Origin: Nocardia sp.
Lineage (GTDB): Bacteria; Actinomycetota; Actinomycetes; Mycobacteriales; Mycobacteriaceae
Assembly (NCBI GenBank): GCA_014360565.1
Contig: JACIXH010000011.1
Location: forward strand, 1-57,095
Length of the DNA: 57,095 nt
Direction of reading: 5' to 3'
Part shown: positions 1 to 57,095 of the stretch, one piece after another
How the letters are laid out: the number at the start of each line of letters is the position of its first letter
How positions within the stretch are numbered: position 1 is the stretch's first letter
The notes under the pieces: generated by a model
Told to the model about the DNA's origin: nothing
Databases searched by the model: none
What the model saw: the letters and a program-made list of their open reading frames with translations, nothing else
Program-made: the position numbers and the translations under genes

Positions 1-69
1 GTCGCCTGTGGGGCTTCATGGGTCGGCCGACCGGCGACGTGTCGGCCGACCCCTCGTGACCTGCGTGGA

Positions 70-135
70 TCACATCTGACAGCACGAGGCCATCATCGAG
101 CACATCCAGTCGCACAACATCTTCATCGGGTTCAT
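70..135 (-). CDS. Met/Cys-rich 21-residue micropeptide, candidate copper binder
   Basis: This tiny ORF is below normal gene-calling size. Its ATG follows a near-perfect Shine-Dalgarno sequence (AAAGGAGGTGACC on the minus strand, complement of 141-153) at 5-7 nt spacing. The 21 residues include Met at 1, 4, 6, 11, 14, 15 and 21 and Cys at 8, 12, 18 and 19, with a single Trp at 10 and almost no other side chains of interest. Met and Cys are the usual Cu(I) ligands, and the gene lies next to a copper-island repressor. A second Met-rich mini-ORF with an equally strong ribosome site is at 19866-19946. A copper-binding or sensing role is inference. The peptide has no signal sequence and is too short for a known metallothionein. 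Confidence 0.6.
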   Translation of the reverse strand: MNPMKMLCDWMCSMMASCCQM

Positions 136-185
136 CGGTCGGTCACCTCCTTTCGATCGGTGGGGGCGTATCAGGCATCGGGCAC

Positions 186-208
186 CGGTGGTGGTACGTC
201 CACCACCG
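186..208. repeat. Perfect 9-bp inverted repeat in leader of the micropeptide gene
   Basis: Arms CGGTGGTGG and CCACCACCG flank the 5-nt loop TACGT. It sits between the 5' ends of the micropeptide (-) and blaI (+). It could be a stem-loop in the micropeptide mRNA leader, an operator for either divergent transcript, or a barrier between them. I see no CTAC-N11-GTAG box in 136-342, only an isolated half-site (CCTACGA near 253-259). Confidence 0.5.
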
Positions 209-342
209 CGCGGTGGGGGTCGCAGCTCGCCCGGCGATCGAAACAAATTCGTCCTACGATCGCGCCAGGCCTGTCGCGCGATGCTCGGCGCCGAGATGGT
301 CGCAGCCGTTCACCGCGGCACGGCCTGTAGAGGAGGTTTCGG

Positions 343-732
343 GTGGCGGGCGGTGGATTCGGCGAGCTGGAATCGGTGGTCATGGACACGGTGTGGTCGG
401 CTGCCGAGCCGGTCAGTGTTCGCCAGGTGCGTGAGGTGATCGCCGCCGGGCGTGAGATCGCCTACACCACGGTGATGACCACCATGGACAATCTGCACCG
501 CAAGGGCTGGCTCGACCGCGAACGCCGCGGCAAGGCCTACCTGTACTGGCCCACGGTAACCCGCGAGCAATACAGCGCCGGACTGATGCGCGCCGCGCTC
601 GCTGCGGGCGGACGGGCCGACGAAGTGCTGGCCCGATTCCTCGAAACGATGACCCCCGCGCAATCGCAGCGGTTGCGCGAGGCGCTGCGCCGACGTCGTC
701 GAGCAACCCACGATCCCGGTCACGTCGACTAG
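343..732 (+). CDS. blaI: BlaI/MecI/CopY-family transcriptional repressor
   Basis: A 129-aa winged-helix repressor of normal BlaI length. The GTG start is set by AGGAGG at 331-336, 6 nt upstream. Residues about 5-65 carry the family pattern: an N-terminal helix ending EXXVMDXVW, then a recognition stretch TYTTVMTTMDNL and the wing RKGWLXRERRGKAYLYWP. The C-terminal half is helical, as in dimerising BlaI proteins. The Cys cluster of enterococcal CopY (CxCxxxxCxC) is absent, so it probably does not bind copper directly. More likely it is cleaved by a partner M56 protease, such as the one at 5660-6604. I infer that it binds the CTAC-N11-GTAG boxes in this island. Its stop overlaps the convergent gene on the other strand by 4 bp. 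Confidence 0.9.
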   Translation: MAGGGFGELESVVMDTVWSAAEPVSVRQVREVIAAGREIAYTTVMTTMDNLHRKGWLDRERRGKAYLYWPTVTREQYSAGLMRAALAAGGRADEVLARFLETMTPAQSQRLREALRRRRRATHDPGHVD

Positions 733-1049
733 CGCGGCCCGGAGCAACCGCGAGGTGTGCAGTGGCCACCGTCGTCGGATGGGTCGTGACGCCCGGTGTC
801 GGCGCGATCGTGGCCGTGCCCGGCTGCGCCCCCATCGGTGCTGTGGCCGTTGTCGACGCGGCTGTTCCCGTGCCAGGCGGTACCCCGGCCGTCGTCGACG
901 CCTGCGGGTCGGCCGCTGGTCCCGGAGGCCGACGGCGGTGCAGCGGTTGCGGGGACGGTGGCCAGGAAGGTCGCTGCGGCGGCGATCGATGTCGCCGCCA
1001 GTAACCGGGCGAGAAGTCGATGTCGTGGGGGTTGGACGGAAGTGCTCAT
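729..1049 (-). CDS. Small secreted His-rich protein
   Basis: A 106-aa protein starting at an ATG with AAAGGA about 8 nt upstream. Residues 1-36 are a typical Sec signal (basic start, hydrophobic Ala/Leu core, PATAA-P cleavage region). The mature part is short, Gly/Asp-rich and low-complexity, with at least eight His residues, including GHGHD and HC motifs, and two Cys near the C-terminus. I recognise no domain. His-rich exported proteins next to copper genes often bind or buffer metal, but that is inference. It is divergent from the lpqS-cysK2 operon and shares the 1050-1489 region, including the box at 1236-1254. A longer start at 1199 is open but has no signal-like N-terminus. Confidence 0.65.
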   Translation of the reverse strand: MSTSVQPPRHRLLARLLAATSIAAAATFLATVPATAAPPSASGTSGRPAGVDDGRGTAWHGNSRVDNGHSTDGGAAGHGHDRADTGRHDPSDDGGHCTPRGCSGPR

Positions 1050-1235
1050 GGTGGTGGTTCCTTTCATCGGTGCCGGTGCGGTTTGCCGCCCAGTGGGCGG
1101 GGGATAGCCACGATCCGACGAACGGTCGGCGATGGTCACGTGCTCGTCACCGGGGTATGTCGCGGATGTGACGCCTGTAGGGCGGCGGTGGCCCGACACG
1201 CCGAGGCGTGCGCCTGATCACACAACATAAACTAT

Positions 1236-1254
1236 TTACGTACCGAGATAGTAG
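1236..1254. promoter_or_regulatory. BlaI-type operator box (TTAC-N11-GTAG)
   Basis: Reads TTAC-N11-GTAG, one base off the CTAC-N11-GTAG pattern shared by about nine island sites. On the minus strand it aligns over more than 10 consecutive bases (ATCTACTATCT) with the boxes at 6816 and 18930. It lies between the divergent His-rich gene (start 1049) and the lpqS operon (start 1490). It is the only regulatory palindrome I see in this 440-bp gap; no CsoR-type ATACCC/GGGTAT site is present. Known M. tuberculosis lpqS is under RicR, so the control appears to differ here. Confidence 0.7.
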
Positions 1255-1262
1255 ATTGATCA

Positions 1263-1310
1263 TCGTGGTTGTCAACCACCCCCTCCAACGCAGGGGGCTC
1301 GACACCACGA
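1263..1310 (+). promoter_or_regulatory. Segmented stem-loop in the leader of the lpqS-cysK2 operon
   Basis: Three nested arms pair in register: TCGTGG with CCACGA, GTC with GAC, and CCCCCT with AGGGGG around a 7-nt loop. It starts 9 nt after the box at 1236-1254. A second near-palindrome follows at 1366-1384 (CACGCGGAG/CTCCGCGTG). Between them an AGGAGG at 1340-1345 precedes a TTG at 1352 that is in frame with the downstream gene. The leader could therefore hold an attenuator, or the operon could have an upstream start. Function unproven. Confidence 0.4.
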
Positions 1311-1489
1311 GAAATGTTGGTACCCAGCGCGATCGAGCTAGGAGGTGGAGTTTGCGCAGCATGACCACGCGGAGGCTCCGCGTGCCGATCTACGACACGG
1401 AGCCGGGTGCGCGATCGCATCGCAGCTCAACCGACTGGACGCGCCCGCCATTGCGCGCGTCGTTATATATTCGTTACCATCGCGGCACC

Positions 1490-1903
1490 GTGAAAACTTT
1501 CGGTCGGATGCGCAGGGGTAGCTGGTTGGCAGTTCTGCTGCTGGCCGCTCTGGTGATCGCTCCTGCCGCCGATTGCCTGCTCTTCCAGGGCCACACCGGC
1601 CCGCAGGGCCATCACTCCATCACCGCCGCCGCGCCCGAGGCCGACCACGACCACGACCACGCCATCAATGACGCGCCGCAGCAGTGCGTCGCGCACGCCG
1701 TGCACTGCCCGGACAAGGCGCTGCCTGCGGGCATCGTGTCGCTGACATCGGCCGCGCTGGTTCTCGCCGCTCTCACCGCGGCAGTGTGGGCACCGGCATC
1801 GACACCAGGCTCGCTCGCTGGGGGTATTCGAGGTCCACCTGCTGCGCCGCGCTCGCCGGGCGGGCGCACCGTTCTGACTCTGTACTGCATTTCCCGACGC
1901 TGA
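1490..1903 (+). CDS. lpqS: LpqS-like copper-operon membrane or secreted protein
   Basis: A 137-aa protein with a hydrophobic N-terminal segment (about residues 10-26), a His/Asp-rich stretch (HDHDH) and CVAHAVHC in the middle, a second hydrophobic segment, and a C-terminus reading RGPPAAP...LTLYCISRR. From memory, M. tuberculosis LpqS ends in a closely similar RGPPAA...LTRFCLARR motif and also precedes cysK2 and an MFS gene, so both sequence and context support the call. GTG 1490 is chosen because it begins directly before the signal-like segment; ATG 1508 is also possible. The frame is open back to a TTG at 1352 with a strong AGGAGG. Likely role is envelope copper handling; the mechanism is unknown even in mycobacteria. 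Confidence 0.7.
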
Positions 1904-2006
1904 CCGGTCAGCGCCAGGCCGACCCAGTCGTGTCGGCCGGTGCTCGCTGCCCACCGTCGTGGCGTACCGCGCAAGCGGGCGCCTGTGCAGAGAAGAGACA
2001 GCTACC

Positions 2007-3131
2007 GTGAACACCACCCTCCCCACTGCCGAATTCGGTCACACCCGTCGTATGCTCGGCGCACCCGACGCCGCCGACGCCCCCCGGGGCCTGGTCGGCA
2101 ACACCCCTGTGCTGTGGATCGGGGAGCCTCTGGCCGCCGCCGATCGTGGATTCTGGGCCAAGCTGGAAGGATTCAATCCCGGCGGGATGAAAGACCGGCC
2201 CGCTCTGCACATGGTGCACAAGGCGCGCGAACGCGGCGACCTGGCACCCGGCGCGCGCATCGTCGAATCGACCAGCGGCACCCTGGGCCTGGGACTGGCG
2301 CTGGCCGGGATGGTCTACCAGCACCCGGTGACCGTCGTTACCGACCCTGGGCTGGAACCGATCGTCGCGCAGATGTTGGCCGCCTACGGCGCCACCGTGG
2401 ACCTGGTCACCGAGCCCCATCCTGTCGGCGGCTGGCAGCAGGCTCGTCGTGAGCGCGTCGCCCAGCTGCTGGCCGCCGAGGACGATGCCTGGTGCCCGGA
2501 TCAGTACAGCAACCCCGACAATGTCGATGGCTACGAGTCTCTTGCCTTGGAACTGATCGAGCAGCTCGGCACCGTCGATGTCCTGGTCTGCGCGGTCGGC
2601 ACCGGCGGACACTCCGCCGGTGTGGCACGGGTCCTGCGCCGCTACAACCCGGACATGAAACTGGTCGGTGTCGACACGATCTCCTCGACGATCTTCGGCC
2701 AACCGGCCGGGCCGCGGCTGATGCGCGGCCTGGGTTCGAGCATCTACCCCGCCAACGTCGACTACGAGGCCTTCGACGAAGTCCACTGGGTCGCCCCCGC
2801 CGAATCAGTGTGGGCATGCCGCGCTTTGGCCGCCACGCACCACGCGACCGGTGGATGGAGTGTGGGCGCGGTCGCGCTGGTTGCCGGGTGGGCCGCCCGC
2901 GTCGCCGCGCCGGGGACCCGGATCGCGGCGGTGTTCCCTGATGGGCCCCACCGCTACTTCGACACCATCTACAACGACGCCTACTGCGCGCAGCACGGGC
3001 TGCTCGACACCGCCGCACCGGTGGCGCCCGAGGCGATCGAGCACCCGGGAGACCGGGTCGTGCAGCGATGGACCCGCTGCACCACGGTCGTTTCGCCGAC
3101 AGCTCTGAGAGAAGGGCAGCTCGCCTCATGA
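2007..3131 (+). CDS. cysK2: CysK2-like PLP-dependent S-sulfocysteine/cysteine synthase
   Basis: A 374-aa fold-type II PLP enzyme. The PLP lysine is in NPGGMKDRP (about Lys62), and the glycine loop VGTGGHSAG that holds the PLP phosphate is near residue 200. The substrate loop reads STSGTLG rather than the STSGNTG of CysK, as I recall for M. tuberculosis CysK2 (372 aa). That enzyme uses O-phospho-L-serine with thiosulfate or sulfide. The order lpqS-cysK2-MFS matches that copper-responsive operon. The GTG start has a weak AGAAGAGA upstream. Its stop overlaps the next start (ATGA), so translation is coupled. Likely product is S-sulfocysteine or cysteine for thiol supply under copper stress. Substrate assignment is by homology only. 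Confidence 0.8.
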
Positions 3132-4765
3132 CAGTGGTCGCCAAATTCCGCAGCTTCGACCTGCCCGCGCGGCTGCTGATGATCAACCAGTTCGGCATCA
3201 ACCTCGGCTTCTACATGCTGATGCCGTTTCTGGCCGGTTACCTGGCCGGTCCGTTGGGGCTGGCGGCGTGGGCGGTCGGTCTGGTGCTGGGTGTGCGCAA
3301 CTTCTCCCAGCAGGGCATGTTCCTCATCGGCGGTACCCTGGCTGACCGGCTCGGGTACAAACCGTTGATCGTGGCCGGCTGTTTGCTGCGCACCGGCGGT
3401 TTCGCGCTGCTGGTCTTCGCTGATTCGCTGCCCGCGGTGCTGATCGCCTCCGCGGCGACCGGCTTCGCCGGTGCCTTGTTCAACCCTGCGGTGCGCGCCT
3501 ATCTCGCCGCCGACACCGGCGAGCGTCGCGTCGAAGCCTTCGCGGTGTTCAACATGTTCTACCAGGCAGGGATTCTGGCCGGTCCGCTCGTCGGGCTGGC
3601 CTTGATGGCGGTCGATTTCCGCGTCACCGCCGGTGTCGCTGCGGCAGTGTTCGCCGCCTTGACCATCGCCCAGCTGTTCGCCCTACCCGCCCGGCGCGGT
3701 GAGGCCCCTGCCGAGAAGACCTCGGTGCTCGATGACTGGCGGCGGGTCATCTCCAACCGGCGTTTCCTGGCGTTCTCGGTGGCGATGATCGGCTCCTACG
3801 TCTTGTCGTTCCAGGTCTATCTGGCCTTGCCGCTACAGGCGGAATTCATCGCCGGGGCCCGGTCACAAACCCTGGTCTCGGCACTGTTCGTGGTCTCCGG
3901 TGTCGTCGCCGTCGCCGGGCAGCTCCGCATCACCGCCTGGTTGCGTGCCCGCTGGGGGCCCGGCAAGAGCCTGGTCGCCGGAATGGCGGTGCTCGCCGCG
4001 GCGTTCATTCCGCTGATCGTCGTGCCCACACCGAGTCTCTTCGGCACCGTGGCCGCGGTGACCGCGCTCCTGGTAACGACCACACTGCTCGCGATCGGCA
4101 CCGCGGCGGTGTTCCCGTTCGAGATGGACACCGTGGTGTCGCTGTCGGGAAACAAGCTGGTCGCCACCCATTACGGCTTCTACAACACCGTCGTCGGCGT
4201 CGGAATCCTGATCGGCAACCTCGCCACCGGCACCCTCGTCGGTGCCGCCCGCGACGCCGGACTGGACTGGCTCGTCTGGGCGGGGTTGACCGCGATCGGC
4301 GTCCTCGCCGCCTACGCGTTGTTGCGACTGGAACGCACCGACCGCGCCACCACCGCACCCGAGCAACACGTCACCGGACGTCATCGTCTGCCCAGCGGAC
4401 GTCATCGGCCCACCGAACCCGCGTTCGCGGGCGCGGATACGGTGACCACACCATTGCGCCGACGTACCGGATATCGCGCCGAACCGGTGAAACCGCGAAG
4501 AGCATCGACCGAGCCCCGACCCGCGCCGGAGTCCGCCCAACACACCTACCGCCGCCAACCCCCGCCGCCCCGGCTGCGACAGCCGGCAGAGGACCGCCTC
4601 GGTCCCGCGCCTCGTATCCCGACCGGCGCGCCACCACCGTGGCCGGGCTCGGAACCCGACCGGCGCCCACATCGCCGGGTTCCACCTCCCACACCACGCA
4701 CCCACCCCTCTGCCGAGGACCGGCGCTCGCGTTATCCCGCCGCCGGACCGGAAACCAGGCGGTGA
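3128..4765 (+). CDS. MFS transporter with long Pro/Arg-rich cytoplasmic tail (Rv0849-like)
   Basis: A 545-aa protein. Residues 1-425 form a 12-helix major facilitator. The conserved loop 2-3 signature is present as [12 protein letters not shown] after helix 2, and the central loop near residue 200 is short and charged. It sits directly after cysK2 with ATGA overlap, as in the mycobacterial lpqS-cysK2-Rv0849 operon, so it may export the CysK2 product or a copper ligand. The last ~120 residues are unusual: low-complexity, rich in Pro, Arg and Thr, and unlike a transporter. The tail is either an acquired disordered extension or the read-through of a decayed 3' region. Substrate unknown. Confidence 0.75.
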
Positions 4766-4873
4766 GGCCCGCCTGGTTGCACAGCCAGGCTGGTGATGAC
4801 GTCGAGCGCCGGGGCCCTCCCACAGGGTCCCGGCATCCGACCGTTAGTCACCACCCACTCAAGGACACATGAA

Positions 4874-5545
4874 ATGACTTCAGTTCTGCGGCGCCTCGCC
4901 GTGACCCTCGGCGCCGCTGCGGCCGCTACCGCGCTGGCCGGCGGTGTCGCCTCGGCGCACTTGGGCGTCGAGGCCCCTGGCGCCAAGCAAAAGGCCTCAG
5001 TGGTTCTCACCTTCCGCATCTCCAACGAATCCGAAGAAGCCTCGACCACCGCGCTGACCGTCGAACTGCCCGGCCTGAAAACCGCGCGCACCGAACCGAT
5101 GCCCGGGTGGACCGCGACAGTGAACAGGGACGCGGCCAAGATGGCGACCTCCGTCACCTGGACCGCGGAACCCGGATCCGGTGTCGGCCCGGGACAGTTC
5201 CAGCGTTTCGATCTCTACGCCGGGCCGCTGCCCACCCAGGACACGGTCTCCTTCCGTGCTGTGCAGACTTACAGCGACGGCAAGGTCGTCACATGGGACC
5301 AGCCCAGCGCCGAGGGTGCACCCGAACCGGAGTTCCCGCTGCCGGTCCTGGCGCTGTCGGCCGCTCCCGAGGGTGACGGACACTCCCACGCCGCCGGTCC
5401 CGCGGCGGCCCAGGGTGGGCACGATTCCGAGACCGGCACCGATTCGGCGACCCGCTGGATGGCTGTCGGCGGGGTGGGCCTGGCCGTGATCGCCGCGGCC
5501 GCGGCTGTGGCAGCACTGGCGCGCACCCGCCGCGCGTCTCGCTAG
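4874..5545 (+). CDS. YcnI family (DUF1775) periplasmic copper-binding protein
   Basis: A 223-aa protein with a Sec signal (residues 1-29, cleavage after GVASA). The mature protein therefore begins with His (HLGVEAPG), as needed for the mono-histidine Cu(II) site known in YcnI. A DUF1775 beta-sandwich follows with FRISNESE, ELPG and VNRDAAKMATSVTWT segments. After a His/Gly-rich linker (GHSHAAG...GGHDSE), one C-terminal helix plus an RTRR stop-transfer tail anchors it. It follows the lpqS-cysK2-MFS operon by 108 nt and ends before a strong terminator. It probably binds or hands over extracytoplasmic copper. The ATG start is chosen over an upstream in-frame start because the signal begins here. 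Confidence 0.88.
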   Translation: MTSVLRRLAVTLGAAAAATALAGGVASAHLGVEAPGAKQKASVVLTFRISNESEEASTTALTVELPGLKTARTEPMPGWTATVNRDAAKMATSVTWTAEPGSGVGPGQFQRFDLYAGPLPTQDTVSFRAVQTYSDGKVVTWDQPSAEGAPEPEFPLPVLALSAAPEGDGHSHAAGPAAAQGGHDSETGTDSATRWMAVGGVGLAVIAAAAAVAALARTRRASR

Positions 5546-5555
5546 TCACCGCTTC

Positions 5556-5601
5556 ACCAGTGGGTGCCGGGTGCGGTTGTCCGCACCCGGCACCCACTGG
5601 T
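5556..5601. terminator. Strong bidirectional intrinsic-type terminator
   Basis: A perfect 21-bp inverted repeat (5556-5576 with 5581-5601) closes a 4-nt TTGT loop. It lies between the convergent ends of the YcnI gene (+) and the M56 protease gene (-), so it can stop transcription both ways. No U-tract follows, as is common in actinobacteria. Confidence 0.85.
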
Positions 5602-5659
5602 CCTGTCAGGGCGAGCGCGCGGCGCTGTTCCGGAGACCCCTCGAGGCAGAAACAGCGGG

Positions 5660-6604
5660 TCAGCCGCCCAGGGCGCAGACGCCGATCCCACCTGCGGCGG
5701 CCAGGGTCGCGATCATCGGTCCCAACACGACCGCGGCGATAGCGGCCGAGGCGGCGAAACGATTCATCCTGGTGAGTACCGGTGGCTCGGCGAGTCGGCG
5801 GACCCGATCGGCCAGGCCTACTTCCGTGGCCGCGACGGGGGCCTTGCCGGGAGAGTCGGCCAGTGTCAGCAGTGCCTCACACACGGTGATGGGCCCATAG
5901 ATGTCGGCGGCGGCGTCATCGGCGATCATCTCGACCAGGCGCCCCACCTGGGCGGCGCCGGTGACGAACAACTCGACCCGGAACACCGAGGCGAACGCTC
6001 GTGTGAAGGCGAGCAGCAGATGATGGCGTCCGTTCAGGTGGGCGCGCTCGTGGGCCATGACCGCGCCCAGTTGCTCGTCGTCGAGAGTTGCCACGATGCC
6101 CTGGGTCAACACGATCGTGTGCGGGTTCCCGGCCACCGAATACGCCGCCGGTTCGGGATGATCGAGCACCACCGCGTCATGTCGGTCATGAGGGCGACCG
6201 ACCATCCGGGCCGCTTGCGCATGCTGGTGTGTCACAGAGCGCGCCCGGAGCAGCGAACCGCACAACCGCCACACCGCAACTGCGGCCGCGATCACCGCCA
6301 GCCCCGCCAGTGCCCACAATCCGACCTGCACAGCGGCTCCGTAGATGCCGCTCGCGGCGTCGTGGAGCTGTCGGAAACAGCGTCCGAGATCCAGATGCTG
6401 ATCAGCGAGCAGATCACGAACGACATCGACGCCGAGGAACACCATCGCGACCGCCCCGGACAGCAGTGCCGACACCATAGCGCTGACCCAGGCCACCAGC
6501 CCCAAGCGTGGATGTTGCCCGTCACCGGCCGTCCGCAGCAACAGCGGCGGCGCCAGCACCACTACGACCACGATGTAAGCCAGTAGGCACAGCGCCACAC
6601 TCAT
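5660..6604 (-). CDS. M56 family (BlaR1/MecR1-like) membrane metalloprotease
   Basis: A 314-aa integral membrane protease. The zinc motif is HERAH (HExxH) in the central cytoplasmic part, followed by a downstream Glu/Asp-rich EMIADDAAADIYG region that would supply the third ligand. At least four hydrophobic helices are visible: two N-terminal, one near residue 100, and one or two C-terminal. There is no penicillin-binding sensor domain, as in mycobacterial M56 partners of BlaI. The ATG at 6604 has GGGGGA upstream; an in-frame extension to 6730 reads as non-membrane sequence and is rejected. Unlike most blaI-M56 pairs it is 5 kb from blaI, with the copper operon between. It probably cleaves BlaI on copper or envelope stress (inference). 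Confidence 0.85.
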   Translation of the reverse strand: MSVALCLLAYIVVVVVLAPPLLLRTAGDGQHPRLGLVAWVSAMVSALLSGAVAMVFLGVDVVRDLLADQHLDLGRCFRQLHDAASGIYGAAVQVGLWALAGLAVIAAAVAVWRLCGSLLRARSVTHQHAQAARMVGRPHDRHDAVVLDHPEPAAYSVAGNPHTIVLTQGIVATLDDEQLGAVMAHERAHLNGRHHLLLAFTRAFASVFRVELFVTGAAQVGRLVEMIADDAAADIYGPITVCEALLTLADSPGKAPVAATEVGLADRVRRLAEPPVLTRMNRFAASAAIAAVVLGPMIATLAAAGGIGVCALGG

Positions 6605-6815
6605 GACATCCCCCGCAGCGCCTGGACGCCGACGATCGCGGCCGTACGCACAGACGTCGATGGCACCGATTGGCTCCTCTGCCGGATCGAGATACGGGCG
6701 TTGCACACAGTATTTGCAGCCTGCCGCCATACTATCGGCAGCCGAAGGCGCCGACTGATTCCGCCGCCGAGGCGCCAGTCATGAACACCGGCCGGGCAGT
6801 TGCATTCCGCTACAT

Positions 6816-6834
6816 CTACTATCTACTGACGTAG
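6816..6834. promoter_or_regulatory. BlaI-type operator box (CTAC-N11-GTAG)
   Basis: Exact match to CTAC-N11-GTAG. An internal perfect repeat ATCTAC-TGAC-GTAGAT is also present. The right half-site overlaps a likely -10 element (TAGATT, 6832-6837) for a rightward transcript that would start at about 6841. A leftward promoter for the M56 gene (start 6604) is possible from the same box. Confidence 0.75.
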
Positions 6835-6837
6835 ATT

Positions 6838-6976
6838 GTGCTTGCGCCGGTCTCGGCGCGGGCGCCCCTAAGAGCTGGAGTGTTGGCCACGGCCGTGGCG
6901 CGTGATCCCCTCATCTCGCGCGCTCGGTCAGGCCATCGAGAGTGGGGGCGACGGCTCGTGGCGTCGTCTCCACTCT
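6838..6976 (+). ncRNA. Candidate structured ncRNA, copy 1 of 3
   Basis: Starts CTTGCG just after the operator at 6816. It contains a GCGCC/GGCGC stem, the 12-bp palindrome CCACGGCCGTGG (6887-6898), and a stem-loop GCGCGTGA (6898-6905) / TCGCGCGC (6916-6923) around loop TCCCCTCATC. It ends in a 13-bp stem (6941-6953 / 6962-6974, two G-U pairs) with loop GCTCGTGG. The order, the loop and the GTGGGG(G)CGACG final stem recur in copies 2 and 3, while the stem bases differ but still pair. A reading frame crosses it but breaks against copy 2 by a 1-nt indel, which argues for RNA rather than protein. I see no gene from 6977 to 7224. Function unknown; a C-rich loop could pair with ribosome-binding sites. 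Confidence 0.55.
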
Positions 6977-7224
6977 TGGTTACTCGCGCCGCGATTTCGC
7001 TCGCGTTCGCGGGCGGGGTGGGCGCCCGGGTCGTAGTCGCCACCCGAACCCAATGCCGCGCTGATCTACACATGGCGCCGCTTGTGGAGGCAAGCGCGAC
7101 ACCCAGCCTTGTGCACGAGAGCCCGAGGGCCATTGCGCCGTCGATCGGTGCCATGTCCATCTGGTTAAAGACTGCGCGGCGAGAGACTGCGCGCTTACCC
7201 GCGTTGGGCGGCCCTGGCTCCCGA

Positions 7225-7659
7225 TCAGCTCACGGCAATTTCGGTGCTCATGCCGAGTTCCCGATGGTTTCCGACCGAGCACCACAGTGTGTAAGAACCA
7301 GGCTCCAGGTTTACGGTCAGCTCGCTCGAGCCGCCGCTTTCTATCCGCGATGTGCGCTGTGATTCCACGCCTGGACCCAGGATCACAAGATCATGAGAGA
7401 CCGAACCGGAGTTCTCGACGACGAACGTGTACGTTCCCGGTGTCAACCGAGAGTTAGGCACGTTTATCGCGAATTCGGTCTCACTGACTTCAATCCGTGT
7501 CGAATCGACCGCGTCGGATGTGATGACGGATTCTTGAGCAGTTGCCGGGCCGTCCGTATCCACGCCCTCAGAGCTACATGCCGACAGTGCCAGCGCTGGC
7601 AGCACGGCGAGGACCGCGTACAACTGCCGTTTCGTCCACCAGCCTCGTCCCGAAGCCAT
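7225..7659 (-). CDS. Cupredoxin-fold lipoprotein
   Basis: A 144-aa protein. ATG 7659 is chosen for its AGGAG Shine-Dalgarno. Residues 1-30 are a lipoprotein signal ending in lipobox ALSAC. The mature part is a single cupredoxin domain with all type-1 copper ligands visible: His in SVSHDLV, then Cys in LWCSVGNH, His four residues later, and Met shortly after in GM. It should sit on the outer face of the membrane and bind or oxidise copper. It is transcribed away from the ncRNA copy 2 and DUF2752 region. A box at 7782-7800 and an inverted repeat at 7694-7714 lie upstream. It could be a small blue copper carrier or buffer. Confidence 0.85.
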   Translation of the reverse strand: MASGRGWWTKRQLYAVLAVLPALALSACSSEGVDTDGPATAQESVITSDAVDSTRIEVSETEFAINVPNSRLTPGTYTFVVENSGSVSHDLVILGPGVESQRTSRIESGGSSELTVNLEPGSYTLWCSVGNHRELGMSTEIAVS

Positions 7660-7693
7660 GGCGATCTCCTGATCTCCGATGTAGACCAAGCTC

Positions 7694-7714
7694 CTATCCA
7701 ATCTCATAGGATAG
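7694..7714. promoter_or_regulatory. Inverted repeat upstream of cupredoxin gene
   Basis: Arms CTATCC (7694-7699) and GGATAG (7709-7714) are 9 nt apart, 35-55 bp upstream of the cupredoxin start. It is not the CTAC-N11-GTAG pattern and not a CsoR site. It may be a separate operator or contain the -10 element on the minus strand (reads TATCCTATGAG). Confidence 0.35.
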
Positions 7715-7781
7715 TCCCTGAGCCCGGCATGAATCTACGCCTCGAAGGCTGTTGCATTCTTCGACAGCGCTGGCTAGCGTT

Positions 7782-7800
7782 CTACTGAGGCGGATAGTAC
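7782..7800. promoter_or_regulatory. Degenerate BlaI-type operator box (CTAC-N11-GTAC)
   Basis: One base off CTAC-N11-GTAG. It aligns base for base with the box at 6816 relative to the downstream ncRNA (both followed by CTTG[C/T]GCCG). A likely rightward -10 (GATAGT, 7793-7798) overlaps its right half. It could also act on the cupredoxin gene to the left. Confidence 0.6.
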
Positions 7801-7945
7801 TTGTGCCGATTGGTGATTCCGGCACAAGGCACCCCCGAGACCCCGGGGTGTCGGCTGCGGCGGAGGCGTGCGATTCCCTTCATCTCGCGATGCCTCCGCC
7901 TCAGTCATCACAGGTGGGGCGACGAGTCGGGGCGTCGCCCCACGT
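7800..7945 (+). ncRNA. Candidate structured ncRNA, copy 2 of 3
   Basis: Four stem-loops lie in tandem: CTTGTGCCG/CGGCACAAG (7800-7828), CACCCC/GGGGTG (7830-7850), a compound hairpin GGCGGAGGC (7859-7867) / GCCTCCGCC (7892-7900) with inner GCGA/TCGC around loop TTCCCTTCATC, and GTGGGGCGACG (7914-7924) / CGTCGCCCCAC (7933-7943) with an 8-nt loop. About 80% of bases match copy 1 over the 45 nt before and including the CATCTCGCG segment. The rest of the gap to 8104 shows no gene. I infer a stable transcript starting near 7802 and ending at the last stem. It could instead be a long leader for the DUF2752 gene, but that gene has its own box at 8105. Confidence 0.6.
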
Positions 7946-8104
7946 CAGCGTTCTCGCGCGAGCGGTTGTGATTGCGATGCTCAGCGCCGCCGAGACGCGG
8001 TTGATTGGATGCCTTCCTGCGGCGGATGGAGTCCGTCCGCACGCCTCGATGTGGTTCTCACCGTGGTCGTGATGTGCCTGGTGAACTAATGTTCGAGACA
8101 TCGA

Positions 8105-8123
8105 CTACGTAGTGAGGAAGTAG
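8105..8123 (+). promoter_or_regulatory. BlaI-type operator box (CTAC-N11-GTAG) abutting a start codon
   Basis: Exact match. The final G of the box is immediately followed by the ATG of the DUF2752 gene at 8124. The AGGAAG inside the box is also the only ribosome-binding candidate, so operator and translation signal overlap. An ACTACGTAGT palindrome forms its left part. Confidence 0.7.
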
Positions 8124-8576
8124 ATGATGGATGGTGGGTCCGTAGTCCCCGAGTCGACTGCTCGGCAAGACGGGGACCGGTTGTTGTGGCTCACCGTATC
8201 CGCCGTGGTGATCGCGCTCGCCGGCACAGCACTGCGGGTGGTCGGGGTGCCGTCGGTGGACCTGCACGGACCGACGCATTACCTCGGGCTCATGGATCCG
8301 TTCTGTGGCGGAACCCGGGCAACGTACCTGTTGCTCGATGGGGACGTGTCGGCCTCTGTTCGCTACAACCCAGGCGTGCTCGTCCTCGCCGTCGTTGTTG
8401 TCCTTGCCCTCGCCCGCGGCACGCTCGGCGTACTCACCGGCCACTGGTTGCAGTTCGCGTTGCGTCCTGGCCTGAGCCGGGCGGTGCGGATCGTCGCCGT
8501 GGTTGGGATGCTCGTGTTGTGGGGGCGTCAGCAGATCAACGCGGACCTGCTGACGCAACCCTGGTCGGCCCCGTAA
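8124..8576 (+). CDS. DUF2752 family membrane protein
   Basis: A 150-aa protein with three likely membrane helices (about residues 21-42, 84-99 and 120-137). The DUF2752 signature is clear: MDPFCGGTRATYLLLDGDVSASVRYNPGV, the expected Cys-Gly-x-Thr-Arg motif followed by GD and YNP. The family is small, membrane-bound and of unknown function. A copper link here rests on its box at 8105-8123 and the neighbouring genes. ATG 8124 and ATG 8127 are both usable; the first abuts the operator. Its stop (8574-8576) directly meets the 3' end of copZ on the other strand with no gap. Confidence 0.8.
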   Translation: MMDGGSVVPESTARQDGDRLLWLTVSAVVIALAGTALRVVGVPSVDLHGPTHYLGLMDPFCGGTRATYLLLDGDVSASVRYNPGVLVLAVVVVLALARGTLGVLTGHWLQFALRPGLSRAVRIVAVVGMLVLWGRQQINADLLTQPWSAP

Positions 8577-8792
8577 CTATCCGTCGACTACCGCGGTATA
8601 GCCGAGCTCGGTGATCGCGGCGATCACGTCGTCGGGGGTAGTGACCGCGGCATCGAGCTCCACGGTGCTGCGGCCCTTCTTCATCGAGGTTTGCGTGCCG
8701 GCCACGCCGGGCAGGTCCTCGAGGGTGTCGTCGATGAGCAGTGCGCAACTGCCGCAGTGCATGCCTTCGATCCGGAAAATAAGGGTTGTCAT
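8577..8792 (-). CDS. copZ: CopZ-like copper chaperone (HMA domain)
   Basis: A 71-aa single heavy-metal-associated domain. The metal motif is GMHCGSC (MxCxxC) at about residues 10-16, and the beta-alpha-beta-beta-alpha-beta fold ends with the usual ELGY segment. It would carry Cu(I) in the cytoplasm to the ATPase or a sensor. It follows the TauE/SafE-cupredoxin gene by 14 nt on the same strand, so the two form an operon. It differs from the second, frameshifted copZ at 10678 both in sequence and in position. Confidence 0.92.
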   Translation of the reverse strand: MTTLIFRIEGMHCGSCALLIDDTLEDLPGVAGTQTSMKKGRSTVELDAAVTTPDDVIAAITELGYTAVVDG

Positions 8793-8806
8793 GCGGTGTT
8801 GTCCCT

Positions 8807-9892
8807 TCAGAGAATGGTGATAATGCCTGAGTACATGCCCATGCCGCAGGTGTAGTCCAAGCGGCCTGGCTGCAACGTCCCCAGGTCGATGCGGGTTTCA
8901 CCACTGGTCGGCAGCGTCGTGGTAATGCCGAGGCTCGGTAAAACCATCGACCGGACACATCCCTGCGTTCGGCTGGTTTTGACGACGAGCGTGGTAGGGA
9001 CGCCCGAGACGGCTTCGATGTTTTCCGGGCTGTAGGCACCTGTCTTCGCGGTCACCGTCAGGGTCTGCACACCGTCGGCGACGATGGCGGCCGAGGCATC
9101 CGCTGCCGGCGGTTCGACACCGATCGACTCCACGATCCGACTGGCCGCCAACGGCGAACCGGCGAGCTCCAAGCCGCCATTTACGGTGTAGAAGCCCATC
9201 GCGAGCACTACGACACCGGTGGCCAAGGTCAATCGGCCCCGCCACGCCGTCGCCGCGACTCGCGCGGCGTATCCGAGTACCGCGAACAGCGGGCTGGTAC
9301 CCAGCACGAAGACCGCCATGATCGCCGCACCCCACCATGGTGACCCCGAGGCCAGGGCCAGCGCTGCCACCGACAGCGTCACCCCACAGGGGATCAGGAC
9401 CGTGAGTACACCCAGCGCTGCGGGCGCCACCGCGGCCTGCGAACGCGCCCGCTTGCGCAGTACGCGCATCCACGACGCCGGTGGTTCGACAACGATGCCC
9501 CGGAATCCCGGCACACCCAGTTGCGCGAGACCGAAGGCGATGATCAGAAGTCCGGCCCCGATCTGCAGCCAGGTCCGCGCACCGGTCGACAACTGCACGG
9601 CACCGCCCACCGCACCCAGCACCGCACCGAGCACAGTGTGTGACACCAGTTTCCCGGCGAGGAACCCGCCGACCGGGGCGAGATCGTCGGCCACGCGCCG
9701 ATACCAGTCCGGGTTCGATGTCGTTGTCACAGCCACGTCGCCGGAGGTTCGCGCGGTGGACGAGGTCGTAGTGACCGCTGATGCCGCGGCGCGCTGACGG
9801 GTGATCAACCCGGTGAGCAGCCCACCTTGCACGGCGGCACAGGACACGCCACCGGCGAACAAGCCGGTGACGAGAACAGGAACGAGATTCAC
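8807..9892 (-). CDS. TauE/SafE-type membrane protein fused to a C-terminal cupredoxin domain
   Basis: A 361-aa protein. Residues 1-250 form about six membrane helices of the sulfite exporter TauE/SafE (UreH/CcdA-like) type, with GVSCAAVQGGLLTG near the start and a repeated IPCGVTLSVAALALASGSPWWGA helix. Both contain Cys, so metal passage is plausible. Residues about 275-361 form a cupredoxin-like beta domain (VKTGAYSPENIEA, QGCVRSMVLPSLG, YTCGMGMYSG) with Cys and Met ligand candidates. GTG 9892 is preferred because AGGAG stands 6 nt upstream; an ATG at 9928 lacks a ribosome site. It shares an operon with copZ. It probably moves or matures copper across the membrane. Confidence 0.8.
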   Translation of the reverse strand: MNLVPVLVTGLFAGGVSCAAVQGGLLTGLITRQRAAASAVTTTSSTARTSGDVAVTTTSNPDWYRRVADDLAPVGGFLAGKLVSHTVLGAVLGAVGGAVQLSTGARTWLQIGAGLLIIAFGLAQLGVPGFRGIVVEPPASWMRVLRKRARSQAAVAPAALGVLTVLIPCGVTLSVAALALASGSPWWGAAIMAVFVLGTSPLFAVLGYAARVAATAWRGRLTLATGVVVLAMGFYTVNGGLELAGSPLAASRIVESIGVEPPAADASAAIVADGVQTLTVTAKTGAYSPENIEAVSGVPTTLVVKTSRTQGCVRSMVLPSLGITTTLPTSGETRIDLGTLQPGRLDYTCGMGMYSGIITIL

Positions 9893-10009
9893 AAAAGACT
9901 CCTGCGAGGAGAGGAACGTGGAGGGCATGAGTAATCGCACCGGCGGCGGAGCTGTCGGTGCGATACCCGGGACGGTCACAGCACCCGATGCATCCCGGGC
10001 GAGGGCTTT

Positions 10010-10474
10010 CTATGTCCGTAACACGCAGAGTTGCGCCAGGGTCGGCGCACGCGGCAGGACCGCCCGCACCCCTGTCAGCCCTACATTCTGAACCTGCCGC
10101 AGCACAGTGACGGTGACTTCCCGACGCGCAAAGACGAATACCGCCAGCAACGCCAAGAAGGCCGCCAAGCACGCCATCGCCAACCCCACCGGCGGCGCAG
10201 GCGCGGCATCCTCGACCATCGGCATCGGCGCATCAGGCGCCTGGACGCCCTTCCCGGAATCGTGGCCTCGGTCGTGCGCGTGCGAACTGGGATCATCGCC
10301 TCTCGCGCCGCACTGACCCGCGTCATCGCGCATGACAACCGACTGCGCCATCCCCATCGGCATCCCGGCCTGGCACTGGGCCCCATGAACGAGCGCGATC
10401 CCGACTAGCGCCGACAGCACGATCGCGAGCCGCAGCAGCGCGGCTCGTCGCGGAATCATCGGCGCGAAGATCAC
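10010..10474 (-). CDS. DUF6153-like small His/Met-rich membrane protein
   Basis: A 154-aa protein with an N-terminal hydrophobic helix (residues 10-32), a mature region rich in metal ligands (QCQAGMPMGMAQ, SSHAHDRGHDS, PMPMVED), and one C-terminal helix (about 98-115) followed by a basic tail. The tail ends PTLAQLCVLRT, close to the ends of DUF6153 proteins and recalling the Cys-containing end of the LpqS-like protein here. A GTG at 10474 or the ATG at 10459 may start translation; neither has a clear ribosome site. The box at 10484-10502 lies only about 10 bp upstream, so the mRNA may be leaderless or nearly so. Predicted role is copper binding at the envelope. Confidence 0.6.
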   Translation of the reverse strand: MIFAPMIPRRAALLRLAIVLSALVGIALVHGAQCQAGMPMGMAQSVVMRDDAGQCGARGDDPSSHAHDRGHDSGKGVQAPDAPMPMVEDAAPAPPVGLAMACLAAFLALLAVFVFARREVTVTVLRQVQNVGLTGVRAVLPRAPTLAQLCVLRT

Positions 10475-10483
10475 GCGACGATA

Positions 10484-10502
10484 CTACTAAGCGATTTCGT
10501 AG
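10484..10502. promoter_or_regulatory. BlaI-type operator box (CTAC-N11-GTAG)
   Basis: Exact match, 10 bp before the start of the DUF6153-like gene on the minus strand. No gene starts just to its right; the CsoR-type site and copA lie 110 bp further. Confidence 0.7.
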
Positions 10503-10609
10503 GTTGTTCGGACGGTTCGCCACACGCGCGATCCGCCAGCCTGAGCTGGTCGCATCTGTGCCACGTGGCCAACTATCAGACTTTCGGCGGGCGCGCGGCT
10601 CACCCATTA

Positions 10610-10626
10610 ATACCGGAGGGGGGTAT
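10610..10626 (+). promoter_or_regulatory. CsoR/RicR-type copper operator upstream of copZ-copA
   Basis: A 17-bp site with ends ATACC and GGTAT around a G-rich centre (GGAGGGG), the same length and frame as the two sites at 17569 and 17606. A TATAAT at 10624-10629 overlaps its right end and is an excellent -10 element, so bound CsoR would block transcription of the copZ/copA region. No CsoR gene is seen in the window; the repressor must act in trans. Confidence 0.75.
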
Positions 10627-10677
10627 AATCGTGGTCAGGCGATAGTGAGGCGATCGCGAGACTTCAGGAGGTTTGTC

Positions 10678-10883
10678 ATGAGCACCATCACTGTGACCGT
10701 GAGCGGAATGACCTGCAGCTGCTGTGCGAAGTCGGTGATCAAGGAAGTCGGCAAGATTGCGGGTGTTACCGGGTAGAAGCCGACTTCGCCAGCGGGCACG
10801 TGAGCATCGAAGCGACGGGCCCACTCGACCGAAGCGCAATCGCCGCGGCTATCGGCGAAGCCGGCTATCAGCTTGCCGACTGA
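10678..10883 (+). pseudogene. copZ: Second copZ, interrupted by a -1 frameshift
   Basis: The ATG follows AGGAGG closely and encodes a normal HMA start with the metal motif GMTCSCC. After GVTG the frame hits TAG at 10774. Moving back one base at 10773 restores the rest of a typical domain ([14 protein letters not shown]...[12 protein letters not shown]) up to a TGA at 10881-10883. One G appears to be missing from a GGG run. The intact product would be about 68 aa. It is either a fresh pseudogene, a sequencing error, or a site of ribosomal frameshifting; no slippery heptamer is visible. copA follows 67 bp later under the same CsoR-type promoter. Confidence 0.8.
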
Positions 10884-10950
10884 CCGAAGCCCTCTGTCTC
10901 TCTATCAGTTCTCAGATCCATCTTCATCGCGGTACGGATCGGAGTCAGCG

Positions 10951-13206
10951 ATGAGCACCACAACGCAACCGCCCACCCGGATCGAGTTGGCCATCGGTGG
11001 TATGACCTGCGCTTCGTGCGCCAATCGCATCGAAAAGAAACTGAACAAGCTCGACGGGGTCACCGCCACGGTCAATTACGCCACTGAGAAGGCGCGCGTG
11101 GAATACTCCGGCGAGCTGACGCCGGAGAGCCTGGTTGCAACGATCGAGGAAGCCGGATACACCGCCGCGCACGCGGCCTCGAAGATCGGGGCAGAAGAAC
11201 ACTCGGCAACGGCCACGGACGCGGATGACCCGACTGCCTCGCTCCGGCAGCGCCTGCTCATCTCGCTGATCCTGACGGTGCCGGTGATCGCCATGGCGAT
11301 GATTCCGGCACTGCAGTTCACCAACTGGCAGTGGCTGTCACTGACACTGGCCGCGCCGGTAGTGATCTGGGGTGCGTTGCCGTTCCACAGAGCCGCCTGG
11401 ACCAACCTGCGCCACGCGACCGCCACCATGGACACGCTCATCTCCATCGGCACGCTCGCCGCACTCGGGTGGTCGCTGTACGCACTGTTCTGGGGCACCG
11501 CCGGTATGCCGGGAATGACGCACCCGTTCGAACTGGCCATCGCTCGTGAAGGCGGCGCCGGCAACATCTATCTGGAGGTGGCGGCTGGCGTTACCACATT
11601 TATCCTCGCCGGACGCTACTTCGAGGCCCGCTCCAAGCGGCAGGCCGGTGCCGCGCTGCGAGCGCTGTTGGAGCTCGGCGCCAAAGAAGTATCGGTGCTG
11701 CGCGACGGTAAAGAGGAGCGCATACCCGCCGACCAGCTCGCAGTCGGCGATCTTTTCGTCGTGCGCCCCGGGGAGAAGGTCGCCACCGACGGTGCGGTCG
11801 TGGAAGGTTCGTCGGCGGTCGACGCCTCGATGCTGACCGGTGAGTCCGTGCCCGTGGAGGTAGGCATCGACGACGCCGTGGTCGGCGCCACCGTCAATGT
11901 AGGCGGGCGAATCGTGGTACGTACGAGCCGGATCGGCGCTGACACTCAGTTGGCCCAGATGGCCAAGCTGGTGGAGGAGGCCCAGAACGGCAAAGCCCAG
12001 GCTCAGCGGCTGGCAGACAGAATCTCCGGGATCTTCGTACCCATTGTGATCGCGCTGTCAGTGGTGGCGCTCGGGTTCTGGCTCGGTACCGGAGGTTCTG
12101 TCGCCGCGGCCTTCACCGCCGCAGTCGCCGTGCTGATCATTGCCTGCCCCTGTGCCCTTGGCTTAGCCACGCCCACCGCGCTGATGGTCGGTACCGGCCG
12201 TGGTGCGCAGATGGGCGTCCTGATCAAAGGGCCGGAGGTGCTGGAATCGACCCGACGGGTGGACACCGTGGTGCTGGACAAGACCGGTACCGTCACCACC
12301 GGCAAGATGAGCCTGCTGAAGGTCTACGCCGCCGAGGGCGAGGACGAGGTGCAGATCCTGGAGTTGGCCGGGGCGCTGGAGGATTCCTCCGAGCACCCGA
12401 TCGCGCAGGCGATCGCCAAGGGTGCCCGGGAGAGGGTCGGCGATCTCGGACCGGTGCAGGGCTTCGCCAACGTCGAGGGTCTGGGTGTGGAGGGTGTCGT
12501 CTATGGCCACTCGGTTGTGGTCGGGCGTCGCCGTCTGGTGGCCGAGCATGTGCAAAACCTGGACTCGGACTTGGAGCAAGCCATGGCCGCTGCCGAATCC
12601 GAGGGGAAGACCGCCGTCGCGGTGGCCTGGGGCGGTAGGGCACGCGGGGCCCTGGTAGTCGCCGATACGGTGAAACCAACGTCCGCCGAAGCGATTACAC
12701 AACTGCGTGCGCTGGGGCTGACACCGATGTTGCTGACCGGTGACAACGCTGCCGCGGCGCGGGCCATCGGCGACGAGGTCGGCATCGAACAGGTGATCGC
12801 CGAGGTGCTGCCCCAGGACAAGGTCGACGTCATCAAGAAGCTGCAGGCCAACGGCAAGGTCGTCGCCATGGTCGGTGACGGCGTCAACGACGCGGCGGCG
12901 CTGGCCCAGGCAGACCTCGGCTTGGCCATGGGCACCGGCACCGACGTAGCGATCGAGGCCAGCGACCTGACCCTGGTTCGGGGCGATCTACGGGCTGCGG
13001 CAGACGCGATCCGGTTGTCGCGCAAGACGCTCGGCACGATCAGGGGCAACCTGTTCTGGGCGTTCGCCTACAACGTCGCCGCTTTGCCGCTGGCGATGGC
13101 AGGTCTGCTGAACCCCATGTTGGCCGGTGCCGCGATGGCGTTCTCCTCGGTGTTCGTCGTGAGCAACAGCTTGCGTCTGCGCCGCTTCCGCTCCCACAAC
13201 GGTTGA
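10951..13206 (+). CDS. copA: Copper-exporting P1B-type ATPase
   Basis: A 751-aa protein with domains in order: one N-terminal HMA domain with GMTCASC (residues 17-23), two helices and a four-helix block, the actuator loop TGESVP, and the Cu(I) channel motif CPC ([11 protein letters not shown]). These are followed by the phosphorylation motif DKTGTVT, the nucleotide motif SEHPIAQ, the hinge [10 protein letters not shown], and two final helices with YN and MAFSS, all typical of P1B-1 ATPases. It pumps Cu(I) out of the cytoplasm. ATG 10951 is chosen; an upstream in-frame start at 10873 overlaps the copZ remnant. It is transcribed with copZ from the CsoR-type promoter. Closest relatives are the mycobacterial CtpV/CtpA group (from memory). 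Confidence 0.96.
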
Positions 13207-13216
13207 CGTACGCGCG

Positions 13217-13696
13217 TCAGTTGATGTCGATGGTCCCGTCGAAGATCAGCGGCGTCGGACCCGGCTGGCATCCACTGAAGCTGGTCGTCGGCATCGGGAT
13301 TCCGTAGCCGATCCGATTCGGCTCGCCGTTGATGCCCTTGGTGACGGTAATCTGGATGGCCATCGAATCGGGTGCGAACATCATGACCGGTTCAGCGGTC
13401 GTGATCGGATAGATCAACGAGACGGTATTTCCGTTGATCGTCAGGCAGGTCACCGGGCCGGTCACACGCACCGGTAATGGCATATTTCCCAACCGCCCGC
13501 TCGCGACGTAGGTGCCAGTCGCCGGGCCGTCTCCTGTGCCTTGGGCGTCGATATGCAGCACGTTCATGCCCAACACCTGCATGTTGCCGTCGATCGCGAC
13601 CGATCCCGGATCAGCTGCGGCTTGTCCAGCCCCCGCGACTATCGCCGCGGACGCCAAAGCAGCAGATGCGGCCAGTCGAGTGAGTTGAATCGTCAT
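13217..13696 (-). CDS. Small secreted protein of unknown function
   Basis: A 159-aa protein. ATG 13696 begins a clean Sec signal (TIQLTRLAASAAL...GQAAADP, cleavage near residue 28). The mature domain is beta-rich with a pair of Cys (VTCLTINGNT and FSGCQPG) that could form a disulfide. I recognise no family. Its 3' end meets copA 10 bp away. No CTAC-N11-GTAG or CsoR site lies upstream (13697-13939 holds no gene or box that I can see). An upstream start at 13798 is less likely because it would bury the signal sequence. Confidence 0.7.
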   Translation of the reverse strand: MTIQLTRLAASAALASAAIVAGAGQAAADPGSVAIDGNMQVLGMNVLHIDAQGTGDGPATGTYVASGRLGNMPLPVRVTGPVTCLTINGNTVSLIYPITTAEPVMMFAPDSMAIQITVTKGINGEPNRIGYGIPMPTTSFSGCQPGPTPLIFDGTIDIN

Positions 13697-13939
13697 CGGT
13701 ATGCCTCCTGGTTGATTGCTCCTGGTAGGCGCATACCCTGCACGAAGGTGTTCACTCTGACCGGTCTTCCCAGAACACGGCATGGTCGATAGCGACATGA
13801 TCTGTCCCCGCCGTGGGCGACGGAGACAGACCGGTGGCCGGGTTTACAGCAATGCGTCCAACGCTGCGCTCATGTCGAGAAATGCAGCGAAGGCTTCCTC
13901 GCAGGCGTCACTTCATCGGGGGTACTGGAGGCTTGTCGA

Positions 13940-15538
13940 TCAGGTCAGGTCGACCAGCACTACCTTGGCGGCGCCGACGACCTTCTCGATCCACGCTTTC
14001 GTTTCGGTGGATACCTTCTTGTCGACCCGGAGGACCACGGTGGCACCTGCGGCATCGACATCCTGTGCCAACTGTGCGGCCTTGATATCGACTCCGGCCT
14101 GGCCGAGAACGGTTCCGATGTAACCCAATTGTCCCGGGCGATCCTCGTAGTTCAGCACGGCCAGGTTCAGACCCTCGGCGCGCATGTCGTAGTTGCGCCC
14201 GTTGATGTTGACGATCTTCTCGACCAGGTTCGGCTCGGTCAGCGTGCCTGCCACGTTCAGGGTCGAACCGTCGCCGAACACGGCGCGCAGGTCGACGACG
14301 CTGCGGTGAGTCGGGCTCTCCGAAGCGGTGGTGACGGTGGCGGTGATGCCACGCTCCTTGGCCAGCGCGGGCGCGTTGACGAAGGTGACCTGGTCCTCGA
14401 CCAGCGCCGAGAACACACCGCGCAGCGCCGACAGCTCCAGCACGGCCACGTCCTGCGCGGACAGCTCGCCGCGAACCTGCACCTCGACGCTGACGGGCAG
14501 CTCGTTGGCGATGGCACCCAGCAGCGCGCCCTGCTTGCGGACGACGTCCAGCCAGGGGGCGACCTCGTCGTTCACGGCGCCACCGGTGACGTTCACCGCG
14601 CCGGGCACGAACTCACCGGCCAGTGCCAGCAGCACCGACTTGGCGACATCGGTGCCCGCGCGGTCCTGCGCCTCCGAGGTGGACGCACCGAGGTGCGGGG
14701 TCACGACGACCTGCGGGAGGTCGAACAGCGGCGAATCGGTGCACGGCTCGGTCTCGAACACGTCCAGACCGGCGGCGCGCACGTGGCCGGACTTGATGGC
14801 GTCGGCGAGCGCCTGCTCGTCGATCAGCCCACCACGCGCGGCGTTGACGATGATGACGCCCGGCTTGGTCTTGGCCAGGGTCGTCGCGTTGAGCATGCCC
14901 TTGGTCTCGGGGGTCTTGGGCAGGTGGATGGAGAGGAAGTCGGCGCGCTCGAGCACCTCGTCCAGGGTCAGCAGCTCGATGCCGAGCTGGGCGGCGCGCG
15001 CGGGTGAGGTGTAGGGGTCGTAGGCGACGATCTTGGTCTCGAACGCGGCCAGACGCTGCGCGAACAGCTGTCCGATGCGGCCGAGGCCGATCACGCCGAC
15101 GGTCTTGCCGAGGATCTCGACACCGTTGAACTTGCTGCGCTGCCAGGTCTTCTCGCGAAGGGTGGCGTCGGCGGCCGGGATCTGGCGCGCGGCCGAGAGC
15201 AGCAGCGTGACGGCGTGCTCGGCGGCGGTGTGGATGTTGGAGGTCGGCGCGTTGACGACCATCACGCCACGCTCGGTGGCGGCGGGCACGTCGACATTGT
15301 CGAGGCCGACACCGGCGCGCGCCACGATCTGTAGCTTCTTGCCCGCGTCGAGCACCTCGGCGTCGACGGTGGTGGCGGAGCGCACGAGAATCGCGTCGGC
15401 GTCGGGGACCGCGGCGAGCAGCGCCGGGCGGTCGGGACCGTCGACCCAGCGAACCTCGACACCGTCACCGAGTGCGTCGACGGTCGACTGGGCGAGCTTG
15501 TCGGCGATCAGAACTACAGGACGGCCTGCTTGGCTCAC
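13940..15538 (-). CDS. serA: D-3-phosphoglycerate dehydrogenase, full-length mycobacterial type
   Basis: A 532-aa type 1 enzyme catalysing the first step of serine synthesis (3-phosphoglycerate to 3-phosphohydroxypyruvate). The order is an N-terminal substrate domain, the NAD fold with VGLGRIGQ near residue 150, the catalytic Arg in NAARGG, Glu, and His in TPHLGAST. An allosteric intervening domain and a C-terminal ACT domain (ILNYEDRPGQLGYIGTVL) follow. Length and sequence match M. tuberculosis SerA (528 aa). Finding it in a mobile copper island with a CTAC-N11-GTAG box 60 bp upstream is unusual. Its pathway leads to O-phosphoserine, the substrate of CysK2 encoded in the same island. Start GTG or ATG is 9 nt after GAGGAG. 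Confidence 0.95.
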   Translation of the reverse strand: MSQAGRPVVLIADKLAQSTVDALGDGVEVRWVDGPDRPALLAAVPDADAILVRSATTVDAEVLDAGKKLQIVARAGVGLDNVDVPAATERGVMVVNAPTSNIHTAAEHAVTLLLSAARQIPAADATLREKTWQRSKFNGVEILGKTVGVIGLGRIGQLFAQRLAAFETKIVAYDPYTSPARAAQLGIELLTLDEVLERADFLSIHLPKTPETKGMLNATTLAKTKPGVIIVNAARGGLIDEQALADAIKSGHVRAAGLDVFETEPCTDSPLFDLPQVVVTPHLGASTSEAQDRAGTDVAKSVLLALAGEFVPGAVNVTGGAVNDEVAPWLDVVRKQGALLGAIANELPVSVEVQVRGELSAQDVAVLELSALRGVFSALVEDQVTFVNAPALAKERGITATVTTASESPTHRSVVDLRAVFGDGSTLNVAGTLTEPNLVEKIVNINGRNYDMRAEGLNLAVLNYEDRPGQLGYIGTVLGQAGVDIKAAQLAQDVDAAGATVVLRVDKKVSTETKAWIEKVVGAAKVVLVDLT

Positions 15539-15598
15539 TGTGGGGTACTCCTCTGGCTGGGTTCGACGGTGAGTTCGTGTCGAACAGAATGTCGCTAT

Positions 15599-15617
15599 CT
15601 ACGTAGTTAGACAGTAG
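15599..15617. promoter_or_regulatory. BlaI-type operator box between serA and the copper-storage gene
   Basis: Exact CTAC-N11-GTAG, extended to TATCTAC/GTAGATA. It is followed on the minus strand by TAGATAGCG (a likely -10 for serA) and on the plus strand by TAGATAC (a likely -10 toward the Csp gene at 15847). One box may therefore control both divergent genes. Sites at 8105 and 16364 share its TCTACGTAG left half. Confidence 0.75.
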
Positions 15618-15800
15618 ATACTGGGCGCGAGCACAGCAACTGATCCGAGGTGTGGCGCACGCCATGTGCTGCTAGTTAGGCAACCGGGAGACTGCATCGG
15701 GACCAGTTCCGCGAGACTGGTTGTCTCGACTGATCCGCTGTGGCGTCGCGGTTTCACCGCCCGATAGCCGGGTAATGCGCCGACGACCAGCTGATTCGCC

Positions 15801-15822
15801 GTCGCCGACATAAGTCGGCGAC
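15801..15822 (+). promoter_or_regulatory. Stem-loop in the long leader of the Csp gene
   Basis: A perfect 9-bp stem, GTCGCCGAC/GTCGGCGAC, with tetraloop ATAA. It is placed 10 nt before the GAGGAGA ribosome site of the copper-storage gene. The leader from the box at 15599 would be about 220 nt and also contains CGAGAC/GTCTCG repeats near 15710. A role in translation control is possible but unproven. Confidence 0.4.
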
Positions 15823-15846
15823 CCGTCGCCGTCGAGGAGAAAATTC

Positions 15847-16251
15847 ATGGGTACCGTCGCTGAACTGCTCGACTCATATCCGGCCGACCTCGGCCAGGTC
15901 GACCGAAAGGTGCTTGCCACCTGCATCGAGCGATGTTTCGAATGCGCACAGGCCTGCACCGCCTGCGCGGATGCCTGCCTCAGCGAGCCGGGTGTGGCCG
16001 AGATGGTCAAATGCATCAGATCCGACCTCGACTGTGCCGACATCTGTGACACCACGGGCAGAGTGGTGTCTCGCCACACCGGCTACGACGCGAACCTGAC
16101 CCGGGCCCTACTCGAGGCGTGCGCCACCGCATGCGCGAGCTGCGCAGATGAATGCGAACGCCATACCGCGCACGAGCACTGCCGTGTTTGCGCACAAGCA
16201 TGCCGGCGCTGCGAGACAGCCTGCCGGGAGCTGATCGCGGCACTCGGCTGA
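15847..16251 (+). CDS. Four-helix-bundle copper storage protein (Csp3-like)
   Basis: A 134-aa Cys-rich protein with 18 Cys, arranged mostly as CxxxC or CxxC pairs along predicted helices (CIERCFECAQACTACADAC at 26-44 and CRVCAQACRRCETAC near the end). Cytosolic Csp3 proteins also carry about 18 Cys lining a four-helix core that binds many Cu(I) ions per chain. No signal peptide is present, so it is cytoplasmic. The ATG follows GGAGAA at 8 nt spacing. It is divergent from serA and probably shares its operator. It should buffer large amounts of Cu(I) during stress. Confidence 0.92.
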   Translation: MGTVAELLDSYPADLGQVDRKVLATCIERCFECAQACTACADACLSEPGVAEMVKCIRSDLDCADICDTTGRVVSRHTGYDANLTRALLEACATACASCADECERHTAHEHCRVCAQACRRCETACRELIAALG

Positions 16252-16363
16252 CCGACCCATGCACCGGAGAGGTCGGCGCCGTCACGATAGGCGCGGAATG
16301 CTCGAGCGATTCCGGGTCCATCTAGTTCGGGCCGCTGATTGCTGGTGCCCCGGCGGGCGAAGT

Positions 16364-16382
16364 CTACGTAGGGAAATCGTAG
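16364..16382. promoter_or_regulatory. BlaI-type box in a convergent gap (orphan)
   Basis: Exact CTAC-N11-GTAG, with TCTACGTAG left half and GTAGATAC right half as at 15599. It lies in 16252-16457, between the 3' ends of the Csp gene (+) and the membrane protein gene (-), so no recognised gene starts from it. It may drive a short or antisense RNA. On minus, an imperfect GGAAT/ATTCC stem around GCTCGAGC lies about 60 nt downstream. Confidence 0.6.
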
Positions 16383-16457
16383 ATACACGTTCGGTGGTGG
16401 GGGCGGCGGGTAGCGCTCGAGCGCACCCGTCCGTCCTGCTCGTCTCCATGGCTTCTT

Positions 16458-17516
16458 TCACGCCTGCCGACTTCCAATCTCGAACGCGGTCGCGAGCGTC
16501 GCGGACACCAAGGCCGACAGCACGACTGTCCCGGTGGCGAGTTCGGCCGACCAGGCCACCCCCGGGCCGAGCTGCAAGGCGACCAACTGCGCCGACCACA
16601 GGAGCGTCGGCAGCGCGACCGCCGCCACCGCCACCGTCGGTACCCGGGGCGCCACGGCTGCGAATGCCGCGACAAATCCTTCGACGACCAGCCCGGCGAC
16701 GACGGCCGCGATCACGACCGAGGGCCGGGTGAAGTTTTGCACTGTCTGGGCGAGGACCGCCAACACGGTGACGAAGACGGTGATCGCCCCGAGCGGCAAC
16801 CGTCGCCGCATCAGCAGTAGCACCACTGGTAGCACGACCAGCACCGTGGTGACCAGGTACGCGCCTAGGCCGGCCTGGGCCGGGATCTCGGTGGCGTAGT
16901 GCTCCGGCGTGCCCTCGGGAAAGTTGCCGACCGCGCGCAGTGGCGCGTCGGTGGTGAACGCGGAGACGTAGCTGAGGGCGAAGCCGATGATCCCGGTGAT
17001 CGCGGTGGCGGCGACGACCGCGGGCGCTGCCCAGATCGGGGCGGTCGGCTGTTTGATCTGGGTCGCGCGCAGCGGGCCGGAGAACAGCAGCACCGCCCCG
17101 GTGAACAGGAGCAGGTGGGTCGGGCTGATCAATGCGTCGAGCCCGGATTCGACTCCGAACCTGATGTGCCATCCCATGTCCGCGACTCCGGCGGCGAAGA
17201 AGACACCGACCCCGGCTAGTGACCAGCCATATCCCGGGGGCATCAATACCAGCGCCGAGATCAGTGATCGACCTGCCCTGCGCCGCACCCCCATCGCCAG
17301 CAGCAGGGCGGCCGCCGTGCCGAGGCCGGAATACAGCAGCAGATGCCACCACGTGAAGAACGAATCGGGCAAATCAAGATAGTGTGCGCGCCCGTCCAGG
17401 TGCACTGCCACCACGATCCATACGCTCGCGGCGGCCATGGCGAGGTCCTCGCCATGGGTGCTGTCGGCGGTCGTTGACCCAACGCCTATGCCGTCCTGCC
17501 GTTGCATGTTCACCAT
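16458..17516 (-). CDS. CsoR-controlled polytopic membrane protein of unknown function
   Basis: A 352-aa protein with about ten hydrophobic segments from residue 25 to the end. His residues lie within or next to helices (SFFTWWHLLLYSG, ADMGWHIRFGVE, LISPTHLLLFTG) and could bind metal or heme. I recognise no family. Two CsoR/RicR-type operators stand just upstream (17569 and 17606), which ties it to copper more directly than its neighbours. ATG 17516 is chosen; an upstream start at 17627 would run into the operators. There are no soluble domains. It may be a copper transporter or a membrane assembly factor; this is inference from context. Confidence 0.75.
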   Translation of the reverse strand: MVNMQRQDGIGVGSTTADSTHGEDLAMAAASVWIVVAVHLDGRAHYLDLPDSFFTWWHLLLYSGLGTAAALLLAMGVRRRAGRSLISALVLMPPGYGWSLAGVGVFFAAGVADMGWHIRFGVESGLDALISPTHLLLFTGAVLLFSGPLRATQIKQPTAPIWAAPAVVAATAITGIIGFALSYVSAFTTDAPLRAVGNFPEGTPEHYATEIPAQAGLGAYLVTTVLVVLPVVLLLMRRRLPLGAITVFVTVLAVLAQTVQNFTRPSVVIAAVVAGLVVEGFVAAFAAVAPRVPTVAVAAVALPTLLWSAQLVALQLGPGVAWSAELATGTVVLSALVSATLATAFEIGSRQA

Positions 17517-17568
17517 GGTCCGGTCTCTCTTCGGCTCGATGCGAGCCCTGGTGACCCACGACACCAAT

Positions 17569-17585
17569 ATACCCACTAGGGGTAT
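17569..17585 (-). promoter_or_regulatory. CsoR/RicR-type operator 1 (tandem)
   Basis: A near-perfect 17-bp palindrome, ATACCC-ACTA-GGGGTAT, the consensus form of the actinobacterial copper repressor site. It is 53 bp upstream of the membrane protein start on the minus strand. Confidence 0.88.
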
Positions 17586-17605
17586 CAAGGTAAACCGAGA
17601 ATACC

Positions 17606-17622
17606 TATACCCCCTAGGGGTT
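17606..17622 (-). promoter_or_regulatory. CsoR/RicR-type operator 2 (tandem)
   Basis: Reads ATACCCCC-TAGGGG-TT, with the same spacing as operator 1 and a centre-to-centre distance of about 37 bp. A doubled site suggests tight or graded copper control. Confidence 0.85.
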
Positions 17623-17742
17623 GACAAAGGCGGGCGGGGATGTCGCGCTCAGGTGGACGGCCGCGGCAAGGCGGTCCGGCCCCGCCTGGCTGGCATTGGG
17701 CGCGAACTATGTATTCGGGCAGTAGGTACCGCTCATTCGAAA

Positions 17743-17758
17743 AGTGACACAAATCACA
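17743..17758 (+). promoter_or_regulatory. CRP/Cmr-type site upstream of the M23 peptidase gene
   Basis: Contains GTGA-N6-TCAC, the core of mycobacterial CRP sites. It is about 270 bp upstream of the peptidase start. In M. tuberculosis the cell-wall enzyme gene rpfA is a known CRP target, so control of a wall hydrolase is plausible. A single match to a short motif. Confidence 0.4.
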
Positions 17759-17822
17759 TGGTTTCGAAATATTCTGTGTAGCAGGGCAATTCAGTGAGAC
17801 GATCTTCGGTTGAAGGGGTCTC

Positions 17823-17841
17823 TTACTGCATGACGCAGTAG
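17823..17841 (+). promoter_or_regulatory. Degenerate BlaI-type box (TTAC-N11-GTAG) upstream of M23 gene
   Basis: One base off the consensus. It is followed by TAGATAT (17839-17845), a likely -10, giving a leader of about 180 nt before the peptidase start at 18026. I see no structure in this leader like the ncRNA copies. Confidence 0.5.
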
Positions 17842-18025
17842 ATATCCGCAGGTGAGTCGCCTAACTACCTGAGTCCTCACGCCCGAACCGCGGTGTTCAC
17901 GAAATGTTGCGGGACGGTCACGGATCGGTACAGTTCCTATCACGCCGCGCGCCGAAAGTCGCTGTCGATAAGTCGGCAACGACCTGGTCGAGCCGGCCTT
18001 TCGCCGACCGACCCGAGGACGAGCC

Positions 18026-18772
18026 TTGTCACATCACCGAAAAGCTTCTGGTTCCGTGTCCGTTCAACATCTGCTCGCCGACTCCAGGCGTTCGGGTCGG
18101 CATCGCGCCGAAACCACGCCGGATGGCCGAATAAAGGTGGCCGTCGGCGTCGCGGCTGCTGCCGGAGCTCTCCTCAGTACGTCGACGCAGGTCGCGATGG
18201 CAGCGCCGTTGGCGCCGGATGTCGCCCATGACGTGGAACCTGCTGCCGCACCGTTTGGATTGGCTGGACTGCCCGCCGAAGTTGTCGGCCCGCTCGCCCA
18301 GGCAGAACAGTTCATCGAGGATCTGCAGCAGCAGGCTATTCCCGCCCCGCCGCAAGCGGTAGCGCCACCGGCGGCGTTGCCTTTGGCTGGTGACATCAGT
18401 TCTGTATTCGGTGCGCGATGGGGTCAGTTCCATTCCGGTGTAGACATCGCGGATGCGCTAGGGACGCCCATTCGGTCCGCTCTCGCCGGGACGGTGCTCG
18501 AAGCCGGTCCGGCATCCGGATTCGGTCAGTGGATTCGTATAGGGCAGGACGACGGAACAACCGCCGTGTACGGCCATATCAATGACATCTATGTCCAGGA
18601 AGGTCAGCGAGTGAACGCCGGCGATGTGATCGCTTCGGTCGGCAACCGCGGCATTTCCACCGGCCCGCACTTGCATCTGGAAATCTGGGATCAGGACGGT
18701 GTCAAGATCGACCCACTGCCCTGGATGGCCAGCAAGGGGATTGTGATGGAACAGCATTGGGGTGCTGACTGA
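18026..18772 (+). CDS. Secreted M23 (LytM) peptidase
   Basis: A 248-aa protein. A TTG start follows GAGGACGAG; the N-terminus is basic, then a hydrophobic signal segment lies at about residues 36-60 (VAVGVAAAAGALLS...VAMAAP). An Ala/Pro-rich linker leads to a C-terminal LytM domain (about 125-240). Zinc motifs are visible: HSGVDIA (HxxxD), and HLHLE (HxH) near residue 222, with GHI between. The enzyme cuts peptidoglycan cross-links or activates amidases outside the cell. A wall hydrolase in the copper regulon might remodel the wall or make room for conjugation. The start is less certain than the domain. Confidence 0.85.
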   Translation: MSHHRKASGSVSVQHLLADSRRSGRHRAETTPDGRIKVAVGVAAAAGALLSTSTQVAMAAPLAPDVAHDVEPAAAPFGLAGLPAEVVGPLAQAEQFIEDLQQQAIPAPPQAVAPPAALPLAGDISSVFGARWGQFHSGVDIADALGTPIRSALAGTVLEAGPASGFGQWIRIGQDDGTTAVYGHINDIYVQEGQRVNAGDVIASVGNRGISTGPHLHLEIWDQDGVKIDPLPWMASKGIVMEQHWGAD

Positions 18773-18780
18773 CCGATGGT

Positions 18781-18825
18781 CCTGAAGTGGGGCCGGATCG
18801 CCACAATCTCTCGCCCCACTTCAGG
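18781..18825. terminator. 13-bp inverted repeat after the M23 peptidase gene
   Basis: Arms CCTGAAGTGGGGC and GCCCCACTTCAGG are separated by 19 nt, starting 9 bp after the M23 stop. It can stop the + transcript and is the 3' stem of ncRNA copy 3 on the minus strand. Confidence 0.75.
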
Positions 18826-18926
18826 GGATTGCGGCGAAAGCACGAGATGAGGGATCGTGCTATTTTTCGCCGCAGTCGACGCCCCAGGAGGGAGCGTCTC
18901 GCGCCAGCTCAAGTCGCTGACGCAAG
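18781..18926 (-). ncRNA. Candidate structured ncRNA, copy 3 of 3 (minus strand)
   Basis: Transcribed leftwards from the double box at 18930-18955. It begins CTTGCG (complement of 18921-18926), as copies 1 and 2 do. A compound hairpin follows: outer GCGGCGAAA/TTTCGCCGC (18865-18873 with 18831-18839) and inner GCACGA/TCGTGC around loop TCCCTCATC. It ends in a 13-bp stem (18813-18825 with 18781-18793) that starts with GTGGGGCGA on the RNA. Sequence similarity to the other copies is concentrated in the start, the loop and the final stem; the paired bases differ and still pair. The last stem doubles as a terminator for the convergent M23 gene. There is no gene in 18773-19111 that I can support. 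Confidence 0.55.
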
Positions 18927-18929
18927 CAT

Positions 18930-18955
18930 CTACTATCTACGTTAGTAGACAGTAG
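18930..18955. promoter_or_regulatory. Two overlapping BlaI-type boxes
   Basis: Both 18930-18948 and 18937-18955 read CTAC-N11-GTAG exactly. Together they form an 11-bp inverted repeat with one mismatch and a 4-bp centre (GTTA), the best site in the island. On the minus strand TAGATAGT overlaps it and would serve as the -10 of ncRNA copy 3. The flanking genes converge, so the RNA is the only evident target. Confidence 0.75.
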
Positions 18956-19111
18956 TCTGCTTGATCTGTTGGCGCAACATCGCTGGTGACGGAGGCAGCC
19001 GCGTCGCACTCGCAGGTCAACCGCTCGAGCCCGCCTCACCGTGCTCGGGCTCCGCAAGCCCATGGACCCATCGGGCGCAGGAGACTACGAGTATCGAGGG
19101 ACTGGACACGC

Positions 19112-19732
19112 TCATTTTTGCCCCAGCAGTGTCTCCATCTGGGTGATCTCTTGCTGCTGTGCCGCCACGATGGTTTCGGCCAGCTGTTTTGCCTGGGGGT
19201 TGGTTCCCGAGCTGATCTCGGTTTGGGACATCTCCACCGCTCCACGGTGGTGGTCGATCATCATCTGCAACCACATCTTGTCGAACTCCGGCCCGGACAT
19301 CGCCTCGAGCGAAGACATCTGCTCCGGCGACATCATTCCGGGCATGTCGTGGTTCATCGCGCCGCTGGCAGGGTCCGGTTTTCCGAAGCTCGCCAGCAGC
19401 GACTGAATCTGGGTCATCTCGGGCTGCTGGGCTGCCTCGATCCCGGCCGCGAGGTCGATGACCTGTTGGTCCTGGGACCGTGAAGGCACCAGCTGTGCCA
19501 TTTGCACGGCCTGCTCGTGGTGGGGGTACATCATCTGCAAGAACGTCACGTCGGCGTCGTTGAAAGTGGCCGCCGGGGCGGTGGTATCCGCCGAACTCAC
19601 CGACACGCCGGGTGTGGTGGAGGGAGGCTGGACCGTGGGGGAGTCGCCGTCATCGCCGCAGCCGGCGACGACCAATGCGACCAACCCGATACACGGAATG
19701 AGCCTTCGAGCCATGATGGAACGTCGAGACAT
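19112..19732 (-). CDS. DUF305 family lipoprotein
   Basis: A 206-aa protein. The ATG follows AGGAG by 5 nt. The signal ends in the lipobox VVAGC near residue 25, so it is anchored outside. The DUF305 domain spans about residues 55-205, with the ligand-rich motifs FLQMMYPHHEQAVQMA, MNHDMPGMM and MWLQMMIDHHRGAVEMS. HH plus Met clusters are typical of copper-associated DUF305 proteins. It lies about 130 bp downstream of the Met-rich micropeptide on the same strand and may be co-transcribed with it. Expected role is extracytoplasmic copper binding. Confidence 0.9.
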   Translation of the reverse strand: MSRRSIMARRLIPCIGLVALVVAGCGDDGDSPTVQPPSTTPGVSVSSADTTAPAATFNDADVTFLQMMYPHHEQAVQMAQLVPSRSQDQQVIDLAAGIEAAQQPEMTQIQSLLASFGKPDPASGAMNHDMPGMMSPEQMSSLEAMSGPEFDKMWLQMMIDHHRGAVEMSQTEISSGTNPQAKQLAETIVAAQQQEITQMETLLGQK

Positions 19733-19865
19733 GTGAACTCCTCAGGAGTCGGGACATGACCTTCACGTTGAATCACCGACCGACGGGCCGCAGGGCACCC
19801 TTGCCGGGCCCGCGGATTATCGGGTCTTCCGACGGACAGTCGGAAGCTTATCGCTTCGACCTCGT

Positions 19866-19946
19866 TCACATCGGCATGGACGGGAACATCATGTTCCACA
19901 TGTCGCGCAGCATATTCATCATCTGCATGCACATCCCGGGCATCAT
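19866..19946 (-). CDS. Met-rich 26-residue micropeptide, candidate copper binder
   Basis: Its ATG follows GAGGAGG at 5 nt spacing (complement of 19952-19958), an ideal ribosome site. Of 26 residues 12 are Met (1, 2, 5, 7, 9, 10, 12, 16, 19, 20, 24, 26), with one Cys at 6 and one Trp at 17. Charged residues are only Arg14 and Asp15. Such Met density with no signal sequence suggests a small cytosolic or membrane-associated Cu(I) ligand. It precedes the DUF305 lipoprotein gene. The 21-residue ORF at 70-135 has the same character (Met/Cys pairs, one Trp, one Asp). The frame is open further upstream, but that part is not Met-rich and lacks a ribosome site. Confidence 0.65.
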   Translation of the reverse strand: MMPGMCMQMMNMLRDMWNMMFPSMPM

Positions 19947-19975
19947 ATCCACCTCCTCGTTCGCAGGCCCCCATA

Positions 19976-19987
19976 TAGTCGCGACTA
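19976..19987. promoter_or_regulatory. 12-bp perfect palindrome upstream of the Met-rich micropeptide
   Basis: TAGTCGCGACTA, 30 bp before the micropeptide start on the minus strand, next to a TATATG that could be a -10. It is neither a CTAC-N11-GTAG nor a CsoR-type site, so another regulator or RNA structure is possible. Confidence 0.4.
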
Positions 19988-20052
19988 CCCCCGGCCGCTG
20001 GAAGTATGCCAGCGCCAGCCTGCCAGCCTTGCCGTCTACAAGGAGGGGGTGA

Positions 20053-20367
20053 GCCGAATGAACCCCTTGAAATGTCGGGTGACTGGGAGGGGCGCCCTCG
20101 TCGTCGCACCCGGCACCGTTGCCGCCCAGGTTTCCGACCGTGGCAACACGGCCGGTAGTCGACCGTCCCGGGCTCGTAGAACCCGGCAGCCAGCCCGCTG
20201 CGCGGGCCGACCGCCGCACGCATGACCGGGAAACTACGATCGAAATACCAATCCGAGACCGTTCAGGCCAGCACGTCAGCCCCGCGAAAGATTGAGGCTA
20301 ATGCTGTCCACTTCCCGCACCGCGGAGGGTGTGTGATGGGTTCTGCTCAGGCGTGGGCGAGCAGAGA
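20053..20367. other. Gap between the copper island and the conjugation block
   Basis: No convincing gene. An AAGGAGGGGGTG at 20040-20051 precedes a short Arg/Pro-rich frame on the plus strand with no recognisable domain, possibly a decayed gene. A GCCCGC/GCGGGC hairpin sits near 20193-20207. No attachment-site repeat is recognisable. Confidence 0.4.
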
Positions 20368-21015
20368 CTACATCCTGAAGGCCGCGGGGCTGACCGGGAC
20401 GAACTTCGCGTCAAGGTCGTGGCTGTCGGGGGTACAGGCGTAAAACGGGCCGACTGGGTTGGTCAGGGTGTTGAGCAGCGGATAGAAGAAGTCGCGGAAG
20501 TACACGGCCATGGCGGCACCGGGCTGGACGACTGCTTCGAGCCACGCGCGGCGTAGCGACCACAGCACCGTGACCGCTTCGGGGTGTTCGTACCATTGTG
20601 AGCACCAGCAGATCGCGCCGTTGGCAGTGCTTGTCGCCGAGCGCGGTAGTTTGCGTTGGGCCCACGTACCGATGTTGGCGATCACCCAGTCCAGCAGCAC
20701 TTCCATGTCGATCTGGTCCATGGCCGAGTCAGGGGGAGTAGTCGCTGGGGTTGCCACCGTTTCGGCTGTACCCGGTGGTGCGCCGGTGACTGTGCTGGGC
20801 GGGGCGCTCGCGGTCATCCGGTCAGCGAGTACTCCGAGCGCTGTTTCGAACTCGTCGAGTCCCTGGGCCGAGCGGGCGGCGGTAGCGTCGACACGCTCGA
20901 CTTTCGTTGACAGCAACCGGTTTTGGGTGCGCATCTCGACGATCGCTTCGCTCAGCATCGCGAGCTGGTCGCGCAGTTCTCCGAGACGCGTGTCCGGAGA
21001 CCCGTCAGTGCTCAC
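20368..21015 (-). CDS. DUF4913 family protein of actinobacterial conjugative elements
   Basis: A 215-aa protein. GTG 21015 overlaps the stop of the coupling-protein gene (GTGA). Residues 8-75 look like a coiled coil (RLGELRDQLAMLSEAIVEMRTQNRLLSTKVERVDATAARS), followed by a Pro/Thr-rich linker. The C-terminal half is a DUF4913 domain with CWCSQWYEHPEAVTVLWSLRRAWLEAV, YFRDFFYPLL and GPFYAC. The family is found in Streptomyces and Nocardia conjugative elements; its function is unknown. It is the last gene of the conjugation operon. Contact with the coupling protein is plausible from its position. Confidence 0.8.
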   Translation of the reverse strand: MSTDGSPDTRLGELRDQLAMLSEAIVEMRTQNRLLSTKVERVDATAARSAQGLDEFETALGVLADRMTASAPPSTVTGAPPGTAETVATPATTPPDSAMDQIDMEVLLDWVIANIGTWAQRKLPRSATSTANGAICWCSQWYEHPEAVTVLWSLRRAWLEAVVQPGAAMAVYFRDFFYPLLNTLTNPVGPFYACTPDSHDLDAKFVPVSPAAFRM

Positions 21016-22736
21016 GCCGCACTCGCCTCCGCGTTGTCGTCGAGTCGCCGACGCAGTGTCTTCGCGACCGGGTTGGCCGGACCTAAATGCTCGATCGCGG
21101 CGTTCTGCACCTCCTGGGTGGCCTCGTCCCGGACCCGTTCGATGTCGCCCTTTTCCGGCTCGGTGTACCAGGGAATAAGGTCGATCAGGACCGGCTTCGA
21201 GGACTGCCGGATCAGCAACGCGTTGTGCTTTTTCATCGCGGCGATGTCTTCGACGGGCATGATCGGCTCGAGTGATCCGCGGTCGTTGGAGGTGGTGACA
21301 CCGCCAGGACCGTGCGAGCGGCGGCGCTCGCGGGGCTTGTACTGGCCGACAAGACCGGAGATCTTGCGCAAGAACGGCTCGTCCTGCAATCCGGCGCCGA
21401 GAATGCGCACGGTCGACGCGCCCCACAATGCAGCTGCTTCGTCGGCGCCCCAGGTGGAGATGATCTGTGCTTCGGACTGGAAGATCGCGGTGACGCACAT
21501 CGACTTCGAGCCCAGATGCGAAGCAAGTTTCGGCAGGCGCTTGATCCGGCAGATGTTGGCGCATTCGTCAAGGACAAGTGTCAGAGGCGGGTCGACGCGT
21601 CCGCCATGGGCTGATGCGGCGAGGTCGCCGAGTTCGAAGATCTTGGCGACCATCGCGGCGATCACCGCGCCGGCGCTGCCCGATCCTTCTTGAGTCATCA
21701 GGTACAGGGTTGGAGCCTTGCCGTCTTCGAAGGCGAACAGCGACCACAGGTCGAGTTCGGTGATCTTTTCCGTGGTTGGCTGTTCCCAGGTGTGCGGTGG
21801 GGTGATCCAGCGCAAGGTCTCTTCGTCCTGGATCGAAGCCAACGCGGTCTGGGCCTCACCGTAGACGCCGCCTCGGGTTTCGGGTGGTAGGTCCAGCACG
21901 GCGGCCAGAGCGTTGCCCGCGCGGCGATTTCCGTGTTGGAGCAGGATGTCGATCGGTTTGTCGGAGTAGGTGTCGATCCAGTCCAGGACATCGCGCATGG
22001 TGCGTCCGCTCAGCGCGGCGGCCAGCAGCGCCCATGCCAATAGGTTTTTTCCGGTGGGTGCGAAGAACGGGTCTTCGTTCTGGGCGGAGCCCGCACCGCG
22101 GTTCTCCTCGATGAAGTGCTCGGCGATCATCTTGGCCTCGCGCAACGTCGTGACGGCGGAAAGGATGTTCCACCACCATGTTTGGGGGGCGTAGGCGATC
22201 TGGCTGGGGTCGAAGACGTAGACCGGTCCGACTGCTTTGCGTAGGGCTCCGGTGAGAATCCATAGGTCGGGTTTGTTCGAGGTGGCGATTATCGCGCCGG
22301 GTGCGGACAGGATGCGCGGGACGGCGACGGCCGAGGTTTTGTTGCTGCGCGGTCCCATCAGCACGATGGTGAAGTCCTCCCAGGACGCGTAGACCAGTTT
22401 GCCCACCAGGCGACCGATCACCGGGGCCAGCTCCCGCATGGACACGCCCTTGGCGGTATCGATGGAGGCACGCAGGCCAGCCCCCCGCTGGGCAGCGTTC
22501 TTGCCGAGCATGTCTGGGATCTGGCTCTTGTCGCGCAGCAGCGTTTCTGGCGTCTCGCGCGGCCACGCTTTGCGCACTGCCCACCCCAGCATGGCCACCA
22601 GCAGAACCAGCACCACCGTGACCAGCGCGATCACCAGCAATGAGGTGCCTTGTTCGTGGATTCGGTAGACGCCGTAGCCGATTCCGGCCGCGACGAACGC
22701 CGCGATCCACACCCAGGCCAGCGCGGAATCTTCCAT
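21012..22736 (-). CDS. Type IV secretion coupling protein (TraG/TraD/VirD4 family)
   Basis: A 574-aa protein with two N-terminal membrane helices (about residues 5-25 and 31-53). The P-loop is LMGPRSNKTSAVAVP near residue 125; Walker B is LTLVLDECANI near 380, with a TraG-like FQSEAQ motif after it. The enzyme hexamer links the DNA-relaxase complex to the secretion channel and pumps DNA. AAGGAG precedes the ATG. The start overlaps the stop of the upstream paralogue by 1 nt (TGATG). Length is normal for actinobacterial members. No relaxase gene is next to it, which is unusual. Confidence 0.93.
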   Translation of the reverse strand: MEDSALAWVWIAAFVAAGIGYGVYRIHEQGTSLLVIALVTVVLVLLVAMLGWAVRKAWPRETPETLLRDKSQIPDMLGKNAAQRGAGLRASIDTAKGVSMRELAPVIGRLVGKLVYASWEDFTIVLMGPRSNKTSAVAVPRILSAPGAIIATSNKPDLWILTGALRKAVGPVYVFDPSQIAYAPQTWWWNILSAVTTLREAKMIAEHFIEENRGAGSAQNEDPFFAPTGKNLLAWALLAAALSGRTMRDVLDWIDTYSDKPIDILLQHGNRRAGNALAAVLDLPPETRGGVYGEAQTALASIQDEETLRWITPPHTWEQPTTEKITELDLWSLFAFEDGKAPTLYLMTQEGSGSAGAVIAAMVAKIFELGDLAASAHGGRVDPPLTLVLDECANICRIKRLPKLASHLGSKSMCVTAIFQSEAQIISTWGADEAAALWGASTVRILGAGLQDEPFLRKISGLVGQYKPRERRRSHGPGGVTTSNDRGSLEPIMPVEDIAAMKKHNALLIRQSSKPVLIDLIPWYTEPEKGDIERVRDEATQEVQNAAIEHLGPANPVAKTLRRRLDDNAEASAA

Positions 22737-23473
22737 CACGCACTCCTTCGCAGGGCGCCGACATTCACAACCTGCACCGACACGCCCGCCTCCTGGGCCG
22801 CCAGCAGCAGCTCGGCCCTCAATGCTGCGGCTACGCCCGCGCTGCGGGTGCCAGGCACCTCGACGACGAAGATCTCCCCATGCGCGGCGAGCGCACCCGA
22901 TTCGAGGCGCGGCAGTTGTTCCATAACCGACCCTGCCCCCGCCTGCGGGCTCAGGGCGGCGAGGATCGGGCCGTAATCCAGTGGCAGCACGGCTTGGCGG
23001 ACCACCGCCCAGATCGCGGCCTGCTCTCCCGCCGGCGCTTGTCGGAACGTGTCCATATCCGCGGTCGGACCGTGCTCGCCGGACAGGTCCAGCAGGCGGT
23101 AGGGCTCGTTCAGGTTGCCGGTGTGGATCCAGTCGAGAACGTCGGTGAGGTTGCGTCGTCCGCGTACGGCGGCCAGGAGCAGGTTCGCGGTCATCAGCGA
23201 TGCCTCTGGGACGAAGAACAACGCGCCTTCGTCTTGAACCACGGAGAACAGCGCCTCGGCGATGCGGTCGGCGTCGGTGGCATCGGTGATTGCTGCGAGT
23301 AGGTCCCATCGGAAAGCTGTTGCTGGGCCGCATAGTTCGGGGTTCCACACGAGGCTCTGGCCCCACCAGCGGCGCGGCAGTGCCGCAACATGGTCGGTGA
23401 CCGTGATGATCATGGCGGTGGTTGTGCCACCGGGATCGGGGTTCCAGTCTGGTGCGGAGATGACCTCCCGCAT
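22736..23473 (-). CDS. Coupling-protein-like paralogue lacking ATPase motifs
   Basis: A 245-aa protein. Residues 45-120 (VWNPE...RWDLLAAITDATDADRIAEALFSVVQDEG...NLTDVLDWIHTGN) align by eye with the segment of the downstream coupling protein that runs from YVFDPSQIAYAP through NILSAVTTLREAKMIAEHF to DVLDWIDTYSD, with similar spacing. The Walker A loop and membrane helices are missing. The C-terminal part (GEIFVVEVPGTRSAGVAAALRAELLLAAQEAG) still resembles a RecA-fold strand and helix. It could be a regulatory or substrate-adapter subunit of the coupling ATPase. Start ATG 23473 has AAGGATC upstream. Overlapping placement in the operon argues against decay. Confidence 0.65.
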   Translation of the reverse strand: MREVISAPDWNPDPGGTTTAMIITVTDHVAALPRRWWGQSLVWNPELCGPATAFRWDLLAAITDATDADRIAEALFSVVQDEGALFFVPEASLMTANLLLAAVRGRRNLTDVLDWIHTGNLNEPYRLLDLSGEHGPTADMDTFRQAPAGEQAAIWAVVRQAVLPLDYGPILAALSPQAGAGSVMEQLPRLESGALAAHGEIFVVEVPGTRSAGVAAALRAELLLAAQEAGVSVQVVNVGALRRSA

Positions 23474-23498
23474 CACGATCCTTTCCCGAGTCGGTCGC

Positions 23499-25136
23499 TC
23501 ATGCTGCACGGTTGCTCCGCTCCGAGGCGGGGCCGTCGAGTGCGCTGAAGGCGCCATCGGTGTTGTAAAGGGTGAGTTCTTCTGGTGTCAGGTCGACATT
23601 CACGGGCAACCCCATGCGTGAGCCGGATTTGATGAGGTACTTGCCTCGGCCGGGATGTCGCTGACCGGGCACCCAGGTCGGTGGCGCAGACCATCGCGTC
23701 ACCAACTCCTTCTCGCCGGAGGTAAACGGTGAAATCGCGTGCAGCCGATCCATTTCGGCATTGTCGAGCCCGCCGATGACCTTGATGGCGTTGCGGGCGA
23801 CCATGCCTTTGGCTTTGGCGCGGTCGGCCTCGGTCGGGAGCGCCTCCAGGTCGGTAATGGAGTGCGTCGACTGGACCGACACCACTCCGCGTCTGCGGTT
23901 GAGTCGGGTCATCCGGTCGGACTTCTCGACCAAGCCGGGAGCCGCGCGCAGCGCCCGCCACAGCTCGTCTTGGGGCTGGAAAATATTGCGGCGTTGTCCG
24001 GCGGCCTGCTTGCCCTCGATCAGGCCCGCCGACCATGCCCATGCGCACATCATTGCGGCGGCCACCACATCGTCGCCGTCGTCCTCCACGGCGCCGAGCG
24101 ACAGCGAGATCGCTGGCGGGTCGGCGTCGAGGGAGAAGCTCGACGGCCGGTCGAACATGCCCTTGATCGGGCCTTCACACAACAGGACCAACGTATTACG
24201 CAGCTCGCGGATCTCGCGCTGGTAGTCGTGCTCATCGCGGGCTGCCACGACGCGCAGCAGCGGGTCGGTGGCGGAGTCGAGGATCTTTACCAGCTCGGGG
24301 ATCGTCGGATCGGGCAAACCGCAGCGTTGGCTGGCGGCATCGGCTTGGTCGACGGTCATGGCCAGCAGCAGCCGTTCGGTGGCAGTGAGGTCCTGGCCGC
24401 CGACGATCGTGATCAGCGATTCCAGCAGGTCCAGCCGACGACCGCGAGCCTGGGAGACCAGCTGCTCGCGTGCGGTGCCCACCGCCGCGTTGATCGCGCC
24501 GCGTAGCGGCCCGAGGTCGAGGGGGTTGAGGCTGTGGAGGCCGCGCCCGATACGGAACACCTTGCCGTCCAACGCTTCTACGATCGGGGTGTATTCGTCT
24601 TTGATGTCGCCGGGGATCACCGCGGCGAACCCGAACGCGACAAGACCGACGAGCAGGCGCTTGATCGCGGTGGACTTCCCGATGCCGGGCTGTCCTTGCA
24701 CCCACAGGCCGGTGTTGGTGACCAAACCGTCGACCAGCCACTGCGAGGGGTCGAGTCCGATGGGTTCGGCGGTGTGTAGGTGGCGGCCGAACGGGACGCC
24801 GCGCACTCGTGCACCGGACGCGGCAGGGAACGGGTATAGGCCCTGGACTTGGGTGGTTGTGCCCGCGAACAGGCGCCCGGCGTCGACGTTGTGGGCGTAC
24901 CCACCGAAGGGTCGATGCTCCCCTCGCGCGTCGGGAATCGGGGGCATCGACGCGAAAGGCGCGAACGGGTTGAACGGTTCTTGGCCGGGCTCATCAGGAT
25001 CGAGCGAATCCTGTGTGCGGTAAGCCGGGACAACTCCCAGCTTGGCCAGCCAGCGTTCAGCCAAACCTGCACGGCCTGCCGCCCGATGCAGCCGCGCAGT
25101 GGCCTCGGCTTCGGTGACAAATCCGGTGCCGGTCAC
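23499..25136 (-). CDS. VirB4/TraC-like conjugation ATPase
   Basis: A 545-aa protein. The P-loop GQPGIGKST is near residue 150, preceded by a beta-rich N-domain and followed by PGDIKDEYTPIVEAL and a Walker-B-like IFQPQDELWRAL near 395. A TGT-containing start and HSITDLEAL sensor segment match actinobacterial VirB4-type proteins that work next to SCO6880. GTG 25136 overlaps the stop of SCO6880 (GTGA), which fits the operon pattern; GTG 25145 would add three residues. It powers assembly of the mating channel at the inner face of the membrane. Confidence 0.85.
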   Translation of the reverse strand: MTGTGFVTEAEATARLHRAAGRAGLAERWLAKLGVVPAYRTQDSLDPDEPGQEPFNPFAPFASMPPIPDARGEHRPFGGYAHNVDAGRLFAGTTTQVQGLYPFPAASGARVRGVPFGRHLHTAEPIGLDPSQWLVDGLVTNTGLWVQGQPGIGKSTAIKRLLVGLVAFGFAAVIPGDIKDEYTPIVEALDGKVFRIGRGLHSLNPLDLGPLRGAINAAVGTAREQLVSQARGRRLDLLESLITIVGGQDLTATERLLLAMTVDQADAASQRCGLPDPTIPELVKILDSATDPLLRVVAARDEHDYQREIRELRNTLVLLCEGPIKGMFDRPSSFSLDADPPAISLSLGAVEDDGDDVVAAAMMCAWAWSAGLIEGKQAAGQRRNIFQPQDELWRALRAAPGLVEKSDRMTRLNRRRGVVSVQSTHSITDLEALPTEADRAKAKGMVARNAIKVIGGLDNAEMDRLHAISPFTSGEKELVTRWSAPPTWVPGQRHPGRGKYLIKSGSRMGLPVNVDLTPEELTLYNTDGAFSALDGPASERSNRAA

Positions 25137-26626
25137 GCTAGCCACCTCTGTGCGGCACTACGCGAAAGTCCCGAGGTCGGCTCGATGCCATAACCGAGCG
25201 AAGCCGCGAACGCGGCGGGCTGCGCGCCACGGGCCCGGCGGAACTGCAATTTGGTCGCGCTGACTCGATCCTCGATATCGGCGCAGGCCGCTGCCAAGGT
25301 TTCCTCGTTGCGTGTCGTGGTCGTGACATACATGGTGAATCGGCCGAGTCCCGCGCCCATCGACTCCTCCTGTGCGGCCTTACGCGCGCGCACACGATCG
25401 TCGAATTCTCTCTGGGTCTCGTCCTTTTTCGTTTTGGTGTTCCAGAGTTGGCGGAGTTTGCCGCCCTGAATTTCACGTTCGACGATGTCGGCTGCGGCTG
25501 CGGCGCTGTAAGGTCGGTAGACCAACGAGAAACGCCGATAAAACTTTCCCGGACTGACCAGTTTGAGCAGGATATGGTGGCGCACAACGCTACTGGGCAT
25601 TCCCTTGAGCACCCAGGTCACCGAATAGCCCGAGTCGTGGTAGTAGACATCCTTGGTGGTTTCGGCGCGCAGGGCGCTTGCGTCGGTCCAGACCAGCAGT
25701 TCGTCGTCATCGTCGGGGGTGTCGGACAGGAAGATCCGGATGGCGGGGTCGACCGCGGCGCGGATGTTGCGTATCACCGACGCGGTGGACGCGCGGTCGG
25801 TCACCGTCGCCCCGGCCGCGGCGAGCGCGGACTCGATGCGCGGCAGCCACCGCACCACCTCGGCCGCACCTTCGGACAGCGTCTTGGGCTGCGGCGATGC
25901 CTTGGATAGATCGAAGTTCACCGTGACCCGCATCTGAATGTCGGCGGTGGTCGAACGTGACTGGTTGACGGCCTTTTCCATGATCTTCTTGGCCAGCGCG
26001 GGCGCGTTTTTGCCGTCGCGCTCCATACGCGCGAGGGTGTAGGCGCGCTGGTCGACACCGCCGGTCGGCGACGATTCACACGTGAAAACGACCGAGGAGA
26101 TGATCGGGGTGAACCCGAGATCGGCCAACCAGGCGCCGTAGTTGCGGACCCACGCGGTGGTGTCGGCGCTGTCGGCCAGGGTGATCCCGACCGGGGACAC
26201 CCTCAGCACCGCCGACAGGATGCCGGTGCGTCGGTTCCAGATCAGGCACTGAGTGCCGCCGCGACCGTCTTCGACGGTCAACGGCATCAGCGGAGCCAAC
26301 ACACCGGGCATGTTCTCCCCGCGCGGCACCTCTTCGAGGACGTCGGCGGCGTAGGCGTCGCTGTTGTGGCGGTTGCCCCACCACGCCCGGACGTTCCAGA
26401 TCAGATGTTCGACGACGGTGCGTCGCGAGTCGCCCATCGGGACGATCGTCAGTGCCAGCACGGGGATGGCGATGAACAGGCCGATGAAGGCCGCGAACAG
26501 GTTGATGAATGTGGTGAAGGCCAATCCCACCACCGAGGCCAGGATGATGGCTGTGCCGCTGGTTCCCAGGCGGCCCAGCCCGTAGCCCTTGACTTCGCGG
26601 AATCCGCCGTAGCCGGTGTCGCTCAT
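25133..26626 (-). CDS. SCO6880 family conjugation protein
   Basis: A 497-aa protein with an N-terminal pair of membrane helices (about 24-66), then a long soluble part like the N-domain of VirB4 (TQCLIWNRRTGILSAVLRVSP, VYYHDSGYSVTWVLKGMP, GLGRFTMYVTTTT). The SCO6880 family, a PrgI-like plus VirB4 N-terminal-like protein, is specific to actinobacterial type IV systems and always next to the VirB4 ATPase, as here. The ATG has AAGGAC at 7 nt spacing. It probably forms the channel base with the VirB4 protein. Confidence 0.9.
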   Translation of the reverse strand: MSDTGYGGFREVKGYGLGRLGTSGTAIILASVVGLAFTTFINLFAAFIGLFIAIPVLALTIVPMGDSRRTVVEHLIWNVRAWWGNRHNSDAYAADVLEEVPRGENMPGVLAPLMPLTVEDGRGGTQCLIWNRRTGILSAVLRVSPVGITLADSADTTAWVRNYGAWLADLGFTPIISSVVFTCESSPTGGVDQRAYTLARMERDGKNAPALAKKIMEKAVNQSRSTTADIQMRVTVNFDLSKASPQPKTLSEGAAEVVRWLPRIESALAAAGATVTDRASTASVIRNIRAAVDPAIRIFLSDTPDDDDELLVWTDASALRAETTKDVYYHDSGYSVTWVLKGMPSSVVRHHILLKLVSPGKFYRRFSLVYRPYSAAAAADIVEREIQGGKLRQLWNTKTKKDETQREFDDRVRARKAAQEESMGAGLGRFTMYVTTTTRNEETLAAACADIEDRVSATKLQFRRARGAQPAAFAASLGYGIEPTSGLSRSAAQRWLA

Positions 26627-26699
26627 TGTTTGTCCTTAACGTGTGCCGCCTGGCTCGCGGTGTATGGATGTGTCCTGATTGGGTGAGGTGTGTTGGCGC

Positions 26700-28352
26700 T
26701 CATCGGTGTTCGGGCCCGACGTCGTCACCGGTCATCTCCGCGCCGACGTCGTCGGCGGCATTGGCGGCCGCACTGGCCGCTGAGAGCCCGGCTTGGATCG
26801 CCATGGAGACCCCGCCGGTGGCAGCTGCTCCTGCGGCGGCGGTGGAGCTACCGTCGGCCGCTGCGGCGCCACCAGCCTCAGTGCCACCGGCGACGTCGAT
26901 GCCACTGCCGTCGCTGCCGCTCGGTGTGGTGGGTGTGCCGGAGGCATCGGGATTCTCGGGCTGCGGGCCTGGTCCGGCTTCGAGTTCGAGCCCGGAACTA
27001 CCGGTGCCCAGCGCTTTGGGCGAGGACCCCGATTCCAACTGGGCCTGTCCACCACCAGAAGTCAGAGCGGAGGTGCCCCCGTTGCCCGGCGACGGGTCGG
27101 GCTCGCCGCCACCGGGGCCGGTCGCGGACATGAAGCTCGCGAATCCATCCCCACCCGAGGAAGAGCCCGAGCCGCTTCCACCCATGGCCGCAGCGGCGCC
27201 GAGCGCCCCGCCCGCCAGACCACCGACCGCGAGGCCGAGCGCGCCGGAGCCGCCGCTGACGTGCATGCCCATGAAGTCGAAAAACTTCAGCATCGCGGGC
27301 AAGGCGATCACCGCGAGCGCGATCACCATCAAGCCGGTGACCAAGGTGGTCAGCGATTGCTCCTGACCGATGAGCTGAAAACCGAGGGAGTAGATGAACG
27401 CCGCCATCGGCTTGTAGAGCACCAGCGCCACGCACGTGGCGGCGATGCGGGGGAACCACTGCCGCCCCCACGTGGTGAGCTGTCCCGCAGCAGCGAACAG
27501 AATCATGTTGTGCAGCACGACGATTCCGGCCTGGCGGATAAAACCCATCACCCACTGGATCGCGCCGAGCAAGAACGCGACGATACCCAGCAGCAGCACA
27601 CCGCCCGGGTTGCCGATGGTCGAGGTGCCCAGCATGGCTTGGACTCGTTGGCCGAACTGGTTGGCGTCGGTGTCGATGATCTGGTGAGCGAAGTCGTCTC
27701 CGGCGTGGATCGCGCCGGAGAGCACGATCAACGCCATCGAGGAAATGACGATGTATTTCACTCCGCCGAGCAGGATCTGCGCGCCTGGCTCGGTGCGGCG
27801 GGTCACCATCATCACCATGGCGCCGCTGAGGACCCCGGCCATCATGATGAAGAACACGACTTTCTGGACCGGTGCCTTGTCCGCCATCACACCCGCATAG
27901 GACAGGCTGATCGAGTCGGTACCGATCCACCAGGTCATCGACTCGACCAGCAGGTCACCGCTGAACTTTCCGATGGATTCAGCAGCCTTACCGAACGCCG
28001 AGTCCACCGCCTTGCCGACCGTGTTGTCGGCGACCCTGCCCGGGTTCAGGTCGATCGTGGTTTGTGTTGCGCCGTTGTTGATTTGAGCTCGGAACGCGGT
28101 GTCGTCGTTCGAGTAGAGGTAACCGGTGTCGGGTTTGTTCTCGCACCCAGGGAACTGGGGGTGCTGCGAGCACCAGATCACGCCGTCGGCGTCGCGCCAG
28201 CTCTTCTGCTCAGAGCTGAGTTCGGAGAGTTTCTGTGGCATGCCCGGTGGTGGCGGCTCGGCCGAGACCAATGCCGCTGGGCCCATCATCAGCGCCAGCA
28301 GCATTCCCACTAGCGCTATGGGCCGCAGAATCGACCAGGTGTTCGTGCTCAT
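26700..28352 (-). CDS. TrbL/VirB6-like polytopic conjugation protein
   Basis: A 550-aa protein with a signal-like first helix (to residue 31), a Cys-containing periplasmic stretch (WCSQHPQFPGCEN), then about six membrane helices between residues 150 and 360, and a long Gly/Ser/Pro-rich tail from 385 to the end. The layout is that of TrbL/VirB6 proteins that form the membrane part of the mating channel; the flexible tail is common in actinobacterial versions. ATGA overlap with the upstream gene stop at 28349. No catalytic motifs expected. Confidence 0.82.
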   Translation of the reverse strand: MSTNTWSILRPIALVGMLLALMMGPAALVSAEPPPPGMPQKLSELSSEQKSWRDADGVIWCSQHPQFPGCENKPDTGYLYSNDDTAFRAQINNGATQTTIDLNPGRVADNTVGKAVDSAFGKAAESIGKFSGDLLVESMTWWIGTDSISLSYAGVMADKAPVQKVVFFIMMAGVLSGAMVMMVTRRTEPGAQILLGGVKYIVISSMALIVLSGAIHAGDDFAHQIIDTDANQFGQRVQAMLGTSTIGNPGGVLLLGIVAFLLGAIQWVMGFIRQAGIVVLHNMILFAAAGQLTTWGRQWFPRIAATCVALVLYKPMAAFIYSLGFQLIGQEQSLTTLVTGLMVIALAVIALPAMLKFFDFMGMHVSGGSGALGLAVGGLAGGALGAAAAMGGSGSGSSSGGDGFASFMSATGPGGGEPDPSPGNGGTSALTSGGGQAQLESGSSPKALGTGSSGLELEAGPGPQPENPDASGTPTTPSGSDGSGIDVAGGTEAGGAAAADGSSTAAAGAAATGGVSMAIQAGLSAASAAANAADDVGAEMTGDDVGPEHR

Positions 28353-29038
28353 CGCCCTGCCCTGTCATGGAAGGTCGTGAACCCTGTCAGGCCCGTCGAG
28401 TTCGGCAGTTCGGGGAGGCCCGAATCGACCTGGTAGACCCAGTCGTTGCCGTCCCAGAGCGTGGCGCGGCGCACGAAGTCGTAACCACCCTTGTTGGACG
28501 GCACTGCGAAGTAGATCCGCGCGAACATCGGTGTGTAGGTGGCGAATTGGAAGGCGACCGGCTGACGGAAGGCTGCTTCGAACTCTTCGGCGGACAGGTT
28601 GCGGGTCTGGGTGACCGCGTTGCGTACCTGCTGTTGCTGGCCGAGGTCGGCGCGCACCTGGGTACCGAGCAACTGCTCGTAGCGGGCGTCGGTCTGAACC
28701 CGTGCCGCGATCTGCCACGCTGCGACGAGCGCGCCCTGCGGAGTGTGGGTGTAGCCGTGGGCGCGCGGCCCATCGACCTGGGTGGGCCCGTCCGCGCCGA
28801 AGGGCAGACGGACGCCGTTGATCAACTTCCAGTCCAGCTCGCGTGGCGGCGTCGTGACGGTGACTGCGTCTGGCGAGGGGGGTGTCGCGAAATCGTTTGG
28901 CTGGTCGCGTATTACGGCGACCGCGATGATTCCGGCGACTGCGCCCAGTACGGCGGTGACGGCCACCGGCAACCAGCGCCACAGTGGTCGTGGGTCGCGG
29001 GGTGCGGGGTGTTCGGCAAATTCTCGGGTGGTGAACAT
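28349..29038 (-). CDS. Conjugation protein with VirB8/NTF2-like outer domain, copy A
   Basis: A 229-aa protein with a cytoplasmic start, one membrane helix (about residues 20-43), then an extracellular domain. The motifs DGPTQVDGPRAHGYTHTPQGALVAAWQIAARVQTD recur in the next gene (29053-29805), so the two are paralogues. The layout (short N-terminus, one helix, about 170-residue alpha/beta domain) resembles VirB8/TraM-like subunits. AAGGAAAA precedes ATG 29038. Two paralogues could form a hetero-oligomeric ring. Family call is from architecture and context. Confidence 0.65.
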   Translation of the reverse strand: MFTTREFAEHPAPRDPRPLWRWLPVAVTAVLGAVAGIIAVAVIRDQPNDFATPPSPDAVTVTTPPRELDWKLINGVRLPFGADGPTQVDGPRAHGYTHTPQGALVAAWQIAARVQTDARYEQLLGTQVRADLGQQQQVRNAVTQTRNLSAEEFEAAFRQPVAFQFATYTPMFARIYFAVPSNKGGYDFVRRATLWDGNDWVYQVDSGLPELPNSTGLTGFTTFHDRAGR

Positions 29039-29052
29039 CAGAGTTTTCCTTG

Positions 29053-29805
29053 CTACAGCGGGGTGAATCCGGTCAGGTCTGCCGTTTCTGGCAGCGCCGG
29101 GGCGCTCAGCTCGTTGCTGTAGCGCCAATCGCCGTCGCGCCACACCACCGCTTGACGGGTGATCCGGAAGGAACCGGAGGCGCGGGGGTAGGCGTAATAG
29201 ATCGTTGCGGCGTCGCCGGTGTAGTCGCCGACCTTGAAGCCGGCGGGCTGCACAGTGCTGGCCTGCACGGCGGCCGGGTCCAGCCGAGGCTGGCTGATAC
29301 GGGCGGTGAGGATCTGGTGACGGTCGGCGGGTGAGACCGCGGCCTGAATGTCGAGGACGCGGGCGAAATCGGGGGAATAGAGCAGTCGCATGCCGATCTG
29401 CAGTGCCGCGACGGTCGCGCCTTGCGGGGTATGGGCGTAACCGGTCGTGACCGCCCCGTCGATGTGGGAGGGCCCATCCGAGCCGGTGAAGGGCAGTGGC
29501 ACGCCGTCGACGCGCTGCCAAGAAAGCCCCTGGGGCGCGGCAGTCAGCCAGGCCGGGTCGGCAGGGGAGCGGGTGACCGGGATCTGGGGGACCAGCGAAC
29601 CCTTCGCGGCGGTCGTCACCACAGGCGTCGCGGCTGTTGCGATTGCGTCGCCTGGGGCATCGGTCTCGCCGTGGAAGCCCACACCGACAAGGGCGAGCGC
29701 GCCGACAACGGCGAGTGCCGCCGCGCTGACCGACCCGATCAGATACGCGCGGCGCGCTTTCGCCAGGCCAGTGGTGTCGCGGAACTCGGAGGTAGTCAAT
29801 GACAT
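29053..29805 (-). CDS. Conjugation protein with VirB8/NTF2-like outer domain, copy B
   Basis: A 250-aa paralogue of the gene at 28349: one membrane helix (residues 20-43), then DGVPLPF, GPSHIDGAVTTGYAHTPQGATVAALQIGMRL and a C-terminal YYAYPRASGSFRITRQAVVWRDGDWRYS segment that matches IYFAVPS...DFVRRATLWDGNDWVYQ in the partner. Both end in LTGFT. It lies 14 nt upstream of copy A. Duplication followed by divergence is likely. Confidence 0.65.
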   Translation of the reverse strand: MSLTTSEFRDTTGLAKARRAYLIGSVSAAALAVVGALALVGVGFHGETDAPGDAIATAATPVVTTAAKGSLVPQIPVTRSPADPAWLTAAPQGLSWQRVDGVPLPFTGSDGPSHIDGAVTTGYAHTPQGATVAALQIGMRLLYSPDFARVLDIQAAVSPADRHQILTARISQPRLDPAAVQASTVQPAGFKVGDYTGDAATIYYAYPRASGSFRITRQAVVWRDGDWRYSNELSAPALPETADLTGFTPL

Positions 29806-29821
29806 TGGTGTTCGATCTCTT

Positions 29822-30268
29822 TCACAGAAATGCGTTGATGACGGTGTAGGCCGACCCGGACAGCACGGTGGCGACGAGGACGACCGGCAGCGAGTGCAGG
29901 GCCTTCTTTGCTTGCTCGGAGCGCCCGCGAATCCCCACCATCAGCACCGCGGCGGTGATCAGCACGCCGCCGACCGCGCAGGCGAGCGCGAGGGTGCGCA
30001 TCCAGCCGAGCGAGTCAGCGATGAAGGAATCCAGGTCCTCGGGAGCGTCGGCGGGATCTCCACCGAACCGGTCCCATCGCACGCCGCCGGTGGTGGGGTC
30101 ACGGATGGGAATTTGCTCTCCGGTGCCGCCGCCACCCGGACTCTGGGGACTGAGCTGCTGACTGGTCGGCGGGGCCGGTGCGGTCGTCGGCGGCTGAGCG
30201 TGTACGACTCCGACACCCACAGCGGTCAGGGTCGCGGTGAGCGCGAACACCCAGAGCGCCCGTTTCAC
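29822..30268 (-). CDS. VirB2/TrbC-like small membrane protein, copy A (long)
   Basis: A 148-aa protein with a signal peptide (residues 1-25, cut after VHA), a Pro/Thr-rich mature start and two C-terminal helices separated by GIRGRSEQAKKALHSLP. This helix-basic-loop-helix pattern is that of VirB2/TrbC pilins. The same loop (GLRGRSDAAKNALGHLP) is in the neighbour at 30265-30552. It carries an extra ~60-residue outer segment. ATGA overlap with that neighbour's stop. Possibly a minor pilin or channel component. Confidence 0.6.
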   Translation of the reverse strand: MKRALWVFALTATLTAVGVGVVHAQPPTTAPAPPTSQQLSPQSPGGGGTGEQIPIRDPTTGGVRWDRFGGDPADAPEDLDSFIADSLGWMRTLALACAVGGVLITAAVLMVGIRGRSEQAKKALHSLPVVLVATVLSGSAYTVINAFL

Positions 30269-30552
30269 CGAAACGCCTCGATTATTCCGCCCGCGCCGCC
30301 GGTGATGACGATGCCGAGGATGACCATCGGCAGGTGCCCGAGAGCGTTCTTGGCGGCGTCGCTGCGACCGCGCAGGCCGACGAATAACATTCCGGCCACC
30401 GCAAGCAGTCCAGCGAAAGCCAGTGCGTAGCAGAGGGATTTGGCGTAGCCGAGCGTGTCGTTGACGCGATTGCCCAATTCGCCGGGCAGTTCCTTCGCGG
30501 GCGGATTGGGGACTTGCGCCAACCAGTCGGCGGCCATTAGCAATGTGGACAT
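30265..30552 (-). CDS. VirB2/TrbC-like small membrane protein, copy B (short)
   Basis: A 95-aa protein, the short form of the pair: a short N-terminal part, LGYAKSLCYALAFAGLLAVAGMLFVGLRGRSDAAKNALGHLP, then a second helix. ATG 30552 has AAGGAAAT upstream. Size and two-helix topology fit a pilin-type VirB2 subunit. It is the better candidate of the two for the main pilus subunit. Confidence 0.6.
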   Translation of the reverse strand: MSTLLMAADWLAQVPNPPAKELPGELGNRVNDTLGYAKSLCYALAFAGLLAVAGMLFVGLRGRSDAAKNALGHLPMVILGIVITGGAGGIIEAFR

Positions 30553-30575
30553 GGGGATTTCCTTCTCGTGATCGA

Positions 30576-31118
30576 TCAAGTCACCCGCAGGACGGGACGC
30601 TCGTGCTCGTCCTCGTCGATGGGTTCCGTCTCGGATGTGGCTGTGGTGGTGGGGGTTTCGCGATCAATGGCGGTGCGCACCGCCTGAGCCAGCTCGTCGC
30701 GGACCTTGCGGGCGGGTTCGGCCCACCGATAGGTCTTGCGGTCGGCATCGAAGACGCCGGTGGACAGCAGGTCCCACGGGTTGTCACTGGCGGCCAGCGG
30801 TGACAACCAGCCGAGCCGCAGCACCGGGGTATCGAGGTTGGTGGCGGCCATCTTCAGTCGGCGCTGGACAACGGAGGGCCAGCGCGCCTCGCTGTCGGCG
30901 ACGACGACCAGGACCGGGCGCGTGAGCATCTGCTGGGCGGTGGCGATGGCCCAACTGACCGCGACGGCGGTCGCGCGGGTTACCAGGACGTCGACGGCCT
31001 GGGTGCCGTTGGCTTCGATGACGCCGACGTCGATGCCGTCGAGCAGATGTGCCACCGTGGTCGTGCCGACGCCACCGGCGATTCCGCCGATCACCGGTCG
31101 CCGCGGTCGCGCGCTCAT
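30576..31118 (-). CDS. ParA/P-loop-like conjugation operon protein with degenerate Walker A
   Basis: A 180-aa protein starting PVIGGIAGGVGTTTVAHLLDG. This has the place and shape of a ParA-type deviant P-loop (KGGxGKT) but both lysines are replaced, leaving GGVGTTT. DVGVIEANG and PVLVVVADSEARWPSV follow like the second and third strands of the fold. It may bind nucleotide weakly or not at all. The acidic tail is low-complexity. Start ATG 31118 overlaps the stop of the lipoprotein gene. Role unknown; TraL/ParA-type proteins occur in some conjugation operons. Confidence 0.5.
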   Translation of the reverse strand: MSARPRRPVIGGIAGGVGTTTVAHLLDGIDVGVIEANGTQAVDVLVTRATAVAVSWAIATAQQMLTRPVLVVVADSEARWPSVVQRRLKMAATNLDTPVLRLGWLSPLAASDNPWDLLSTGVFDADRKTYRWAEPARKVRDELAQAVRTAIDRETPTTTATSETEPIDEDEHERPVLRVT

Positions 31119-31750
31119 CGCGCGACCATCTGGGACACACGCCAACCGGCGCCGACCTTGACCAGCGCTAGCCCGACCACCAAGTGACGCTCCGGCAGGG
31201 GCCCGTTCGCCGTGCTCACCCTCTGGGTGACCTCGAGTAATCGCGTCGCGGAGTTCGCGGTGTCGGCGGGAGCGCCGGCCTCCGCGCCGGGGCGTACGCC
31301 GTCAGCGGGCACGCGCAGTACCGCTGAACGTGCGGTCAGGTCGAGCCAGTCCGCTCCCGGGCCAGATATCGGTAGATAGTCGCGCAGCAGCTGTGTGAGC
31401 CGGGGTTCGAGCAACGGGGCCGCGCGCAGCTTGGCGTCGTGCGGGGACAGATCGTGGGTGGTGTCCCACCCATACCAGATCCGCGCCACGGCGACCGCGA
31501 CCGCATCGATGTCGGAGCCTTCGACCGGTCCGACCTCGACGGGAAGTGAGGTCGGAACCGCCAGCGGTGTCGAGGGCGGCGTCACCGGAACTCGCGAAGT
31601 GGTTTCGGTCGGGGTCGCGACCGGGGTCGTCGGTGTCGGGGTGGTTGTAGGCGCGTTGTGGTTCGCCTGGCCCGTGGAGCATGCCGCCACTGCCAGCGCC
31701 GCCCCGGCCAATGCGACCGCCTGCATCGTCCAAGTAGTTTTCGGCATCAT
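31115..31750 (-). CDS. Conjugation-operon lipoprotein
   Basis: A 211-aa protein. A lipoprotein signal (residues 1-25, lipobox AVAAC) is followed by a Thr/Pro-rich spacer and a C-terminal domain (about 75-211) with IWYGWDTTHDLSPHDAKLRAAPLL and HLVVGLALVKVGAGWRVSQM. The end resembles the NTF2/VirB8-like fold found in actinobacterial conjugation lipoproteins. The start overlaps the stop of the transglycosylase gene (ATGA), which sets ATG 31750. Probably stabilises the channel outside the membrane. Confidence 0.65.
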   Translation of the reverse strand: MMPKTTWTMQAVALAGAALAVAACSTGQANHNAPTTTPTPTTPVATPTETTSRVPVTPPSTPLAVPTSLPVEVGPVEGSDIDAVAVAVARIWYGWDTTHDLSPHDAKLRAAPLLEPRLTQLLRDYLPISGPGADWLDLTARSAVLRVPADGVRPGAEAGAPADTANSATRLLEVTQRVSTANGPLPERHLVVGLALVKVGAGWRVSQMVAR

Positions 31751-32820
31751 TGTCTTTGGATTCCTGCTCCGAATCGTCTGATTTCGATTCCTGGCCCCAA
31801 ATTCGATAAGGGGGAGATTTTCACCTGATCACCTGATTGGGGGGCTTCGACCATTTGTCCGCCGCCGAGGGCGATGGCGACATGTTGCGGATTTCCGCCG
31901 CTCGGAAAAACGATGTCTCCCGGCTGGATTTCGTCCTCGTTCACAGGGTGACCGCGTGTGTCATTGAGGATGGAGGTGGTGTAGTGGGGAAGTTGAATAG
32001 ATTTGCCGCTCGCCTGCCCCACGGCGTACAGAACAAGTCCCGAGCAGTCGAAGCCGACTTTCTCGTAGTCGCCGAAGGAATCGGCGACACCGCCGTCACG
32101 AATTCCCTGTGACGGCCCGTCGAGAGTGCCGCCGCCCCACGCATACGGCGTTCCTTGCCAGCACAGTGCCGCTGCAGCCACGTTCGTGCCGAAGACTGCG
32201 CCGGGGCGGAACTGACTGCAATGGGTGAGTTCGACGGTGCCGAGCTGGGTGTATTTCGCCAGCTTGGCTTTGACCCCAGGCGCGTAGCCCTCGGTCTCCC
32301 CATTGACGATCTGGGGCCCGCCAGCGGATATCACACAGCCGTATCCGCAGTTGTAGGCGGCGAGCACGATGTCGATCAGGTCGCCCTTGATCCGTCCGCT
32401 GGCCAGGTCCTGCTTGGCCCGCGCGACGGTGTCGCAGTCGAACTTCGCCTGCGCCATGATCGCGTCGGCCGGATCGAAGGCAGAGATCACGCCGTTGCCG
32501 TCGGCATCGACGCCATAGGACGGCCAGGTGTAGGGCATGAACTGCGACAGGCCCTGGGCGCCGGCCGGGGAGACCGCGTTGGGGTTCCAGCCCGATTCCT
32601 GCTCGATCTGGGCGGCGATGAGCGGGGCCGAGATCTCCTCGCACAGAGTGCCCGCCCGGATGACCCACGCCTCGAATTCGGGTGGAACAGTGCCAGTCGC
32701 AAGTTTTCCTTGAGCGAAACTCGGATTGTCCCGGTCGCTGTCGATGAAGATCGCGACAACCAGCACCGGAATCATGACGAGCGCCATCAAGAGCGCTACC
32801 AATTTCGATACTGATTTCAT
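31747..32820 (-). CDS. Bifunctional lytic transglycosylase/NlpC-P60 peptidase (VirB1-like)
   Basis: A 357-aa protein. One N-terminal membrane helix (residues 5-27), an SLT domain with catalytic Glu in IEQESGWNPNAVSPAGAQGLSQFMP, and a C-terminal NlpC/P60 domain with catalytic Cys in FDCSGLV, GDIVF and His in PQHVAI. It opens peptidoglycan locally for the mating channel. AAGGAGGTG precedes ATG 32820, a strong ribosome site. It begins a transcription unit: an intrinsic terminator (32937) and an inverted repeat (32856) lie just upstream. Confidence 0.92.
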   Translation of the reverse strand: MKSVSKLVALLMALVMIPVLVVAIFIDSDRDNPSFAQGKLATGTVPPEFEAWVIRAGTLCEEISAPLIAAQIEQESGWNPNAVSPAGAQGLSQFMPYTWPSYGVDADGNGVISAFDPADAIMAQAKFDCDTVARAKQDLASGRIKGDLIDIVLAAYNCGYGCVISAGGPQIVNGETEGYAPGVKAKLAKYTQLGTVELTHCSQFRPGAVFGTNVAAAALCWQGTPYAWGGGTLDGPSQGIRDGGVADSFGDYEKVGFDCSGLVLYAVGQASGKSIQLPHYTTSILNDTRGHPVNEDEIQPGDIVFPSGGNPQHVAIALGGGQMVEAPQSGDQVKISPLSNLGPGIEIRRFGAGIQRQ

Positions 32821-32855
32821 CGCGATACACCTCCTTGGGCATGTTTCGTGAAAGG

Positions 32856-32876
32856 CCGTATTCACTGGGAATACGG
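32856..32876. promoter_or_regulatory. 8-bp inverted repeat at the start of the conjugation operon
   Basis: CCGTATTC/GAATACGG with a 5-nt centre (ACTGG), 36 bp upstream of the transglycosylase start. On the minus strand it reads through a TACCGT-like element; probably an operator or promoter part of the main transfer operon. Confidence 0.5.
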
Positions 32877-32936
32877 TAAAGTGGTATTTGTTCGGCATCA
32901 GGCGCCGAGAGAATTGCGGTCGCTACGTTCTTTCAC

Positions 32937-32966
32937 TTACGCCCGGCGCGCTGACGCCGGGCGTAA
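32937..32966 (-). terminator. Intrinsic-type terminator after the cutinase gene
   Basis: Arms TTACGCCCGGCG and CGCCGGGCGTAA (12 bp) around a 6-nt loop, 20 bp after the cutinase stop on the minus strand. It separates the two conjugation transcription units. Confidence 0.8.
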
Positions 32967-32986
32967 GCAGAAAGGAGGTCACAGAA

Positions 32987-34288
32987 TCAGAGACCGGCCT
33001 GGATCTTCGCGGTCAGCCATTTCACGATCCATTGCGCGGCGGTGTCACCACTGTCATTGACCGTGTAATTGCTCGCATAGGACCGGTGCGCATCCAGTAG
33101 GAGATAGGACACGGCCTGTGATGCTTGCTGAACGAGTTCGTCGGGTTTGGTCAGGCTGACCAGCGCATCGAACTCGGGCATATTGACAACCTCGGCGACG
33201 TCATCGAGCATCGTCGAGGAAAACACCATCTCCGCCAGTGTCAGCGGCAGCGAGTACGGTGAAGTCGCCGCGACCACTCCGAGTTTCGTCAGCTCGGTGA
33301 TCACAGAACTGGCGGCCTTCGCGACGACCTGTGGGTCGGCCTCGGCGACGTTCTTGACCAGCTCCATGCCGCGGCCGATTGCATAGTTCGGCAGATCCTC
33401 GGGCGTGATGTTGAGCAGCGGTACCACCGCGGCGACGACCTTGGACTTACCCGAGAGCGAGCAAATCGTGTCGTTGGGCGCGCACATCGTGGTCACCCGC
33501 TCTGCGAGAACGCCCATCCCGCCGTCGCGCTGACCGAGGACACCCTCACCGCCCGGGTCGGCACCGACCAACGTTTCGGCCACCGTCGACGACTTCGTAT
33601 TGACCGAGGTCGTCGACGGAGCACCATCGGAAGCGGAAGAAGCAGTCGACGCCGAACGTTTCGGGTCCGACAGCAACCCGCCGGCCAGGATGCGCGAGGG
33701 GTCGACCACGCCCCGGCGGTTGCCGACCTCGGACAGGAAGTCGCCCGCGATCAGCGCACCCTGGCTGTAGCCCAGAATGACGAACTTCGACAATGGGCAC
33801 GCTTGCGCCAACTCCGTGGCCCGCGCCTCGAGCGCTGACTTGCCGTTGGCGCGAGACTGACTGAGTGTCAACGGATTTCCCGTCGCGATACCAGCGATCG
33901 GACCACCCACCTGCGCCACGTACGGCACCTGTTCGGCGCGCACGGACGTCGCGTTGGGCCTCGGTGCGCTCGTCGGGGTGCTCCGGGTCGACGAGGACCC
34001 GGCCGCCTGCTTCGGCACCGTCTCCGCCGCAGCAGGCGGTGTGGAATTCAAGGCCGCCAGGAGCGGCCCGGTGATCTGGCCGAGCATGCCCGGTACGACC
34101 TTACGGTCGGCGTCGGCACTGGTCTCCCAGGTGCCGGGGACCGCCAACGTGATCACATCCGAGCAGTCGGTCGCCGTCGGCGCCGGTTCGGGATCAGCCC
34201 ATGCGGGCACCGAGGCAGCCGATGTCAGCACCACCGCCAGCGCCACGGTGCACGCGGATCGCCGCCCGATCCTCGCGGCCGACATCAT
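32987..34288 (-). CDS. Secreted cutinase-family hydrolase
   Basis: A 433-aa protein. Sec signal (cleavage near WADP, residue 32), a Ser/Thr-rich insert, then a cutinase fold: TDCSDVITLAVPGTW, catalytic Ser in LGYSQGALI, Asp in CAPNDTIC, and a His in DAHRSYASNYTVNDSG. It would cut esters such as mycolic or surface lipids. Cutinase-like genes occur in conjugation operons of mycolate bacteria, perhaps to loosen the outer layer. ATGA overlap with the gene upstream fixes ATG 34288. It is longer than usual cutinases (200-250 aa) because of the insert and C-terminal helices. Confidence 0.82.
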   Translation of the reverse strand: MMSAARIGRRSACTVALAVVLTSAASVPAWADPEPAPTATDCSDVITLAVPGTWETSADADRKVVPGMLGQITGPLLAALNSTPPAAAETVPKQAAGSSSTRSTPTSAPRPNATSVRAEQVPYVAQVGGPIAGIATGNPLTLSQSRANGKSALEARATELAQACPLSKFVILGYSQGALIAGDFLSEVGNRRGVVDPSRILAGGLLSDPKRSASTASSASDGAPSTTSVNTKSSTVAETLVGADPGGEGVLGQRDGGMGVLAERVTTMCAPNDTICSLSGKSKVVAAVVPLLNITPEDLPNYAIGRGMELVKNVAEADPQVVAKAASSVITELTKLGVVAATSPYSLPLTLAEMVFSSTMLDDVAEVVNMPEFDALVSLTKPDELVQQASQAVSYLLLDAHRSYASNYTVNDSGDTAAQWIVKWLTAKIQAGL

Positions 34289-35691
34289 CGCACCAGTCCC
34301 TGCACAGCGGTGAGCGCACCGTTGGCGGTCTCGGTCAGCGGACCGAGCTGGTCGGACTCGAACGGAGCCTGCTCGCCGATCGTCGAGGTGACCGCGTCGA
34401 CGATGCCCGAGGTTCCCGGCGTCGAACGGGCAGCGGAGAGGCCGTCAGAGGTCACCTCCGCGAACGCGGCATCGACCGGCGCGGCCATCGGCTCGTTCTG
34501 CCACGCCTGTACGCTGCTCTCGAGCGCGGAGGCGACCGTGTGGACAGCCTCGACCCCGCCGGGTTGGGCCTGGACCCAGTCCACCGCCGACTCGGTCGCG
34601 GATCGTGCGGTATCGGCGCCCGCGTGCAGCTGATCGTGCAGCGACAGGTCGGGCGCACCGGGACCGGGGACTTCTTCCGGCGGAGCGACGAAATCTGAGC
34701 CGTCGCCCGCCGTCGCCACTCCGCCGACCAGAGCGCCAACTGCCCAGCCAGCCGCACCACCGGCAACTGCGGCGGGGACGCCGAGAACCGCAGCGCCGAC
34801 CGCTGCGCCGGTCGCCGCGCCCAGCACGGTTCCCGCCACTGCGGAGGGGACGATGCCGACGATGGGCACCGGGACCAGCGTGCCTGCCGCAGCACCGGCC
34901 GCACCGCCGATCGCAGCTCCGACGAGACCGCCGCCGACTGCTCCGATCGCCGCAGCGGGAACTCCCAGAGTGATTGCGCCGATGCCGAGTCCGCTCGCAC
35001 CGCCCAGGACCATCGTGGTTGACATGACGTCGGCGCGGGAGGCGCTGATCCCCGCCGATTGAAGGGCTGCGTTGGTGTCGCGCTGGGCGAGGGCCACGTG
35101 GCCGTTGACCTTCCACGCCACATCGGCGGGCACCCAATCCGGGCGGTCGATGGTCAGATCACCGAGCCCGAGTTTCTCCGGGGCAGGGGGAGTGATCACC
35201 TTCGGCGGCTCGACTGGGATCGGCGCGGGCTCCACCGCGACCGGCAGGTCCGGTTCTGGCGCGGGCAGGTGTAGTCGCTGCGGGCTCGACTGCTGCTGAG
35301 GTAGCGCAGGGCCAGTTCCCTGATCGGTGGACGGTCGCGGGTCGCGATACTGACTCGGATCGGTCGGTAGCGCGGGCGTGGGAATTGCTCTGCCCAACGG
35401 GGACTGCTCGGTAGGAGGACGGACCGGAGCGGTCGGTCGGGTCTCGAAACCCGGTTGCGTTGTTGCAGGACCAGCAAGGCCGGGCTGCTGCGTCGGCGCG
35501 GCTTGGGCCAACGCCGAGTTCGCGGCCAGGACAATCGCCGCTGCTACCGCCGAGGTCATCGCGACCCGCACAAGGCCGGTGCCCGGTCCGAGCAGTCCCG
35601 TCATCCGGGCGTTCCTCCCCCCGTGCGCGACGGGGCAATCCCAGATCGGTGCAGTGCGATTGGCATCGGGTTCGACATTGTTCGCGGTCAT
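34285..35691 (-). CDS. Large exported protein with Gly/Ala-rich hydrophobic core
   Basis: A 468-aa protein. A hydrophobic segment at about 45-62, a Pro-rich stretch (100-190), then a soluble part WVPADVAWKVNGHVALAQRDTNAALQSAGISAS. This is followed by an unusually regular Gly/Ala-rich region (about 230-325, repeats such as AAIGGAAGAAAGTLVP). The C-terminus is helical. The Gly/Ala core resembles glycine-zipper membrane-inserting sequences of 'insoluble domain' proteins annotated in Nocardia. ATGA overlap with both neighbours. It may form part of the outer channel; I cannot assign a family firmly. Confidence 0.6.
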   Translation of the reverse strand: MTANNVEPDANRTAPIWDCPVAHGGRNARMTGLLGPGTGLVRVAMTSAVAAAIVLAANSALAQAAPTQQPGLAGPATTQPGFETRPTAPVRPPTEQSPLGRAIPTPALPTDPSQYRDPRPSTDQGTGPALPQQQSSPQRLHLPAPEPDLPVAVEPAPIPVEPPKVITPPAPEKLGLGDLTIDRPDWVPADVAWKVNGHVALAQRDTNAALQSAGISASRADVMSTTMVLGGASGLGIGAITLGVPAAAIGAVGGGLVGAAIGGAAGAAAGTLVPVPIVGIVPSAVAGTVLGAATGAAVGAAVLGVPAAVAGGAAGWAVGALVGGVATAGDGSDFVAPPEEVPGPGAPDLSLHDQLHAGADTARSATESAVDWVQAQPGGVEAVHTVASALESSVQAWQNEPMAAPVDAAFAEVTSDGLSAARSTPGTSGIVDAVTSTIGEQAPFESDQLGPLTETANGALTAVQGLVR

Positions 35692-35876
35692 GCGGCGGCC
35701 CGCCCGGGCACGCTCGACAGGACGCGCGGGGACGATTTGCCCACGATGCTCGCGGACGCACCGACTCGGCGTGCCGCAGTCACGAACTCCTCGACCTCAA
35801 CGGCGGGCAAATCGTAGAAAAATCGTGCGCCGCCGGGGAATTCCACGTGCACGGTCATTGTCGGGATTGTGGACAT
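35688..35876 (-). CDS. Small conserved-type protein heading the upper conjugation unit
   Basis: A 62-aa protein. GGAG stands 8 nt before ATG 35876. Its sequence (TVHVEFPGGARFFYDLPAVEVEEFVTAARRVGASAS) is a plausible beta-beta-alpha fold but matches no family that I know. ATGA overlap with the next gene shows translational coupling. It is the first gene of the unit 35876-32987. Confidence 0.6.
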   Translation of the reverse strand: MSTIPTMTVHVEFPGGARFFYDLPAVEVEEFVTAARRVGASASIVGKSSPRVLSSVPGRAAA

Positions 35877-36589
35877 GTTGATGCTCCATTCAAAAGGCAA
35901 GTGGGCATGGCGATTCCAGGTCTGGATGTGCGCTTAATTGGGGCTGCGGCTCATCCGGTGACCGCGCGAAATTGCTATCGCCGACGGCTGGTTGCGCCGC
36001 GCGGAAGGACGCGGGCGTCTGCCTGGTCGGCAGCCTGTCGACTAGGTCGCTCCCACATCGGCACTTCTCCCTCACTTGCAGTTCAACGACCGATTTCCGG
36101 CCGCGAAATGAAGGTAAATGGCCTTTGGCAAACGGGCAATGTGCAGTTCAGAGGGGTAAATCGAAGTAATGGCAACTATTCGGCACGGGCTACTACGACC
36201 AACTTCGATCAGGCTCGATCACGTTGGATTGAGTGAGATAGATCACGCATCGGGGTTGTCGAAACCGAAATCAGCCCAGGGGGCGGCCAGTGGCTCTCGC
36301 TATGTGGGATCGAAACCTGGCGAACCATGTGATATCTCGCACGCTGATTCACTGGTTGTCGTCGCGGATCTCTGGCGGACATTGCCAGGTCATCACTGCG
36401 GTGCCGCGGTTGCATCAGCTCGTCGACTTGCTATATGGCCGGGCTTATGCGGTAAACATCGCCAGGGCGCGTCGGCTATGTACCAGCTATTATGCTGGGG
36501 AGCTATTAGTGGAACGGTCGCTTCTACAAGCGTGCGCTGCTGGGTGCACAGATGGAGATCGTGTACAGAACCTGGAGGTCGGGACTGCG
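35877..36589. other. Long intergenic region between transfer genes and the P450 module
   Basis: About 710 bp with no convincing gene; its base composition looks less GC-rich than the flanks. Both neighbours transcribe away from it. It holds short direct repeats (GCAGTTCA twice and GGTAAAT twice between 36070 and 36165). A + frame at 36169 has no domain or ribosome site that I trust. Promoters for both sides should lie here. It could hold oriT, but no convincing nic-site hairpin is visible. Confidence 0.5.
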
Positions 36590-37078
36590 GTGGATGAGAG
36601 CCGGTTACAGAGCATCTTGGACGGAATCCCTCTAACGCCACCTTGGACGGTCGGGGAGTTCGCGAGGTGGCTGTCCGGGCGTCTCGGCAAGCGGATCGTC
36701 TTGGACCCATGGCGGGTGCATGTGCCGTCGGTGTCGCGATGCGGCGCCCTTTGGGTCACGCAGCAGGAGCTTGTCGTCAAGTACGACCCCGCGAGATCAC
36801 CTCGCGGGCAGCGGCAGGAAATCATGCACGAGGTCGGTCACGTTCTGCTCGAACACAGAGGTGACGACCAATTCGAGGTGACCGACTCGTCGCTGGCCGA
36901 GGGCCTGGACCCGCAACGAGTCCGCGAGATCATGCACCGGAGCCACTTCGATTCCACTGCGGAGCGCGAAGCCGAATGGCTGGGAACCCATCTTGCAGGG
37001 ATGAGCCGCGGGCGGCCCGATGACATCAGCGGCGCGCGCCACCGCGCGGCATCTGTAATCGAACTGATGTGGCGATGA
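36590..37078 (+). CDS. ImmA/IrrE-like zinc metallopeptidase (DUF955)
   Basis: A 162-aa protein. The metal motif is HEVGH (MHEVGHVLLEH) near residue 83, with a downstream EREAEWLGTHLAG supplying the third ligand. GTG 36590 follows GGAGG at 11 nt and gives a natural N-terminus (DESRLQSILDGIPLTPPW), where the frame upstream is low in sense. ImmA-type proteases cleave HTH repressors such as ImmR or DdrO. The candidate target here is one of the HTH proteins encoded just downstream on the other strand (39614 and 40015). Its stop overlaps the next gene start (ATGA). Confidence 0.85.
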   Translation: MDESRLQSILDGIPLTPPWTVGEFARWLSGRLGKRIVLDPWRVHVPSVSRCGALWVTQQELVVKYDPARSPRGQRQEIMHEVGHVLLEHRGDDQFEVTDSSLAEGLDPQRVREIMHRSHFDSTAEREAEWLGTHLAGMSRGRPDDISGARHRAASVIELMWR

Positions 37079-38235
37079 GTCCCAACCCGAGCCCCCTTCT
37101 CGTCGCCGAAGCCACGTCGTCACTGTCCGAACCGGTCGCGATGGCGCTGCTGGTCTGGATCGCAGTCGTAGTTGTGGCCCGCATGACGGCGCTCATCGAC
37201 CGGCTGAGCTTGGACTGGGCATTGGCGACGCTGGCGGTGTCGTTCTGGTTTACCGCGCTGCTGCGGGACCGGGCCGTTCAATCGGTGCTGACACGCTGGA
37301 TCGCACTCGCTGACATCCGCCTGGCCACCCACGCGGCTGCATTGTGTGCTGCTGGCGCTCTCGTGTGGATCGGATTGTTGTGGCACGCGCGAAAACCCGT
37401 GCGCGACAGCACCATAGTGGTGATCTGGGTCGGGGTCGCGGTGCTCGTCGTCGCGCTGGCGTGGATCTCGGCCCCTGCGCGCACGGCCAATATCGCGGTC
37501 GAGGAGCTTTCGGGCTGGCGGCCCGGCGTCTACCTGATGACCTATTCGCTGCCCACCGCGCTCGCCGAGCTGATGATTTTGGTCACCGCCGTGAGTTTGG
37601 TGTGGCATTGGCGCCAGAGCCTCGCACGCGCGGCGTTCGCGGGTGTCCTCATCGTCTGTATCGTCGTCTCCCAGATCGACGCCTGGACTCGAATCCTTAC
37701 CGGTTGGTTGATCACCGCAGGGGTACGGGACGACCTCACCGTCGACCGGGCGGGGACCAATGATCTGTTGTTCCTGGCCCCGGTCGCGTTGCTGATGCTG
37801 CTGGCTTTGCCCTCGATCACCACATCCCTGGCGATCCGGCTGCGCCGAGACCCCGCCTCGCGCAGTATCGCGGTGCTCGAGCCGATGTGGGCGGACATGA
37901 TGGATGCTCGCCCAGAAATGCGTCTGCACGTCAAAGCGCGCAAAACGCTGCCCCAGGTGACCGAACACCGCATGCGCATCGAGATCGAAGACACGATGAT
38001 CTCGGCCGCCCCCTACCTCGCCGGTCTGGGCCCGCGTCCGGACCCGTCCCAGGTGTGCGAGGCGCTGCGCGCCGCCCTGGACGCGGGCGAAGAGGGGCAC
38101 CACTACCAGGACGCGACCGCGCCGGAGTGGGTGGGAAACGAAGCGTTCGTACTCAAGATCGCCCGCCAATGGAGCAGGACCCGTCCCGGCCCTGACCAGG
38201 CCACAGAACTGCATCCCAGAGAGGTAACCGTATGA
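37075..38235 (+). CDS. Polytopic membrane protein (MAB_1171c/DUF6545 type)
   Basis: A 386-aa protein. About seven membrane helices fill residues 15-245; a cytoplasmic domain of some 130 residues follows (EPMWADMMDARPEMRLHVK, EIEDTMISAAPYL, EWVGNEAFVLKIARQW). Its shape and motifs resemble MAB_1171c-type proteins (DUF6545), which occur next to ImmA-like proteases and P450s in actinobacteria. Function unknown; a sensor or small-molecule permease is possible. It is coupled by ATGA overlaps to the genes on both sides. Confidence 0.7.
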   Translation: MSPNPSPLLVAEATSSLSEPVAMALLVWIAVVVVARMTALIDRLSLDWALATLAVSFWFTALLRDRAVQSVLTRWIALADIRLATHAAALCAAGALVWIGLLWHARKPVRDSTIVVIWVGVAVLVVALAWISAPARTANIAVEELSGWRPGVYLMTYSLPTALAELMILVTAVSLVWHWRQSLARAAFAGVLIVCIVVSQIDAWTRILTGWLITAGVRDDLTVDRAGTNDLLFLAPVALLMLLALPSITTSLAIRLRRDPASRSIAVLEPMWADMMDARPEMRLHVKARKTLPQVTEHRMRIEIEDTMISAAPYLAGLGPRPDPSQVCEALRAALDAGEEGHHYQDATAPEWVGNEAFVLKIARQWSRTRPGPDQATELHPREVTV

Positions 38236-39596
38236 CCATGACGAAAACTACTGCGGCGCAAAGCATTCCGCATCCGCCAAAGCGGGTGCCGATCCTGGGT
38301 GACGTGCTGGGTATGGATCGCAAACGCCCTAACCAGAAGACGCTGTGGCAGTTCAGCCAGCTGGGGCCGCTGTATCGGCGCACGTTCGTCGGCGGAATCC
38401 ATCTGACCTTCGCCGGGTCGTCGGACCTCATGCGCGAGGTCATCGACGAGAAGTCATGGCAGCGCCATTTCGCCCGCCCATACGAGAAGCTACGCGCCAT
38501 CGCCGGGAACGGTCTTTTCACCGCTTCGAATGATTCGATGGAGTGGAAACGCGGACACGAGGCGCTGATTCAGGGCTTCGTGCCCGCCGCGCTCGCTGAT
38601 TACCACGATGCCTTCGTGCATGTGGCGGAGCAGACCGCGCAGTGGCTCGGGCAGGGCTGCACCGTCGATGACACTGCCGCGATGATGGGCGATGCCGCGC
38701 TGGAGGCGATCGGGCTGGCTGGGTTCGGCTACTCAGTCGGCGCGTTCGCCGACCGCGAGAACGGTCGCAACCCGTTCTCCGACGCACTGACGCGGGTCTT
38801 CGCCTACGCCCAGGAATCGGCAATCCCGTTGGTGGGCAAGCTGACCGGCGGCAAGCGCGCCCGCCAGAACGACCGGGATGTCGCGTTCATGAAGGGCGTG
38901 GTGTCCGAGGTGATCGAAGCGCGGCGACAGTCCGGCCAGCGGTACCCGGATCTGCTCGATCGCATGATGTACCCCGTCGACGGGCCGGCGCTGCCCGATG
39001 ACAACCTCGTCGAGCAGGTGCTGACGCTTTTTGTCGCCGGGCACGAGACCACGGGCAACCTATTGGCCTTCGTGACGCACTTCCTGGCCAATGATCCGGA
39101 GCTGGCCGCGCGGGTACGCGCTGAGGCCACCGCGCTGACCACCAACGGCCGCATCGCCTACGAGGACGTCGCCAAGCTCGAGGTCACCGATGCGGTGATC
39201 GCCGAAGCGCTACGGCTGTGGCCCATCGCGCCGGGATTCTTCCGCGAAGCGCGCCAAGACACCACGCTCGGCGGATACCCCATCGCCGCGGGCGAATGGG
39301 TGTTCGTGCTGCTGTTGGCGGTGCACCGCGATCCGGCCGTGTGGGGGAGCGACGCGAACGAGTTCCGCCCCGATCGCTGGCTAGGTGGATTCCGGCCGAA
39401 ACCCTGGGCATATCGACCGTTCGGCACCGGCCCGCGCGCGTGCATCGGCCAGGCGTTCGCGCTACACGAAGCGAAACTGCTGATCGCCTCGTTGGTGCGC
39501 GATTACGAACTCACCGCACACGGCGAACTCGATGTCGAGGAGAATCTGACGCTACGCCCGGCGAACCTGAAAGTCGGGTTCCGCCGCATCGAATGA
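38232..39596 (+). CDS. Cytochrome P450
   Basis: A 454-aa protein. I-helix motif VAGHETTGN near residue 273, K-helix EALRLW (ExxR) near 330, PERF-like FRPDRWLG, and the heme loop FGTGPRACIG with ligand Cys near 404. Length fits bacterial class I/CYP102-like soluble domains, and there is no membrane anchor. ATG 38232 overlaps the upstream stop (ATGA). No ferredoxin or reductase gene is adjacent, so redox partners come from the host. Substrate unknown; being in a regulated mobile operon with a protease and a membrane protein suggests modification of a signal or toxin. Confidence 0.93.
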   Translation: MTMTKTTAAQSIPHPPKRVPILGDVLGMDRKRPNQKTLWQFSQLGPLYRRTFVGGIHLTFAGSSDLMREVIDEKSWQRHFARPYEKLRAIAGNGLFTASNDSMEWKRGHEALIQGFVPAALADYHDAFVHVAEQTAQWLGQGCTVDDTAAMMGDAALEAIGLAGFGYSVGAFADRENGRNPFSDALTRVFAYAQESAIPLVGKLTGGKRARQNDRDVAFMKGVVSEVIEARRQSGQRYPDLLDRMMYPVDGPALPDDNLVEQVLTLFVAGHETTGNLLAFVTHFLANDPELAARVRAEATALTTNGRIAYEDVAKLEVTDAVIAEALRLWPIAPGFFREARQDTTLGGYPIAAGEWVFVLLLAVHRDPAVWGSDANEFRPDRWLGGFRPKPWAYRPFGTGPRACIGQAFALHEAKLLIASLVRDYELTAHGELDVEENLTLRPANLKVGFRRIE

Positions 39597-39613
39597 CCAG
39601 CGCAGGGGCTGAA

Positions 39614-40006
39614 TTACCGCGTGCGGGCAGGAAGTGCTCGCAGATCGGCGATCAGCTCCCTGAGCTTGTCCCGTGTCAATGCTCGTGCCGCAACGTGCTG
39701 CACCCCGCGATCACGCGCCAGGGTCCACAGCTGTAGCCGCAAATCGATATCCACATCCTCGTCGCCGACCGGCAGCAGGTAGGCCACATCGGTGACACCG
39801 CATAGTGCACACAGCGCGTCCGCGACCTCGCGCGTGACCTCCAGGACCGCACCGGTGCGCAGAGCCGCGATTTCGCAGGGAGCCACCGTGCGCCCCAGCG
39901 CCTCGGTCAGCGCGGCGGCGATCTGCTCGTTGTTCATCGCCGGTTCGTCCCATCGGTGCGAATAGGCGATCATGCGGTCGATCTTCCGAGCTAACGGCAG
40001 TGCCAT
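39614..40006 (-). CDS. HTH regulator, EspR/XRE-like
   Basis: A 130-aa protein. The N-terminal half (LARKIDRMIAYSHRWDEPAMNNEQIAAALTEALGRTVAPCEIAALRTGAV) has the layout of the EspR-type HTH, in which the recognition helix starts at PCEIAALRTG; a helical dimerisation domain follows. It meets the P450 gene tail to tail (17 bp). It lies 8 bp downstream of another HTH gene, so the two may be transcribed together. A plausible substrate or partner of the ImmA-like protease. Confidence 0.7.
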   Translation of the reverse strand: MALPLARKIDRMIAYSHRWDEPAMNNEQIAAALTEALGRTVAPCEIAALRTGAVLEVTREVADALCALCGVTDVAYLLPVGDEDVDIDLRLQLWTLARDRGVQHVAARALTRDKLRELIADLRALPARTR

Positions 40007-40014
40007 GGGAGTCC

Positions 40015-40686
40015 TCACCGGTTGATCCGTCGGGTTGCCGAAAGTGTCTGCTGCATCTGTGACCACCGCTGCGCGAACTCCTCGGCGCGCTCGGACTCCG
40101 ATTCCGGCAGCCGCTCCAGTAGCCAGCGCAGATACAACAACTCCGTGTGATCGTCGGCGGTGGGTGCCTGCGGCGCGCGGCGCAGATAGTGGCCCAACAG
40201 CATTTCGATGGTGGCCGCGCTCAGTGTCCCGTCGAAGCGCTGATGCTCGATATCGGCGATAGTCCACGCCCTCAGTATGCGGTCAGCGATAGTGTTCATG
40301 CCTTCGACCAGCGGTGCGAGACGTTCATCATCACCCGCGGCTTCGGTCACCCTCTGCGCCATCGCCACGGTGTCCTGGAACAAGTTGGCCGGGATCGGAA
40401 CGTAGAGCACCTTTGACGTCGGCTGGGCCGCATCAGCGACAGCGGTGACTCTTGGGGGGAGGTGCTTGGTGAAGGCGTCCGATGCGGAGCCGTCCTTCCA
40501 TTGCAGCACCGTGTCCAGCCTGGGCAATGTGTCGTTGCGGATTCGCCCGGCCTGGCCGCTTTCGATCTTGTCGATCGTCCTTGGGTTCAGCCCGACGGCC
40601 GCATGAACCGCCTGCTTGGACAAGCCCAGCTCTTCACGCCGCGCCTGCACTACCTGGCCTAGGTACTCGGGGTGTCGTGTAGTCAT
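40015..40686 (-). CDS. XRE-family HTH regulator with C-terminal effector domain
   Basis: A 223-aa protein. Classic HTH: LGQVVQARREELGLSKQAVHAAVGLNPRTIDKIESGQAGRIRNDTLPRL (residues 9-58). The C-terminal ~140 residues are helical and Glu-rich, possibly ligand-binding or oligomerising. ATG 40686 is used; an upstream in-frame GTG at 40749 is possible. It faces the excisionase gene across a 330-bp region with two strong palindromes, so it probably represses both its own promoter and the xis promoter, and may control excision. Confidence 0.8.
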   Translation of the reverse strand: MTTRHPEYLGQVVQARREELGLSKQAVHAAVGLNPRTIDKIESGQAGRIRNDTLPRLDTVLQWKDGSASDAFTKHLPPRVTAVADAAQPTSKVLYVPIPANLFQDTVAMAQRVTEAAGDDERLAPLVEGMNTIADRILRAWTIADIEHQRFDGTLSAATIEMLLGHYLRRAPQAPTADDHTELLYLRWLLERLPESESERAEEFAQRWSQMQQTLSATRRINR

Positions 40687-40825
40687 CGCCTCGACTCTGT
40701 GTAGAAGGGCTGGCAGAACGGGCTGCTGTACCCACATTGCTGTCGACACTACATGACCTGAGTCGGTACTTCCTAGTCGGGATATCCGTAGTTATCTACG
40801 TCATATACAGGCGCGGGAAAAGTTA

Positions 40826-40841
40826 ACTACATAGCTGTAGT
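40826..40841. promoter_or_regulatory. Palindromic operator candidate 1 (ACTACA-TAGC-TGTAGT)
   Basis: A perfect 6-bp inverted repeat with a 4-bp centre. It differs from the island box, since the CTAC to GTAG distance is 6, not 11, so I assign it to the adjacent HTH regulators. It lies between the XRE gene (-) and xis (+). Confidence 0.6.
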
Positions 40842-40904
40842 GCCGATAGTGTGTACTTAACTGGTTGAAACTGCGCACCAAAATGCGTACTATGACGCTG
40901 CAGC

Positions 40905-40922
40905 GACAGGTAGCTACATGTC
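40905..40922. promoter_or_regulatory. Palindromic operator candidate 2
   Basis: An 18-bp palindrome with one mismatch pair: GACA-x-GTAGCTAC-x-TGTC. It is 64 bp downstream of the first palindrome and upstream of xis. Two different palindromes suggest two regulators or one with relaxed specificity. Confidence 0.6.
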
Positions 40923-40932
40923 AGGCCCTGAT

Positions 40933-40986
40933 GTGACGCCCGTGTAGTGGAGCCTGCTCAGTACCGAGCTAGCTCACAGGCGTCAC
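40933..40986 (+). promoter_or_regulatory. Stem-loop in the xis leader
   Basis: GTGACGCCcGTG (40933-40944) pairs with CACaGGCGTCAC (40975-40986), closing a loop of about 30 nt, and ends about 30 bp before the xis start. It could be an attenuator or terminator controlling excisionase synthesis. Confidence 0.45.
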
Positions 40987-41017
40987 CCGGCTACCGCTTC
41001 AACTAAGGAAACAGGCA

Positions 41018-41254
41018 ATGGACAACACCAACGACATCTGGCTGACGAGCAAGGAAGTCGCGTTACGGCTCAAGGTCGAGGTCTGCACGCTGGACAACTG
41101 GGCCTACACCGGCACCGGTCCCGACTTCATCAAGCCGGGACGTATCCGCCGCTATGCCCTGGCCGACATCATCGCGTGGGAGGACCGACTACGGGCCGAA
41201 GCGAAACTTCGACGGCAAATCGCCCAGGCCAATGTCCGTCGTCACGTCGCCTGA
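41018..41254 (+). CDS. xis: Excisionase-like HTH protein 1
   Basis: A 78-aa protein. A MerR-type winged helix (WLTSKEVALRLKVEVCTLDNWAYTGTGPDFIKPGRIRRYALADIIAWEDRL), the usual form of small excisionases and recombination directionality factors in actinobacterial elements. AAGGAAACAGG precedes ATG at normal distance. It resembles the protein at 41920-42123. A transcriptional role is also possible. Confidence 0.8.
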   Translation: MDNTNDIWLTSKEVALRLKVEVCTLDNWAYTGTGPDFIKPGRIRRYALADIIAWEDRLRAEAKLRRQIAQANVRRHVA

Positions 41255-41395
41255 TCGCTTCCAAGCTGAGGCATCGGCGGAGGCTTGCCCGATCGACGCA
41301 GGAGCCTCGCTGACGCGTTCTTGCAAGTGGCGCACAAGCGCTACTCGGGATCTCCCGCGCAATCGTTGCCATCATCCACACAGTTCAGGTATGAA

Positions 41396-41923
41396 ATGAA
41401 AACTCACTCCGACAACAACGTTTCGATCTTCGATCCCAGTCGGCGAAGGTTGAGACCGCCCGGCACCGCCACAAGCAGACTCGTCCTCGTCGTGCCGACG
41501 TTCGAGCTGCCCCGCCATCACCCGGATGTCCTGTTTGCGGCAGTGTGCATGATTCAGGCACTCAACCCTGATGAGCTTGTCCACCGGGGAGATCCTGGCG
41601 AGCCATCGCACGTAGAAAACCGGTACCTCGAAACCCTCCGGCGGTCGTATCGCGGAGCGCTAGGTTTCCAATTCTCGCCAGGCTTGAACCTCGGTAAGTA
41701 CGACATCACCTCACTGCCGCCGATTTATGAGCTTGACGTCAACCGGATCGCGGTAGGCCAGCCTGCCGTTCTTGTCGGAATCGGACCGGGGAAGACGGCC
41801 CTTCGTGCAGCTATCGCATCCGGTCGATCAATAGTCATGGCCGCTGATCCGACGACGGCGTCCGCCAGGTGGCGTGACGGCGATGTGTGTGCGAATCGAA
41901 TCGCGAAGGAAGCGGTTTTATGA
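41396..41923 (+). CDS. Unknown protein between two excisionase-like genes
   Basis: A 175-aa protein. I do not recognise a family. N-terminal part is basic and Pro-rich (SIFDPSRRRLRPPGTATSRLVLVVPTFELPRHHPDVLFAA), with a core GFQFSPGLNLGKYDITSLPPIYELDVNRIAVGQPAVLVGIGPGKTALRAAIASGR. GIGPGKT has the look of a P-loop but is at the end of the chain and incomplete. ATG 41396 is preceded by TCAGG. Its stop overlaps the next start (ATGA). It could be a second directionality factor or an anti-repressor, by position only. Confidence 0.55.
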   Translation: MKTHSDNNVSIFDPSRRRLRPPGTATSRLVLVVPTFELPRHHPDVLFAAVCMIQALNPDELVHRGDPGEPSHVENRYLETLRRSYRGALGFQFSPGLNLGKYDITSLPPIYELDVNRIAVGQPAVLVGIGPGKTALRAAIASGRSIVMAADPTTASARWRDGDVCANRIAKEAVL

Positions 41924-42123
41924 CCGCCGATGAGGTGTGGCTCACCACCGAAGATCTTTCCCGGCGGTTTCAGGTCCCAGTGAAGACGATATCCGTATGG
42001 GCATCAGCCGGAAAAGGTCCTCGCTACATAAAGGTCGGCCGGTACAGGCGATATCGGCTGAGTGACATCGAAGAGTGGGAGCAGGATCTCCTAAAAACCA
42101 GCCGCACTCGGCGAGCTGCATAA
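41920..42123 (+). CDS. Excisionase-like HTH protein 2
   Basis: A 67-aa protein. VWLTTEDLSRRFQVPVKTISVWASAGKGPRYIKVGRYRRYRLSDIEEWEQDLL has the same winged-helix layout as the protein at 41018, but low identity. The start overlaps the unknown gene by ATGA. A terminator hairpin follows at 42153-42193, so it ends the xis transcription unit. Having two such proteins is uncommon. Confidence 0.75.
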   Translation: MTADEVWLTTEDLSRRFQVPVKTISVWASAGKGPRYIKVGRYRRYRLSDIEEWEQDLLKTSRTRRAA

Positions 42124-42152
42124 GGAAACTCGTTCTCGGTTGAGACCGGAAA

Positions 42153-42193
42153 CTCCGACCCCCCTACGACGATAGGTCTACGGGGGGTCGGAG
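42153..42193 (+). terminator. Intrinsic-type terminator between xis unit and integrase
   Basis: Arms CTCCGACCCCCC (42153-42164) and GGGGGGTCGGAG (42182-42193), 12 bp with a 17-nt loop. It separates the excisionase genes from the integrase. Confidence 0.85.
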
Positions 42194-42323
42194 CGCGTAC
42201 GCAGGGCGAGGTTCAGCTATCTGTCGGCTAATTTTTCTCGGTAGACGGATGTTCGGTTGGCAATCAATAGTTTGCTGCGCCTCGGTCCAGGGGAGGCGCG
42301 GAAGATAATTCGATCCAGAGAGC

Positions 42324-43547
42324 GTGGAGATGGCAAGTATCCAGGTCCGTGAAATCATGATGGGCCCGCGGGGTGGCCCAAAGAAGAAGGTAAAGCGGTA
42401 CATCGTTCGTTGGGAGGATCAGAACGGGATACCTGACTCGAAAACCTTCGACAAGCGTGGTCGTTTTGATATTCCGGACACGGCCGAGTACTTCAAGAGC
42501 AAGATCGAGGCGAAGCTTCGTGACGGTGAGTATGTTAATCCCGACCTCGGCAAGCAGAATATTAAGTCGTATGCCGAGAAATGGCGAGACCGTGCCCGTA
42601 AGGATGGAACGTTTAAGGCTCGGCAGCAGTTCATCAACAACCTGGGGCCTCTCGCAAAGCTCGGCCTGGCGCAGATTCAACGCAGTGATATCCGTGACTG
42701 GACTGACTTACTCCTCACCGGGCGACCATGGTGTAAGGGAAAGTCGGTCCAGCTCTCGACTGCCTCGTTGTACCTCCAGCATCTGACGACTCTTCTGCAA
42801 ATCGCAGTGGACGATGAGCTGATTGTCAAGAATGCGGCCAGGAAGTTCAGGCTCGACGGGGATGACTACGAAGAGGGGCTGAAAGGCCCGACTGCTACAG
42901 AGCTCCTCACGCCACAGCTCATCAGTCGCGTTCGGGAACACGCCTCCGAGACCGTCTCCATCATGATCCTGCTGAGCGCGCTGACTGGCCTGCGGGTCAG
43001 CGAAGTCGCTGGCCTCCGCGTCCAGGACGTGAACTTCGTGCGGCGAGAGCTCAACGTGGTCCAGCAGGCTGCACGCAGCCCCAAAAAGGAACCGATCACG
43101 CCCAAGACAAAGTCGTCGCGCCGCACCATCCCGCTGTCCAAGTCGGCTGTGGAAACCCTCGCCGCCTACCTCGCCGACGATGCCCACAGCCGTGGTCCCG
43201 GCGAATTGATCTTCGCCGCGCCGCGAGGTGGTCGCTGGTATGCCACCTTGCTCGGTGGCAACTTCCGTCGAGCGTGTGACAAAGCAGGGCTCGGGACGGG
43301 CTGGTCATGGCACGACCTGCGCCACTATTTCGCGTCGCGGCTAATCTTCAAGGGCCGTGATGTAAAGACGGTCAGCGAACTCCTAGGACACTCCTCTCCG
43401 AATATGACCTGGAAGGTTTACGTCCACCTGTGGCCCGGCCAGGAAGATGCTCTGAGGGAAGACATGGACGAAGCGCTCCAGGACATTACTGCGAAGCGAT
43501 GGGATGAGAATGGGATGGCATCAGACCTGCGGGCAGAGGCTGCCTAG
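42324..43547 (+). CDS. int: Tyrosine recombinase (integrase)
   Basis: A 407-aa protein. N-terminal arm-binding and core-binding parts (residues 1-180), catalytic domain after that. Active-site residues visible: Arg in [10 protein letters not shown], Lys-containing beta hairpin near SRRTIPLSK, HxxR in [10 protein letters not shown], His in [14 protein letters not shown] and nucleophile Tyr at the end of that motif. It catalyses integration and excision of the element. GTG 42324 and ATG 42330 are both possible starts. Its stop is 50 bp from lepA. Confidence 0.93.
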
Positions 43548-43597
43548 CCTCGTGGGATCATGGACAACGCCGAATCCCACTTGTGACCAGGAGACCC

Positions 43598-45433
43598 GTG
43601 CCTAGCTTTGTCGACACGACGTTCACCGATCCGTCCCGGATCCGGAACTTCTGCATCATCGCCCACATCGACCACGGCAAGTCGACCCTGGCCGATCGGA
43701 TGTTGCAGCTGACCGGTGTGGTCGAGGCGCGGGCGATGCGCGCCCAGTACCTGGACCGGATGGACATCGAGCGCGAGCGCGGCATCACGATCAAGGCGCA
43801 GAACGTGCGTTTGCCGTGGCAGGTCGACGACACCGAATACGTCTTGCACATGATCGACACTCCGGGCCACGTCGACTTCACCTACGAGGTGTCCCGCGCG
43901 CTCGAAGCCTGTGAGGGCGCGATCCTGCTGGTCGACGCCGCGCAGGGCATCGAGGCGCAGACGCTGGCGAACCTGTACCTCGCCCTGGAGAAGGATCTCA
44001 CGATCATTCCCGTGCTGAACAAGATCGACCTGCCCGCCGCAGATCCCGATCGCTATGCGGCCGAGATCGCCCACATCGTCGGCTGCGAGCCCGATGACGT
44101 GCTGCGGGTCTCGGGCAAGACCGGTGTCGGCGTCAAAGAACTGCTGGACAGGGTGATCGAGGCCGTTCCCCCTCCGGTGGGCGATGCCGACGCACCCGCC
44201 CGCGCGATGATCTTCGACTCGGTCTACGACACCTACCGCGGCGTGGTCACCTACATCCGCGTGGTCGACGGCAAGATCTCCCCGCGCGAGAAGATCAAGA
44301 TGATGTCGACCGGTGCGACCCACGAGCTCCTCGAGGTCGGCATCGTCTCGCCTGAACCCAAGCCCACCCAGGGCCTCGGCGTCGGCGAGGTCGGCTACCT
44401 GATCACCGGCGTGAAGGATGTTCGGCAGTCGAAGGTCGGCGATACCGTCACCAGCGCCCGCAACGGTGCCGCCGAAGCCCTCACCGGCTACCGCGAGCCG
44501 CGCCCGATGGTCTACTCCGGTCTGTACCCCGTCGACGGGTCCGACTACCCGGACTTGCGCGACGCGCTGGACAAGCTGCAGCTCAACGATGCCGCGCTCA
44601 CCTACGAGCCGGAAACCTCGGTGGCGCTCGGCTTCGGTTTCCGCTGCGGCTTCCTGGGCCTGCTGCACATGGAGATCACCCGCGAGCGGTTGCAGCGCGA
44701 GTTCGGCCTCGAGCTCATCTCCACCGCGCCCAACGTGGTGTACCGGGTGGAGATGGAGGACGGCACCGAACACGTCGTCACCAACCCCTCGTACTGGCCC
44801 GAGGGCAAGTCGCGGCACGTGTACGAGCCGATCGTGAAGTGCACCGTCATCTCGCCGAGTGAGTTCATCGGCTCGATCATGGAGCTGTGTCAGCAGCGGC
44901 GTGGCGAGCTGGGCGGCATGGATTACCTGTCCGAGACCCGCGTCGAGTTGCGCTACACCATGCCGATGGCCGAGATCATCTTCGACTTCTTCGACCTGCT
45001 GAAGTCGCGTACGCGCGGCTACGCCAGCCTCGACTACGAAGAGTCGGGCGAGCAGGAAGCCGACCTGGTGAAGGTCGACATCTTGCTGCAGGGCGAGGCG
45101 GTCGACGCGTTCAGCGCGATCGTGCACCGTGACGCCGCGCAGGCCTACGGCCACAAGATGACGAGCAAGCTGCGCGAACTGATCCCGCGTCAGCAGTTCG
45201 AGGTGCCGATCCAGGCCGCGATCGGCGCGAAGATCATTGCCCGCGAGAACATTCGCGCGATCCGCAAGGACGTCCTGGCCAAGTGCTACGGCGGCGATAT
45301 CAGCCGCAAGCGCAAGCTGCTCGAGAAGCAGAAGGAGGGCAAGAAGCGCATGAAGACCATCGGTCGCGTGGAGGTCCCTCAGGAAGCCTTCGTGGCGGCG
45401 CTGTCCTCGGACTCGGACAAGCCCAAGAAGTAG
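43598..45433 (+). CDS. lepA: Elongation factor 4 (ribosome back-translocase)
   Basis: A 611-aa protein. G1 loop [10 protein letters not shown]3 DTPGH, G4 NKID, then domains II, III/V and the characteristic C-terminal domain ending [22 protein letters not shown]. Sequence is very close to mycobacterial LepA. GTG 43598 follows AGGAG at 4-5 nt. It is a core gene and marks the right edge of the mobile element. The native promoter must be in the 50 bp that separate it from the integrase, or lepA now depends on element transcription. Confidence 0.98.
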
Positions 45434-45451
45434 TTCGAACCCCAGCAGTGA

Positions 45452-45481
45452 CTCAGGCGCCGGTGCCCACCGGCGCCTGAG
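45452..45481. terminator. Bidirectional terminator between lepA and the kinase gene
   Basis: A 12-14 bp inverted repeat (arms begin CTCAGGCGCCGG and end CCGGCGCCTGAG), 18 bp after lepA. It overlaps the 3' end of the histidine kinase gene (stop at 45453-45455). Confidence 0.85.
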
Positions 45482-46727
45482 CTATTTCTACGCGCAGTCG
45501 CACTCCACCCTGTGGGCTGCGCGCGAGTTCGGCTGTGCCCGAATGCAATGCGGCCTGCTGGCGGACCAGCGCGAGGCCGAGCCCGGAGCCCGGCGAGCCG
45601 GGCCGCTTGGCGAATCGGTCGAAGGCAGTGGGGGACAGGGTTTCCGGGATACCCACGCCGTTGTCGTCGATGGTGATCTCGACGCGATCGTCGGTGAGCT
45701 GTGCCGCCACGGCGACTTCGGTGGCTCGGCCGTGCAGCACCGCGTTGGCCACCGCGTTGGTGACGATCAGCATGATGCCGCCGGGCAACCCGTGAACCGG
45801 CACCGGCTCGCACGCGGTCAGGGTGATGTCGACTCCGGGATCGGCGCGGCGCGCGTTCTGCACCGCCCGGTCGAGGGTTTCGCACAGGTCGAACGGCTCG
45901 AAGGCGCCCTGATCGGTGAGTTCGCCGACCGCGAGACGCTCCAGATCCGTGAGGGTCCGCTCGATCTGGCCTTCGGCGGCGAGCACGTCGGCGAGGACGG
46001 CGCCGCGCTGGTCGGCGGGTAGTTCGGTGCCCGCGAGCACTTGCAGGTCGGTGCGCATGGCGGTGAGCGGGGTGCGTAGTTCGTGGGCGCACACCGCGGC
46101 GAAGTCGCGGGCACTGGCCAGCGCCTGGCGGGTCTCGCCGTGCGAGGTCTCGAGACGCGCCAGCATCCGGTTGATCGCATCGGAGAGTTCCTCGGCCTCC
46201 CGTGCGCCACGCCCTGACAGTGGCGGCAGCTCGTCGAGGGTGTCGATTTCGTGCGTGGCATCGGCGAGCCGGCGCAGGGGGCGGGCGGCGAATCCGGCCA
46301 GCACCCAACCCAATCCGGCCGCGATGAGCACACCCGCCACCCCGATGCCGAGCCCGATCAGCTGACTGCGGGTGATGGCGGCGTCGACGAGTTCACGGTC
46401 GGGGGCGAGCCGGACCACCAGACCCGGCGCGCCCTGGACCGGTGCGAGGGCCTCGTCCGCTGGGCCGGGCACCACGATCGTGTGCTCACGCGGGAAGAAT
46501 TCGGGGAAAGCGGGACCGGCTTCCGACTCGACGGGCGGGCCCGACGGTGTGCCGTCGAATCGTTGCGCGACCTGCACGCGCATGCTGGACACGGTTCGAT
46601 CGAGCTGGCTCGTCCCGGTCAACTTCAGCAGGGCGCCATAGGTGAAGCCGAGCGTGACCGCCACCAGCGCGGCCACCACGGCGGACACCAGGGCGACCCG
46701 GAAGCGCAACGACCGCGAGGCCTTCAC
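45453..46727 (-). CDS. prrB: PrrB-like sensor histidine kinase
   Basis: A 424-aa protein. Two membrane helices (about 10-30 and 150-172) flank an outer sensor domain. A HAMP segment follows ([25 protein letters not shown]), then the HisKA box with phosphorylated His in [22 protein letters not shown], and the HATPase N box and G boxes ([27 protein letters not shown]). GTG 46727 overlaps the regulator stop (GTGA). Motifs match M. tuberculosis PrrB ([26 protein letters not shown]). It would phosphorylate the partner regulator; signal unknown. Confidence 0.88.
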
Positions 46728-47416
46728 GGCTGGTCCCGCAGCACGAACCCGACCCCGCGCACGGTGTGCACCACCCGCGCGACACCATCGGCCTCCAGCT
46801 TGCGTCGCAGATACGAGACGAACACATCGACCACATTGGTATCGGTGTTGAAGTCGTAACCCCACACCGTCGACAGGATCTGCTCGCGCCCGAGCACGAT
46901 CCCGGCATTGCGCGCCAGCATCGCGAGCAGCTCGAACTCCCGCTTGGTGAGCTCGACCGGCGCCGAACCCGCGTGTACCCGATGGCCGATCAGATCGATC
47001 ACCACCGCGCCCACCTGGATCGTGGCGGTCGACGAGGCGGGGGTGACCGGTCTGCGCCGCAACAGTGCGTGCAGCCGCGCCACCAGCTCGCCCAGATCGA
47101 ACGGTTTCGTCAGATAGTCGTCGGCGCCACGCTCGAGCGCGGCGATCCGGTCGGTGACCGCACTGCGCGCGCTGAGTACACAGATGGGGATGTCGTTGCC
47201 CATCGCGCGCAGGGCGGTGACCACGCCGACCCCGTCGAGTTCGGGCATGTTCACATCGAGCACCATGGCGGCGGGTGCGGCCGAACCCACCAGCGTGAGC
47301 GCGCGGGCTCCATCGGGTGCGGTGATCACCTCGAAGCCCGAGAGTTCGAGCCCGCGCCGCAGTGACGCGAGCACGCGGACCTCGTCGTCGACGACCAAGA
47401 TCTGCTGTCCCGTCAT
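46724..47416 (-). CDS. prrA: PrrA-like OmpR-family response regulator
   Basis: A 230-aa protein. Receiver domain with acidic pocket DDE and phospho-acceptor Asp in [11 protein letters not shown], Thr/Ser in CVLSARS, Lys in LTKPFDL. OmpR-type winged helix at 130-230 ending [18 protein letters not shown] and [12 protein letters not shown]. The sequence is strikingly close to mycobacterial PrrA ([21 protein letters not shown], [17 protein letters not shown]). The ATG is upstream of the kinase in a two-gene operon. Confidence 0.92.
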
Positions 47417-47451
47417 GCGCTCACCCTAGTGTTGTCCGTTGTTGTCGCTGG

Positions 47452-47907
47452 TCAGAAGGGTCGTGCGGGCTCAGTGGCGGCCGAGCCGCTACTCGGTGCC
47501 TGCGCGGTCTGCATGAACCCGCCGGGGGCAGGGACGACGACGGTGTGTTGGCCGTCGGGGGTGATCCGGGTGCACTCGACCGTGCCGTCCACCCTCGGCC
47601 CGCCATCGCCCGGCGCGGGCACGGCGGGAACCGCGTGTCCCCGGCCCGGTTCGACGGGAACGGCACGGCGCAGATCGACGCCCGGTTCGCCGGGAACCAC
47701 GCGCTGGAATCGGACGTCCGGCCCGCCCGGCAGCGCGGGAAGGTTCGGCGCGTCACCGCCCGGTGCGAGGCAGACGATCGTCGAGCGCTCGCCGCCGTGC
47801 GCTCCCGGATCGGCGGCCGCGGTGCCTGCCGCCGTGGCGGTGATCACGGCGGCGCCGCCGAGCAGAGCGAGCGCCGTGCTGCGATTGCGGGTCGAGAATA
47901 CGGTCAT
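47452..47907 (-). CDS. Small secreted protein of unknown function
   Basis: A 151-aa protein. A clear Sec signal (residues 1-34, RNRSTALALLGGAAVITATAAGTAAADP) precedes a mature domain with two Cys (TIVCLAP, VECTRI) and beta-rich, Pro-rich sequence. No family recognised. It lies upstream of prrA on the same strand (35 bp), so it may be co-transcribed with it. An upstream start at 48162 is rejected because it would bury the signal. Confidence 0.7.
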   Translation of the reverse strand: MTVFSTRNRSTALALLGGAAVITATAAGTAAADPGAHGGERSTIVCLAPGGDAPNLPALPGGPDVRFQRVVPGEPGVDLRRAVPVEPGRGHAVPAVPAPGDGGPRVDGTVECTRITPDGQHTVVVPAPGGFMQTAQAPSSGSAATEPARPF

Positions 47908-48181
47908 GGTCGGGCTCCTGACTGGTGTTTTCACCGGCCCCTCGGCCGGTGAGCCCGACGTTATGGCGCCGAACTTCACGCCGTGTTGAGCAATCGTTAG
48001 AGTTCTCTTGGATCTGCGGCGCCCCTGGTTCCCCCGGCTCGCCGAAAGATGTTGTTCGCCATAAGGTGAGTTAGCAACCGGCCTGCACGAAATGACAGGT
48101 CGGCGTCCGGAAAATAGTGTTGGATGGGCCTCACTTCGCCGCTGCTCGTGGTGGGGGACCACAGCGAGTGTTGGAGCTTCG

Positions 48182-50269
48182 ATGACGCGTGATCTGCCTT
48201 TCGATGACGGTGCCGCGCGCGCAGACGGGCCGGAGGGGTCCGATGTGGCCTACCGGATCGCCAACGGCGTAGCCAGGGTGGCCAGGGCAGGCGCCTATGT
48301 CACCGGTGGCGCGCTGGTCGCCGCCAACGGAACCGCACGCGAGCCGGGTACCAGCAACGCCGACAGCCGCTACGCGGGCTGGTCGCAGCAGACCGTCCCC
48401 GCCGATCCCAGCCCGGACGCACCGAGTCCGATCGTGACCTTCCCCGATCTGGCCGTCGAGCCCGAGCCCGCGCCAGTGGTACCGCCCTCGCCGTTCGTCC
48501 TTCCGGATCGTGACATCGTGATGGTCGCGCAGCCCGACGAAACCGACCGGCGCCCAGAGATTCCCGGTTCCGACGGCGATCGTGAGATGCGGATCCCCGG
48601 CAGCGACCAGCCCTCCAGCGGCATCGGCATTCCGGGCTACGGGGGGAACACGCCGGGCCACACCGACAGCCCCTACCCGCCGCCCGGCACGAGCCCGGAA
48701 TCCGGCTTCGACCTCCCCGGGTTCGAGGGTCTGCCCGGCCATGGGGATCGCCCGGGCTTCGACATCCCGGGCACCGGCGGCAACCTGCCCGGTTTCGACC
48801 TGCCGGGCACGGGCGGCAGCCTGCCCGGTCTCGACGGTATGCCGGGCGGTGGCATCGGCATACCGGGTTACGGCGGTCTGCCGGGTCAGGGTTTCGGCAT
48901 CCCCGGTTATGACAGCGTCGGGATGCCCGGTGCCGATCTGGCCGGTCCCAACGCGCCCGACGGCATGTTCAACGGCATCGGCGACCTCGACGGCGTCTTC
49001 GACGGTGTCGGGGGCATGTTCGACGGGGTCGGGGCGATGGTGACCACCGACTGGCAGGTCGACGTGCACGTCGGCCTGGACGGAGTGTGGGCGACCTCGC
49101 AGATGAAGGTCGACGTGCAGGTCGGCCGAGTCGGCGATCAGCTCGACGACTACGGCCAGTGGCTGGGTAACAACATCAAGGTCCCCGGTGACACGACGGG
49201 CACCACGCCGACCGGTTCCGGCCTGGGCAACTCGTCTTCCGGTACCGGGCTCGGTACCTCGTCGTCGGGCGCGCCCGGTCTGCCCGGCTCGTCGTCACCC
49301 GGCGTGGCGCTGCCCGGTACGCAGGCCCCGGCCCCCGCGACGACGGCCCCCGCGCCCGCGATCGCGGCTCCCGCTCCGGTGGCGGCGACTCCGTTCGCAC
49401 CGGCTCCCGCGCCCGCCCCGGCCCCGATCGCGCCGGTGCCCGCGCCGCCTGTACCCGCGGCCATCGCGCCCGTCGCCACGAACCCGGTAGCCAGCACGCC
49501 TTTGCAGACCACTATCCAGCCGGACTTCGCGTCCACCCCGATCGCGAACGTGCTCGGCCCCGCGGCAGTATCGCCGCTGACCGCGCCCGCCGCCTCGGTG
49601 CCCGCCCTGTTCACCTCCACCGCGCCGACGAAACCCGTTGTGCTACCCGAAGTCTCAGGCGGAAGCGCTACCCCGACAACCGCGCCGGTGACCGCTCCGT
49701 CCACAGCTGCGACCATCGACATCGACACCCCGACCACGGTGAAGCTGCCGCCCACGGGCACCGTCACGGTTCCCACCGTGCCCGACATCACCACGGCGCC
49801 GATCACCGTCGCGCCGACCGGTCCGGCCAAGCCGACCACTCCCGACGACGACCTCACCACCAAACCGGGCACCGGCGGCGTGACCACACCCTCGACACCC
49901 TCGACCGGCGCAGGCACCCCGACCGTCGATGTGCCCAGCCAGACCGCGCCCCACACGACCGTGCCGGTGCCCACGCAGCAGCCGACCGCGCCCACGCAGC
50001 AGCCCACCATCGATCAGCCGACCAAGCAGCCGACCGTCGACATCGATCCGCCCACGGTCGTCACCCCACCGCCGGTGACCGTGCAGCCCACTCTGGCGCC
50101 GGTGAAACCCCCGGTCATCGAGACCAAGCCGATTGCCGCCGAGTTCGACCAGCACGCCGGCGGCTACCATGGCGTTTCGGCCGGCTTGTTCGATACGGGT
50201 CTCGGTGGCGGCGATCTGCTCGCCGGCGCGTTTCCCGGCGAGCACCACGGGTATGACTTCGTGGTCTGA
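48182..50269 (+). CDS. IniB-like Gly/Pro-rich repetitive protein
   Basis: A 695-aa protein. A short N-terminal region is followed by about six Gly/Pro-rich repeats of about 13 residues (GIPGYGG, GFDLPGF, GFDIPGTGG and the like, 170-260). A small central domain (MVTTDWQVDVHVGLDGVWATSQMKVDVQV) follows, then a very long Ala/Pro/Thr-rich tail. In mycobacteria the iniBAC operon begins with a Gly/Ala-rich protein followed by dynamin-like GTPases; the gene order here is the same, though the known IniB N-terminal domain is not recognisable. There is no signal peptide. Function unknown; a scaffold for the membrane-remodelling GTPase is possible. Confidence 0.6.
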   Translation: MTRDLPFDDGAARADGPEGSDVAYRIANGVARVARAGAYVTGGALVAANGTAREPGTSNADSRYAGWSQQTVPADPSPDAPSPIVTFPDLAVEPEPAPVVPPSPFVLPDRDIVMVAQPDETDRRPEIPGSDGDREMRIPGSDQPSSGIGIPGYGGNTPGHTDSPYPPPGTSPESGFDLPGFEGLPGHGDRPGFDIPGTGGNLPGFDLPGTGGSLPGLDGMPGGGIGIPGYGGLPGQGFGIPGYDSVGMPGADLAGPNAPDGMFNGIGDLDGVFDGVGGMFDGVGAMVTTDWQVDVHVGLDGVWATSQMKVDVQVGRVGDQLDDYGQWLGNNIKVPGDTTGTTPTGSGLGNSSSGTGLGTSSSGAPGLPGSSSPGVALPGTQAPAPATTAPAPAIAAPAPVAATPFAPAPAPAPAPIAPVPAPPVPAAIAPVATNPVASTPLQTTIQPDFASTPIANVLGPAAVSPLTAPAASVPALFTSTAPTKPVVLPEVSGGSATPTTAPVTAPSTAATIDIDTPTTVKLPPTGTVTVPTVPDITTAPITVAPTGPAKPTTPDDDLTTKPGTGGVTTPSTPSTGAGTPTVDVPSQTAPHTTVPVPTQQPTAPTQQPTIDQPTKQPTVDIDPPTVVTPPPVTVQPTLAPVKPPVIETKPIAAEFDQHAGGYHGVSAGLFDTGLGGGDLLAGAFPGEHHGYDFVV

Positions 50270-50313
50270 CACGTCGATTTCGGCCGTGTTGATGCGACGA
50301 GAGTGAGGAACAG

Positions 50314-52116
50314 TTGTCTGCCGCAGCCGGACTGCAGACCGCGACGGTGAAGCATCCGGATGTGATGGCTCCAGTGATCGCACTGGTCGACGAATTGCGG
50401 GAACTGGTCCGCTCGGGCGGCCGCAACGACCTCGACGCCCGCCTCGGCATGGTGCGGGCCAGGCTCAGCGATCCGCGGGTTCGGATCGTCGTCGTCGGTG
50501 AGCCGCAGGCGGGGATGAGCACGCTGGTCAACAGCATGGTCGGCTCCCCGGTCAGCGCCACCGACGGCAGTCCCAGCGTCCCGGTGATCGTCGAATACGG
50601 CCCGGCGCCGAAGGCGACGCTGGTGAAGTCGGCGCCGGGCAGCCGGGTCGAACGGGTGCCGGTCGACCCGCTGAATCCGTTGCAGGCGCTGACCACCCTC
50701 GGCGTGCTGCGCGCCGAGTTCGCCGAGCCGAGCCGGCTGCTCGCCGACGGTCTGGTCGTGATGGACGCGCCGGGCGCGGCTGCCCACGAGGCTGCCGCGT
50801 GGTCGATGATCGCGGCCGCCGACGTGGTCCTCTACGCCGCGGATTCCGCCGCCGAACTCACCGAGGCCCAACTGGACTATCTGCGCCGGGTCGAACGGGT
50901 GTGCCCGTCGGTGATCTGCGCGCTCACCAAGATCGACCGCAATCCGCACTGGTCGCTCACCCAGCGGCGCAATCGCGCGCTGCTCGACGGTGCCGGGCTG
51001 AACTTCGCGGTGGCTCCCGTTTCCGCGCTGCTGCACCGGGAGGCCACCGAGCGCGGCGACCAGCAGCGTGACGCCGAGTCGGGAGTGCCCCAGCTCATCG
51101 ATCACCTGCGGGAATATGTTGTCGCCCAGGCTGATTCGGTGGCAGTGGGCGCCGCGGTGCGCGATATCGCGCTGGTCACCGACCAGCTCACCGTCACCCT
51201 GCGGGCCGAGTCGGATACGCTGCGCGACCCGCGCAGGCGCGCCGAGATCACCCAGCGCCTCGCCGCCGCGCGCACCACCGCCGATCAGCTGCGCCAGCGC
51301 ACCGCCACCTGGCAGGTCACCCTCGTCGACGGCAGTTCCGAGCTCAGCGCCGATATCGACCACGATTTGCGCCACCGGCTGCGCAGCCTGGTCCGCGAGG
51401 CCGAGGCCGAGATCACCCGCACCGATCCGGCCCGCAAGTGGGCCGATTTCGCCTCCGAACTCGACGCCCGGATCTGCGAGGCGGTCGAGGAGAATTTCGT
51501 GATGGCCCACTATCGCGCCGTCGAGCTCACCGAGCAGGTGGCCTCGAAGTTCCCGCCCGACAACCGGACGCCGCCGCTGCCCGAACTACGGCTGACCAAC
51601 CCCAGCGAGGTCCTCGAACCGGTCCAGCCGCTGGAACCTCTCGACAGCGCCAAAGCCGGTGTGGGGCAACAGCTGCTCACCGCGCTGCGTGGCTCCTACG
51701 GCGGCATCCTGATGGTCGGTCTGGCTACCAGTCTGCTCGGCATGTCCCTGGTCAACTGGTACTCCGCGGGCGCGGGCGTGCTGCTGGGCGTGAACGCGCT
51801 CTGGGACGACCGCAAGAACCGCAAACAGCGCAGGCAGGCCGAGGCCAAGGTGGCCGTCGCCCGACTGGCCGACGACGTGATCTTCCAGGTGGGCAAGGAG
51901 TCCCGCAACCGCCTGCGCTCGCTGCAACGCGTGCTGCGCGATCACTACACCGAGATCGCCGCCGAAGTGGGCCGCACCGCCGACGAGGCACTGCGGGCCG
52001 CCGAGGAGACCGGTCTGCGCTACGGCGACCACCGCGAACTGCGCATCACCGAGATCGACGCGGGCCTGCGCACGGTGGCCGGGCTACGAGCCCGTGCCGA
52101 ACGACTCTCCTACTGA
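50314..52116 (+). CDS. IniA/IniC-like bacterial dynamin-family GTPase with altered P-loop
   Basis: A 600-aa protein. TTG 50314 follows AGGAACAG. GTPase domain: P-loop region VVVGEPQAGMSTLVNSM, where the usual Lys before Ser/Thr is Met; G3-like MDAPG; and G4 TKID. A long helical middle follows, and a hydrophobic paddle-like segment (GILMVGLATSLLGMSLVNWYSAGAGVLLG, about 470-500), then a coiled helical end. Isoniazid-induced IniA/IniC proteins of mycobacteria have this architecture and act on membranes. The P-loop change would weaken nucleotide binding, so it may serve as the inactive partner of a second GTPase. Confidence 0.8.
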   Translation: MSAAAGLQTATVKHPDVMAPVIALVDELRELVRSGGRNDLDARLGMVRARLSDPRVRIVVVGEPQAGMSTLVNSMVGSPVSATDGSPSVPVIVEYGPAPKATLVKSAPGSRVERVPVDPLNPLQALTTLGVLRAEFAEPSRLLADGLVVMDAPGAAAHEAAAWSMIAAADVVLYAADSAAELTEAQLDYLRRVERVCPSVICALTKIDRNPHWSLTQRRNRALLDGAGLNFAVAPVSALLHREATERGDQQRDAESGVPQLIDHLREYVVAQADSVAVGAAVRDIALVTDQLTVTLRAESDTLRDPRRRAEITQRLAAARTTADQLRQRTATWQVTLVDGSSELSADIDHDLRHRLRSLVREAEAEITRTDPARKWADFASELDARICEAVEENFVMAHYRAVELTEQVASKFPPDNRTPPLPELRLTNPSEVLEPVQPLEPLDSAKAGVGQQLLTALRGSYGGILMVGLATSLLGMSLVNWYSAGAGVLLGVNALWDDRKNRKQRRQAEAKVAVARLADDVIFQVGKESRNRLRSLQRVLRDHYTEIAAEVGRTADEALRAAEETGLRYGDHRELRITEIDAGLRTVAGLRARAERLSY

Positions 52117-52146
52117 ACCCCGGGCACCAGCTGACGCCCGCGGGCT

Positions 52147-54114
52147 TCAGGGTCGGTGCGTCGGGGTGTGCGCGGGCTGGAACTGACCCGCGTTGCGCTG
52201 ATCCTCGGCCCGGATCACGTGGGTCACCGCGTTGATCAGCGCCAGATGGGTGAAGGCCTGCGGGAAGTTGCCCAGGTGGCGACCGGTGCGTGAGTCGATC
52301 TCCTCGGCGTAGAGGCGCAGCGGGCTGGCCAGCCCGAGCAGCCGCTCGCACAGATTGGTGGCCCGTTCGAGTTCGCCGATCTCCACCAGTGCCGAGACCA
52401 GCCAGAACGAGCAGATCGTGAACGTGCCCTCCTCGCCCACCAGGCCGTCGTCGGTGGTTTCCGTGCGATAGCGCAGCACCAGCCCGTTGACGGTGAGGTG
52501 ATCGGCGATGGCGAGTACTGTCGCGCGGATGCGCGGGTCGTCGGGCGGCAGAAAGCGCGTCAGCACCACCAACAGCAGCGAGGCGTCGAGGGTGTCGCCG
52601 CCGTAGGTCTGGGTGAACACGCCCTGCTCACTGACGCCGAACTCGAGGACGTCGGCCCGGATCTCCTCGGCGACCTCGAACCATTCGGCGGCGCGTTCGC
52701 GCAGGCCGTGTAACTCCGCCAGCCGAGCGCCGCGATCCAGCGCCACCCAGCACATCACCTTCGACGAGGTGAAGTTCTGCGGTTCGCCGCGCACCTCCCA
52801 GATCCCGCGATCGGGTTTGCGCCAGTTCTCGATCGCCGCCTGCACGGTGCGTTCCAGCAACGGCCACAACGATTCCGGCACCTGGCCGCGTGACTTCACG
52901 TGCAGGTACACCGCGTCGAGCATGGTGCCCCAGATGTCGTGCTGGTCCTGGTCGTAGGCGGCGTTGCCGATGCGCACCGGGCGCGCGCCGTCGTAGCCGG
53001 ACAGGTTCGGCAGCTCGTATTCGGTGATCAGGCGTTCGCCGCCGATTCCGTAGAGCACCTGCAGCGGCACCGCGCCCCCGTTGTCACCGGTGGTGACATC
53101 GTCGAGGAAGGCGAAGAAGTCGTTGGCCTCGCGGTCGAGCCCGAGGGTGTACAGACCCCACAGCGCGAAACTCGCATCGCGCACCCAGGTATAGCGGTAG
53201 TCCCAGTTGCGTTCGCCGCCAGGGGTTTCCGGAAGTGAGGTGGTGGACGCCGCGAGCAGCGCGCCGGTGGGCGCGTAGGTGAGCCCTTTGAGCGTGAGCG
53301 CGCTGCGCTGCAGGTAGCTGCGCCACGGATGGTCGGGGAAGTCGCCCTGGGTGATCCAGCGGCGCCAGCACTCGGCCGTGGCCCACATCTTCTGCGCCGC
53401 TTCGTCGAAGGTGGCGGGCGCGGGCAGTTCCGACCAGGTCAGTGCGACGAACACCTGGTCGCCCTCGGCCATCCTGGTGCGGGCACGAGCCTCCCTGCCC
53501 TCCAGGCCGAGTCGCAGGTCGGTGGTGAGAACCAGCGACGGCGCGCCCTCCGGATCGATCGATGCCCGCGCGGTGGCCTGCTCGTAGACCTTGCCGGTGT
53601 ACTCCCATTCGGCCCCGCCCTGGTGGTAGTCGAAGGAGGGCTGGCAGCTCATCTCCAGCTCGACCGTGCCGCTCACACATTTGACCGTGCGCAACAGCAC
53701 GTGTTCGGCGTCCCAGTCCATCGGGGTACGGCGGTGGGTCTTGGACCGCGAAATGTTGTTGTGCCAGGGGCCGAGCACGAGCGCGTCGCGCACGATCAGC
53801 CAGCCGGTTTCGGTCTGCCAGGTGGTTTCCAAGATCATCCCGCCGGGCAGATAGCGCCGCGCCGCGGGAACGTTCTTGCCGTAGGGGCCGATGCGGAAAT
53901 GCCCGGCGCTGCGGTCGAGGACAGCACCGAAGATACTGGGGGAGTCGGGGCGCGGCACGCACATCCACTCCACCGAACCGCTGCTGGCGACCAGACAGTT
54001 GGTCTCACAGTCGGAGAGGAAGGCGTAGTCGTCGATCGGCGGAAATGCGCCACGACGGCCGCTGGAGGAGACCGGACTCAGAACCGGCAGGTTGTCAGCG
54101 CTGGAAGACTCCAT
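52147..54114 (-). CDS. GH15 family glycoside hydrolase (trehalase-like, Rv2402 type)
   Basis: A 655-aa protein. An N-terminal beta-sandwich (FPPIDDYAFLSDCETNCLVASSGSVEWMCVPRPDSPSIFG) leads to an (alpha/alpha)6 barrel with the GH15 motifs NWDYRYTWVRDASF near residue 315 and AYDQDQHDIWGTMLDAVY, and acid/base candidates near DRGIWE and EEGTF. Mycobacterial relatives hydrolyse trehalose; Rv2402 lies near lepA and subI in M. tuberculosis, as here. Soluble and cytoplasmic, no signal. Supports a core location for this part of the window. Confidence 0.93.
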   Translation of the reverse strand: MESSSADNLPVLSPVSSSGRRGAFPPIDDYAFLSDCETNCLVASSGSVEWMCVPRPDSPSIFGAVLDRSAGHFRIGPYGKNVPAARRYLPGGMILETTWQTETGWLIVRDALVLGPWHNNISRSKTHRRTPMDWDAEHVLLRTVKCVSGTVELEMSCQPSFDYHQGGAEWEYTGKVYEQATARASIDPEGAPSLVLTTDLRLGLEGREARARTRMAEGDQVFVALTWSELPAPATFDEAAQKMWATAECWRRWITQGDFPDHPWRSYLQRSALTLKGLTYAPTGALLAASTTSLPETPGGERNWDYRYTWVRDASFALWGLYTLGLDREANDFFAFLDDVTTGDNGGAVPLQVLYGIGGERLITEYELPNLSGYDGARPVRIGNAAYDQDQHDIWGTMLDAVYLHVKSRGQVPESLWPLLERTVQAAIENWRKPDRGIWEVRGEPQNFTSSKVMCWVALDRGARLAELHGLRERAAEWFEVAEEIRADVLEFGVSEQGVFTQTYGGDTLDASLLLVVLTRFLPPDDPRIRATVLAIADHLTVNGLVLRYRTETTDDGLVGEEGTFTICSFWLVSALVEIGELERATNLCERLLGLASPLRLYAEEIDSRTGRHLGNFPQAFTHLALINAVTHVIRAEDQRNAGQFQPAHTPTHRP

Positions 54115-54254
54115 ACCCCATCATCACGGCGGTGCGCGCCCGCGTCCACCGATGCGGGCGGCGGTCTCGGCGGATCGGCTGGTCGCGGGCAGGAATTCGG
54201 CTGCGCCGATGCGGGTGGCGAGGCGGTTCACGGCGAGCGACTACGCTGGTCGAC

Positions 54255-54488
54255 GTGCAACGGATCGCAGGCTGGTGGGACGGGTTCGAACTCTGGGTAG
54301 CCGGGCTGCCCTTCATTCCGCAGTTTCTCGTGGTGTTGGTCGGGATGGTGCCGATCAGCTTCGCCATCGCCTTCCTGCTCGACCGGAGCCTGCGCGCGAT
54401 CTTCGGTGTCCTGCGCCGTGACGAGGGTGCTGAGGCGATACCGGCGGTCGCCGCCGAACGGTCGACCGTGGGCAGCGGTGTCCGCTGA
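54255..54488 (+). CDS. Small conserved-type membrane protein
   Basis: A 77-aa protein. GTG 54255 begins QRIAGWWDGFELWVAGLPFIPQFLVVLVGMVPISFAIAFLLD, one long hydrophobic segment (about residues 20-42), then a basic and flexible tail. Its place between the GH15 gene and the M48 region recalls small membrane protein genes near Rv2401 in M. tuberculosis. Stop overlaps the next start (TGATG). Confidence 0.7.
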   Translation: MQRIAGWWDGFELWVAGLPFIPQFLVVLVGMVPISFAIAFLLDRSLRAIFGVLRRDEGAEAIPAVAAERSTVGSGVR

Positions 54489-54565
54489 TGCCACGGTCTC
54501 GCGTTCAGCTCGCGCTCATCGGCTTGCTCGTACTGGTCGTCATCGCCTGGTTCTTCACCCGCTGA
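54488..54565 (+). CDS. 25-residue single-helix membrane peptide
   Basis: ATG 54488 overlaps the stop of the preceding small membrane gene (TGATG). The chain is RSR plus a hydrophobic stretch (VQLALIGLLVLVVIAW) and a short FFTR end, a single membrane helix. Translational coupling to its neighbour supports it being real, and small genes like this are usually missed. Function unknown; it may modulate the preceding protein. Confidence 0.6.
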   Translation: MPRSRVQLALIGLLVLVVIAWFFTR

Positions 54566-54575
54566 TTCCGACCGG

Positions 54576-55625
54576 CTAGTTCTTGCGCCAGTCGTCGAAT
54601 CGTTTGCCCAGGTCGGAGACGGTGCGCCCGAATTCCTGGCCCACGGTGTTCACGGCTGAGCCCACATCGCGGCCCAGGTCACGGACGGTGCGGACCAGCA
54701 TGTCCTCGGATTGGTCGAATGTCTCGCGGTAGTTGCGGGCCGCTTCCTTCACCTCGTCGCTGATCTTCGCGTTCTTGTCGTGTTCGCGGCGCGGGTAGCT
54801 GCCGCCGAGGACACGTTCGTAGTCGCCGGATTGGATCCAGCGCCGTAGCTCGGCCGCGCGCAGCACCGAGAACGGATGCGACTGCAGTTCGAGGTTGAGT
54901 AGCTTGAGGACGCCGTCGCGCAGGTCGCCCGAGCGCATGTAGTCGTCGGCTTGGTCGAGAAAGGCGCCGTGGTTCATCTCGTGCAGCCACGCGCCGCCCG
55001 CGGTCTTCATGTGCACCCGCACCGAGGCCTCGACGTCCTGGCAGCAGAGCAGGCCCGCCCGGTCGCCGGACAGCTCCGACTTGCGTCTCCACTCCATCAG
55101 CGCCGCCACGATCGCGCGCAGCGCCCAGCCGCCGACGGGCATCCAGCCGACCGAGGCGGACAGCCGCATCAGGTGCATGAGCATCGTGCGATATACCGCG
55201 TGCCCGGACAAAGCGTGGCCGAGTTCGTGGCCGACGACGAAACGCAGTTCCTCGGTGTCCATCAGTTCGAGCAGGCCGGTGGTGAGCACGATGAACGGCT
55301 TGTCCATCCCGATGGTGAACGCGTTCACCGAGGGATCCTGGAGCACGAACATCTCCGGCGTCGACTGTGCGTCGAGCACGCTGACACAGTCCGCGCGCAG
55401 CTGGTGCAGGGTGCGGAACTGGCGATCGTCGACCCGCACGGCGGTCGCCAGATACATCAATCGGTGCTGGCGCTCGCGCAGCAATCCCGACAGTGCCCGC
55501 AGCACCGTGTCGAAGCCGCTCAGCGACCGCAGCGCCACCAGCGCGGTGCGGTCGGCGGGGTGTTCCCAAGTGCGCGTGCTGATCTCCGGGAAACGCGTGC
55601 GTACCCGGTCTGGAGTCATGGTCAT
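54576..55625 (-). CDS. M48 family metallopeptidase (HtpX-like)
   Basis: A 349-aa protein. Zinc motif HELGHALSGH (HExxH) near residue 135 with the upstream PSVNAFTIGMDKPFIVLTTGLLELMDTEELRFVV that is typical of M48 enzymes; a Glu-rich ELSGDRAGLLC gives the third ligand region. A hydrophobic segment follows the motif. The C-terminal 100 residues are an unusual charged helix (SDEVKEAARNYRETFDQSEDM...DLGKRFDDWRKN). Likely membrane quality control. ATG 55625 is chosen with AGGGGGGA upstream. Confidence 0.9.
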   Translation of the reverse strand: MTMTPDRVRTRFPEISTRTWEHPADRTALVALRSLSGFDTVLRALSGLLRERQHRLMYLATAVRVDDRQFRTLHQLRADCVSVLDAQSTPEMFVLQDPSVNAFTIGMDKPFIVLTTGLLELMDTEELRFVVGHELGHALSGHAVYRTMLMHLMRLSASVGWMPVGGWALRAIVAALMEWRRKSELSGDRAGLLCCQDVEASVRVHMKTAGGAWLHEMNHGAFLDQADDYMRSGDLRDGVLKLLNLELQSHPFSVLRAAELRRWIQSGDYERVLGGSYPRREHDKNAKISDEVKEAARNYRETFDQSEDMLVRTVRDLGRDVGSAVNTVGQEFGRTVSDLGKRFDDWRKN

Positions 55626-55933
55626 AGGATGAAATCCCCCCTTGTCGTGGAACTCTCGTCGATGCGACCCATCATGGCCCACTCTGTTACAGTCTGCCTG
55701 TGTCGTCGAGTGTCGCCCCGCAGATCCGCCATGAGCTGGCGTTGATCGCTGTCGGCAACCTCGCTGTCGCAGACATCCTCTGTCGATGATCGGCCACCGG
55801 ACTCGTCTGCGCGTTCCTGCCCAGTAGACTGGCGCGCGCTTTCCTTTCGCAGTCGTAGTTCGTCACTGTCCGGGCCGCAGGCCCGAGTCGCGCCAACTGT
55901 CGTGCATTCCGCAACCGACAGGTCTACCGATCG
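55626..55933. other. Divergent promoter region of the M48 gene and subI
   Basis: About 310 bp without a convincing gene. I looked for a sulfur-responsive riboswitch or CysB-like palindrome and see none. Promoters for both neighbours should be here. Confidence 0.4.
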
Positions 55934-57064
55934 ATGAGCGTCCGCCTGCCGCGACTGAAGATGTTGCGCCGCAGGTCCTTCCGAAAGGTTCACCACCCCG
56001 TGTCTGCCAAGTTGTCTTCCCGCACCTGGATCGGTTCGCGTCGCCGCGTCGCCGCCATCGCCGTCACCGCCGTCGCCACGCTGGCGCTGACCGCGTGCGG
56101 CGGTGGGGCCAGTGACTCGACCGACGGCAGCGACGTCGTGGCCGACGGCAGCGGCGGCACCGTGCGCCTCTACGCCTACGCCGTGCCCAAGCCCGGCTTC
56201 GACAAGGTCGTGCCCGAGTTCAACAAGACCGAAGCGGGCAAGGATGTGGCGGTACCGCCCTCCTACGGTCCCTCGGGCGACCAGTCACGCAAGGTCAAAG
56301 ACGGCGCCGAAGCCGACGTCGTGAACTTCTCGGTCGAACCCGACATCACCCGCCTGGTCGAGGCGGGCCTGGTCGAGGAGAGCTGGAACGCCGACGCCAC
56401 CCGGGGCATCCCGTTCGGCTCGGTCGTCACTTTGGTGGTCCGCGAGGGTAACCCCAAGGGCATCAAGGACTGGGACGACCTGCTGAAGCCGGGTATCGAG
56501 GTCGTCACCCCGAACCCGTTCAGCTCGGGCTCGGCCAAGTGGAACCTGCTCGCGCCCTACGCCGCCAAGAGCGACGGCGGCAAGAATCAGCAGGCCGGTC
56601 TGGACTACCTGGCGCAGCTGATCTCGCCCGAACACGTGCGGGTGCAGCCCAAGTCGGGCCGCGAGGCCACCGAGACCTTCCTGCAGGGCACCGGTGACGT
56701 GCTGCTGAGCTACGAGAACGAAGCGATCTTCTCCGAGCGCAACGGCGATCCGATCGAGCACATCAACCCGCCGACCACCTTCAAGATCGAGAACCCCGTC
56801 GCGGTGCTGAAGAACTCCAAGAACCTGGCCAAGGCCACCGCGTTCCGCGACTTCCTGTTCACCGCCGAAGGGCAGAAGGCGTGGGCGCAGGCAGGCTTCC
56901 GCCCGGTCGATCCGAAGGTCGCCGCCGAGTTCGCCGCGGACTTCCCGACCCCGGCGAAACTGTGGACCATCGACGATCTCGGTGGCTGGAAAGCAGTCGA
57001 CCAGGATCTGTTCGCGCAGGGCACCGGCAAGGTCGCCGCCATCTACGACCAGGCCACCAAGTAG
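55934..57064 (+). CDS. subI: Sulfate ABC transporter substrate-binding lipoprotein
   Basis: A 376-aa protein. A basic N-terminus, then a hydrophobic core and lipobox LTAC near residue 55. The mature part is the sulfate/thiosulfate-binding type: VRLYAYAVPKPGFDKVVPEF, PPSYGPSGDQSRKV, DVVNFSVEPDITRL, TPNPFSSGSAKWNLLAPYA, and FLFTAEGQKAWAQAGFRPV. It delivers sulfate to the CysTWA permease; cysTWA would follow outside the window. ATG 55934 is the only ATG; the in-frame GTG 56000 gives a shorter and more usual signal peptide and may be the true start. lepA, GH15 and subI occur in the same neighbourhood in M. tuberculosis (Rv2404c-Rv2400c). Confidence 0.93.
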   Translation: MSVRLPRLKMLRRRSFRKVHHPVSAKLSSRTWIGSRRRVAAIAVTAVATLALTACGGGASDSTDGSDVVADGSGGTVRLYAYAVPKPGFDKVVPEFNKTEAGKDVAVPPSYGPSGDQSRKVKDGAEADVVNFSVEPDITRLVEAGLVEESWNADATRGIPFGSVVTLVVREGNPKGIKDWDDLLKPGIEVVTPNPFSSGSAKWNLLAPYAAKSDGGKNQQAGLDYLAQLISPEHVRVQPKSGREATETFLQGTGDVLLSYENEAIFSERNGDPIEHINPPTTFKIENPVAVLKNSKNLAKATAFRDFLFTAEGQKAWAQAGFRPVDPKVAAEFAADFPTPAKLWTIDDLGGWKAVDQDLFAQGTGKVAAIYDQATK

Positions 57065-57095
57065 TCGGTGACCGGGCTCACACGCGATACTGGAC

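Follow-up and report, generated by a model that had tools for sequence, protein, structure and literature searches.

Among coupling proteins (T4CPs) of the VirD4/TraG/TrwB type, the closest to the gene product described here is TrwB of R388 (PDB 1e9r, 1gl7), in which an all-alpha domain (AAD) and its flanking strands come in the same order as in our protein and which is also its best fold match. In the available parts of the works cited, AADs are described as drawing in substrate where the VirD4 hexamer has its base (PMC12624023) and are credited with recognition of the cognate relaxosome and activation of the channel (PMC7434980, citing Whitaker, 2015), and the way in which a coupling protein recognises its substrate and moves it is called still unclear (PMC12624023). 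CagZ of Helicobacter pylori, a small soluble regulator of the T4CP Cag-beta, acts through the AAD and, according to the accessible text, can hold the T4CP as a monomer when bound there (PMC9886983). The auxiliaries DotM, DotN, DotY and DotZ of the Dot/Icm system, which bind the C-terminal tail of DotL, are presented in the available excerpt as extra proteins that enlarge the T4CP into a substrate-recruiting platform (PMC12857230). Among the open-licence papers listed in our literature searches, T4CP regulators and auxiliary subunits are described, and no T4CP-derived helper subunit. We know of no auxiliary of the Dot/Icm coupling complex that is a paralogue of a T4CP. In the accessible portion of a 2025 review of type IV secretion systems, the word Actinobacteria occurs once, only for the host cells of Saccharibacteria. 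Actinobacterial transfer operons of the SCO6880 type with a DUF4913 gene have the same gene order around the T4CP as the window (the 57,095-nt stretch of Nocardia DNA analysed here); in those with a glycine-type P-loop and the ATPase gene in view, however, the T4CP follows the ATPase gene with no gene between them of the kind that we call the companion.

On the minus strand of the window, between roughly 32.9 and 20.4 kb, is a type IV secretion operon, whose last genes, all on that strand, encode in order a SCO6880-family protein (25133..26626; NCBIfam NF042935, 3.2e-139), a VirB4-like ATPase (23499..25145; P-loop GQPGIGKST), assigned from weak NCBIfam matches (3.5e-11 and 4.5e-9) and conserved gene order, the companion (22736..23473; 245 residues from an ATG), the cognate VirD4-type T4CP (21012..22736; Pfam T4SS-DNA_transf 2.3e-24, TraG-D_C 1.5e-27; 574 residues from its ATG, with a GTG at 22739 as a possible start) and a DUF4913 protein (20368..21021; Pfam PF16259, 2.4e-24). 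The first-pass annotation had the companion gene overlapping both neighbours; its sole overlap in the window is with the T4CP gene downstream, by 1 nt (TGATG, at the T4CP's ATG), or by 4 nt if the T4CP starts at the preceding GTG, and a gap of 25 nt separates it from the ATPase gene upstream, provided that translation does not begin at another in-frame start, further upstream. That gap holds a candidate ribosome-binding site for the companion (GGGAAAGG, 23480..23487, minus strand), and an AAGGAG in the companion's last codons (22743..22748, minus strand) may serve the T4CP, both read from the sequence. Among the 18 systems compared, the companion stop and the T4CP start share 1 nt in the window and in six others, and 4 nt in five, while a gap of 184 nt lies between them in locus L034 and the exact position is unplaced in five. 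A protein 100% identical to the window companion is present in Nocardia ignorata NBRC 108230.

Further observations concern the wider operon region. Where a single VirB4 gene is expected, there are separate SCO6880-family and VirB4-like ATPase genes (23499-26626, minus strand), an order that recurs in most loci with wide context, and the SCO6880-family protein may correspond to the N-terminal half of VirB4. Two adjoining operon genes (28349-29805, minus strand), neither of which matches a family in full, form a pair of paralogues (E 2e-30). No relaxase is found in the subset of window ORFs scanned with Pfam (20368-57095), and the sole PF03432 match in this incomplete genome lies on another contig (C268). 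A phosphoglycerate dehydrogenase gene and its neighbours (13940-19732) flank the operon in the window and in L038 and have no match in the DNA examined of L039-L044; this pattern, together with a phage-type integrase gene at 42324-43547, suggests that the operon region is an integrated mobile element. Six pairs of direct repeats of 19-24 nt came into question as its boundaries, none of them convincing.

The companion matches no Pfam or NCBIfam model, and a Pfam scan of 17 companions gave one match (E 0.093) and for the remainder none up to E 0.1, so that no curated family covers it. It had been aligned by eye with the middle of the T4CP in the first-pass annotation, which named a profile alignment without relation to TraD/VirD4 as a refutation; the relation is indeed found. 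A search of the genome's own proteins with the companion retrieves the adjacent T4CP (E 1.6e-5, 26% identity) and, from a different contig, a further T4CP (E 1.1e-4); a profile of ten companion relatives reaches the adjacent T4CP at E 1.4e-14 (match at 21639-22241), and in the opposite direction a search with the T4CP profile detects the companion at E 4e-7. In hhalign, the companion profile aligns with eight T4CPs at a probability of 97.4 and E 1.2e-11 over 187 collinear columns, and 17 companions, including the diverged type described below, align with the T4CP profile at a probability of 97.7 and E 1.5e-12. The alignable part of the T4CP starts after its P-loop and covers 21639..22232 (minus strand), and the segments picked out by eye (DLLAAITD...IAEALF and DVLDWIHTGN) fall inside the alignment.

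Walker A and the membrane helices had already been noted as absent in the first-pass annotation. A P-loop is absent from all 17 companions aligned, no Asp-Glu pair stands at the corresponding place in their last strand, where the T4CP has its conserved Walker B acids (Asp-Glu, 21564..21569, minus strand), and the window companion has no stretch hydrophobic enough for a membrane helix, its best 19-residue Kyte-Doolittle mean being 1.68 (0.86-1.95 across 18 companions). With net charges of -3 to -16, the companions are acidic in 18 of 18 cases, which makes direct DNA binding unlikely.

The AlphaFold2 model of the companion, made from seven alignment rows (mean pLDDT 56, pTM 0.49), is of modest quality and serves as a hint to the fold only; that of the T4CP (pLDDT 39.7) was left unused. 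In the companion model, two predicted strands are followed by nine helices, some of them short, a strand, a long helix and a strand. Searched with this model, Foldseek places TrwB chains at ranks 1-32 (best E 6.3e-3) and then Cag-beta, with no match at E 0.001 or better. VIA-align ranks TrwB at Z 9.8 (5.0 Å over 186 residues, residues 116-357 of the chain), followed by the Cag-beta AAD with CagZ (7.7), Cag-beta (7.4), the DotL complex (5.8) and DndH (5.3), the first unrelated chain having a Z of 4.4. As models that match nothing clearly often reach best Z values of 7 to 8 too, it is the sequence evidence and not the fold match that carries the homology claim. A PDB sequence search with the companion profile gave no hits, and a fold search of BFVD with the model nothing at E <= 0.001. 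Chance similarity to the T4CP is ruled out by the profile search, the hhalign alignment and the ranks of TrwB in Foldseek, and from the hhalign E-value and the TrwB Z-score, the model being modest, the all-alpha domain of T4CPs is recognisable in the companion. Alignment and fold matches together identify it with the stretch of a T4CP that starts at the strand following the P-loop and ends at the Walker B strand: it is an AAD with flanking strands, devoid of the P-loop, the membrane helices and all that comes after the Walker B strand. Since, compared with VirD4/TraG/TrwB T4CPs, it lacks the membrane domain, the P-loop, the Walker B acids and the C-terminal part, it cannot be a motor by itself.

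The companion is a maintained gene under purifying selection. Its Nei-Gojobori dN/dS lies between 0.15 and 0.44 in 14 of 14 pairs (pairs that share sequences, some with dS near or above 1), which bears out the earlier view of an in-frame gene that is no remnant, and an open frame of 223-255 codons is kept in all 18 companions compared. In each of the 14 pairs the companion's dN/dS exceeds that of the T4CP (0.08-0.30). Over 18 systems, mean identity is 32% for the companion, 43% for the DUF4913 protein, 60% for the T4CP, 64% for the SCO6880 protein and 70% for the ATPase, making the companion the fastest-diverging of the five operon proteins compared. Raw correlations of its distance matrix with those of its operon partners are all 0.96-0.98; the partial correlation is highest with the SCO6880 protein (0.44; T4CP, 0.31).

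In Nocardia, Rhodococcus and Gordonia, companions sit in one and the same slot, after the gene of the VirB4-like ATPase and before that of the T4CP, and the T4CP adjoins in all 43 companion loci, repeats among them. Ten plasmid records in PLSDB match the window companion, six from Nocardia (75-77% identity along the full length) and four from Rhodococcus (35-42% along about half of it), and a scan of genome contigs gave seven loci, all in Nocardia. Environmental Rhodococcus plasmids with the companion and T4CP pair include pRoPD630_3 of R. opacus PD630 and plas4 of R. erythropolis KB1. A match to the companion profile at 1e-6 is present in 128 of 150 Nocardia genomes, most, among the matches listed, lying in full T4CPs; taking open frames of at most 359 residues with E < 1e-40 as companions, there are 11 copies in 10 of the 150, each with a T4CP match just downstream (among the matches listed, to about E 3e-7). 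In the class sample, where the best six candidates per genome were considered, 48 of 394 genomes have a profile match and the window's own is the only one of companion size, the others lying in frames of at least 460 residues; the profile used (A3) predates the diverged type, so that this result speaks for the first companion type only. With the T4CP profile, 12 of 401 genomes in the family sample pass 1e-90, seven of them with the asparagine-type P-loop described below. Of the genomes searched in the genera around G018 and G076, 2 of 8 and 2 of 9, respectively, carry companions, and 18 pattern matches among viral contigs include no companion relative.

A second, much diverged type of 223-234 residues sits in the same slot in five genomes (L103, L135, L136, L137, L138) and three Gordonia plasmids (L115, L116, L117). 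It aligns with the first type in hhalign (probability 72.9, E 3e-5) and on its own is not detectably T4CP-like (probability 1.3, E 0.04 against the T4CP profile); we count it as a companion from its position and the alignment to the first type, with this caveat.

The T4CPs beside companions share a peculiarity of their own. Most members of our comparison set have the usual P-loop (G/A)PRxGK(S/T), whereas the window T4CP reads GPRSNKTS (22332..22355, minus strand), with asparagine in place of the glycine before the lysine, as does every companion-bearing T4CP aligned. All 25 distinct T4CPs of one clade have the asparagine and none of 77 others does, and 22 of the 25 (GPRSNKT) adjoin a companion. 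The exceptions, which have GPRSNKT and no companion, come from two plasmids of Rhodococcus opacus (L118, L119) and one of Amycolatopsis (L120): the interval from the ATPase stop to the start of the T4CP profile match is 14-202 nt in them as against 673-996 nt in 14 companion loci (28 loci given, the ATPase in view in all but two), and a companion-profile search of the three whole plasmids at E <= 10 returns T4CPs only. Counted by locus, 43 of the asparagine type have a companion and 6 have none (three records, each twice); loci repeat each other, the distinct T4CPs being 22 with asparagine and companion, 3 with asparagine alone and 77 of the glycine type. No companion-like ORF occurs in the DNA examined of the 94 glycine-type loci, 34 of which have the upstream ATPase gene in view: it is directly upstream in 31 and across a longer interval in 3, and lies outside the examined DNA in the other 60. 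In the three with the longer interval (L010, L027 and L029; 558-682 nt), the T4CP frame reaches into the interval and no companion-like ORF is found. A strict link between the asparagine P-loop and the companion is thus ruled out by the three exceptions, and the companion as a general part of this secretion system by its absence from the glycine-type loci in view. The first-pass annotation had named absence from functional relatives as a test: the gene is there beside 22 of 25 asparagine-type T4CPs, yet it is missing from three and stands beside no glycine-type T4CP seen, and so this type of transfer system needs no companion in general.

In a quick tree of 102 T4CPs, the asparagine type forms one clade (SH-aLRT 100) and the companion bearers one subclade (99). 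Both have 100/99 in a careful tree of 41 T4CPs, comprising all 25 of the asparagine type and 16 chosen ones of the glycine type, where L118, L119 and L120 branch first in the asparagine clade, with lower support (94/91) for the fork placing L118 and L119 above L120. On the simplest reading, this branching suggests that the asparagine came first and the companion was gained once; as the root is a midpoint one and L120 a long branch, repeated loss is also possible.

The companion is most likely an auxiliary subunit in the coupling complex, and an unusual one, since it is a T4CP paralogue that has no motor; that it belongs to this complex as an accessory subunit, whatever its role there, we hold to be probable. 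It would have descended from part of a T4CP, keeping the AAD and adjoining strands and losing the membrane anchor and the motor. Because the genes are adjacent or overlapping, it is presumably made together with the T4CP, and it would join the coupling complex and act through AAD contacts, in the recognition of the cognate relaxosome and in packing at the ring's base. Two simple options exist for a motor-less AAD, to offer an extra docking surface for substrates or to occupy the packing surface of the ring's AADs, and we prefer the former because fast divergence fits a specificity part. Our tentative choice, plausible and short of probable, is accordingly a detached substrate-recognition module, a relaxosome adaptor that specialises the substrates accepted by the T4CP. 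The fast divergence is what a specificity part might show, yet it fits many other roles; against an adaptor, three relatives with the asparagine P-loop work, or at least persist, without it, the partial distance correlation is highest with the SCO6880 protein and not the T4CP, the structural model is a modest one, and the second companion type alone is not detectably T4CP-like.

The other option leads to a negative regulator of T4CP assembly, which would block the AAD packing face and keep the T4CP monomeric until substrate arrives, in the manner of CagZ, a possibility that we regard as unlikely. CagZ attaches to the AAD of Cag-beta and keeps hexamers from forming, as stated in the accessible text (PMC9886983), and a free AAD-like protein beside a full T4CP could act likewise by mimicry. 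If so, the companion would resemble it as a small soluble protein acting on a T4CP through the AAD. CagZ, however, is a different protein, described as unique to H. pylori, which binds an AAD where the companion resembles one, so that the two are likened by role only; and an inhibitor co-expressed in similar amounts, as the overlap suggests, would need a release step, of which none is seen. Returning to the relaxosome adaptor, it may also be imagined as half of a bipartite coupling complex, in which recognition and motor are in part divided between two genes, an asparagine-P-loop T4CP and a separately encoded T4CP-derived AAD module that diversifies with the relaxosome of each plasmid; this we consider unlikelier still.

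A structural cofactor that packs on the asparagine-P-loop motor and supports or tunes its unusual P-loop is improbable: each companion seen does adjoin such a T4CP, and the companion clade is nested within the asparagine clade, but three asparagine-type T4CPs have no companion beside them and none was found elsewhere on their plasmids, and those parts of the nucleotide-binding domain which make up the ATP site are missing from the companion. That the companion protein travels to the recipient, or that its role is otherwise unrelated to the T4CP, is very improbable, since AADs do contact substrates but homology to a T4CP is no reason to expect cargo. A decaying fragment of a T4CP duplication, which the presence of only part of a T4CP and the faster divergence could suggest, is ruled out by the dN/dS values and intact frames, and the recurrence of the same slot in three genera also speaks against it.

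A natural motor-less AAD beside a full T4CP, together with close relatives that do without it, provides a comparison for the role of the AAD apart from the motor, and the asparagine fixed in the P-loops of this T4CP clade offers a second feature open to direct testing. If the reading as an accessory subunit is true, actinobacterial conjugation would have a helper derived from a coupling protein.
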